Shown here: piece after piece, positions 1 to 37,557 of the stretch | Numbering within the stretch: the first letter of the stretch is position 1 | Layout of the letters: each line of letters opens with the position of its first letter | Source of the DNA: Thioclava dalianensis | GTDB taxonomy: Bacteria; Pseudomonadota; Alphaproteobacteria; Rhodobacterales; Rhodobacteraceae | DNA: 37,557 bases | Reading direction: 5' to 3' | NCBI RefSeq assembly: GCF_000715505.1 | Contig: NZ_JHEH01000028.1 | Coordinates: forward strand, 1-37,557 | Notes under the pieces: model-generated | The model's database searches: none | Told to the model about the DNA's origin: nothing | What the model saw: the letters and a program-made list of their open reading frames with translations, nothing else | Translations under genes and position numbers: made by a program

Positions 1-430
1 GTTGCTGAAAACCTCTGGCACCCAAACTTGCGGATCACATCGAGTACCCGCGCTTCGTAGGCAGCGTGTCCGATCAAGCGACACAAGTCGGACGCGTGGA
101 ACTGGCGGTTCGCAGTTGGTGCGGCTTGCATCTGTCTCAGCAATTCGCGCTCTTTGGGATCCGTTATTGGTCTCGCGGGCGGCTTGACCGCGGGACAAGT
201 TGGAGTTCCCCACGAATTTCGCCATCGGCGCATGAAGCCAAGCAGGAAGCCGGCCGGCACCCTGCCGTTGCCTCGGGACCGGTTGAAGGCAAGGAAGCGA
301 TCCCAGATGACCTGGGTGTCGATGTTCCAGCAGGGCAACGTGGCCTTCGCTGCTTTGATGAGCTCCGCCCAACTTGTCTGAAAAACGTTCGAACTCGTGG
401 TGATATCGATCAGCCCTGAGAAGATAGTTT
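1..430 (-). pseudogene. C-terminal part of a split helix-turn-helix plasmid protein
   Basis: The minus strand is open from about 430 to the left edge, in a frame different from that of the N-terminal half at 410-874. It encodes a continuation containing WNIDTQVIWDRF, then a basic stretch (FMRRWRN) and a region rich in Glu, Leu and Arg that runs off the window. The frame has no start codon of its own near the junction, so it is read here as the displaced C-terminal half of the upstream gene. Removing one 80 bp repeat unit joins both halves into one uninterrupted frame. The function is not recognised beyond a probable DNA-binding plasmid maintenance or replication-associated protein. Confidence 0.6.
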
Positions 431-510
431 CGCTTTGATGAGCTCTGCCCAACTGGTCTGAAAAACGTTCGAACTCGCGGTGATATCGATCAGCCCTGAG
501 AAGATAGTTT
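352..510. repeat. Imperfect tandem duplication, period 80 bp
   Basis: Positions 352-430 and 432-510 are the same 79 bp apart from 3 substitutions, with one base between them. The period of 80 is not a multiple of three, so the duplication shifts the reading frame of the minus-strand helix-turn-helix gene and creates its early stop. Deleting one unit restores the frame exactly: the codon starting at 439 maps onto the codon starting at 359. Confidence 0.9.
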
Positions 511-874
511 TGTTATTATTATCTCTAGATAGTGATGTGTCGTCTTCACCTGACACGAGATCATGGGGTTCACTCTCCTTGTCGAAGGCGGAAAACCGAA
601 AGATCCAGGGCGCGAACTTGCCATTCGGCTTCGCCCGCTCGAGCTGCAACTCCGACGTCTCAAGTTCGCTCAAAAGAACCGAAAGATATTGTCGTGAAAC
701 ACCCATCCTCTCCGCTAGGGCAGAGAGGGTGAAGGCTGCCGTTCCGCGCGACAAACCGTTGTAGCCATCCTTCCAGGCGATGGCATCGAGGATGAGGGTA
801 GCAAGCTTGTGCGCTGCAACAGAGAGATTTGTCTGCGTGATCCGTCGCAGGATCAGGCCGGTCGTAGGTTCCAT
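410..874 (-). pseudogene. Helix-turn-helix protein, truncated N-terminal part
   Basis: This is 154 residues from the ATG at 874, which follows a good ribosome binding site (AAGGAGA). Residues near 45-75 (AFTLSALAERMGVSRQYLSV) form a clear helix-turn-helix. An acidic and Asn-rich linker follows. The frame ends in KAKLSSQG and a stop at 410 only because it runs into the second copy of an 80 bp tandem duplication. The natural continuation lies in another frame at 1-430. The architecture suggests a plasmid-borne DNA-binding protein, possibly a replication or partition regulator, but the family was not identified. It is called a pseudogene because of the frameshift; a functional truncated regulator cannot be excluded, since the helix-turn-helix is intact. 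Confidence 0.6.
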
Positions 875-970
875 GGTCGAGGTCTCCTTGGAGAACCGAC
901 GCCATGTCGTGAGACAACAACATTCTTGCCAGCAAAACAACTTTGCTGGTTGCAGGTGTTTTAGCGGTGC

Positions 971-1003
971 GCTAGGAAACTCTTGTTCACGGAGTTTTCT
1001 AGC
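971..1003. promoter_or_regulatory. Imperfect palindrome upstream of the helix-turn-helix gene
   Basis: Arms at 971-982 and 992-1003 are complementary over 12 bp with one mismatch, around a 9 nt centre. The site lies about 100 bp upstream of the helix-turn-helix start at 874, in a gene-free interval (875-1110). It could be an autoregulatory operator, an origin-associated site or a hairpin; the sequence does not decide between these. Confidence 0.35.
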
Positions 1004-1081
1004 ACGGCGTCAGGCTTCACGGTCTGGCGTCGTCTCCTTTTCGGGGGTTTTGCACAGCCTTACGTGCGGGGTTGAGATGAC

Positions 1082-1102
1082 GCGCGCGGCAAAACCGCGC
1101 GC
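1082..1102. terminator. GC-rich hairpin downstream of the secreted-protein gene
   Basis: Arms GCGCGCGG (1082-1089) and CCGCGCGC (1095-1102) pair perfectly around the loop CAAAA. The hairpin sits 8 bp beyond the stop of the minus-strand gene ending at 1111, in the right place for transcription termination. No convincing U tract follows on that strand, so the call is tentative. Confidence 0.4.
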
Positions 1103-1110
1103 AGATTTTG

Positions 1111-1764
1111 TCAGTAGCGAACTTCTTCAGAACCATAGTTCCCGGCGTGATCACGCCAGTCGACGAAGACGGAACGGTAGAAGTAGCTGCCACATCCATT
1201 CGGGATGCTCAGGCCGGATGCGGCTGGCACCTGGCCCACGGTGGATCTTGTCCATCGGTAGTCGCCCTGCACGCCGTAGGACCCCAATCGCGTCGAGTCG
1301 CTGCGATTGCAGTCGCCATCTCGGTTTTCATGCTGGCGGTACTGGATGTGATAGACCCGTATGCTGCGCACGAAATCAAAGGCGTCGCCTGAGATGTCGA
1401 TGTCAGCTTGCTCATCTGCTTGGACGTGAACAAGGGGTATCGGAGTCGATTCCTGCGGTTCGGGCGGATCGCGGAACGTGGTGTCATTAAGGCGTTCCAT
1501 AGGCGACATCGGGCTGGGATCGTTGAACGACACACCCATCGGACACCGCCAGATTTGTAAGGGCGGCTCGATCGGCCATGGTGTGATCCGCCGAATGAAG
1601 ACCGCTCTGGCATGCGCGCAGGGCGCGGAGGCAGGCCAGCCGCCCGCAAGGCAGAGGAGGATTGCACAGTCGACCTGATAGGCTTGAGCCGGACCTGACG
1701 AGGCCATTAGTCCGGATATGGTTAGTGCCGTGGCTGTTGCCACGCTGTGGATCACGTGCTTCAT
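1111..1764 (-). CDS. Secreted conjugation-type hypothetical protein
   Basis: The ATG at 1764 is preferred because it opens a clear signal peptide (MKHVIHSVATATALTISGLM, cleavage near the AQA before Tyr) and follows GATGGAG. The predicted product is 217 residues. Just after the signal lies a Cys-containing block (VDCAILLCLAGGWPAS, a further Cys, then FIRRITPWPIEPPLQIW and CPM). Its spacing resembles TrbM-like proteins of plasmid transfer systems. The remainder is less distinctive and ends rich in Tyr. The family relation is inferred from this Cys-rich core and from the plasmid context; no function is assigned. It probably acts in the periplasm. Confidence 0.55.
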   Translation of the reverse strand: MKHVIHSVATATALTISGLMASSGPAQAYQVDCAILLCLAGGWPASAPCAHARAVFIRRITPWPIEPPLQIWRCPMGVSFNDPSPMSPMERLNDTTFRDPPEPQESTPIPLVHVQADEQADIDISGDAFDFVRSIRVYHIQYRQHENRDGDCNRSDSTRLGSYGVQGDYRWTRSTVGQVPAASGLSIPNGCGSYFYRSVFVDWRDHAGNYGSEEVRY

Positions 1765-2237
1765 GATGCCGACTCCATCTATAATGGTGCAGCGATACGA
1801 AACAACATTAATGATAGCAAGAAGATTTGATTGATGGTTGCTTGCGACTGTTCGCTTGTGTCGCTTGACCGCTTCCAAGATCTGACGCCGGTTCTGGCTG
1901 CTTCTGCGTCTTGAAAGTGGCCAAAATTGCGGACCCCTTTCACGTTAGCTGCTAAACAAACGTCTGTTACAAAGGGGAAATTGGGTGTTCCAATGTGGCC
2001 GCGAAAGTGGTCACGGAAGGACAGATCGAATGAGCCCTCCAAACCGCGTGGCGCAGCGCTCGTGGCCTCGGGAAGGGCTGTATCGGGAAACTGCCGGGCC
2101 CGGCTCTCCGCATGGAATCCGGGATCAGAAGGGCGGGAGCAGCCAGCGAGCCGATTTGGGGCCCAAGTTGGGATCGAGCATGAGCTTGAATATCTATGTC
2201 AGTATCTGATACGATTGAGCATGGATAGGAGAGTCTG
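1765..2237. other. Intergenic region without a supported gene
   Basis: No reading frame here has convincing coding character. A minus-strand frame at 1779-2042 and plus-strand frames near 1927-2238 look like chance or remnant frames. The part around 1910-2030 has two short near-repeats beginning GTGGCC and could be residue of a mobile element, but no ends or transposase domain can be defined. The last 60 bp probably hold the promoter of the toxin-antitoxin operon. Confidence 0.4.
2202..2212. promoter_or_regulatory. Candidate ParD operator
   Basis: GTATC-T-GATAC is a perfect inverted repeat 25 bp upstream of the parD start codon. ParD antitoxins are known to repress their own operon through a ribbon-helix-helix domain binding such sites. 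The assignment rests on position and symmetry only. Confidence 0.35.
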
Positions 2238-2553
2238 ATGCCAAACGTCCACCTGACCGAACCGATGCAGAAATATGTGCAGGCGCAGATCGAGTCCGGC
2301 GCCTACGCCAATCTGAGCGAAGTCGTGCGCGCCGGCGTCAGGAGGCTGATGGAGAAGGATGGCGCCCGGCAGTTCTATTCCCTCAAGGCCGACCTAGAGG
2401 AAGCAGCCTCCGAGGATGCTGATGGAGAAGGACGGCGCGCGGCAGTTCTACGCCCTAAAGGCCGACCTCGAGATGGCAGCCACCCTGGCCGAAAATGGGG
2501 ATTTCGCCGAGTTCGATGCTCATGCCTTCGAACCGGATGCGTTTGATCGCTGA
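2238..2553 (+). pseudogene. parD: ParD-type antitoxin, frameshifted by a 73 bp duplication
   Basis: The start at 2238 follows AGGAGAG. Residues 1-50 match the ParD ribbon-helix-helix region: VHLTEPMQKYVQ, then GAYANLSEVVRAGVRRLMEK. A tandem duplication then shifts the frame, and the original C-terminus (LMEKDGARQFYALKADLEM through FEPDAFDR, stop at 2551-2553) is left in another frame. Removing one copy restores an 80-residue protein, the usual ParD length. As it stands the frame from 2238 runs on to 2546 with an unrelated tail. In this family the C-terminus binds and neutralises the toxin, so neutralisation is probably lost while DNA binding could remain. Confidence 0.75.
2346..2491. repeat. 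Imperfect tandem duplication, period 73 bp
   Basis: The sequence beginning CTGATGGAGAAGGA at 2346 restarts at 2419. The copies agree closely for about 54 bp, with scattered substitutions, and then more loosely. The period is 1 modulo 3, so the duplication frameshifts parD. Confidence 0.85.
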
Positions 2554-2558
2554 CCCGC

Positions 2559-2684
2559 ATGACCATTCGACTTTCCGGTCGGGCCAGAGCCGACCTTGAA
2601 GAGATCCGTGCCTACACCGTACATGACTATTCGGCTTTCCGGTCGGGCCAGGGCCGACCTTGAAGAGATCCGTGCCTACACCGT
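2559..2684. repeat. Imperfect tandem duplication of the parE start, offset 64 bp
   Basis: ATG plus the following 59 bp at 2559-2620 recur at 2623-2684 with 3 substitutions. The first copy runs out of frame into a stop after about 34 codons. The second copy continues in frame into the parE body. The gene therefore has two start regions in tandem. Confidence 0.85.
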
Positions 2685-3243
2685 CGAAACTTGGGGTAGG
2701 GATCAATGGCTCGTCTATTACCGCCAGTTGGTTAACGCCTTCGAGCAGATCACCGGGGATCCCGACCGGGGTCGGGACAGGAGTCTCTTCGTTCCGGGGA
2801 TGCGGTCCGTCAACTGCCAACGTCACGTGATCTTCTACAAGCGGCTAGATGCCGCGGATGGGGCGGCAGTCATCCTGCGCATCGTGCACCAGCGCCGCAA
2901 CATGCCCGCGCTGAACTTGGGGCAGGGACCAATGGCTCGTCTATTACCGCCAGTTGGTCACCGCCTTCGAGCGGATCACTGGCGATCCCGACCGGGGCCG
3001 GGACAGGAGTCTCTTTGTCCCGGGGATGCGGTCGGTCAATTGCCAGCGTCACGTGATCTTCTACAAGCGGCTCGATGCGGCGGATGGCGCGGCAGTCATC
3101 CTGCGTATCGTGCACCAGCGCCGCAACATGCCCGCGCTCGTCTACTACGAGGGTCTCGACGGCGGTTAAGCTCTTGCGTTTCCTCATTTCAATGGCTCGA
3201 CCAGTCTTCCATAGTCTTCACTGACCATCTCGACGGCGGTTAA
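2623..3243 (+). pseudogene. parE: ParE/RelE-superfamily toxin, disrupted by duplications
   Basis: From the ATG at 2623 the frame encodes a nearly complete ParE: IRLSGRARADLEEIRAYT, LVYYRQLVNAFEQI, a Pro- and Gly-rich turn, then HVIFYKR and ILRIVHQRRNMPAL. ParE toxins target DNA gyrase. The last residues are replaced because a 226 bp duplication shifts the frame, producing an unrelated tail of about 110 residues to 3243. The second copy holds the proper C-terminus (ALVYYEGLDGG, stop at 3168-3170). Removing the duplications gives a toxin of about 106 residues directly after parD. Both partners are altered, so the module is probably inactive. A toxin that kept activity without its antitoxin would be lethal. 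Confidence 0.75.
2688..3136. repeat. Imperfect tandem duplication, period 226 bp
   Basis: Most of parE, from AACTTGGGG at 2688, is repeated from 2914. About 17 substitutions separate the copies over roughly 225 bp (7 to 8 percent), far too many for a recent slippage event. The period is 1 modulo 3 and shifts the frame. Confidence 0.9.
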
Positions 3244-3300
3244 GCCCATGCGTTTGCTCAGTCCAATAGCTCGACCAGTCTTCCATAGTCTTCACTGACC
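3155..3300. repeat. Imperfect tandem duplication, period 74 bp
   Basis: CTCGACGGCGGTTAAG occurs at 3155-3170 and again at 3229-3244, and the similarity continues to about 3300 with 6 substitutions. The unit covers the parE stop region and the 3-prime end of the convergent minus-strand gene at 3258-3416. Confidence 0.85.
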
Positions 3301-3416
3301 TCGCGCGCCTCCTGAAGCGCGCGGGCGCGCTCGGCATCAAGACAGCGGAAGTACTCCTGGATGTCGGCGATGTAGCTCTCGAAATCAGCACGCAGCAGAT
3401 CGGCATAGGCACGCAT
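3258..3416 (-). CDS. Small hypothetical protein
   Basis: This 52-residue frame begins at the ATG at 3416 (MRAYADLLRADFES) and is highly charged, probably helical throughout, with no signal or membrane segment. The family was not recognised. It converges with parE. A diverged copy of its middle part lies upstream at about 3430-3535 on the same strand: DFE, then FADV, a TAG stop, and DYFRCLNAGR, against DFESYIADIQEYFRCLDAER here. A longer frame to 3485 exists only because it reads into that degenerate copy. Coding status is supported by the conserved amino-acid pattern between copies. Confidence 0.4.
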   Translation of the reverse strand: MRAYADLLRADFESYIADIQEYFRCLDAERARALQEAREVSEDYGRLVELLD

Positions 3417-3429
3417 GTCTTCTTGCGAC

Positions 3430-3535
3430 TGAGGCAAGAACGGTCGTTCGGGTGAAACGCGCGTTGGCGCCCGGCATTGAGGCAACGGAAGTAGTCCTAC
3501 ACATCGGCAAAGTGGATCTCAAAATCGCTCAAACC
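3430..3535 (-). pseudogene. Degenerate second copy of the small hypothetical gene
   Basis: On the minus strand, DFEIHFADV, a TAG stop and DYFRCLNAGRQRAF align with the product of 3258-3416. A CAG to TAG change interrupts it where the intact copy has Gln. This is another partial duplication in the same 3 kb region, more diverged than the others. From here to 3600 no gene is visible. Confidence 0.5.
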
Positions 3536-3600
3536 CGACCAATTTGAATGTTGGAAGCGCTAAGAATTACTGCTTCGATACCTGGTCATCACGCGAGCAC

Positions 3601-4923
3601 TCAATTCCCATTGTGATCATGTTGATGTGGCTCGGTTTTTGTGCGCTGAAGAAACCAATGCTCAAAGATCAATACACAAGCCATGATCGCGAATGCGACC
3701 ACTACAATCATTGGATCGCTCTGCCACTTTAGTGAAGCGAATACGACAAGCACGATCGCGTCGAGACCGATTGCAGTCAACATGATCCATCCATGCGCAG
3801 AAAGCTCGGCCCTAAGGTTTCGGTACACTCCCCAGTGAATAACCATATCCATTACAAGGTAAAAGAAGGCCCCCATAGAAGCTATTCGGCTAACGTCGAA
3901 GAGAATGGTCAGCAGGCTCGCAATCACTACTGTGTAGATCAGTGTATGGTCGCGGACTCCGCCTGACATCCCAAAATGACTGTGCGGGATCAATTTCATC
4001 TCTGTCAGCATTGCCAACATACGAGATACCGCAAAGATGCTGGCAATCACGCCTGATGCAGTTGCGATCAAAGCGAGCGCGACGGTCAGATAGAAGCCCG
4101 TTTCCCCAAGGGACGGTGCTGCCGCTTCCGCGAGCGCATAGTCTTTTGCTTCGACGATCTTGCCAAGCGGCAAGCTGCTTCCCACCGCAAATGCTACCAA
4201 GAGATACACCACTACGCAGACCGCCAATGAAATGATGATCGCGCGTCCGATGTTGCGGTGTGGGTCCACTATCTCGGCGCCGCTGTTGGTGATTGTCGTG
4301 AACCCTTTGAATGCCAGAATTGCCAACGCTGTGGCACCAACAAATCCACTGAGACCCTGTGAAGCTGTTCCATCTCCTGTTGTGCCAAAAGTAAACCCGC
4401 CGGCCCAAAGCGCAGAGATCCCAAACAGAGTGATACCGCCAACTTTCAGTACGGCGAGCAATTGGGAAATCCAGCCTACAGAGCGGTTGCCCGAGATGTT
4501 GACGACATAGGCTGCGATAATGAGAGCAACGCCTATTGCCGGAACCAGTAAGCCATCTGGTGCAATGCCCAGTCCACGGAGCAAATAGTTTGCGAAGGTC
4601 CGTGCGACTAGGCTTTCGTTAATGACCATTGACAGAGCCATAAGCAAAGCCGCTGCAGCGGCTACGGCGGTTGGTCCATAGGCCTTTTGCAGGATCATTC
4701 CAATTCCGCCAGCTGACGGGTAGGCATTGGACATTCTTATGTAAGTGTAAGCGCTGAAGGCTGTAACGATGGCTCCAACGATGAACACAAGTGGAAAGGT
4801 AGGGCCGGCCAGTTCCGCAATTTGGCCTGTGAGTGCCAGAATTCCGGCGCCAATCATGACACCAGTCCCCATGGCGACGGCATCCCAAAGAGAAATGCTG
4901 CCCGCTTTATAGTCGCTATTCAT
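3601..4923 (-). CDS. APC-superfamily amino acid permease
   Basis: This 440-residue protein is almost entirely hydrophobic, with about twelve predicted membrane segments. The first carries the APC glycine motif GTGVMIGAGI at residues 19-28, the unwound helix that binds substrate in this superfamily. It ends in a short cytosolic tail with several His (HQHDHN). The start overlaps the stop of the TVP38-like gene by 8 bp (ATGAATAG), so translation is probably coupled. It is the last gene of the operon that begins with the EF-hand protein. The substrate is unknown; an amino acid or amine is usual for the family. A role in supplying a metal-binding or thiol amino acid under copper stress is only a guess from context. 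Confidence 0.85.
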   Translation of the reverse strand: MNSDYKAGSISLWDAVAMGTGVMIGAGILALTGQIAELAGPTFPLVFIVGAIVTAFSAYTYIRMSNAYPSAGGIGMILQKAYGPTAVAAAAALLMALSMVINESLVARTFANYLLRGLGIAPDGLLVPAIGVALIIAAYVVNISGNRSVGWISQLLAVLKVGGITLFGISALWAGGFTFGTTGDGTASQGLSGFVGATALAILAFKGFTTITNSGAEIVDPHRNIGRAIIISLAVCVVVYLLVAFAVGSSLPLGKIVEAKDYALAEAAAPSLGETGFYLTVALALIATASGVIASIFAVSRMLAMLTEMKLIPHSHFGMSGGVRDHTLIYTVVIASLLTILFDVSRIASMGAFFYLVMDMVIHWGVYRNLRAELSAHGWIMLTAIGLDAIVLVVFASLKWQSDPMIVVVAFAIMACVLIFEHWFLQRTKTEPHQHDHNGN

Positions 4924-5608
4924 CGTCGATCTGCTTTCTATTTTTGAGGGTCAAAAAGACAAAAGGCAGTGCTGTCACAACCCCAAGTCCTATCGTGATC
5001 CATTCAGCCGTTCCCCAATCCCCTGACATGGCCACAGCTCCAAAATGGGCAAGAACAAAACTCGCCGGCAAAATCCCGGCAAAAGTTGCCAGCATGAAGC
5101 GCCATAGATGAAGTTGGCTCAAGCCCGCAACATAGCTGATTGCATCGAAAGAAACGAATGGAAGCAGGCGGGACGCAAACACTGATAACATCAGAGCCTT
5201 TTGCGACCCCAACAGCCCGAACTCTGAATATTTACCCAAAAAACGCCGAACTGTGCTTCGACCGAGTTTTCGCGCGATGACAAATGCGATTGTAGCACCG
5301 AGCTCCGAGCCTATGGCTACGTAGGCGGCTCCGAGATAGTGGCCAAATGCAGCCCCGGCGGCTAGTGCGATTGGTGCGCTCGGTATGGGGCTTGCGACAA
5401 TCGCGAGGGCCATGAGTGCAATAACCGCGAGGGGGCCAACGGCTCCGGCATTTTCAATATGGCGCTGCACTTCAGCCTGTGAAAAGGCGACCCCAAGATT
5501 GCTCAGAGAAACCGTGCCCGAAAAAAGGCCGAAAACTGCAAGAGACAGAACAGTTGCTATCGCCAAACAACCAATCAGGCGACCATATCCCCATGCTTGC
5601 ACGATCAT
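4916..5608 (-). CDS. TVP38/TMEM64 family membrane protein
   Basis: The 230-residue integral membrane protein has an N-terminal membrane segment, a periplasmic stretch, then the conserved VTT (SNARE-associated) domain. Signature parts are GSELGATIAFVIARKLGR and SRLLPFVSFDAISYVAGLS, with the Pro and Phe-Asp of the re-entrant region. Family members are membrane proteins linked to lipid scrambling or metal and redox stress, but the molecular role of bacterial copies is not settled. It overlaps the multicopper oxidase stop by 4 bp (ATGA) and the permease start by 8 bp, so it sits in a tightly coupled operon. TVP38-like genes often occur beside mercury or copper genes. Confidence 0.85.
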   Translation of the reverse strand: MIVQAWGYGRLIGCLAIATVLSLAVFGLFSGTVSLSNLGVAFSQAEVQRHIENAGAVGPLAVIALMALAIVASPIPSAPIALAAGAAFGHYLGAAYVAIGSELGATIAFVIARKLGRSTVRRFLGKYSEFGLLGSQKALMLSVFASRLLPFVSFDAISYVAGLSQLHLWRFMLATFAGILPASFVLAHFGAVAMSGDWGTAEWITIGLGVVTALPFVFLTLKNRKQIDDE

Positions 5609-7053
5609 GTGACCGTGAACTGCGCCATCATTCCTCCATCTTCGTGTTCAAGGATGTGACAGTGATACATGAAGGGATTGGCGCGATCTGCCGTCTGCTC
5701 AAAGCTGACCAGGATATCGACACGGCCATTTACGAGCACGGTATCCTTCCAGCCAGAATTTTGTATGCTTGGTTTCTTTCCGTTTTCGGCGAGCACCTGA
5801 AACCTCACGCCATGAACATGAAACGGGTGCATCATCATGTTTGAGGAGACTTGCCAAATCTCGGTCGCCCCCTTCGAAAGAGACAAGTCTATCCTCCCCA
5901 TGTCGAAGGACTGCCCATTGATCGCAAACCGATCATTCGACCTACGCATCATCATGCCCATCCCCATTGGCATATCGAGTGTGATCTGACGTGTATTGAC
6001 TGATCGGGCCTCACTGTCAGGCAGGACGCCGCCCAAGTCGGCGGGTATTTCCAGAATGCGGGCAGGAAGTCTCACATCCACACCAAAGGGTAGAACTACG
6101 AAGCTCCCCCCAGCAGTGCTCGCGCCGCCCATCATCCCACCCATCATCTGATTGGGATTTGCAGAGGATACCAGCGTGCCAGCCTCTCCTCCCGAAAAAT
6201 CGACGAGGACTTCGTATCGTTCGCCGGGAGCGATCACGAGGGACTCAATTGCGACAGGTTGATTAAGATAGCCACTGTCCGTCGCGATGAGGTGCATCTC
6301 GCGACGGTCAGAAAACGATAGGGGATAAATCCTCGCGTTCGAGCCGTTGAGCAAGCGCAAACGGACAATACCGCGAGGGACGACAGCCTGGGTGCCTAGC
6401 TGACCGTTAACAAGAATGACATTTCCCATGAAACCCATCATCTGATCTGGCATAGACAGGCCATAATCGATGCGGCCCTGCCGGTCGAACCGGCGGTCTT
6501 GCAGAACCAATGTCAAATCATCGACGCCGTATGAGATCGGGAGACCCCGAGCATCGTCCCGACCGTCATCAACGTGGATCACACCGGCCAATCCCCTTTG
6601 AACTTGTCGTCCGGTGTCGCCATGAACGTGCGAGTGGTACCAAAGAGTAGCGGGTGGTTGTGTCAGATCCAGTTCGGGAGACCAAGTCGTGCCCGGTTCA
6701 ATCGTCTGGTGTGGGCCGCCGTCAACTTCGCCGGGTATCAGCATACCGTGCCAGTGCACCGAGATTTTCTCTGACAGCGTATTGTCGATCTGTGCTTGCG
6801 TCGAAGCTCCTGCGGGAAGACGTAGTGTAGGCCCCAAAAAGGATTGGTTGAACCCCCAGGTTTCGCCGCCGCCCAGTCCTGTAAAATCGGTCTTGCCCTT
6901 TTGGGCAGTCAGACGGAAATGCCGATCGCGGGTTGCGTCGAGCAATGGTGGCATAGCCAACGCCCTGACACTCTCCTGTGCGATGGCCGCCAGCGGACCT
7001 GTGGCAAACGGCAGGCCAGCCAAGCCGGCGATGAAGGCTCTACGATTGGTCAT
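5605..7053 (-). CDS. Periplasmic multicopper oxidase (CueO/CopA-like)
   Basis: This 482-residue protein starts with a twin-arginine signal (TNRRAFIAGLAGL), consistent with export of a folded copper enzyme. All four copper ligand motifs are present: HWHG at 100-103, H140-S-H142-V-H144, HPFHVH at 409-414 and HCHILEH at 464-470 with Met475 as likely axial type 1 ligand. Two Met-rich stretches (NQMMGGMMGG and MPMGMGMMM near residue 365) resemble Cu(I)-binding segments of CueO. The likely role is oxidation of toxic Cu(I) to Cu(II) with O2. It lies 15 bp after the rhodanese gene and overlaps the TVP38-like gene. A SufI-like structural role is less likely because every copper ligand is conserved. 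Confidence 0.9.
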   Translation of the reverse strand: MTNRRAFIAGLAGLPFATGPLAAIAQESVRALAMPPLLDATRDRHFRLTAQKGKTDFTGLGGGETWGFNQSFLGPTLRLPAGASTQAQIDNTLSEKISVHWHGMLIPGEVDGGPHQTIEPGTTWSPELDLTQPPATLWYHSHVHGDTGRQVQRGLAGVIHVDDGRDDARGLPISYGVDDLTLVLQDRRFDRQGRIDYGLSMPDQMMGFMGNVILVNGQLGTQAVVPRGIVRLRLLNGSNARIYPLSFSDRREMHLIATDSGYLNQPVAIESLVIAPGERYEVLVDFSGGEAGTLVSSANPNQMMGGMMGGASTAGGSFVVLPFGVDVRLPARILEIPADLGGVLPDSEARSVNTRQITLDMPMGMGMMMRRSNDRFAINGQSFDMGRIDLSLSKGATEIWQVSSNMMMHPFHVHGVRFQVLAENGKKPSIQNSGWKDTVLVNGRVDILVSFEQTADRANPFMYHCHILEHEDGGMMAQFTVT

Positions 7054-7068
7054 GGTATAGCTTGTGTC

Positions 7069-7530
7069 TCACGCTAGCTCACTTGGGAGGGCGGCCAGTG
7101 CGGCTTCTCTTGTTACTGTCGGCAGACCTTGCTCGATCCAGCCGGATCTCCCCGGGGCGCCAAGCATCCCGCCTACGGCGTCAACAAAGCCGGCAGCTTT
7201 CGCTTCACGCAACTTGCTCATTACGAGACCTGAGCGATGGCCGGTCCGACAAATCAGGGCGACCGGGCGTCCCGCAGCAAGATCGCGGGCGGCGAAGAGG
7301 CGCTCCCCGAACCGCGGATGGGTCATGTCGATTGGCCACGCCCCCTCCGCGACGCCGGTATCTTGCCATTCCTCGGGTCTGCGGATGTCCACAAGCCTTG
7401 CCAAATCGCTTTTCAGCGCATCATGGAGAGTATCGAGCGCCCATACGTCATGGTTGTCAGCCCAAGCTGGCGAATAGGCAAGCAAGGTGCTCGATGCGAA
7501 CAGGCCAAAAGTTTGACGGCGGCTCAGCAT
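7069..7530 (-). CDS. Exported rhodanese-domain protein
   Basis: This 153-residue protein carries an N-terminal export signal with a twin Arg (SRRQTFGLFASSTLLAY, AWA before the mature part). One rhodanese domain follows, with DIRRPEEW at 48-55 and the active-site loop starting at Cys94 (ICRTGHRSG). Rhodaneses carry a persulfide on this Cys and move sulfane sulfur or bind thiophilic metals. A periplasmic copy next to a multicopper oxidase suggests handling of sulfur or Cu(I) in the envelope, but that is inference. It lies between the DUF302 gene (21 bp) and the oxidase gene (15 bp) and is probably co-transcribed with both. Confidence 0.85.
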   Translation of the reverse strand: MLSRRQTFGLFASSTLLAYSPAWADNHDVWALDTLHDALKSDLARLVDIRRPEEWQDTGVAEGAWPIDMTHPRFGERLFAARDLAAGRPVALICRTGHRSGLVMSKLREAKAAGFVDAVGGMLGAPGRSGWIEQGLPTVTREAALAALPSELA

Positions 7531-7551
7531 GGTCTGCCTCCTCAGTTTAGT

Positions 7552-7938
7552 TTATGCGTTGTCAACCGCAGATCGCAGCATATCGCGCACCTGCGCGGCG
7601 ACTTCGTGCAGCTTCTCATTCTCGACAGCGGCCATCGAAGCCACAGGATCAACAGCGCTGATTTCAGTGCCGTTTTCGACCGTCCGCAAGATCACGTTGC
7701 AAGGCAGCATCGATCCTATACGGGGCTCCAGCCCAATGGCCTCCCATGCCATATGAGGGTTGCACGCACCCAGAATGCGGTATCCATCCATGTCGCGGTC
7801 AATCTTTTTCTTCATTGTTGCCTGGACGTCGATTTCGGTCAGTACACCAAATCCCTTTTCTTTCAGGGCTTCGCGCAGGCGCATCTCCGCATCATCAATC
7901 GCCGTATTGGGCAGATGTCTGTTGTAGGTATAACTCAT
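7552..7938 (-). CDS. DUF302 family protein
   Basis: This 128-residue protein has no evident signal peptide. It fits the DUF302 fold: an N-terminal segment of the type LREALKEKGFGVLTEIDV, then GACNPHMAWEAI and a LPCNVIL strand. Cys59 and Cys80 could bind metal or form a disulfide; both positions lie in the conserved core. DUF302 proteins are small and of unknown biochemical function, often encoded with copper or sulfur genes. GAGAGGG precedes the ATG at 7938. It is the second gene of the operon, 89 bp after the EF-hand gene. Confidence 0.8.
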   Translation of the reverse strand: MSYTYNRHLPNTAIDDAEMRLREALKEKGFGVLTEIDVQATMKKKIDRDMDGYRILGACNPHMAWEAIGLEPRIGSMLPCNVILRTVENGTEISAVDPVASMAAVENEKLHEVAAQVRDMLRSAVDNA

Positions 7939-8027
7939 TTTGAGCCCTCTCGATCTTGTTCAGGCAAACCCAAAGCGCCGAACCGTTGACGGGCTTGCCT
8001 GAATGGGGAAATTCTGAACGACGGGGT

Positions 8028-8651
8028 TCAGTTGTCTTGGTCCGTCATCATTCCGGGATTTGCTGTCATACCCTGTGCCATGTTGTCGGCAGGGGCGACT
8101 ATTTCGCCTTGAGAAATCTGGCCGTCGCCATCAGCATCGAGCATCTGGAAACGATCGACCATGGTCTCGCGCATCGCCTTGGCGTGAAGCGACGCGAATT
8201 CGTCAATCGAGAGCGTGCCGTTACCGTCGGCGTCATAGTCCGACAGCATCGACTGAAGGCCCTCATGCGCCTCTTCGGGAGACACTGCGCCGTTTCCATC
8301 CATATCGAACATTGACATCATGTTGCCCCCCATCATCGGGAACATACCTTGACCGGTTGTGCTTGGTCCCATGATGCTGCCGTTTCCGCTCATCATGCCC
8401 GAATGCATTTGCATCATCATGCGCATCATGCCGTGCATCATCTGAAGATGCTCGGCCATCTGACTGGGATCCATCATGCCGCCACCCATCAGCATTCCGG
8501 GCCCGCCCGTCCCTGCCATCGGTTGAGCAAGTACATTGGGAGAGACGCTTTCAGCGCCCGCAGCTTGGTGATGGCTGTCATCGGCGAGCGCAGCACCTGC
8601 TGTGAGAACGGCAACCAGAAGACCGGTAGAAATTTTTGTTGAGTAGGACAT
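8028..8651 (-). CDS. Met-rich periplasmic EF-hand protein
   Basis: The start at 8651 is chosen because it opens a signal peptide (STKISTGLLVAVLTAGAALA) after AGGAAAGG; upstream in-frame codons are not needed. Of 207 residues, 55-115 are extremely rich in Met (for example MMHGMMRMMMQMHSGMM), typical of Cu(I)-binding segments. Three EF-hand loops follow: DMDGNGAVSPEE (116-127), DADGNGTLSIDE (140-151) and DADGDGQISQGE (172-183). The protein probably binds Cu(I) and Ca(II) in the periplasm, either as a copper sink or a carrier for the oxidase encoded downstream. It is the first gene of the minus-strand operon, facing the two-component system across 168 bp. Confidence 0.85.
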   Translation of the reverse strand: MSYSTKISTGLLVAVLTAGAALADDSHHQAAGAESVSPNVLAQPMAGTGGPGMLMGGGMMDPSQMAEHLQMMHGMMRMMMQMHSGMMSGNGSIMGPSTTGQGMFPMMGGNMMSMFDMDGNGAVSPEEAHEGLQSMLSDYDADGNGTLSIDEFASLHAKAMRETMVDRFQMLDADGDGQISQGEIVAPADNMAQGMTANPGMMTDQDN

Positions 8652-8727
8652 TTTGAAGCCTTTCCTTCTTTTGACCTCATACAACTTGGCATCAAACATT
8701 TGAATGTAAGGACGTACACCCGTGGAT

Positions 8728-8765
8728 TTGTATCCGTCTGTCGCAATGGACAGGGGCTGATACAA
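8728..8765. promoter_or_regulatory. Nested palindrome between the divergent EF-hand and regulator genes
   Basis: TTGTATC (8728-8734) and GATACAA (8759-8765) form perfect outer arms. Inside them CTGTC (8738-8742) and GACAG (8749-8753) form inner arms. A separate short palindrome ACATT-TG-AATGT is at 8696-8707. The interval separates the EF-hand operon from the response regulator gene, so these are plausible binding sites for the response regulator. TACAAT at 8761-8766 could be a -10 element for the plus-strand genes. Confidence 0.35.
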
Positions 8766-8819
8766 TTGGCGACAAAAAGGAACCTGACCGTCTGATTTCC
8801 AATGCTTTAGAAGGGCCCC

Positions 8820-9542
8820 ATGCAACACGCGCCACATATTCTCGTCGTGGATGACCATGAACAGATCCGGAAAAGTGTAACCCGCTATCTGGAAAAGAAT
8901 GGCATGCGAGCAACCGCTGCCAAGGATGCGGCGGAGATGGACGCGAAGCTGGCTGTCGGAAGCTTCGACCTACTGGTCCTGGATATCATGATGCCTGGCG
9001 AGGATGGCCTTTCCGTTTGCCAACGTCTGTCAAGCGAAGGGCGACTGCCGATCATCATGTTGACCGCGCTCGGTGAAGATGCGGACCGTATTGTCGGTTT
9101 GGAGATCGGTGCGGACGATTATCTTCCCAAGCCGTTTAATCCACGCGAACTCCTTGCGAGGATCAAAGCCGTCCTGCGAAGAAGCGAGCACAAAGAAGCC
9201 TTCACCGGATCTCTGAGCGGCCGCAAAGTCCGCTTTGCACACCTTACCTTGGATGTAGACCGGCAGGTGCTTCTCGACGACGCGGGACAAGAGACCGCTC
9301 TTACGGTCGCAGAATTCAAACTGCTGACGGTCCTTCTGGAGCGCCCTCGGATGGTGTTGAGCCGCGATCAGTTGCTAGATCTTTCTCAGGGCATTTCCGC
9401 TGGTCCGTTGGACAGGAAAATTGACAACCAGATTTCGCGCCTTCGGCGAAAGCTCGAGCCCGACATTCTCCGTCCACGTATTATCAAGACGATCAGAAGC
9501 GGCGGCTACTGCCTGTCGGTCGACGTCGAGGTGTCCGAATGA
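8820..9542 (+). CDS. OmpR/PhoB-family response regulator
   Basis: This is a 240-residue regulator. The receiver domain (1-120) has the acidic pair Asp11-Asp12, phosphoacceptor Asp55 (VLDIMMPGEDG), Thr82 and Lys104. A winged-helix effector domain follows, with LTVAEFKLLTVLLE and a recognition region ending RRKLEPD and TIRSGGYCL. It pairs with the sensor kinase whose start overlaps its stop by 4 bp. The position between an EF-hand/oxidase operon and a cytochrome maturation operon suggests it controls one or both. Copper responsiveness is likely from the context but is not shown by the protein itself. Confidence 0.92.
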   Translation: MQHAPHILVVDDHEQIRKSVTRYLEKNGMRATAAKDAAEMDAKLAVGSFDLLVLDIMMPGEDGLSVCQRLSSEGRLPIIMLTALGEDADRIVGLEIGADDYLPKPFNPRELLARIKAVLRRSEHKEAFTGSLSGRKVRFAHLTLDVDRQVLLDDAGQETALTVAEFKLLTVLLERPRMVLSRDQLLDLSQGISAGPLDRKIDNQISRLRRKLEPDILRPRIIKTIRSGGYCLSVDVEVSE

Positions 9543-10924
9543 TCTGGCGGCTCCTACGATCTCTCCGGATCCAACTCGTTCTTCTCATCATTATCGCGTT
9601 GGGGATCGCACAGTTTGTCAGCCTGTGGCTCTTCGCCGATGAACGAAGCCTCGCCATACGGGCTGCTCTTGGGTTTGAGGCAGCTGGACGAGCGGCAAAT
9701 GTTGCGCGCTTGATTGAAGAGGCACCCGCTGACCTGCGCCCATCAATTATCCGCGCGGCGAACTCGCCCCTTGTTCGCTTTGACCTCGGGACGAAGCCGC
9801 TTGTGCAACATAGCGACCATTCGGATGGCGGGTTGGTTGAAACCCGCGTCCGCGCACTCCTGAACGACAGCTACAGTCGCGACATTCGTGTAGAGCTTCA
9901 CCAGATCCAAGGCGCGATCCTGCCGCTACCGAACCTGTCGCACGAAATGACCGAGATGCACTTGGCCATGATGCGAGGTGAACTGTCCGCTATCGAGATG
10001 AACCTTTCAATTTCGATCGCCGGTGGCCAGTGGTTGAACGTAAGTACGCGCTTTGAGCGTCCGCCGATCCAGTGGCCGCTTTATTCCATGCTGACATTTG
10101 GTCTGACGGCAATGGCCCTGTTGGTCGCAGTGAGCTGGTTTGTCATGACCGGACTGCTGGGCCCTCTGCGGCGATTGGCCGGGGCGTCGGAACGATTGGG
10201 GCGTGGAGAAGACATAGACGCGTTGCCAGAACGGGGACCCCAGGAGGTTCGGGAGCTGACCGCTGGTTTCAACCGCATGCAGGACAGGCTGACACGGTTC
10301 GTTGCCGACCGAACGAGGGTTCTGGCGGCCCTTGGACATGATCTTCGATCTCCGCTTACCGCAATGAGAGTACATTCAGAAATGGTAGAGGAAGACGAAA
10401 CCCGAGAGAGTCTCGTCGCAACCGTCGAAGAAATGCAGTCGATGGTGGAAGCAACCCTTACCTTCGCGAAAGGTCTCTCAGGGAACGAACCAATGCAGGA
10501 TGTTGACCTGCAATCGTTCCTAGAAGCTCTGCGGGGGGATATGGTCGTACCGTTTGTGCTCTCTGACGGCCCCGAAGTCACGGTTCGATTGCGCCCCAAT
10601 GCCATTCGACGGGCATTGCGAAACGTGATCGAGAACGCGGTGCGCTACGGCGGGTCCGCAACGCTGGGCTGGATATCAGCCGATGGGGAAATAGAAATTT
10701 CCGTCACTGACAGAGGGCCGGGGATTCCAACCGCAGAATTGGAACGCGTATTTGACCCATTCTTCAGGCTTGAAGAAAGCCGATCTCTGGAAACCGGCGG
10801 GCATGGGCTGGGCCTGTCGATCGCAAGGTCCATTCTTCGCGCGCAGGGTGGGGAGATCAGTCTGGCGAACCACCCGGACGGCGGGCTTATCGCGACAATT
10901 CGATTGCCAGTTGCTGAAACATGA
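9539..10924 (+). CDS. Membrane sensor histidine kinase
   Basis: The 461-residue kinase has two membrane segments (about 12-32 and 183-205) enclosing a periplasmic sensor of about 150 residues. A HAMP linker and the phosphorylation site His267 (GHDLRSPLTAMR) follow. The ATPase domain shows the N box NVIENAVRYGG, the G1 box DRGPGIP and the G2 box GGHGLGLSIA. Near the end of the sensor, residues 134-154 concentrate His and Met (SHEMTEMHLAMM), a plausible copper-sensing patch as in other copper kinases. It overlaps the response regulator (ATGA) and forms a two-component system with it. The stimulus is inferred, not shown. Confidence 0.92.
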   Translation: MIWRLLRSLRIQLVLLIIIALGIAQFVSLWLFADERSLAIRAALGFEAAGRAANVARLIEEAPADLRPSIIRAANSPLVRFDLGTKPLVQHSDHSDGGLVETRVRALLNDSYSRDIRVELHQIQGAILPLPNLSHEMTEMHLAMMRGELSAIEMNLSISIAGGQWLNVSTRFERPPIQWPLYSMLTFGLTAMALLVAVSWFVMTGLLGPLRRLAGASERLGRGEDIDALPERGPQEVRELTAGFNRMQDRLTRFVADRTRVLAALGHDLRSPLTAMRVHSEMVEEDETRESLVATVEEMQSMVEATLTFAKGLSGNEPMQDVDLQSFLEALRGDMVVPFVLSDGPEVTVRLRPNAIRRALRNVIENAVRYGGSATLGWISADGEIEISVTDRGPGIPTAELERVFDPFFRLEESRSLETGGHGLGLSIARSILRAQGGEISLANHPDGGLIATIRLPVAET

Positions 10925-10946
10925 AATGACAGAAAAGGAAACCGAC

Positions 10947-11246
10947 ATGCTTAGACTTACCAACACAACCGCAGCATTCACGCTGTTCGCGACGGCCGCC
11001 ATGGCGGACCCAGGCGGAGATTATTACGGCCACATGTGGGGCGGTGGATTTGGAATGCTGGGAGGGCTGATGATGATCGTGTTCTGGGGCGTGATTATTG
11101 CGCTGATATTCTTCGCCGTTCGCTGGTTCAGCGAAAAGGACCGTGTTTCCGGGTCTAGTGCTCAGGACATTCTCAGGGATCGCTTCGCGCGCGGTGAGAT
11201 TGATGAAGACGAGTATCGCAAGCGCAAGGCCGCTTTAGACGACTGA
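10947..11246 (+). CDS. Small SHOCT-domain membrane protein
   Basis: This is 99 residues from the ATG at 10947, preferred over the ATG at 10926 because AAGGAAA precedes it and a signal-like segment begins there. A hydrophobic stretch (about 38-60, rich in Gly, Met and Trp) makes one or two membrane segments. The C-terminal 30 residues (DILRDRFARGEIDEDEYRKR) are a standard SHOCT motif, a short helical tail found on many small membrane proteins, sometimes beside metal-response genes. The first part holds His, Met and Trp (YYGHMWGGGFGM). It follows the kinase by 22 bp. The function is unknown. Confidence 0.75.
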   Translation: MLRLTNTTAAFTLFATAAMADPGGDYYGHMWGGGFGMLGGLMMIVFWGVIIALIFFAVRWFSEKDRVSGSSAQDILRDRFARGEIDEDEYRKRKAALDD

Positions 11247-11293
11247 GAAACTGATCACCAGTCGATCCCACTGCCAAAGATCATGAGGCTCCT

Positions 11294-13294
11294 ATGACCC
11301 CGGAACTCGGCCATTTTGTGCTGGCCCTCGCATTGGCGTTGGCCATCGTCCAATCGACTATTCCTCTTTTCGGCGCGGCCCGGGGCAATCTTCTCTGGAT
11401 GCGTTCAGCCCGGTCAACTGCTTTTGGGCAGGTCGTCTTCGTCGGACTTGCCTTTGCCGCCTTGATGCGCGCTTTTGTTGTCTCTGATTTCACTGTTTTG
11501 AACGTCGCGAACAATTCGCATTCGCTGAAACCAATGATCTTCAAAGTCGCGGCGACTTGGGGAAGTCATGAAGGATCGTTGCTGCTCTGGGTCTTCATTC
11601 TGACCATCTTCGGTGCTGCGGTTGCTGCTTTCGGCTCAAACCTACCGGAAACACTTCGAGCGCGAACTTTGGCAATGCAGGCATGGATCAGCGTCGGGTT
11701 TCTGTCCTTCCTTCTCTTTACATCCAATCCGTTCGAGCGCGTCTTTCCTCCGCCGCTTGATGGCGCTGACCTCAATCCTCTGCTCCAGGATATCGGCCTC
11801 GCGATGCACCCGCCGCTGCTGTATTTTGGATATGTCGGCTTCTCGATCGTCTTTTCGTTTGCAGCCGCAGCCTTGATCGAGGGACGGATCGACACAGCCT
11901 GGGCAAGATGGGTTCGACCCTGGACACTGGCCGCGTGGATCAGCCTGACTGCGGGGATAGCTCTCGGATCGTGGTGGGCATATTACGAACTGGGTTGGGG
12001 TGGATGGTGGTTCTGGGACCCGGTTGAAAATGTCAGTTTTATGCCCTGGCTTCTCGGGACAGCACTTCTCCATTCGGCGATTGTCACTGAAAAGCGTGAC
12101 GCGTTCAAAAGCTGGACAATCCTGCTCGCGATCTTGACGTTTTCGCTGTCACTCCTCGGCACATTTGTGGTTCGGTCTGGCTTGCTGACCTCTGTGCATG
12201 CTTTTGCCGTGGATCCGGAGCGAGGCCTATACATTCTTGGCCTGCTTGCGATTTCAATTGGTGGCTCACTTGCACTCTATGCGTGGCGGGCGCCAATGAT
12301 GGAAGGTGGCGGGTTGTTTAAGCCGATTAGTCGAGAGGCAGGGTTGTTGCTAAACAACCTGATCCTGGCTACAGCGACTGGCACGGTTCTGTTCGGTACG
12401 CTTTATCCGCTGTTTCTCGAAGCCGTTTCTGGTGACAAGATTTCCGTCGGTCCGCCGTTCTTCAATGGCGCGTTCGTACCAATGATGCTCCCCTTGGTTT
12501 TTGTCATGGGTCTCGGGCCGTTTTTGTCCTGGAAACGAGCCGATCTGGTCGGAGTGCTTCAACGTGTCCGCTTCGTGGTGGTGCTGGCGGTGCTGGCAAC
12601 GCTCGCAATTTGGTATTTCGCCAAAGGCGGGCCCGTGTTGGCATATCTTTCGATCCTCATCGCGCTTTGGTTGTTTTTTGCTTCCTTACGTGAATGGGCG
12701 CTGCGGGTTCGTTTGTTCGAGGTTCCGCTCCAGGAAAGCATCCGGCGTGCCCGCAATTTGCCCCGCGCGGCGCATGGAATGACGCTCGCTCATGCGGGAG
12801 TTGCGGTCTTGATGATCGGCATGATTGGCTCTTCGGTTTGGAAATCTGAAGAGATCGCATTTGTAGAGCCCGGCACGAGTGTCAACATTGCGGGATTTGA
12901 TGTCACATTTGAAGGTGTGCAGCGCGTTCGTGGCCCGAACTATATTGCGGATCAGGGAACCCTGCGCGTCGAAAGGGGCGGCTCTTTCGTGACGGCTCTC
13001 AAACCTGAGCGGCGCAGCTATCCGGTCGCACAAAGTACGACAACAGAATCGGCGATACGGTCAACCCTGGCGGGAGACCTATACGCTTCGATCACGGAAC
13101 CCTCTCTGGACAAAGCCGAAGAGAGCGGTGCCTGGACTCTGCGTATTCTCTATGAGCCATTCGTCGGCTTGCTTTGGTTGGGTGCGGCCATGCTTGTCAT
13201 AGGCGGCAGTCTGTCCTTGTCCGATCGCCGCTTCCGTGTCGGGGCACCCCAAAGCTCCAAGGCACGATCCACGAAACCGGTCGCAGCGGAGTGA
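11294..13294 (+). CDS. ccmF: Cytochrome c heme lyase subunit CcmF
   Basis: This is a 666-residue polytopic membrane protein of the CcmF/CycK family. The tryptophan-rich heme-handling motif is clear at about 234-246 (WGGWWFWDPVENVSFMPW). Conserved His lie in MHPPLLY and LLHSAIVTEKRDAF, and the C-terminal periplasmic domain is present, so it has the usual length. CcmF works with CcmH and CcmI to attach heme covalently to apocytochrome c in the periplasm. It heads ccmF-ccmG-ccmH-ccmI with gaps of 3 bp, 1 bp and a 4 bp overlap. The genes for heme delivery (ccmABCDE) are absent from the window, so this looks like a supplementary ligation module relying on a set encoded elsewhere. Confidence 0.95.
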   Translation: MTPELGHFVLALALALAIVQSTIPLFGAARGNLLWMRSARSTAFGQVVFVGLAFAALMRAFVVSDFTVLNVANNSHSLKPMIFKVAATWGSHEGSLLLWVFILTIFGAAVAAFGSNLPETLRARTLAMQAWISVGFLSFLLFTSNPFERVFPPPLDGADLNPLLQDIGLAMHPPLLYFGYVGFSIVFSFAAAALIEGRIDTAWARWVRPWTLAAWISLTAGIALGSWWAYYELGWGGWWFWDPVENVSFMPWLLGTALLHSAIVTEKRDAFKSWTILLAILTFSLSLLGTFVVRSGLLTSVHAFAVDPERGLYILGLLAISIGGSLALYAWRAPMMEGGGLFKPISREAGLLLNNLILATATGTVLFGTLYPLFLEAVSGDKISVGPPFFNGAFVPMMLPLVFVMGLGPFLSWKRADLVGVLQRVRFVVVLAVLATLAIWYFAKGGPVLAYLSILIALWLFFASLREWALRVRLFEVPLQESIRRARNLPRAAHGMTLAHAGVAVLMIGMIGSSVWKSEEIAFVEPGTSVNIAGFDVTFEGVQRVRGPNYIADQGTLRVERGGSFVTALKPERRSYPVAQSTTTESAIRSTLAGDLYASITEPSLDKAEESGAWTLRILYEPFVGLLWLGAAMLVIGGSLSLSDRRFRVGAPQSSKARSTKPVAAE

Positions 13295-13297
13295 GCA

Positions 13298-13858
13298 ATG
13301 AAACGAGCTGTAGCGATTATTCCCTTGGTACTGGCAGTGATTGTCGGCGGATTTTTCTTGTGGGGCCTGAATCCCAATCGTGACCCAAGCGAGATTCCTT
13401 CGGTTCTCATTTCTCAGCCAGCTCCCTCGTTCAATCTCGGGCCGGTGCCGGGTCTTGATGTACAGGGACTGTCTCGGGAAAACCTGCTCGGAAACCCAAC
13501 GCCAGTCGTCGTCAATGTCTTCGCTTCCTGGTGCGTTCCCTGTCGTGCCGAACACGCGGTTCTGAGCGCTTTGGTTGAGCGCGATGGCGTGCGTTTGTTC
13601 GGGATCAACTACAAGGATCAACCCGCAGACGCGGTCAATTGGCTTCGAAATCTCGGGAACCCGTACGAACGTATTGGCTCGGATCTGTCAGGTCGTGCCG
13701 GGATCGAGTGGGGGATTTCGGGTGTGCCCGAGACATTCATTGTCGGAGGCGATGGAACGGTGCTCTACCGATACGTCGGCCCGATCGTCGGTGAAGAGGC
13801 TGTATCAGCCTTTCGCCAAGCTCTCCGACAAGCGGGTGTGTTAGAGGAGAGGAGCTGA
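13298..13858 (+). CDS. ccmG: Thiol-disulfide protein CcmG/DsbE
   Basis: This 186-residue periplasmic thioredoxin-like protein is anchored by an N-terminal membrane segment (about 4-24). The redox motif CVPC lies at 79-82 in NVFASWCVPCRAEH, and a cis-proline strand (GVPETFIV) faces it. CcmG keeps the Cys of apocytochrome heme motifs reduced before ligation. It starts 3 bp after ccmF and ends 1 bp before ccmH, so it is plainly part of the same transcript. Its presence fits the many c-type cytochromes encoded further right in this window. Confidence 0.94.
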   Translation: MKRAVAIIPLVLAVIVGGFFLWGLNPNRDPSEIPSVLISQPAPSFNLGPVPGLDVQGLSRENLLGNPTPVVVNVFASWCVPCRAEHAVLSALVERDGVRLFGINYKDQPADAVNWLRNLGNPYERIGSDLSGRAGIEWGISGVPETFIVGGDGTVLYRYVGPIVGEEAVSAFRQALRQAGVLEERS

Positions 13859-13859
13859 C

Positions 13860-14330
13860 ATGCGTAGTTTCTTCCTTGTGTTGGCACTCATCATGCCAAT
13901 GTCTGCGCAGGCTGTTGAGCCCGACGAAATCCTCTCCGATCCAATCCTCGAGGCTCGGGCACGGGAGGTTTCCAGGCAGCTTCGCTGCGTAGTTTGCCAA
14001 AATCAGGATATTGACAGCTCGAACGCCGGCGTTGCGCGCGACCTACGACTTTTGGTCCGGGAACGGTTGGTTGCGGGTGACACGAACGAAGATGCAATTG
14101 CTTTCATCCAAGCGAGATACGGCGACTACGTTCTACTGAAGCCTCCGTTTAAACCCGAGACCTACGCTCTCTGGTTTACCCCCCCACTCCTTGGGCTCTT
14201 GGCTCTGGGGATCGGTGGCGGCATCCTGATGGGCTCTCGAAAAAGAAAAAAAATCGCAGACCTGAGCGATGACGAGGAGGCCGAGGTCGCACGCATTTTC
14301 ACTTCATCCAGCGAAGGGGACCACCGATGA
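13860..14330 (+). CDS. ccmH: Cytochrome c maturation protein CcmH
   Basis: The 156-residue protein has a signal peptide (SFFLVLALIMPMSAQA) and the invariant LRCVVCQNQ motif (Cys43 and Cys46), which exchanges disulfides with apocytochrome c and CcmG. A single C-terminal membrane helix follows at about 105-125, then a short acidic tail. This is the short CycL-type CcmH, without the fused TPR domain, which is encoded separately by the next gene. Its stop overlaps the ccmI start (ATGA). RBS is the strong GAGGAGAGGAG at the end of ccmG. Confidence 0.94.
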   Translation: MRSFFLVLALIMPMSAQAVEPDEILSDPILEARAREVSRQLRCVVCQNQDIDSSNAGVARDLRLLVRERLVAGDTNEDAIAFIQARYGDYVLLKPPFKPETYALWFTPPLLGLLALGIGGGILMGSRKRKKIADLSDDEEAEVARIFTSSSEGDHR

Positions 14331-15490
14331 TATGGATTGCAATGGCAGTCCTCGCCTTGACTGCCTCAGGGATTGTTGCGGCTTCGGCGTGGAAGCCTGC
14401 CTTGGTGCAAGGTCCGGCCGAAGACAGGACTCTCGCAGTTTTGAAGGACCAGTTGTCTGAAGTCGATCGGGATGCTGAACGCGGCCTGCTTTCAGTCGCA
14501 GAGGCGCATGCGGCGCGACAGGAAATCAAGCGGCGGGTTCTCTCCGTGGGGAGAGTAAAAAACACCGGGGAATCCAGCGGCGGCGGCAGGGTCATACTCA
14601 TGGCTGCTGCGGTCTTTGTGCCGCTGTTCGCGGCGGGGTATTACAGTTTTGCTGGAGCGCCAAACCTATCCAGCATCGCTTTCGAGGATCGCCAGGCAGA
14701 GGTCGCGCAAAATCGTGAAATCGAAGCGTTGGCGCAGAAGCTATTGCAGCGGTTGCAGGCGGATTCAGAAGGCGGAGCCTTGGAGGGCTGGATGCTCCTT
14801 GGACAGACCTTCATGAAATTGGGCCGCGCTTCGGATGCCGCATCGGCCTACGAGCGTGCAACACAATCCATGAATGCCGATTCTGCTGTGTTTTCGATCT
14901 ATGCGGAAGCTCTCATCGTTTCCGAACAGGGGATCGTGACACCCCAAGCGAAGCGGGCCATTGCAAGAGCACTTGAGCTCGATCCGACCAATCCTGCTGG
15001 AACTTTTTACGATGCTGTCGGGCTTGCGCAAGCGGGTGCGAATGAGCAGGCCTACAATCGTCTTCTCACGCGATTGGACGAAGTGGATGGGTTCGCACCC
15101 TGGATGGAAACATTTGTCGCGGAAGCAAACCGGATAGGTGCGGCACTAGGCCGAGCGCCTATCAGTTTGTCGGATTATGCTCCAGTAATGTCAGGCAATT
15201 CGCCCGGCCCCACTGCTGCAGATGTCGAAGCGGCCAGCCAGATGGATGATGTCGATCGAGATGCATTTATCCGATCCATGGTGGAACGTTTGGCAACACG
15301 CCTTGAGGCTGAACCAGACGATATCGATGGATGGATGCGTCTTGGCAGGGCCTACAGGGTGCTCGGCGAAACTGACCTCGCCTTGAACGCGTACAGTCGA
15401 GCCAAAGAGCTATTGGTGCCCGTTTCCTCCGAAGACCCGCGCCAAAGTGTCATTTTGCAGTCCTTGGAAGAACTCCAGTCGGGCCAATAG
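14327..15490 (+). CDS. ccmI: Apocytochrome chaperone CcmI (CycH)
   Basis: This 387-residue protein has an N-terminal membrane helix, a cytosolic loop with a probable coiled segment (LKDQLSEVDRDAERGLLS), a second membrane helix at about 86-106 and a large periplasmic TPR region. The TPRs are recognisable in LEGWMLLGQTFMKLGRASDA and again near the end in IDGWMRLGRAYRVLGETDLA. CcmI binds the C-terminus of apocytochrome c and delivers it to CcmFH. It is the last gene of the ccm group; a 91 bp gap with no recognised feature separates it from lgt. Confidence 0.93.
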   Translation: MIWIAMAVLALTASGIVAASAWKPALVQGPAEDRTLAVLKDQLSEVDRDAERGLLSVAEAHAARQEIKRRVLSVGRVKNTGESSGGGRVILMAAAVFVPLFAAGYYSFAGAPNLSSIAFEDRQAEVAQNREIEALAQKLLQRLQADSEGGALEGWMLLGQTFMKLGRASDAASAYERATQSMNADSAVFSIYAEALIVSEQGIVTPQAKRAIARALELDPTNPAGTFYDAVGLAQAGANEQAYNRLLTRLDEVDGFAPWMETFVAEANRIGAALGRAPISLSDYAPVMSGNSPGPTAADVEAASQMDDVDRDAFIRSMVERLATRLEAEPDDIDGWMRLGRAYRVLGETDLALNAYSRAKELLVPVSSEDPRQSVILQSLEELQSGQ

Positions 15491-15581
15491 CCCGCGGAAG
15501 CTTCACTCGCGATGAACAAACCATGAGAGAGCACGAACGGCGTATGTGCACGATCCGACCTCACCCGAATGACTAGAAAGA

Positions 15582-16493
15582 ATGTCCATGCCTTTGTCCG
15601 CACTTCCGTTCCCAAATATCGGGCCGGATATATTTTCGGTTGAGATCGGCACGTTTACGTTGACTCTCCGCTGGTATGCGTTGGCCTATATCATCGGCCT
15701 TCTCGTCGGCTGGAGAATTTGTGTTGCCACGGTCAAACGCGCCGCTCTGTGGCCTGCATCGGGCGCCCCGCTAACACCGCGCCAAATTGAGGATCTTTTG
15801 ACCTGGATTATCATCGGGGTGATCGTTGGCGGGCGGTTAGGGTTCGTGATGTTCTATCAGCGCGGGTTCTATCTTGCCAATCCGTTAGAAATTCTGAAGG
15901 TCTGGCAAGGGGGAATGTCATTTCATGGTGGGTTTGCTGGAGTAACCATTGCCGCGCTTGTTTATGGCATCCGTCAGCGTATGCCGCTCCTGAGCATGGC
16001 TGACCTTCTCGCTCTGGCAACGCCTCCGGGCTTGTTCTTGGGCCGGATCGCAAATTTCATAAACAATGAACTATGGGGCCGCCCATCGGACATGCCCTGG
16101 GCCGTCATATTTCCCGGTGACGCAGCGCAATCATGCCCGGGAATAACCGACATTTGCGCACGGCATCCTTCGCAACTGTACGAAGCCCTTTTGGAAGGCC
16201 TGTTGCTTGGCTTCGCTCTCCTATTCCTTGCGTGGCGGCGCGGATGGCTTAGGACACCAGGGGCAATTTGCGGGCTCTTCCTGGCCGGATATGGTTTTGC
16301 GAGAAGTTTTGTAGAGTTGTTTCGCCAGCCCGACGCTCAATTCGCAGACGTGAACAATCCGATTGGGTATGTTGTGCAGTTTGGTGACTGGGGGCTTACG
16401 ATGGGGCAAGTCCTTTCCTTGCCGATGTTAGCCGCGGGATTTGGATTACTTTGGCTGGCGCAGAAGCGGTCCGCCATAGGATCGGCATCTTAG
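15582..16493 (+). CDS. lgt: Prolipoprotein diacylglyceryl transferase
   Basis: This 303-residue inner-membrane enzyme transfers diacylglycerol from phosphatidylglycerol to the lipobox Cys of prolipoproteins. Family motifs are complete: [30 protein letters not shown], the signature [15 protein letters not shown] at about 154-168, and [12 protein letters not shown]. An extra chromosomal-type lgt in a copper island is notable. The island encodes at least one lipoprotein (27322-27570) that could be a substrate. It lies 91 bp after ccmI and probably shares its transcript. An ATG two codons downstream (15588) is an equally possible start. Confidence 0.93.
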
Positions 16494-16550
16494 GGCGCAA
16501 ATGAAACTTTCGACGCATTGCCTTATTCTACTGCGATATCCCCTGACGCT

Positions 16551-17033
16551 TCAGTCGTGATCCTCCTCACCCATTTGGTGCATCATTTCTTCAATCTTTT
16601 CGGGGATGTCGCCGGCAGAGAATGCCTTCTGTTCTTCGGAATCGTGAACGAACGCGATGATATCGGCAAGCTCCTGACCTGTGAATTCAATTTGCCCGCC
16701 GAGCTCATCCTCTTGGGCAGCGACCATCGCCGGCGCGCCGCGCCACATTCGGGCGGCAAATTCAAACGGGTTCATTGGCAGGTCCATATACGCTGCATCA
16801 AGGGCGGGGGCATCCTCGCCTCCGACCCCGTTGATAGAATGACAAACGACACAGCCTTTCGAGGCGAACAGCGCACGCCCCTTGGCTGCATCCATGTTTG
16901 GCAGGAACAGTCCGGAGCTCATCATCTGACTCATCGCCCCATTATCTGTCATATGCCCGCTGTCTTGGGCGCCGACTGGCAGCCCCCACACCACAGCAAT
17001 GGCTAAGATCATCTGTCTGGAAATGTAGGTCAT
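16551..17033 (-). CDS. c-type cytochrome, single heme
   Basis: The 160-residue protein has a signal peptide (ending near GAQ at 21-23) and one heme motif CVVCH (Cys61, Cys64, His65). The N-terminal mature part is Met-rich (HMTDNGAMSQMMSSG) and the C-terminus is acidic with Met and His. Candidate axial Met residues lie in FAARMWRGAPAM. It is probably a soluble periplasmic electron carrier. It lies 121 bp downstream of the copper ATPase on the same strand and could be read from the same CueR-type promoter. It converges with lgt. AAGGAGA precedes the start. Confidence 0.9.
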   Translation of the reverse strand: MTYISRQMILAIAVVWGLPVGAQDSGHMTDNGAMSQMMSSGLFLPNMDAAKGRALFASKGCVVCHSINGVGGEDAPALDAAYMDLPMNPFEFAARMWRGAPAMVAAQEDELGGQIEFTGQELADIIAFVHDSEEQKAFSAGDIPEKIEEMMHQMGEEDHD

Positions 17034-17154
17034 TTTGGTCTCCTTGGTTTGCAGGTGATTGTCTGAACGCTGTTGCCCCTTCTCCGGCGATGGATTGTAC
17101 CCAATACTGTTTATTGAACGGTCTGATGGACCTCGCGATCGTTCTTGTTTCCCC

Positions 17155-19515
17155 TCAAATCTGCGCGCGCCGTAGCCGAAGGGAGTTTAGGACGACCGAG
17201 ATTGAGGAAGCGCTCATGGCAAAGGCCGCAAACATCGGACTGATCAAGATCCCGAGGAATGGGAACAAGATCCCCGCAGCGACGGGCACGCCCGCAGTGT
17301 TGTAGATCAGAGCAAAGAACAGGTTCTGGCGTATGTTCCGCATGGTCGCGCGGGCGAGTTTGCGCGCACGCACGATACCGTCGAGGTTCCCTTTGACGAG
17401 CGTGAACCCTGCGCTCTCAATGGCCACATCGGCGCCGGTGCCCATGGCAATCCCGACATCGGCCTGAGCCAGGGCAGGTGCATCGTTGACACCGTCGCCG
17501 GCCATGGCAACCTTGTGCCCCTTGGCCTGAAGTTCCTTGATGATCTTCGCTTTGTCTTCCGGCATCACATCGGCGCGGATCTCGTCGATGCCTAGACTGG
17601 ACGCGACGGCCCTAGCGGTACGCTCATTGTCTCCCGTCGCCATGATAATACGGAACCCAAGTGCGTGCAGTTCCTTCAGGGCGGCCGGTGTGGTCGCCTT
17701 TACCGGGTCTGCGACGCTGACAAGACCGGCAACGTCATTCTCGACGACGACAAACATAACCGTTTCGCCATTATCCCGACGGGCATCCGCCTTGTCCCGA
17801 AGCTCTGCTGCATCAAGTCCGAGGTCAGTCAGGAGTTTCACGTTGCCGAGCGCCACTACCCGCCCGTCCACCGTGCCTTTGACGCCCTTGCCGGTGACCG
17901 CCTCGAAGGCGTCGGCTTTTGCCAGGTCGACGCCACGCTCTTCAGCACCGCGTACGATGGCTTCCGCGAGAGGATGCTCGGAGCCGCGTTCCAGCGATGC
18001 GGCAAGCCGAAGCACTTCTACCTCATCGTGACCCGGTTCAGGGTAGACGCCGACAAGTTTCGGCTTGCCTTCCGTCAGCGTGCCGGTCTTGTCGACGATC
18101 AGGGTATCGACCTTCTCGAACCGTTCCAGTGCCTCTGCATTCCTGATCAGGACACCCGCCTGCGCGCCGCGCCCCGTCGCCGTCATGATAGACATCGGTG
18201 TCGCAAGGCCGAGGGCACAGGGACAAGCGATGATGAGAACGGCAACGGCCGCAATAAGAGCATAGGAAAGGGCCGGGACCGGGCCCCAAATGGCCCAGCC
18301 AATGAAGGCCAGCACGGCGATGCCAATAACTGCAGGCACGAAATATCCGGAGACCTTGTCGGCGTATTTCTGGATCGGCGCGCGAGACCGCTGCGCATTG
18401 GCCACCATCTCGACGATTTGGCTCAGCATCGTGTCGGCGCCGACGCGCGTCGCCTCCATGATCAGGCTGCCGGTTCCGTTGATCGTGGCGCCCGTTACAG
18501 GGTCTCCTCCGACCTTTTCTACCGGTACCGGCTCGCCCGTGATCATGCTTTCGTCAACTGAGGACCTGCCTTCGACGACCATACCATCGACCGGCACCTT
18601 GTCACCGGGTCGCACACGTAGTCGGTCGCCGACCTGGACCTGTTCCAATGGAACCTCTTCCTCGCTTCCGTCGTCGCGGATAATACGTGCCGTCTTGGCG
18701 GCCATATCCAGAAGAGCACGGATCGCCTTGCCAGTGCCTTCGCGAGCGCGCAGCTCCATCACCTGTCCCACAAGGACCAGCGTGACGATCACAGCCGCCG
18801 CCTCGAAATAGACGCCGACATGCCCTTCGGCATCCCGGAACCCATCGGGGAATATGCCCGGTGCCAGGACGGCGATGATGCTGAACAGCCATGCGGCGCT
18901 TACACCCATGGCAATGAGACTGAACATATTGAGGTTCCTTGTCCGGAACGAGTTCCAGCCACGAACAAGGAAAGGCCAGCCGGACCAAAAGACAACGGGT
19001 GTCCCGAGCGCGAGTTCGACCCAGAGGGTGACGCGTTCACCGAATATCTCGCGCACCCCGCTCAGGCCAAGATAGGGGCCCATGGTCAGCACAAGGAGCG
19101 GTACGGTCAAAATGGCCCCCACCCAGAAACGACGGCTGAAGTCCACAAGCTCCGGGTTCGGGCCTTCCGCTTCCATGGCGGCCGATTCCAGTTCCAGCCC
19201 CATACCGCAGATCGGACAAGACCCGGGATGCGTCTGGCGCACCTGAGGGTGCATCGGACAGGTATAAACCGGGCCAGTGTAGTCGTTGGGAACCGAGTCC
19301 AAGTGGTTTGGCTCCACCGCGTCGCCCGTGTGCTGATGATGGGCGTGGTGTTGCGAGGGCTCGCCCTCCGGCACCAGATGCATCTGGCATTTCGGGCAAT
19401 CTCCCGGTTCGGCGCGGCGTACCTCGGGGTGCATCGGGCAAGTGAAGACCGTGCCCGCGTAGCCAGAAGGAACTTGATCGTCAGATCCGTTGGCATGTTC
19501 GTGATGGTTGTTCAT
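17155..19515 (-). CDS. copA: Copper-exporting P1B-type ATPase with two N-terminal HMBD zinc-ribbon-like motifs
   Basis: This is a 786-residue P-type ATPase. In place of HMA domains it carries a His-rich tail and two heavy-metal-binding (YHS-like) motifs: TCPMHPEV plus CPKCQM (residues 25-45), and TCPMHPQV plus CPICGM (85-105). Eight membrane helices are predicted. The transport motif CPC is at 431-433 ([12 protein letters not shown]), phosphorylation Asp475 lies in DKTGT, and TGE and GDGVNDAP are intact, so the enzyme should be active in moving Cu(I) out of the cytosol. A CueR-type promoter is directly upstream (19554-19584). A silver specificity cannot be excluded. Confidence 0.93.
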
Positions 19516-19553
19516 TCGGGGATCCTTTCCCGTATTTCTAGCTCATTGCCTCA

Positions 19554-19584
19554 AACCTAATTCTTCCAGTAACTGGAAGGTCAA
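19554..19584 (-). promoter_or_regulatory. CueR-type promoter of the copper ATPase gene
   Basis: Minus strand: TTGACC (19584-19579), a 19 bp spacer and TAGGTT (19559-19554). The spacer contains the perfect palindrome CTTCCAG-TTA-CTGGAAG (19563-19579 on the plus strand). Overlong spacers with a dyad are the hallmark of MerR-family promoters, and this sequence closely resembles the known CueR site of E. coli copA. The -35 element overlaps the TGA stop of the upstream PRPP synthetase gene (19581-19583). Confidence 0.85.
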
Positions 19585-20471
19585 GTGGCGCATTGAGCAA
19601 CTTTCATTTCTGTCGCTAACAGCTCGCCGACGCAGACTGCGTTCGTTGAGTGTGGAATCGTATCGGTACTGACGATCCGCGCGGCACCGGCATGGCGGAT
19701 TGCTTCCTCTGCGCCGTGTGCGAAAACCGCGTGGATAATTACGCAAGTCGCAGGTCGGGCACCGGCCTGCTCGAGTTGTTCGAGCGTTCGGATCAGCGTG
19801 TGTCCGGACGAGGCGATATCATCGAGGATCACGGGTGTCCCCTGTCGGAAAACGGCGCTGCCCGGCAGGCTGATCTCGACCTGCCGATCCCCGGAGCGAT
19901 GTTTTGTCAGCACTTCGTAGGGGCGTCCGGCGAGCCTGGCGACTTCAGCCACCCATTGCTGGCTTTCGCTGTCAGGCCCAAGGAGCACGGCCTCTGGAAC
20001 GTTCGCCGCAATCCAGTCGGCCAGCAGAGGGGCTGTGGCGACACGATATGCGGGAATGCGGAACAGCGCTGAAAGGCTCGGGTTGCGATGCAGATGGGGG
20101 TCAGCGGTCATCACCCAGTCGAAACATTCATCGAGAAATCCCGCGAAGATCGGGGCGCTCACAGCTTCGCGTGGATGAAACCGCTTGTCCTGGCGCATGT
20201 AGCCAAGATAGGGCGCGACCAGCCCCACACGCGCGGCCCCAAGTTCGCGCGCCGTCAGAGCTGCGAAACGCAGAGGCAACGCCAGCCGATCAGGATCGCG
20301 CAACGTGGCGAGGAAGGCGATTTCGCGTCCTGCAGGATCGCCGCCGAGCTTCACGAGGGTTTCACCATCGGGAAAATGGTGCAAGTCCACCGGCTGGATT
20401 TCGGCACCGGATGTCGCCGCCATTCTGCGCGCCAATGGCTCCATGCCGGGAAAGGGGGCGATAATGGTCAT
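19581..20471 (-). CDS. Ribose-phosphate pyrophosphokinase-like protein
   Basis: This 296-residue member of the PRPP synthetase family makes PRPP from ribose 5-phosphate and ATP. Visible signatures are HFPDGE (32-37), the ATP loop YLGYMRQDKRF (88-98), DPHLHR (124-129) and the PRPP loop DDIASSGHTL (217-226). It is shorter than the usual 310-320 residues and its PRPP loop lacks the common Thr-Gly-Gly, so activity or preference may differ from housekeeping Prs. The start overlaps the stop of the phosphorylase gene by 1 bp (TGATG). It closes a coupled trio with the phosphorylase and the nuclease. Confidence 0.88.
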   Translation of the reverse strand: MTIIAPFPGMEPLARRMAATSGAEIQPVDLHHFPDGETLVKLGGDPAGREIAFLATLRDPDRLALPLRFAALTARELGAARVGLVAPYLGYMRQDKRFHPREAVSAPIFAGFLDECFDWVMTADPHLHRNPSLSALFRIPAYRVATAPLLADWIAANVPEAVLLGPDSESQQWVAEVARLAGRPYEVLTKHRSGDRQVEISLPGSAVFRQGTPVILDDIASSGHTLIRTLEQLEQAGARPATCVIIHAVFAHGAEEAIRHAGAARIVSTDTIPHSTNAVCVGELLATEMKVAQCAT

Positions 20472-21985
20472 CAGTTTGCCTCCTCAATTGTGCAAAGTCC
20501 CAATTGCGCCTCGGCATAGGAGCGGGCGTATTCCAGTTCTCCCAGCGTTTCGGCGTGGATCTCGAACAGCGGCTTGCCAAATTCGATATGGTCACCGATC
20601 TGGACCAGAAGGCGCAGCCCTGCGAGCTGCTGCCGCGGTGCGCCGGCGAGTTTCGCTGTGCGCGCGATGCGGCGATTGTCAATCGCAATGAGGCGCCCCG
20701 CCGTGCGGGAGGTGATCACCGCATGATAACGCGCCTCACCGGGCTCAGTGAAACCGCCTTGTGCATCGCAAATCGCAATGAACTTCGCCTCGGCAGCGCC
20801 GCTGTCGAGCAGCTGTGCGGCCACCTTTCGCCCGCCCGCGCCGCCCGTCTCGGGGACAAGGTCCAGCAGCGCTCCAGCGATGTCGAGTGCACGGTCGCGC
20901 AGGTCGACAGGGAAGTTCTCGTTGCGGCGTAGCACGGCAAGGACATCTTGGGCTTCAAGTGCGGGTCCAATTCCGCGTCCGACAGGTGCAGTCCCGTCGC
21001 TTTGATGGATCGAGAGCGTCAGGCCGATGGCCTTGCCAACGGCGCGGAGCCGCTCTGCCAGCGCAGCGGCGGTTTCCGCCGAGCGGACCTTGGCCGTTGG
21101 TCCGACGGGCACATCGATCAGCACGCGCTTCGCACCGACCGCAGCCTTCTTCGACAAGACGCTCGCCACCAGCTGTCCGTCGCTGTCGAAATCGAGTGGC
21201 CGTTCAATCCGGATCAGAACATCGTCCGCAGGGCTGAGAGCGAGGTTGCCCCCCCAAACGATGCACCCGCCCTCAGCCTCGACGACGCGTCTCAACGCGG
21301 GGATGTCGAGCGAGACGGGAGCCATGACCTCCATCGTGTCGGCCGTGCCTGCGGGGGAAGTGATCGCGCGAGAAGAGGTCTTGGGGATCATCAGCCCCGC
21401 CGCCGCGATGATCGAAACGATGATCGGCGTGGTGCGGTTTCCTGGAAGCCCCCCGACGCAATGCTTGTCGTAGATCTCGGCGCCGCCCCAATCCAGCGTT
21501 TCGCCCGCCGCCTGCATGGATCGGGTCAGTGCGATGGTTTCCGCAATCGAAAGCCGGTCGCCCGCGCAGGCGGTGATGAAGGCTGCCAGATCGAGATCGG
21601 AGAGACGATGATCGAGGACGTCACGAATGATTGCGTCGAACCTTTGCTGCTCAAGGGTTTCTCCATAGACCTTGGCGCGGATCGCTGAGACGGAGTCCGG
21701 TGGCTCCGGGTGCGTAAAACTTGCCCGGTCCCCCGGTTGGGGCTTCAGGGCGGCCCAGGCTTCTTCCGACAAGGCGGCAGTGTCGTCGGGCAGCCAGTCG
21801 CCATTGGTCAACACGTTCAGCGTGGCAATCACCGACCTGTCGCCGAGCGTGACCTCGATCCGGGTCAGGGCTGCGAAGCCTTCGGCGCGGCAGACGTGGC
21901 AGTCTTCGCGCATGAAGACAACGGGTTGCCGGTAAGTGTCGATCCCCGCGCGGGACAGGGCGAGCGTATTGTCGATTTCTGTCAT
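20471..21985 (-). CDS. AMP/thymidine phosphorylase, archaeal-type long form
   Basis: The 504-residue protein belongs to the long phosphorylase family that includes archaeal AMP phosphorylase. It has an N-terminal extension of about 90 residues (with Cys29 and Cys32) before the nucleoside phosphorylase core. Phosphate and substrate motifs are KHCVGGLPGN (174-183) and SSRAITSPAGTADTMEV (204-220), the form seen in AMP phosphorylases rather than classical DeoA. The archaeal enzyme splits nucleoside monophosphates with phosphate to a base and ribose 1,5-bisphosphate. Substrate is uncertain here: bacterial members are often named thymidine phosphorylase. It overlaps the nuclease gene by 4 bp and the PRPP synthetase gene by 1 bp. 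Confidence 0.88.
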   Translation of the reverse strand: MTEIDNTLALSRAGIDTYRQPVVFMREDCHVCRAEGFAALTRIEVTLGDRSVIATLNVLTNGDWLPDDTAALSEEAWAALKPQPGDRASFTHPEPPDSVSAIRAKVYGETLEQQRFDAIIRDVLDHRLSDLDLAAFITACAGDRLSIAETIALTRSMQAAGETLDWGGAEIYDKHCVGGLPGNRTTPIIVSIIAAAGLMIPKTSSRAITSPAGTADTMEVMAPVSLDIPALRRVVEAEGGCIVWGGNLALSPADDVLIRIERPLDFDSDGQLVASVLSKKAAVGAKRVLIDVPVGPTAKVRSAETAAALAERLRAVGKAIGLTLSIHQSDGTAPVGRGIGPALEAQDVLAVLRRNENFPVDLRDRALDIAGALLDLVPETGGAGGRKVAAQLLDSGAAEAKFIAICDAQGGFTEPGEARYHAVITSRTAGRLIAIDNRRIARTAKLAGAPRQQLAGLRLLVQIGDHIEFGKPLFEIHAETLGELEYARSYAEAQLGLCTIEEAN

Positions 21986-23367
21986 TTTGGATTGTCCAGC
22001 CGGATCGTTTCGAGGTGTTCGGGGGCGCGGGCAGGCCAGCCGAGTTCATGTTCGATCCGCCAGCGCAGCCGGTCCGAGGCAGAAGGTTCGCCGTGAGTCA
22101 CATAGGTCATGCGCGGCGCGCGATCCGACGCGCGCATCCAGGCCAGCAACTCTTCGGCATCGGCATGTCCGGAAAAGGCTTCGAGCTGGATCACCTCTGC
22201 CCTGATCGGGAAATCTCGACCGAACATGCGCAGACTGTCCGCGCCAGCGGCCAGTGCCGCCCCGCGGGTACCGCCAGCCTGAAAGCCCGACAGCAGGATT
22301 GCGTTGCGCGGGTCGCCGCCGAAGCTGGCGAGGTGATGCAGGATCCGCCCGCCGGTCAACATGCCGCTCGCCGAAATGATGATCATCGGGCCATGCTGCG
22401 TGTTCAGCTTCTTCGACTCCTCGACCGAAGTGACCCGCTTGGCGATCTGGAACATCGCAAGGCAATCCTCCCAGGCAACGTGATGTTCTTCGTGATGGCC
22501 GTGGTAGATTTCGGTCGCGTCGATCGCCATTGGCGAGTTGAGATAAACCGGCACATATGGGATCTCGCCGCGGTTTTGCAGGCGTGCAATGTGATACATA
22601 AGCCCCTGCGCGCGCCCAACCGCGAATGAGGGGATGAGAACCGTACCGCCCCGCCCGAAAACACGTTTCAGGATTGGCAGAAGCTCTTCCTCCGCGTCGA
22701 TGGCTGCGTGATGGCGATTGCCATAGGTGGATTCACAAACCAACACGTCCGCACCTGAGAACGGTTGTGGTGGTCGCATCAGTGCGTCGTTCTGTCGGCC
22801 GAGGTCGCCACTGAAGTGCATTGTCCTTCCTGGCAGTCTGATACGGATCTGCGCCGCACCGAGCAAATGGCCCGCCGGGATGAACTCTGCGGATATTCCG
22901 TCACCAACATCGACTGTGCTGTTGAAGGGAACTCTGTGCAAATGCTCAAGCGCCGCCTGAGCATCTTTCAACGTGTAGAGCGGCTTGGGGTTCTTGTGCT
23001 TGGAGTATCGGTGCCTTTTGGCAAAACGTGCCTCCTCTTCCTGGATATGGCCGCTGTCCGGCAGGATCAGGCCGCAGAGTTCCTCCGTCGCTTCGGTACA
23101 CATCACCTTCCCTCGATACCCGCCGCGGATCAGCGCAGGCAGATAGCCTGAATGATCGAGATGCGCGTGCGTCAGAAGTACGGTGTCAATGGTGGTGGGG
23201 CGTACCGGAAACGCCTTGCGGTTGCGGTCCCGCAGCGATTTGAAGCCTTGAAACAAGCCACAATCAACTAGAATGCGGCGATCCCCGGTTTCAATCAGAT
23301 AGCGCGATCCGGTTACTGTTCCGGCGGCTCCCAGAAAACGAAGTGTTGGGCGAGTGTCCTGTGCCAT
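21982..23367 (-). CDS. MBL-fold beta-CASP ribonuclease-like protein
   Basis: This 461-residue metallo-beta-lactamase protein has the zinc motif THAHLDHSG (His67, His69, Asp71, His72), a later His in PAGHLLGAAQ and Asp in FSGDLGR. A beta-CASP insertion follows (SFAVGRAQ, then ISASGML), and the C-terminal RMMBL motif is SGHADAEELLAW. This is the arrangement of RNA-processing nucleases such as the archaeal CPSF-like and bacterial YsgI-type enzymes, so an RNase role is likely. It probably acts in the cytosol, as no signal peptide is seen. It begins the coupled trio and lies 33 bp after the beta-propeller gene. Confidence 0.88.
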   Translation of the reverse strand: MAQDTRPTLRFLGAAGTVTGSRYLIETGDRRILVDCGLFQGFKSLRDRNRKAFPVRPTTIDTVLLTHAHLDHSGYLPALIRGGYRGKVMCTEATEELCGLILPDSGHIQEEEARFAKRHRYSKHKNPKPLYTLKDAQAALEHLHRVPFNSTVDVGDGISAEFIPAGHLLGAAQIRIRLPGRTMHFSGDLGRQNDALMRPPQPFSGADVLVCESTYGNRHHAAIDAEEELLPILKRVFGRGGTVLIPSFAVGRAQGLMYHIARLQNRGEIPYVPVYLNSPMAIDATEIYHGHHEEHHVAWEDCLAMFQIAKRVTSVEESKKLNTQHGPMIIISASGMLTGGRILHHLASFGGDPRNAILLSGFQAGGTRGAALAAGADSLRMFGRDFPIRAEVIQLEAFSGHADAEELLAWMRASDRAPRMTYVTHGEPSASDRLRWRIEHELGWPARAPEHLETIRLDNPK

Positions 23368-23400
23368 GATCCTGTGCCTTTCATTCCCATCGGCAGCCCT

Positions 23401-24462
23401 TCAGGGAAGCGCCACCATCTGATGTCCTTCTCCTTCGACAGAAACTGTTTCACGCGTTTGCAGTGAGCTGGTATCGATGAGCCAAACCACGGGCTCTGCA
23501 CGGCTTGAGACATAAAGGATGTCGGAGCCTGGAATTACCGTCAGGTGGTAGGGTTCTGGTGCAAGCGTGGCTGTGCGCACTTCCCCGGTAGCGAGTGCAA
23601 CTGAGGCGAGTTTGTCCTCTCCCCTACCCGCGACGAACAAAGTTGCCCCATCATTTGACAGCCCCAGTCCATGAATCTCGCCGCCAATTTCGAAGGTCCG
23701 CAGCTTTTCACCGGTACTCAAAGACAGTTCCAGAACCTGACCTGCGTCCGCGTCTGCGACAAAGAGTCGATCAGTTTCGGGCGAAACCGCCATATGTTCC
23801 GGGGTGTCACCTGCAATGAAGTTGCGACGAACGATACCCCGCGACAGATCTACTTCGCTGATCGTTCCGTTACCGGTGTTGGAGACGTAGACGAGATTTG
23901 GATCAGTTCCGAACGCTGCATAGTTCGGCATCGATCCAGTCGGGACAAATGCCGTCATGCCGAAAGTCGCCAAGTCAATCACCGATATTCCGTCACCTGC
24001 CGGATGGGTCGCAACGGCAAAGCGTCCATCAGGGGAAACTGCCGTATGATGTACGGCACCCGGCACCTCTATCCGGCGGAGGATATCGCCACTTTTTGCG
24101 TCCAGAATCGAGAGAAGACTGATCCCGGCATCCGGTGGCCCCATTGGCGCGGCCTTTGGTGCGTGGTGCGCGGCGTGATCGTCTGCAGACACGGTGGAGG
24201 GCTTTTCTAGCGACGCGACATCCTCGCGCGGGATCTCCGAATAGCTGCCGGCGACCAGATACGGCACGCCGGGTGCGCCTGCGAGACCGTGGACCGCCTC
24301 GACATCATTGATCCGACGCAGGACTTTTCCAGTCTCCGCCTGAACCATCAGGACTGAATTGGCGCTGCCCTCTGGAATGAAGACCGTAGGCGGAGCGGCC
24401 AAAGCTGGTGCTGACACGAACAAAGTGGCGAGCGTATAGGCGATGCGGGACGACATGTTCAT
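23401..24462 (-). CDS. Periplasmic YncE-like beta-propeller protein
   Basis: The 353-residue protein starts at 24462, where AAAGG is well spaced and a signal peptide begins (SSRIAYTLATLFVSAPALA). The frame is open further upstream to 24618, which would add a hydrophobic segment, but that extension lacks support. Repeating blades are visible, such as AVSPDGRFAVATHPAGDGIS, SNTGNGTISEVDLSRG and AVSPETDRLFVADADAGQ. The His-rich DDHAAHHAPKA near residue 93 could bind metal. YncE/PQQ-type propellers bind DNA, cofactors or metals in the periplasm; the role here is unknown. It lies in the same minus-strand run as scsB. Confidence 0.8.
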   Translation of the reverse strand: MNMSSRIAYTLATLFVSAPALAAPPTVFIPEGSANSVLMVQAETGKVLRRINDVEAVHGLAGAPGVPYLVAGSYSEIPREDVASLEKPSTVSADDHAAHHAPKAAPMGPPDAGISLLSILDAKSGDILRRIEVPGAVHHTAVSPDGRFAVATHPAGDGISVIDLATFGMTAFVPTGSMPNYAAFGTDPNLVYVSNTGNGTISEVDLSRGIVRRNFIAGDTPEHMAVSPETDRLFVADADAGQVLELSLSTGEKLRTFEIGGEIHGLGLSNDGATLFVAGRGEDKLASVALATGEVRTATLAPEPYHLTVIPGSDILYVSSRAEPVVWLIDTSSLQTRETVSVEGEGHQMVALP

Positions 24463-24672
24463 TTTTGGAACCTTTATCTGGTCGAGATCATGCGGTGGCC
24501 GTGGCGAGGGCAGAAAACCGGCGGATCCACGGTTGATAGGAGCGAATGAAGTGAGGAGCGCGGTCAGGTAGAATCCGGACATCCAGACTACGAGCCTGTC
24601 GAAAAACCTAAGCGTCACGATTGGCGTAAAAGCCGAAAGGGAGGCGCTTCGCTACCTCGCTGACTGGAATGC

Positions 24673-25026
24673 TCAGAAGAGAATGGGGACGTGTATGAAT
24701 TCGTCATCGGCGAAAGACGCCGATTGCCGCCACGACATTACCATTCGCGTGCTACGGTTCGAAACTACTGCGCTGACAAGCCCGTTAGGGATCAGAGCAG
24801 CGGCGCAACCGGGATGAATTCCGCAATCCGCGTCCAGAATAACGTGGACGGAGGAATTTGCGTCGGTGACCTGAACAATCTGCGTCTCTAACCCGGCAGG
24901 CTCGCCCTCATGCGCATGCAAACCATCGGCAATGAGACCGAAAAACAAGGCTCCGATCAATATCAGGACGAAGCTGACGCGAATACGCGACACTCTTCTG
25001 ACATCGATATGTGGCCTTGATCGCAT
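24673..25026 (-). CDS. Small secreted or anchored C-x5-C protein
   Basis: The 117-residue protein has an N-terminal hydrophobic segment (RVSFVLILIGALFFGLIA) followed by LHAHEGEP. The mature part contains DADCGIHPGC, giving Cys-x5-Cys with His inside. The family was not recognised. The same layout (N-terminal hydrophobic helix, His, Cys-x5-Cys, about 118 residues) recurs in the gene at 29097. AGGAAGGA precedes the ATG and TATAAT at 25048-25053 on the minus strand is a fair -10 box. It sits downstream of scsB, so a role in periplasmic copper or thiol handling is possible. The 210 bp after it, to the propeller start, shows nothing clear. Confidence 0.65.
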   Translation of the reverse strand: MRSRPHIDVRRVSRIRVSFVLILIGALFFGLIADGLHAHEGEPAGLETQIVQVTDANSSVHVILDADCGIHPGCAAALIPNGLVSAVVSNRSTRMVMSWRQSASFADDEFIHVPILF

Positions 25027-25047
25027 GATTTGAGTCCTTCCTAGGTG

Positions 25048-25053
25048 ATTATA
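25048..25053 (-). promoter_or_regulatory. Possible -10 element upstream of the C-x5-C gene
   Basis: Minus-strand TATAAT lies 22 bp upstream of the start codon at 25026 within the 118 bp gap after scsB. No good -35 hexamer is found 17 bp further up. It could give independent expression of the downstream genes. Confidence 0.3.
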
Positions 25054-25144
25054 ACACGCTATCCAGATGGTGTGGTTGATCTAAATCAGGGCGTTAAATG
25101 CTGCCTGACTCGGCGTCCTTGATGCGCAGCTTAGGCGAAATTAC

Positions 25145-27325
25145 TCAGTCGGCACTTTGCTCCAAAGTGTTTCCAAATCTGGAAACCTTCACATCGTCCT
25201 CGATGAGCGTTGCTTGAGCGGCCCCCGGACGCGCCGCGTGCAGAGCAGCAAGAACATCCTGAGTCGACAATATTTCAGATAGGATAATTCCTTCGGGAGC
25301 AGACGGCCCATAAACCGCGTTGAATGGAATGCCGTAACGGTTGTTGGTCTCCAAAAAACGGGTGATCGCGTCATCTGGGCGGGTCCAGTCGGCCAGCATC
25401 GGCGTGACACCAGAGCTGTTCAATGCCGAAAGAACCGGGTCGCGTTCAAGAACGAGCGCCTTGTTGGCTTTGCAGGTCAAACACCAATCGGCGGTTACAT
25501 CGACAAAAACGACCTCTCCGCGTGATACTCGACGGGCAATATCGCCGCGGTCAAATGTGACCCAGGCAATTTTTCCTGCTTGGGCATCGGGTGCGGCGGG
25601 TGTTGCCAAGAATGGCGCGGCCGCGACCGCGAGTGCCGCCAGCGCCAGCCCAAAGGGCCAGCGAAGAGATCTTGGCACCCAGGGCGATGCCGCTATGAAG
25701 AGCATAACCGCACCGAGAGATGCAACTGTTAGGGCCGCGCGCGATCCAGCAACGCCGAGCAGGACATAGAACAGCCATGCCGCGGTACCCATCAGGAGGA
25801 TGCCAAGGCCGGCTTTCAAGGCGATCATCCAGCGGCCGGGCTTGGGCACGAACCGAACAACGTTCGGCACGATGGCCACCAACAGATATGGGCTGGCCAG
25901 ACCTAACCCGAGAAAGGTGAAAACGACAGCGATGTCTATCACCCGCCCCGCAAGTGCGAATGCGATAGCTGTTCCAAGAAACGGCGCGGAGCAGGGAGTA
26001 GCCATGACCGCCCCGAAAAATCCGGTGGCAAAATCCGCTCCATACCCGGCCGTACCTCCTGCTTTCATCAACCGCGTTGTCAGGGCGGCAGGCAAAGAGA
26101 ATTCGAACAGTCCAAACAGGTTTGCGGTGAACAGACCAAGGATCAGGAGCATCAGAACCAGGAACGTTGGGCTCTGGAACTGGAGCCCCCAACCGACGGC
26201 AACGCCAATCTTTTGCAATGCGAAGAGAACAGCCGCGAGTGCCCACATAAAGACCATGACTCCGGCGGCGGCGGCCAAGAAGCCTGCCCTGACTTGGGCA
26301 TTGCCGCGTCCTTCGGATTTCAGGGCAGAAGATAACTTGATCGACAGAACAGGAAGCACGCAAGGCATGGCGTTCAGGATCAAGCCCCCAAGAAAAGCGA
26401 TGATGGCGATCCAGATCACTTGATCAATGCCGGGGACCACCCGATCAATACTGAAAGGGGGAGTTGGGGCGGTTGTTGCCCGATCTGGCGTGACGGTGAG
26501 GGCGTGATCCGGCCCGTCCGTCACGGTTACCCGTGGCGGCGCGTCTGTATCTGCCATGTAGGCAAGAATTGGGAATTCAGCCCAAAGCGTTCGCCCGCTT
26601 GCCCCAAGGCGAATGTCGGGCTTCCCCAACGTGTTGCCATCACCAATTTCAGGAAAGACGTCCGGGGTTTTGAAGGCAGTCGTGGCAGCTATTTCTATCG
26701 TTAGGCGGGTGAAATCATCGTTTATATGGGATGTGGCGGCGGTCACGCCTGCCGCTCCTCCTTCCGCCGGAACGCGTGCGAGAAATGCCCCGATACGATT
26801 AGCCGAGACTTGATCGATTGAGTTCCCCTGAGGCAACGAAAGTGCCAAGTCAAAATCCTGGGGGACACAAACTGCTGAGCAGGTCAAGAGCTTGACGTTT
26901 GCTCTGAGTTCGACAGGTTCCCCAGGATCCTTCAGGGTGATCTGAAGTGGAAAGACAACCTCATCATGATAGCCGAAGTTTTCGATGCCAAAGGCAGTGA
27001 ACCGCTCGGGCGCAGGCCATAGGAAATCAACGCCCGCGACATTCGTCGACCCGCTCCAGTCGATCTGTGGCGGAATGCCAACCTCGCCAGGCGAACGCCA
27101 ATAGGTTTTCCATCCGTCAGCAAGGTTCAGATCCAGACCGGCGGAGAGCGTTTGAGCTTCGGCGGAAACGGCATCCTCGGCGGAGATCAGCCGCGCTTCC
27201 ACCGCAGTGACCTTGTGGGCGACTGATACCTCGGCCGTTGCAGCAAAGGGGATCAAGAGCCAGAACATTGCGGCAGCGAGGGTACCGCAGAAAGCAAGAC
27301 GGATTGGCGAGCGCCAGATGGTCAT
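25145..27325 (-). CDS. scsB: DsbD-family thiol-disulfide reductase, ScsB-like
   Basis: The start at 27325 is favoured by GGAGATAG and a signal peptide (LAFCGTLAAAMFWLLIPFA). The 726-residue protein has three redox parts: an N-terminal immunoglobulin-like domain with the Cys pair in LTCSAVCVPQDF; a membrane domain with Cys in NAMPCVLPVL and ATPCSAPFLG; and a C-terminal thioredoxin domain with ADWCLTCKANK. ScsB-type proteins pass electrons from cytosolic thioredoxin to periplasmic partners such as ScsC and protect thiols from copper. The start overlaps the lipoprotein stop (ATGA). Its likely partner, a ScsC-like protein, is at 32958, in the divergent operon. Confidence 0.88.
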   Translation of the reverse strand: MTIWRSPIRLAFCGTLAAAMFWLLIPFAATAEVSVAHKVTAVEARLISAEDAVSAEAQTLSAGLDLNLADGWKTYWRSPGEVGIPPQIDWSGSTNVAGVDFLWPAPERFTAFGIENFGYHDEVVFPLQITLKDPGEPVELRANVKLLTCSAVCVPQDFDLALSLPQGNSIDQVSANRIGAFLARVPAEGGAAGVTAATSHINDDFTRLTIEIAATTAFKTPDVFPEIGDGNTLGKPDIRLGASGRTLWAEFPILAYMADTDAPPRVTVTDGPDHALTVTPDRATTAPTPPFSIDRVVPGIDQVIWIAIIAFLGGLILNAMPCVLPVLSIKLSSALKSEGRGNAQVRAGFLAAAAGVMVFMWALAAVLFALQKIGVAVGWGLQFQSPTFLVLMLLILGLFTANLFGLFEFSLPAALTTRLMKAGGTAGYGADFATGFFGAVMATPCSAPFLGTAIAFALAGRVIDIAVVFTFLGLGLASPYLLVAIVPNVVRFVPKPGRWMIALKAGLGILLMGTAAWLFYVLLGVAGSRAALTVASLGAVMLFIAASPWVPRSLRWPFGLALAALAVAAAPFLATPAAPDAQAGKIAWVTFDRGDIARRVSRGEVVFVDVTADWCLTCKANKALVLERDPVLSALNSSGVTPMLADWTRPDDAITRFLETNNRYGIPFNAVYGPSAPEGIILSEILSTQDVLAALHAARPGAAQATLIEDDVKVSRFGNTLEQSAD

Positions 27326-27570
27326 CGCACTATCTCCAGGCTTTGAACTTGAGTGGCAACAAAGCCTGATCGGCCGTTTACACAATCCAACTGGCCCACA
27401 CCGTTGGAGATAGGCCCTGCCAGACGACATCCATTGGGCAGCTCCAGCTCTGGTGACTTTGTCGACAAAGTTGGCGGCGGGTTTGTCGGGCACAGGACTG
27501 GTCCGCCGGAACAAGCGCTCACGAAAATCGCTCCCAAGAAGACAGTCGCCAGCCGCGCTCTTGTTCTCAT
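27322..27570 (-). CDS. Small lipoprotein
   Basis: This 82-residue protein has a short signal ending in the lipobox FVSAC, so it should be lipid-modified at Cys20 and anchored to a membrane. The mature part contains three further Cys (VLCPTNP, NGCRLAG, LDCVNG) and no recognised domain. It sits between the small membrane protein gene (6 bp upstream) and scsB (4 bp overlap), which points to a role tied to ScsB or to periplasmic thiols. It is a natural candidate substrate for the Lgt encoded at 15582. Confidence 0.7.
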   Translation of the reverse strand: MRTRARLATVFLGAIFVSACSGGPVLCPTNPPPTLSTKSPELELPNGCRLAGPISNGVGQLDCVNGRSGFVATQVQSLEIVR

Positions 27571-27576
27571 TTCGAC

Positions 27577-27873
27577 TTACCGCCGGACGGCGCTGTCGGT
27601 CATATCTTCAATCAGCACTGGCTGGGGGGCGGTCTTCTTGTGCTTGTCGCTTCCATGGCATGAACGCCCCATCATCTTGTGCATCACAAAATGGGCGCCA
27701 ACGCAGAGCACCAGAGGCGCAAAGACGGTAGCGTTTGCCCAAAGGCCTGCGACGGTGCCTCCGCCAATCAGGAAAGCTGCGATGGGTAGAAGCATGACAG
27801 CACAGCAAGCCATCATGCCCCAGTGCATCAACTTTCCGTGGCGATTGCCACCTGACTCGCTATCCTCTTGCAT
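27577..27873 (-). CDS. Small membrane protein, DUF2933-like
   Basis: The ATG at 27873 follows AGAGGTGG at good spacing; a GTG at 27882 is the alternative. The 98-residue protein has two hydrophobic segments: one starting HWGMMACCAVMLLPIAAF and one with VFAPLVLCVGAHFVMHKMMG. Cys pairs and Met/His at the ends of the helices (MMACC, HFVMHKMM, SCHGSDKH) suit Cu(I) binding. It resembles small DUF2933-type proteins of metal islands, but that match is by general pattern. It is the first gene behind the CueR-type promoter at 27906-27936. Confidence 0.6.
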   Translation of the reverse strand: MQEDSESGGNRHGKLMHWGMMACCAVMLLPIAAFLIGGGTVAGLWANATVFAPLVLCVGAHFVMHKMMGRSCHGSDKHKKTAPQPVLIEDMTDSAVRR

Positions 27874-27905
27874 GGAATCCACCTCTGATTTTGGTCAACG
27901 TATCC

Positions 27906-27945
27906 TGTTTAGCTTGATCTCCCGCTGGAAGGTCAAGGATACACT
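27906..27945. promoter_or_regulatory. Symmetric CueR-type operator between divergent operons
   Basis: On the minus strand TTGACC (27936-27931) is followed after 19 bp by TAAACA (27911-27906), serving the scsB operon. The spacer starts TTCCAG like the other three sites, but the right half is degenerate. On the plus strand TTGATC (27914-27919) is followed after 19-20 bp by ATACAC or TACACT (to 27945), facing the L,D-transpeptidase gene at 28037. CTTGA and TCAAG flank the site symmetrically. One regulator dimer could therefore control both operons. Confidence 0.65.
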
Positions 27946-28036
27946 TCGATACAAATCTTGCGGCCTGTTGCGGTTGAGATTCAGCCCCATCTGAGCAATG
28001 CCTGTCTCGTCCAATTGAGTAACCAAGGACGAACAA

Positions 28037-28600
28037 ATGGCAGAGAGACCGAGTTTGAACAGGCGGAGCCTGATTGCAATTTCAGGCGCATTCTTGATGA
28101 CCCCCCACACTCTCCGGGCGGAAGAGGCTGGTGTGGTAAGACGCAATATCTCGTCGTTCGTTCTCCACAATTGGCGTGATCACTTTGACCGTCTCGGGAA
28201 GGGCATCATCATTTCGGATACTGTCACAAAGGTGCTCCAACACTGGACAGAAGATGAAGAGATGCGGATTTACCCGACCTCTGTTCCCTTGACTGATGAA
28301 TTGACGAAGCGCGGGTATACAGAAGTTGTCGAGAAACGGGAAAATCCAGGTTGGGCGCCGACCCCTTCAATGCGTGAACGCAACCCGGAATGGCCAGCCT
28401 ATGTGCCTGGAGGAGATCCCTCCAATCCTTTGGGAACGCGTGCGCTCTATCTGTCGTGGCAATACTACAGGATCCACGGAACTCAAGACACGCGGAAAAT
28501 CGGGCGTAGATCATCAAACGGCTGCATCGGCCTTTACAACGAACATATAGAAGAGGTCTTCGACCGCACGCCGGTCGGGACGCAGGTTAAGTTGATCTGA
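28037..28600 (+). CDS. L,D-transpeptidase (YkuD family)
   Basis: The 187-residue exported protein has an N-terminal signal with a twin Arg (LNRRSLIAISGAFLM). The YkuD catalytic signature is complete: HGT with His147, and SSNGCIGL with nucleophile Cys163. Such enzymes form 3-3 peptidoglycan crosslinks or link lipoproteins to the wall. It is first in the plus-strand operon behind the shared CueR-type operator. Copper is known to inhibit L,D-transpeptidases by binding the catalytic Cys, so inducing an extra copy under copper stress makes sense. It lies 29 bp before the cytochrome gene. AAGGACG precedes the start. Confidence 0.88.
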   Translation: MAERPSLNRRSLIAISGAFLMTPHTLRAEEAGVVRRNISSFVLHNWRDHFDRLGKGIIISDTVTKVLQHWTEDEEMRIYPTSVPLTDELTKRGYTEVVEKRENPGWAPTPSMRERNPEWPAYVPGGDPSNPLGTRALYLSWQYYRIHGTQDTRKIGRRSSNGCIGLYNEHIEEVFDRTPVGTQVKLI

Positions 28601-28629
28601 ACGGATCACATGCAGGAGAGTAAAACACT

Positions 28630-29094
28630 ATGAATTTCTGGGGATGGTTCGTTGGCGGGTTCTTCGTGCTCGGCCTTGGAGCGGTCGGTTGGCAGGCGTT
28701 GCAGCCGGCCCCGGCGCAGACTGCTCAAGGACACTCAATGGTTCCGCCGGACACGAGCGGCATACCTCAGGGCGCGCCCATTGCCAATGTACTCCTTCCA
28801 GCTGAATTCTCTCCGCAAGCCCAAATGGGGCAACGCGCGTTCGAGGCAAAATGCGCCAGCTGTCATGGTGAAAATGCCGCAGGCCAGAATGGGGTCGCTC
28901 CTCCGCTTGTTCACAAAATCTACGAGCCGAACCACCATTCGGATGCCGCGTTCCTGAATGCGGCGCAAAACGGCGTCCAATCTCATCACTGGAATTTTGG
29001 CAATATGCCTCGCGTTGAAGGCCTCACCCAAGGTGATGTGAAGATGATTGCGGGATACGTGCGCGAACTGCAGCGCGCGAACGGGATCAACTGA
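28630..29094 (+). CDS. Membrane-anchored cytochrome c
   Basis: The 154-residue protein has an N-terminal membrane segment (FWGWFVGGFFVLGLGAVGW), a Pro- and Gln-rich linker and one heme motif CASCH (Cys75, Cys78, His79). It is most probably anchored in the inner membrane facing the periplasm. A Met in FGNMPRVEGLT near residue 120 is the likely sixth ligand. It lies between the L,D-transpeptidase and a C-x5-C protein and probably feeds or drains electrons within the operon's cytochrome and oxidase set. Confidence 0.9.
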   Translation: MNFWGWFVGGFFVLGLGAVGWQALQPAPAQTAQGHSMVPPDTSGIPQGAPIANVLLPAEFSPQAQMGQRAFEAKCASCHGENAAGQNGVAPPLVHKIYEPNHHSDAAFLNAAQNGVQSHHWNFGNMPRVEGLTQGDVKMIAGYVRELQRANGIN

Positions 29095-29096
29095 CT

Positions 29097-29456
29097 TTGG
29101 TCGCCAGGCTGAACATATTCCGTAGCGCGATCCAGATTCTCCTGTTGGTCTCGATCGCGTTATTTGTCGTCCTCCCGGCGGGATCTCTCGATGCAATTGG
29201 CCATGAAACGGTCGCTGCCAAAGTTTCCGAACGAAGTGCGCAAAAACATCAGACCTCTCATGAGGAAGATGCAGATAATCTTCTCCCCGGGCATTGCGAT
29301 CCGGGGCCGGACTGCTCGAAAAATATGGTAATTGTCATTTTATCAGCTCCGAGAGCTTCGACCAACTTGTCGCAATTGCCTCGCGAACATCCAGATCAGA
29401 GCTTTTCTAACCGGAATGTCCTAAGGGACACCCCGCCTCCCAAACACCTATCCTGA
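29097..29456 (+). CDS. Small secreted or anchored C-x5-C protein, TTG start
   Basis: This 119-residue frame starts with TTG at 29097, 2 bp after the cytochrome stop; no suitable ATG exists upstream of its hydrophobic segment (IFRSAIQILLLVSIALFVVL). The mature part is His- and acid-rich (QKHQTSHEEDADNLL) and has GHCDPGPDC, again Cys-x5-Cys. The C-terminus is Pro-rich and unstructured. No known family was recognised. The layout matches the protein at 24673. Translation start is the least certain part; the operon position and the signal segment support a real gene. Confidence 0.55.
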   Translation: MVARLNIFRSAIQILLLVSIALFVVLPAGSLDAIGHETVAAKVSERSAQKHQTSHEEDADNLLPGHCDPGPDCSKNMVIVILSAPRASTNLSQLPREHPDQSFSNRNVLRDTPPPKHLS

Positions 29457-29520
29457 CCTAGGGGCAACCACGCCTCATCAAATTAAATCTATCAAGCATG
29501 GAAATACAGGATACGGAACG

Positions 29521-30093
29521 ATGAAAAGCAAACTGATGATCGGCCTCTTGGCTGGAACGACAATGGCCGCAGCTGCATTTGCACATGGTGGCGCGGAAGG
29601 TGTCGTCAAAGAACGCATGGACGGCATGATGGCCATGGGGCAATCGGTCAAAGAACTGGCTCCGATGATGCGTGGTGAAATCACCTATGATGCTGAAGCT
29701 GTTCGTACGGGAGCACGCGTCTTTGTCGAACATAGCGAAGGCATGACCGAATTGTTTCCCGAAGGGTCTGCTGGGAAACCGTCCGAAGCAAAGTCCGAGA
29801 TCTGGTCGGATTGGGAAGAATTCAGTGCGCTCGCAGAGCAGCTCAAGGTGGTTAGCGAAGGTCTTGCCGAGGCCGCCGACAACGGGCTTATGGCGTCAGG
29901 TGCGGGAATGGATGCAGGCTCCATGATGGGCACGCAATCCCCCGGAAGCATGATGGGAGCTTCGTCCATGATGGGAACTTCGTCAGGAAGCCCGATGATG
30001 GACTATGCCTCGATGCCCGCAGATGGGGCATTCAACATGGTGACCCAGACATGTTCGGCATGTCACGCGAAATTCCGCTACGAGGCGAAGTAA
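29521..30093 (+). CDS. Cytochrome c556/c'-type protein with Met-rich insert
   Basis: The 190-residue protein has a signal peptide ending near AFAHG and a C-terminal heme motif CSACH (Cys178, Cys181, His182), the placement typical of cytochrome c' and c556. RMDGMMAMGQSVKEL near residue 28-42 fits the first helix with the Met ligand. Between the third and last helices lies a Met/Ser/Gly-rich insert, about 123-165, with SMMG repeated three times (GSMMGTQS, GSMMGASS and MMGTSS), unlike usual family members. It likely binds Cu(I). It starts 64 bp after the C-x5-C gene and ends 2 bp before the diheme cytochrome. Confidence 0.87.
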   Translation: MKSKLMIGLLAGTTMAAAAFAHGGAEGVVKERMDGMMAMGQSVKELAPMMRGEITYDAEAVRTGARVFVEHSEGMTELFPEGSAGKPSEAKSEIWSDWEEFSALAEQLKVVSEGLAEAADNGLMASGAGMDAGSMMGTQSPGSMMGASSMMGTSSGSPMMDYASMPADGAFNMVTQTCSACHAKFRYEAK

Positions 30094-30095
30094 AG

Positions 30096-31040
30096 ATGTG
30101 CCGGATGAAAAAACTGGTCTTTGCTGCAGGGGCGCTTTGCGCCCTTGTGGTCGGCGGCCTTGTGATCTGGCCGATTGGCAAGGTGCCCGCGTCGATCACG
30201 CAAACGGGTGATGTCCAGCGCGGCGCCTATTTGGCTCGCGTATCCGGGTGCATTTCATGCCACACCAATTCAGAGGCTGGCGGCGCCGCACTCGCAGGCG
30301 GCGCGGGGCTGGCGACAGATTTTGGCACGTTTTTTCCGCCCAATCTGACGACAGACAAAGAGAACGGCATCGGGGGGTGGACGGTTGAGCAGTTCGCCAA
30401 GGCGGTTCGCCAGGGCATTAGTCCTAGCGGAGAGCCGTATTATCCCGCTTTTTCCTATCCGTTCTATGCGGATTTCACGGATCAGGACATTGCCGACCTT
30501 TGGGCAGCTTTCCAGACCGTGCCACCAGTCGCCGAGGCAGCGCTTGAGCATGATGTCAAGTTTCCTTTCGATCAGAGATGGGGCCTGAAGCTATGGCGGG
30601 CGGCCTATCTCTACGATCCACCCACGGAACCCATTGACGAGAAAAACGCACAATGGAACCGCGGTCGCGAGCTGGTTCGAGGTGCAGCACATTGCGGTGC
30701 TTGCCACACGCCACGCAATATCGGAGGCGGGCGCCTGCTTGACGCGGTTTTTGCTGGAAATGAGGCATTGCCAGGGGGGAGCAAGGCGCCTTCGATCACG
30801 CCGAACTCTCTGGCGGAACGCGGCTGGACCGTTTCCAACCTCGCCTATGCGTTGCGTACTGGCGTGACGCCGTCAGGCGACGCTTTCGGCGGCAGCATGG
30901 TGGAGGTCGTGCAGGGCAATACGCGCTTTTTGTCCCCCGATGATCTGGAAGCGATGGCCGTGTACTTGCTTGATGGTGACGAACCTCGAGCCGACCGGGT
31001 CGCTCAGGGCGAGGGCGCCGCTGCTAATAAAGACATGTGA
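30096..31040 (+). CDS. Diheme cytochrome c
   Basis: The start at 30096 lies 2 bp after the preceding stop; an ATG at 30105 is possible. The 314-residue protein has a membrane segment (LVFAAGALCALVVGGLVIW) and two cytochrome c domains with CISCH (Cys52, Cys55, His56) and CGACH (Cys200, Cys203, His204). It resembles the cytochrome subunits of membrane dehydrogenases (DISPLAYED features: FPPNLTTDKENGIGGWT and FLSPDDLEAMAVYLLDGD). No dehydrogenase is encoded beside it; the next gene, 56 bp on, is a multicopper oxidase, a more probable partner. It faces the periplasm. Confidence 0.88.
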   Translation: MCRMKKLVFAAGALCALVVGGLVIWPIGKVPASITQTGDVQRGAYLARVSGCISCHTNSEAGGAALAGGAGLATDFGTFFPPNLTTDKENGIGGWTVEQFAKAVRQGISPSGEPYYPAFSYPFYADFTDQDIADLWAAFQTVPPVAEAALEHDVKFPFDQRWGLKLWRAAYLYDPPTEPIDEKNAQWNRGRELVRGAAHCGACHTPRNIGGGRLLDAVFAGNEALPGGSKAPSITPNSLAERGWTVSNLAYALRTGVTPSGDAFGGSMVEVVQGNTRFLSPDDLEAMAVYLLDGDEPRADRVAQGEGAAANKDM

Positions 31041-31096
31041 CTGCAATAGAGACAATGTGTGAGCCAAAACTGGCTCGCACAACAAACGAGAACGAA

Positions 31097-32491
31097 ATGA
31101 CACACACCAGAAGAGCATTCATTCAATCGGGGTTGGCAATGAGTGCGTTGAGCTTCTTCCCCAAGGCCGGATCTGCAGCCACCCCTGAATTTCAGGTGAT
31201 GACAGCGCAAAGTGGCGCCGTACAACTCGCCCCTCCGGACTACCCCAAGACGGAGATTTGGGGCTATGACGGAAAGTTTCCTGGCCCCGTGATCCGTGTT
31301 CGGCAGGGCGCGCGTCTTCAACGTCGGCTCGTCAACAAGTTGCCGCAGGCGACGTCCCTGCACTGGCATGGCGTGCGGATATCAAATGCGATGGACGGCG
31401 TGGCCGGGCTCACCCAAGATGCCATCCCCACAGGCGAAACCTTCGACTACGATTTTGCCGTTCCAGATGCAGGAACTTTTTGGTTTCACGCGCATAATCG
31501 CTCCGTCGAACAGGTCGCTCGTGGGCTCTACGGAGCGTTGATCGTCGAAGAACCGATAGCCCCGGATGTTGATCGCGATGAAGTCCTTATTCTTGACGAT
31601 TGGCTCCTCAACCCGGAGACCGCACAACTCGACCCAGATTTTGAAGCCGTTCATGATCGTAGCCATGCAGGCCGACGTGGCAACTTTGTCGCCACCAACG
31701 GAAGCTTCAATTCTACGCTCAACGTGAGCCAGGGTGAGCGGATGCGGCTTCGGTTGATCAACGCGGCAAATGCCAGGATCTTTGTTTTGGGCCTGTCAGG
31801 TCTAAAGGGGTGGGTGATGGCGTTCGACGGAATGCCACTGGTGACGCCGAGTGAGATCAGCGAACCGATCATCCTTGGGCCGGGCCAACGAGCGGATTTG
31901 TTTGTCGACGTCATTGCGGATGAAGGGGAAAGTGCTCATCTGGTGCGGCTTGAAGACGGCCAGGGATTTGCCCAAACCGAGTTTCGCGTGACCGGCACTT
32001 TGGCCTCCGCTGTGCGGGATGTCCCCCAAGTTCTGCCACCGAACCCTAATATGGATGTGCCGGGACTGGAGCAGGCGAGACGCATCAGGCTCAACATGGA
32101 AGGCGGGGCAATGGGCAACCTTGACGCAGCCATACTTGAGGGTGAGCGAAAAACGTTCCGCCAACTGGTCGACGCGAACCAGTTCTGGGCTTTCAATGGT
32201 ACCGTGGGCATGACCGAGAAGCCACTGGCTAGCCTGTCACGCGGTGAAACAGCGCGAGTGGAGATCTACAACGATACATCCTTCCCCCACGCCATGCATT
32301 TGCACGGGATGCATTTCCGGGAGGTGCTGGAGGGCGGTGAAGTTGGTCCCCTGCAGGATACCTTGCTGATGTTCGGTGGCGAGACTCGCGAGATCGCCTT
32401 CGTTGCCGACAATCCGGGAAAGTGGCTGTTTCACTGTCACATGCTCTCGCACGCGGCATCCGGCATGATGACGTGGCTGGAGGTCGCATGA
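31097..32491 (+). CDS. Second multicopper oxidase
   Basis: The start at 31097 opens a twin-arginine signal (THTRRAFIQSGLAMSALSFF), giving 464 residues. Copper ligands are intact: HWHG at 89-92, His131 and His133 in FHAHNRSVEQ, HAMHLHG with His398, His401 and His403, and HCHMLSH at 446-452 followed by Met457 or nearby. It lacks the Met-rich segment of the oxidase at 5605, so it may have a different substrate or take electrons from the cytochromes encoded on either side. The stop overlaps the next cytochrome gene (ATGA). Bilirubin-oxidase-like or copper-nitrite-like functions are alternatives that the three-domain layout makes less likely for nitrite. Confidence 0.88.
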   Translation: MTHTRRAFIQSGLAMSALSFFPKAGSAATPEFQVMTAQSGAVQLAPPDYPKTEIWGYDGKFPGPVIRVRQGARLQRRLVNKLPQATSLHWHGVRISNAMDGVAGLTQDAIPTGETFDYDFAVPDAGTFWFHAHNRSVEQVARGLYGALIVEEPIAPDVDRDEVLILDDWLLNPETAQLDPDFEAVHDRSHAGRRGNFVATNGSFNSTLNVSQGERMRLRLINAANARIFVLGLSGLKGWVMAFDGMPLVTPSEISEPIILGPGQRADLFVDVIADEGESAHLVRLEDGQGFAQTEFRVTGTLASAVRDVPQVLPPNPNMDVPGLEQARRIRLNMEGGAMGNLDAAILEGERKTFRQLVDANQFWAFNGTVGMTEKPLASLSRGETARVEIYNDTSFPHAMHLHGMHFREVLEGGEVGPLQDTLLMFGGETREIAFVADNPGKWLFHCHMLSHAASGMMTWLEVA

Positions 32492-32958
32492 GATCAGCTT
32501 ACCTGGCGGTAATTTCATCCATTGGCCTGATTGGGCTAGGTGCAACCTGGTGGTTCAGCGGCAATGCCTCCCAGGGTTCTTCCCCGTTTGACGACGTCAA
32601 TATCGAACTGGGGCAAGCTCTCTATTCTGAAAACTGTGCGTCCTGCCATGGCGCCAATCTCGAAGGGCAACCAGACTGGCGAAGCCCTGGTTCAGATGGC
32701 CGCCTGCCCGCGCCGCCGCATGATCGCAACGGTCATACCTGGCACCATAGTGACCAGATTTTGTTCTCCTACACCAAGCTCGGGGGGGCGGAACTGATGC
32801 GACAACAGGGCTCAGATTTCGACAGTGGCATGCCGGGCTTCGCCGGCAAACTCACAGATCAGGAAATTTGGAACATTCTCGGCTTCATTAAGTCGACCTG
32901 GCCAGAGCGAGAGCGCAATGCTCAGGCCGCACGCACAGCAGCAGAACAAGAGGGATAA
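32488..32958 (+). CDS. Membrane-anchored cytochrome c
   Basis: The 156-residue protein has an N-terminal membrane anchor (SAYLAVISSIGLIGLGATWW) and the heme motif CASCH (Cys50, Cys53, His54). The Met ligand is most likely in DSGMPGFAGKLT, a standard class I context. It overlaps the multicopper oxidase by 4 bp and the ScsC-like gene by 1 bp, so it is tightly coupled to both. The pairing with the oxidase suggests a direct electron transfer partner in the periplasm. Confidence 0.9.
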   Translation: MRSAYLAVISSIGLIGLGATWWFSGNASQGSSPFDDVNIELGQALYSENCASCHGANLEGQPDWRSPGSDGRLPAPPHDRNGHTWHHSDQILFSYTKLGGAELMRQQGSDFDSGMPGFAGKLTDQEIWNILGFIKSTWPERERNAQAARTAAEQEG

Positions 32959-33692
32959 TGGACATGATTTTCAGAAATTTGATGCTCGTATCGTCATTTG
33001 CCTTACTTCCAATGGCAGTGCAGGCCGCAGACCTGGACGAAGCGCGGGTCAAGGAACTTGTATATGAGGCTATCCGCGAGAATCCGCAAATCATCATGGA
33101 AGCAGTCGAAATACTTCAACGTCAGGACGCCGAAGCCCAGGCACAAGCGCAGGCAACCGTCTTGCGCGATCAGCGACAATTGCTCGAGCAAGACCCGAAT
33201 GCACCGGTTCTCGGCAATCCCGATGGGGATGTGACCGTTATCGAATTTTTCGATTACAACTGCCCATATTGTCGCCGCGCTATGCCGGAAGTTCTGGCAC
33301 TGCTGGAGGCTGACCCCAATGTGCGTCTGGTCTATCGCGAATGGCCAATTCTCGGGGACGGATCCGTGTTTGCAACCAAAGCTGCACTCGCATCGCGGCT
33401 GCAAGGCAAGTATGAGGCATTCCACTGGGCCCTAATGGGTATGAACGGCCGGGCGGAAGAAGCAAGCGTTCTCAGGATAGCACAAGAGGTCGGTCTCGAC
33501 ATCGAACGCCTTCAAACTGACATGGAGCGCCCCGAAATTGAAGAGCATATCGCGACCTCGATGCGGTTGACGCAGTCGCTCGGCTTCAGTGGCACGCCTT
33601 CATTTGTGATCGGCGACAATCTGGTTCCAGGCTTCGTGGAAAGCGATAAGCTCACGGAACTGGTCGACAACGTGCGGGCGTCGGCAAACTAG
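32958..33692 (+). CDS. scsC: DsbA/ScsC-like periplasmic thiol oxidoreductase
   Basis: The 244-residue protein has a signal peptide (RNLMLVSSFALLPMAVQA), an N-terminal charged helical region (about 25-80) of the sort used for oligomerisation in ScsC-like isomerases, and a DsbA-type thioredoxin fold. The redox motif is CPYC (Cys102, Cys105) in FFDYNCPYCRRAMP and the cis-proline is in GTPSFVIGD. ScsC proteins receive electrons from ScsB and protect or isomerise thiols under copper stress. It is the last gene of the operon, and its presumed reductase ScsB is in the divergent operon under the same operator. Confidence 0.87.
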   Translation: MDMIFRNLMLVSSFALLPMAVQAADLDEARVKELVYEAIRENPQIIMEAVEILQRQDAEAQAQAQATVLRDQRQLLEQDPNAPVLGNPDGDVTVIEFFDYNCPYCRRAMPEVLALLEADPNVRLVYREWPILGDGSVFATKAALASRLQGKYEAFHWALMGMNGRAEEASVLRIAQEVGLDIERLQTDMERPEIEEHIATSMRLTQSLGFSGTPSFVIGDNLVPGFVESDKLTELVDNVRASAN

Positions 33693-33810
33693 CACTCTGC
33701 GGTGGGTTCTGACATCACGCCCGATGAGCAATGATGCAGGCGAATGAGTCGGAGCCCCTACAGACCAAAAGACCTAGGCACGGCCTACCACTGAAAGAGG
33801 CGGCGAGAAG

Positions 33811-34131
33811 ATGACTTACCTTTGGTATCTTATTGCTGCCTTTGCCGAGATCGCTGGATGTTTTGCTTTCTGGGCATGGTTGCGGCTCGATCGTTCGCCG
33901 CTTTTGGTCGGGCCAGGTCTGGTAAGTTTGGCACTCTTCGCATGGCTTTTGACGCGCGCAGAAAGCGAAATGGCCGGTCGGGCATATGCAGCTTACGGGG
34001 GCGTCTACATAGCGGCGTCCATGATCTGGATGTGGCTAGTGGAGGGGAGCCGACCGGACCGCTGGGACATTGCAGGCATTCTTCTTTGCCTCCTAGGCAG
34101 TGCTCTCATCCTGTTGCCTTCGCGCTCATGA
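33811..34131 (+). CDS. YnfA-family (UPF0060) membrane protein
   Basis: This 106-residue protein has four membrane helices. Family marks are [19 protein letters not shown] near the start and [19 protein letters not shown]. The family is related to small multidrug-resistance transporters in topology, with little known biochemistry. GAGGCGGCGAG precedes the start. It follows a 118 bp gap after scsC and converges with the CopZ-like gene, separated by a strong hairpin. No copper link is visible in the protein. Confidence 0.88.
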
Positions 34132-34179
34132 TCTGCGGAACCTCAGAAAACCAGGCAAATCCGTCGCTAGAAATCGCTA

Positions 34180-34213
34180 GGTCATCGCACCCGTCACGAC
34201 GGGTGCGATGACC
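34180..34213. terminator. Perfect 15-bp hairpin between convergent genes
   Basis: The inverted repeat has 15 bp perfect arms around CACG (16 bp if the innermost pair is counted). It lies between the convergent ynfA-like gene (ends 34131) and copZ-like gene (ends 34220). The location suits a bidirectional terminator, although neither strand has a clear U tract. Two copies of CGCTAG lie just to its left. Confidence 0.5.
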
Positions 34214-34219
34214 CATAGA

Positions 34220-34417
34220 TTAGGCAGTCACGGTATTTTCGTACCCAGCTTCACGAAGCAGGGCCGTCAGCCGTTCTGTTGACAGTGCACCTTCAACAGA
34301 AACCGTGCGGGCCGGAATGTCGCAAGATACGCTCGCATTTGCGTCAGCTGCCTTGATCGCCTTTTCGATCGTACTGGTGCAATGACCACAACTCATGTCG
34401 GGAACGTTGAATTTCAT
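34220..34417 (-). CDS. copZ: CopZ-like copper chaperone
   Basis: This is a 65-residue single HMA domain with the metal motif MSCGHC (Cys10, Cys13) in PDMSCGHCTSTIEKAI. It has the usual length for CopZ and no signal peptide, so it works in the cytosol, carrying Cu(I) to the ATPases. A His between the Cys is a common variant in such chaperones. A CueR-type promoter lies just upstream (34451-34481), divergent from that of the second ATPase. Confidence 0.9.
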   Translation of the reverse strand: MKFNVPDMSCGHCTSTIEKAIKAADANASVSCDIPARTVSVEGALSTERLTALLREAGYENTVTA

Positions 34418-34450
34418 GTCGATGTCTCCTCTGTGACAGCTTGTTCAGTG

Positions 34451-34481
34451 CAGATGGGGCTTCCAGTGGGGGGAAGGTCAA
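34451..34481 (-). promoter_or_regulatory. CueR-type promoter of the copZ-like gene
   Basis: Minus strand: TTGACC (34481-34476), a 19 bp spacer with TTCC and CTGGAAG halves, and CATCTG (34456-34451) as a weak -10. The arrangement matches the other CueR-type sites in the window. Confidence 0.75.
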
Positions 34482-34530
34482 GGGTCTCCGTAGATTTTTA
34501 AAGCGAAGCCAGGAAAGTTCAAATTGGGTA

Positions 34531-34561
34531 TTGACCTTCCAGTCACTGGAACTCCTATTTG
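34531..34561 (+). promoter_or_regulatory. CueR-type promoter of the second copper ATPase
   Basis: TTGACC (34531-34536), 19 bp spacer and TATTTG (34556-34561). The spacer carries TTCCAG-TCA-CTGGAA, a perfect 6 bp dyad. The start codon of the ATPase is 31 bp beyond. This and the site at 34451-34481 are separate divergent promoters 50 bp apart. Confidence 0.85.
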
Positions 34562-34591
34562 GGGTGTCAAATGGGATTCCAGGAGACTGAA

Positions 34592-37096
34592 ATGACAGAT
34601 CAATCCAAAGTGACACTCTCGATTGAAGGAATGTCTTGCGCCTCATGCGTAGGGCGCGTGGATCGGGGCCTAGCCGCGTTGAGGGGAATATCCGATGTCT
34701 CGGTGAACCTCGCGAACGAGACTGCGCGTTTCAGCGTGGATGGTTCGTCCCACCTGCAAGATGCGGTCCAAGCCCTGAAAGATCTCGGGTATCCAGCGCG
34801 AACGGCATCCGTGACGCTGAACATCGCGTCCATGTCATGTGCTTCTTGTGTCGGGCGCGTCGATAAGGCACTTGCCTCGGTTCCCGGCGTGTTGGAGGTC
34901 AACGTTAATCTTGCGGCGGAAAATGCGCGCATCACATATCTTGAGGGCATGACCGACCCTGTGGCCCTCATCCGTGCATCCGAGCAAGCCGGATATCCAG
35001 CCAGCGTGGCCGAGGCCACGGCAACACAGGATCGCACTTCGCGAAAAGAAGAGGAAGCGCGCGGGTTGGCACGCCGGGTGGCACTGGCCGCAGCACTCGC
35101 TTTGCCGGTTTTCCTGATGGAAATGGGCGGGCACCTGATCCCGGCCGTGCATATGGCGATCAACAATACCATAGGACAGCAGGCCAGCTGGTTGATCCAG
35201 TTCATCCTCACAACGGCTGTGCTCATTGGGCCCGGCCGACAGTTCTATCTGAAAGGGTTTCCGGCCTTGCTGAAAGGTGCTCCAGACATGAACAGTCTGG
35301 TCGCCGTCGGCACAGGCGCAGCTTATCTTTATTCAGTTGTCGCAACGTTCTTCCCGTCGCTGATGCCCGAGGCCGTCCGCGCTGTCTACTTCGAGGCCGC
35401 CGCGGTCATCGTGGTCCTGATCCTGATCGGGCGCTGGCTCGAAGCGCGAGCGAAAGGGCGAACAGGGGCTGCAATCGAGAAGCTGCTCGGCCTACAGGCT
35501 CGTACGGCGCGTATTTTGCGTGACGGCGATGCGGTCGAGGTCGAGATCGATGCCTTGCGCACCGGAGATCTGATTGTTGTGCGCCCCGGAGAACGACTCG
35601 CCGTGGACGGTGAGGTTGTGGACGGCGAAAGCCATGTCGATGAAAGCATGATCACCGGGGAACCCGTGCCGGTCGGCAAGTCGGCTGGTGATCCTGTCAC
35701 GGGCGGTACGGTCAATGGCGCGGGCAGTCTGACCTATAAAGCAACGCGTGTTGGTGCGGATACCACGTTGTCCCAAATCATCCGCATGGTCGAAGATGCG
35801 CAGGGCGCCAAGCTCCCCATTCAAGGGTTGGTGGATCGGATCACGCTTTGGTTCGTCCCCGCTGTGATGACCCTCGCCGCCTTGACGATCCTTGTCTGGC
35901 TAATATTCGGCCCTGATCCCGCCCTCACCTATGCGCTGGTCGCGGGTGTCTCAGTTCTCATCATTGCTTGTCCCTGCGCGATGGGACTGGCGACGCCGAC
36001 GTCGATCATGGTCGGGACCGGTCGCGCTGCTGAAATGGGCGTGTTGTTCCGCAAGGGGGATGCTCTGCAAGCATTGGGGGACGTCAAGGTTGTCGCTCTG
36101 GACAAGACCGGCACCGTCACCGCCGGACGTCCCGCGCTGACCGACCTTGTGCTGGCGGAAGGAGCCGAGCGCTGCACCGTTCTTGCGGCAGTCGCATCGG
36201 TCGAAGCCAGATCAGAACACCCGATCGCCGAAGCTATCGTGCGCGGCGCGCAGGCGGAAAACATCAGACTGTCGGAACCGAGCGCGTTTACTTCGATTAC
36301 AGGGTATGGCGTGCGCGCCATCGTTGACGGGGCCGAGGTTGTTGTCGGAGCTGACCGAATGATGCAGCGCGAAGGGATCGATCTTGGTGAACTCGCAGAG
36401 GCTGAAACTATGCTCGCACGGCAAGGTCGCACCGCACTCTTCGCCGCAATCAATGGCAAGGCGGTGGCTGCGATTGGCGTCGCCGATCCGGTCAAACCCT
36501 CGAGCCGAGCCGCGATTGCCGCACTGCACAGTCTGGGTTTGAAGGTGGCAATGATTACCGGCGACAAACGCGAAACGGCAGAAGCAATTGCCGAAGAGAC
36601 TGGTATCGACCACGTGATCGCGGGGGTCTTGCCCGACGGCAAGGTGGCGGCACTGGAAAATCTGCGCCAGCAGGGCACATTGGCCTTTGTTGGCGATGGC
36701 ATCAACGATGCACCCGCGCTCGCCCACGCGGATGTTGGCATCGCCATCGGCACTGGCACGGATGTGGCGATCGAAAGCGCAGATGTCGTATTGATGTCCG
36801 GTGATCTTCGCGGCGTTGTGAACGCTTTCGAGATCTCGCGACACACCATGCGAAACATCAAACAGAACCTTGGTTGGGCCTTTGGTTACAATGTGGCTTT
36901 GATACCCTTGGCCGCCGGAGCGCTTTATCCGAGTTTCGCCGTGCTGCTGTCACCGGTCGTCGCTGCCGGTGCGATGGCACTTAGCTCGGTCTTTGTCTTG
37001 ACGAACGCCTTGCGGCTGCGGCGCGTAAGACCGGCGATGGACGAGCGCCAAGAGTCTGGGCGGGTGGAGGACTTCGCCCCCGTCCCGGCCGAGTGA
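34592..37096 (+). CDS. copA: Copper-exporting P1B-type ATPase with two HMA domains
   Basis: The start at 34592 follows AGGAGACTG; the frame is open further up but without support. The 834-residue protein has two N-terminal HMA domains with GMSCASC (Cys16, Cys19) and SMSCASC (Cys83, Cys86), a membrane domain with CPC at 460-462 ([12 protein letters not shown]), phosphorylation Asp504 in DKTGT, and GDGINDAP. This is the standard Cu(I)-ATPase layout, and all catalytic motifs are intact. It probably exports Cu(I) received from the CopZ-like chaperone. The regulator gene is 12 bp downstream. It differs from the first ATPase, which uses HMBD motifs at its N-terminus. Confidence 0.95.
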
Positions 37097-37108
37097 GAGG
37101 AGGCAGAA

Positions 37109-37513
37109 ATGAACATTGGTGATGTTGCCGAGCGGTCAGGAGTGCCGGCCAAGACCATTCGCTACTATGAGGATATCGGTCTAGTAACACCTTTGCGCGC
37201 TGCAAACGGGTATCGAAGCTTCAGAGAGATCGATTTTCATAAGCTGGCATTCATCGGACGAGCGCGAGCCTTGGGATTTACAATCGAAGACTGCCGTACG
37301 CTTTTGGCGCTCTATAACGATGACAATCGAGAAAGTGCGCAGGTAAAGGCCGTCGCAGAGGAGCACCTGCGCCAGATTGATGAAAAGATCTCTAAACTCA
37401 TGTCGATGAAAGAAACTCTTTCGTCTCTCGTGCACCAGTGTGCTGGCGATCACCGACCGGATTGTCCAATTCTTGCGGATCTTTCTGTCGTAGACGACGC
37501 AACTTTCTCATGA
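37109..37513 (+). CDS. cueR: CueR-type MerR regulator
   Basis: The 134-residue regulator has an N-terminal winged helix (MNIGDVAERSGVPAKTIRYY) and a dimerisation helix. The metal site is Cys111 and Cys119 in HQCAGDHRPDC, the same seven-residue spacing as Cys112 and Cys120 of E. coli CueR. Ser76 aligns with CueR Ser77, a mark of monovalent (Cu(I), Ag(I), Au(I)) sensors as opposed to zinc or mercury sensors. GAGAGGAGG precedes the start. It follows the second ATPase by 12 bp, probably in one transcript, and is the likely activator of all four CueR-type sites in the window. Confidence 0.93.
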   Translation: MNIGDVAERSGVPAKTIRYYEDIGLVTPLRAANGYRSFREIDFHKLAFIGRARALGFTIEDCRTLLALYNDDNRESAQVKAVAEEHLRQIDEKISKLMSMKETLSSLVHQCAGDHRPDCPILADLSVVDDATFS

Positions 37514-37536
37514 TCTCCGACGACGAATGAAATCGC

Positions 37537-37557
37537 GCGCCCTGCGAGACAGGGCGC
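37537..37557 (+). terminator. Hairpin at the window end, probable terminator
   Basis: GCGCCCTG and CAGGGCGC pair perfectly around CGAGA, 24 bp after the regulator stop. Any U tract would lie beyond the window, so the type is inferred from position. Confidence 0.6.

Follow-up and report, generated by a model that had tools for sequence, protein, structure and literature searches.

The left end of contig NZ_JHEH01000028.1 of Thioclava dalianensis carries a cluster of direct duplications that interrupt a parD-parE plasmid backbone. The question is whether these duplications exist in a cell or were made when the record was assembled. The analysis covered the whole stretch of 37,557 nucleotides, referred to here as the window.

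Duplicated units and the two alleles

Five two-copy direct repeats lie at window positions 352-3300, as called by both TRF and a repeat finder in a scan of the 37.6 kb. Their offsets of 80, 73, 64, 226 and 74 confirm those given in the first-pass annotation, and the fainter sixth duplication suspected there is also present. The units are as follows.

Unit 1: called at 352-431/432-511; copies 351-430/431-510; offset 80; identity 95%, difference 5.0%
Unit 2: called at 2340-2412/2413-2485; left copy 2339-2411, right copy from 2412; offset 73; identity 84%, difference 16.4%
Unit 3: called at 2558-2620/2622-2684; copies 2557-2620/2621-2684; offset 64; identity 95%, difference 6.2%
Unit 4: called at 2688-2912/2914-3138; copies 2687-2912/2913-3138; offset 226; identity 92%, difference 8.0%
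Unit 5: called at 3154-3226/3228-3300; copies 3153-3226/3227-3300; offset 74; identity 92%, difference 9.5%
Unit 6 (diverged): B-type sequence 3304-3452, then A-type sequence from 3453; net backward jump 149

The alignable part of unit 6 (3313-3386 against 3453-3526) is 74% alike at an offset of 140, after a 9-base indel. The measured differences of the five pairs revise the range of 3 to 8% given earlier. Elsewhere the window is clean, as had been claimed: the repeat finder found no further direct-repeat family of at least 40 nt with copies within 2 kb, and TRF adds just two further rows, both short (29949 and 31021). By the gene positions of an annotated relative (L009), unit 1 lies within a hypothetical gene and unit 2 within parD. 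The next three all involve parE: unit 3 is at its start, unit 4 in its interior, and unit 5 spans its stop. Minus-strand ORFs 410-940 and 1111-1878 gave zero Pfam matches.

The source of the copies was traced with two natural alleles of the region. Allele A is the type found on contig 3 of G001, the nearest genome (locus L016), where the same region occurs without duplications. Allele B is the Phaeovulum vinaykumarii type (L064, judged the same as G253:C14). The two share a common backbone of about 2.9 kb with 92.2% identity. The window is 99.9-100% identical to G001 contig 3 over 431-2411, 2621-2912 and 3452-25545, and the pieces in between fall to 97.3, 93.3, 94.6 and 78.6%. The same in-between pieces are 97.8-100% identical to allele B, represented by L064 and by Ruegeria pomeroyi SZCCDBG043 (L063); the 97.8% piece is one in which B passes into A in register. 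The segments, none of which has a strand assigned, are as follows.

1-430: mostly allele B; 6 of 7 discriminating sites are B and site 197 is A; 99.8% to L064, L063, L077, L078 and others; 97.3% to A over 1-446
431-2411: allele A; 99.9% to G001 contig 3, with mismatches at 2339 and 2344; sites 161 A, 0 B, 1 neither
2412-2620: mostly allele B, parD region; 15 of 16 sites B, site 2523 A; ends 32 nt past the last difference, 2588
2621-2912: allele A, parE region; 22 of 22 sites A; 100% to G001 contig 3; ends 32 nt past the last difference, 2880
2913-3226: allele B, then A in register; 18 B sites up to 3106 and 7 A sites from 3153; 3154-3226 is 100% A; ends 32 nt past the last difference, 3194
3227-3452: allele B, running on into B's own downstream sequence; 3227-3451 is 100% to L064 and L063; 7 of 7 sites in 3227-3300 are B
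3453-25545: allele A, undisturbed (heavy-metal/copper island); to G001 contig 3, 100% over 3452-5915, 99.99% over 5916-24415 and 100% over 24416-25545

Every duplicated pair consists of one A copy and one B copy, in the order B,A; A,B; B,A; A,B; A,B; B,A for units 1-6, with two bases of neither allele in the left copy of unit 2. Aligning left and right copies separately, the check proposed in the first-pass annotation, thus matched them to two distinct known alleles, both site by site and by closest relatives. Alleles also switch while keeping register, at 197/279, near 2523 and in the interval 3106-3153. In the four annotated relatives that carry B's downstream gene, conjugation genes follow beyond it.

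Junction geometry and de Bruijn graphs

The six out-of-register switches (430/431, 2411/2412, 2620/2621, 2912/2913, 3226/3227 and 3452/3453) are all blunt backward jumps. No microhomology was found at these six junctions, save one ambiguous base at the sixth. First, the right copy starts at an A/B difference in all six units (431, 2412, 2621, 2913, 3227 and 3453, the last being an indel). With sites assumed independent, the chance of six such starts is about 0.078^6 = 2e-7, from the 92.2% identity of A and B. Second, in four of the six units the left copy continues for exactly 32 bases past the last difference (398 to 430, 2588 to 2620, 2880 to 2912 and 3194 to 3226). Third, a reference-free test on the window letters alone gave the same picture: the first base differs in all five fixed-offset pairs, and the tails are 32, 2, 32, 32 and 32. 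The tails possible in the four fitting units were 0-36, 0-34, 0-46 and 0-35, so that a common value would be expected by chance at about 1.6e-5.

A bubble branch of a k=33 de Bruijn graph, without its leading 32-base overlap, runs from the first difference to the last difference plus 32 bases. We know of no cellular cause for breakpoints that follow this rule. The spacing of the differences bounds k independently; the largest gap inside a unit is 30 and the smallest flanking gap is 34 (2523 to 2557). Since the difference at 2523, 34 bases ahead of unit 3, was left outside the unit, k is at most 33. When the window's 33-mers (starts 1-3567) were compared with 106 loci, seven runs were absent from them. 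Six of these runs, 31-32 long, lie exactly across the junctions, and the seventh, of length 33 (2312-2344), lies around the odd bases 2339 and 2344. An A/B difference immediately precedes window position 1, which lies 47 bases into the A/B homology; this fits a contig opening at a shared unitig.

A (L016) and B (L064) served as input for strand-specific graphs at 52 k values (15-60, 63, 71, 77, 91, 99 and 127). At k=33 the left copies of units 1, 3, 4 and 5 (four of six) equal, letter for letter, a whole trimmed unitig, from which the overlap of 32 bases has been removed. None of the six did so at any of the 51 remaining values. The starts of the right copies are not specific to 33: they coincide with trimmed-unitig starts in all six units at k=15-34, in five at 35, in four at 36 and in at most one above. 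Window 1-3452 could be parsed into whole A or B unitigs at k=33 over 3,149 of its 3,452 bases, with joins at 430, 2620, 2912 and 3226. Coverage is nearly equal at k=31 and 32 (3,137 and 3,133), and it is the joins, not the coverage, that single out 33; none of the ten other k values tried placed a join on a junction.

These results bear on two other accounts of the record. A misaligned long-read consensus, or reads of the second allele brought in during local gap filling or polishing, would presumably likewise yield A/B alternation and overlaps of read-like length. Such an error predicts neither a common tail nor exact equality with unitigs, and the four exact pieces occur at k=33 only; it was ruled out on the exact k=33 unitigs and is given next to no weight. 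Given as little weight is a reading in which the isolate truly carries a recombinant plasmid, formed by six joinings of the two alleles at overlapping ends, the agreement with k=33 being a coincidence.

Two units do not fit the simple rule. The left copy of unit 2 stops 2 nt, not 32, past the last difference, and the two-parent graph misses both unit 2 and unit 6. Third parents were tried singly (57 loci, one of which, L064, is B itself and adds nothing). A unitig end at 2411 was gained with eight of the 57 (L009, L010, L012, L046, L048, L049, L050 and L058), and of the four matches obtained with two parents these same eight keep just one or two. An end at 3451/3452 was gained with L061 and L065; with the latter (Oceanicola sp. 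S124) the left copy of unit 6 is an exact unitig and the match of unit 4 is lost. The exact left copy of unit 2 was reproduced by none of the 57, many of which break two-parent matches, and no parent set tried reproduces all six units. The left copies of units 2 and 6 end at branch points of some third natural alleles, though the two units were not reproduced jointly with the other four. The mixture probably included a third allele or a local variant of A or B.

Within the left copy of unit 2, bases 2339 and 2344 agree with neither allele, and their combination occurs in none of the fetched loci. They possibly come from a third allele in a mixed sample.

Related loci and the plasmid setting

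Copy number was examined in 65 of the 106 loci (L009-L016 and L039-L095, some sharing a contig) with a match threshold of 60% of the unit; overlapping G001 loci, L017-L038 and the eleven weakest ParE relatives (L096-L106) made up the remainder. Every matching locus has one copy per unit: 50/50, 61/61, 58/58, 63/63 and 52/52 for units 1-5, with no match to these units in 15, 4, 7, 2 and 13 of the 65 loci respectively. A search of IMG/VR with ParE returned no relative. L091 (Thioclava pacifica DSM 10166) is matched to ParE over no more than residues 1-79 of 106 and may be a truncated or diverged copy.

Plasmid records gave a consistent size for the excess sequence. Three have one place covering at least 80% of window 1-6000, each matching in seven pieces: Celeribacter ethanolicus NZ_CP022197 and Aestuarium zhoushanense CP021117 with 5,334 bases each, and Thioclava nitratireducens NZ_CP123975 (H3) with 5,333. 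The six jumps add up to 80+73+64+226+74+149 = 666, which is exactly the excess of window 1-6000 over the homologous stretch of 5,334 bases in the first two of these records (H1 and H2). Among the best plasmid records, H1-H14, the window is matched in 6-8 pieces.

The block is a ParD/ParE toxin-antitoxin backbone of Roseobacter-group plasmids (for example NZ_CP022197, NZ_CP123975 and LR723678), with the same gene order in seven annotated relatives. The window pieces are about 90-100% identical to these, except for 3227-3386, which is 79% identical to the A-type ones. All seven have a parD-like gene and parE without duplications, whereas in the window the genes are interrupted by serial copies. 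In CP021117 the parD-like gene is annotated as a transcriptional regulator.

A cellular origin was weighed against these data. Co-resident plasmid alleles could have been joined by repeated template switching, or by end joining with backward jumps. The pieces do derive from two natural alleles, and the backbone block occurs across many genera, which makes co-residence plausible. We know of no cellular reason for six jumps out of six being backward with no microhomology, for right copies that start at a difference in all six units or for the 32-base tail in four. A genuine duplication should place its junctions in an independent record. The 27-mer across junction 4, one of the six, has no exact match in genome_contigs, the matching loci among the 65 hold no second copy, and H1-H14 match in separate pieces; the source genome may be absent from these collections. 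In-cell recombination is thus very improbable. The "hotspot of interallelic duplication" proposed at first finds no support for the same reasons: no microhomology, no second copy in the matching relatives among the 65 and an unmatched junction 4. A natural duplication hotspot was ruled out by the junction geometry together with the relatives.

Downstream lies a plasmid-borne island. The Pfam scan, which took in 20 of the 146 listed ORFs, identified multicopper oxidases, heavy-metal P-type ATPases, a two-component system and cytochrome c maturation proteins. Among the 20 scanned ORFs no antibiotic-resistance family appeared by name, bar a broad metallo-beta-lactamase fold in the protein at 21982-23367, which also has Beta-Casp and RMMBL domains, as in RNA-processing enzymes.

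Two differences from G001 lie further along. At 25541-25545 collinearity with G001 contig 3 ends and resumes on contig 4, with a 5-base overlap. Past that point, the next ORFs on contig 3 have matches to TniQ, TniB and a Mu-like transposase; contig 4 carries an ORF of equal length (549 aa) close to the equivalent position. A Tni-type transposon, absent from the window, seems to sit at a place where the island is shared by, or was exchanged between, two G001 replicons. At 28262-28264, G001 contig 4 has 1,315 extra bases between two matches that overlap by 3 bases. This insert is flanked by perfect 27-bp inverted repeats, has ORFs of 299 and 277 aa, and is probably an insertion sequence that the window lacks.

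Origin and meaning of the duplications

Four results point together to one reading: the alleles alternate, the jumps run backward and are blunt, four of the six units follow the k=33 geometry, and matching relatives have single copies. The duplication cluster is almost certainly an artefact of assembly, in which two alleles were strung together, and the duplicated copies would not occur in any cell.

The following mechanism is proposed. Two plasmids sharing the backbone of about 2.9 kb, one with allele A and one with allele B, would have been present in one short-read library; we infer their co-presence from the record. In a k=33 de Bruijn graph, where nodes overlap by 32 bases, the shared block would become a chain of bubbles. 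At six clusters of differences both branches would have been written in series, each without its leading 32 bases, as if it overlapped its neighbour. Branches written serially would look like tandem duplications with one allele in each copy. At the remaining differences, isolated or clustered, one branch would have been written. A contig-chaining or scaffolding step may have been the agent. A point against the artefact model is that many clusters of differences, namely 279-291 and every one in 515-2335, are present as one branch and not doubled. The A and B sequences may come from two plasmids of one strain, from two strains or from a cross-contaminated library.

Of the two explanations offered in the first-pass annotation, an assembly that spliced reads from two strains (or two plasmids) is strongly supported by the two-allele copies and the k=33 breakpoints, and the template-switching hotspot is not supported. 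False segmental duplication through haplotype mis-assembly is described for diploid vertebrate genomes by Kelley and Salzberg (2010, PMC2864568). The present case differs: two plasmid alleles are involved in a bacterial record, the units are 64-226 bp, and the k-mer signature, a 32-base tail, can be read in the finished sequence.

Such records seed databases with interrupted genes and false duplications. The signature is a second copy that starts at a difference and a first copy that ends k-1 bases past the last difference. Because it can be read from finished sequence without the reads, it may serve as a cheap filter for genome scans.
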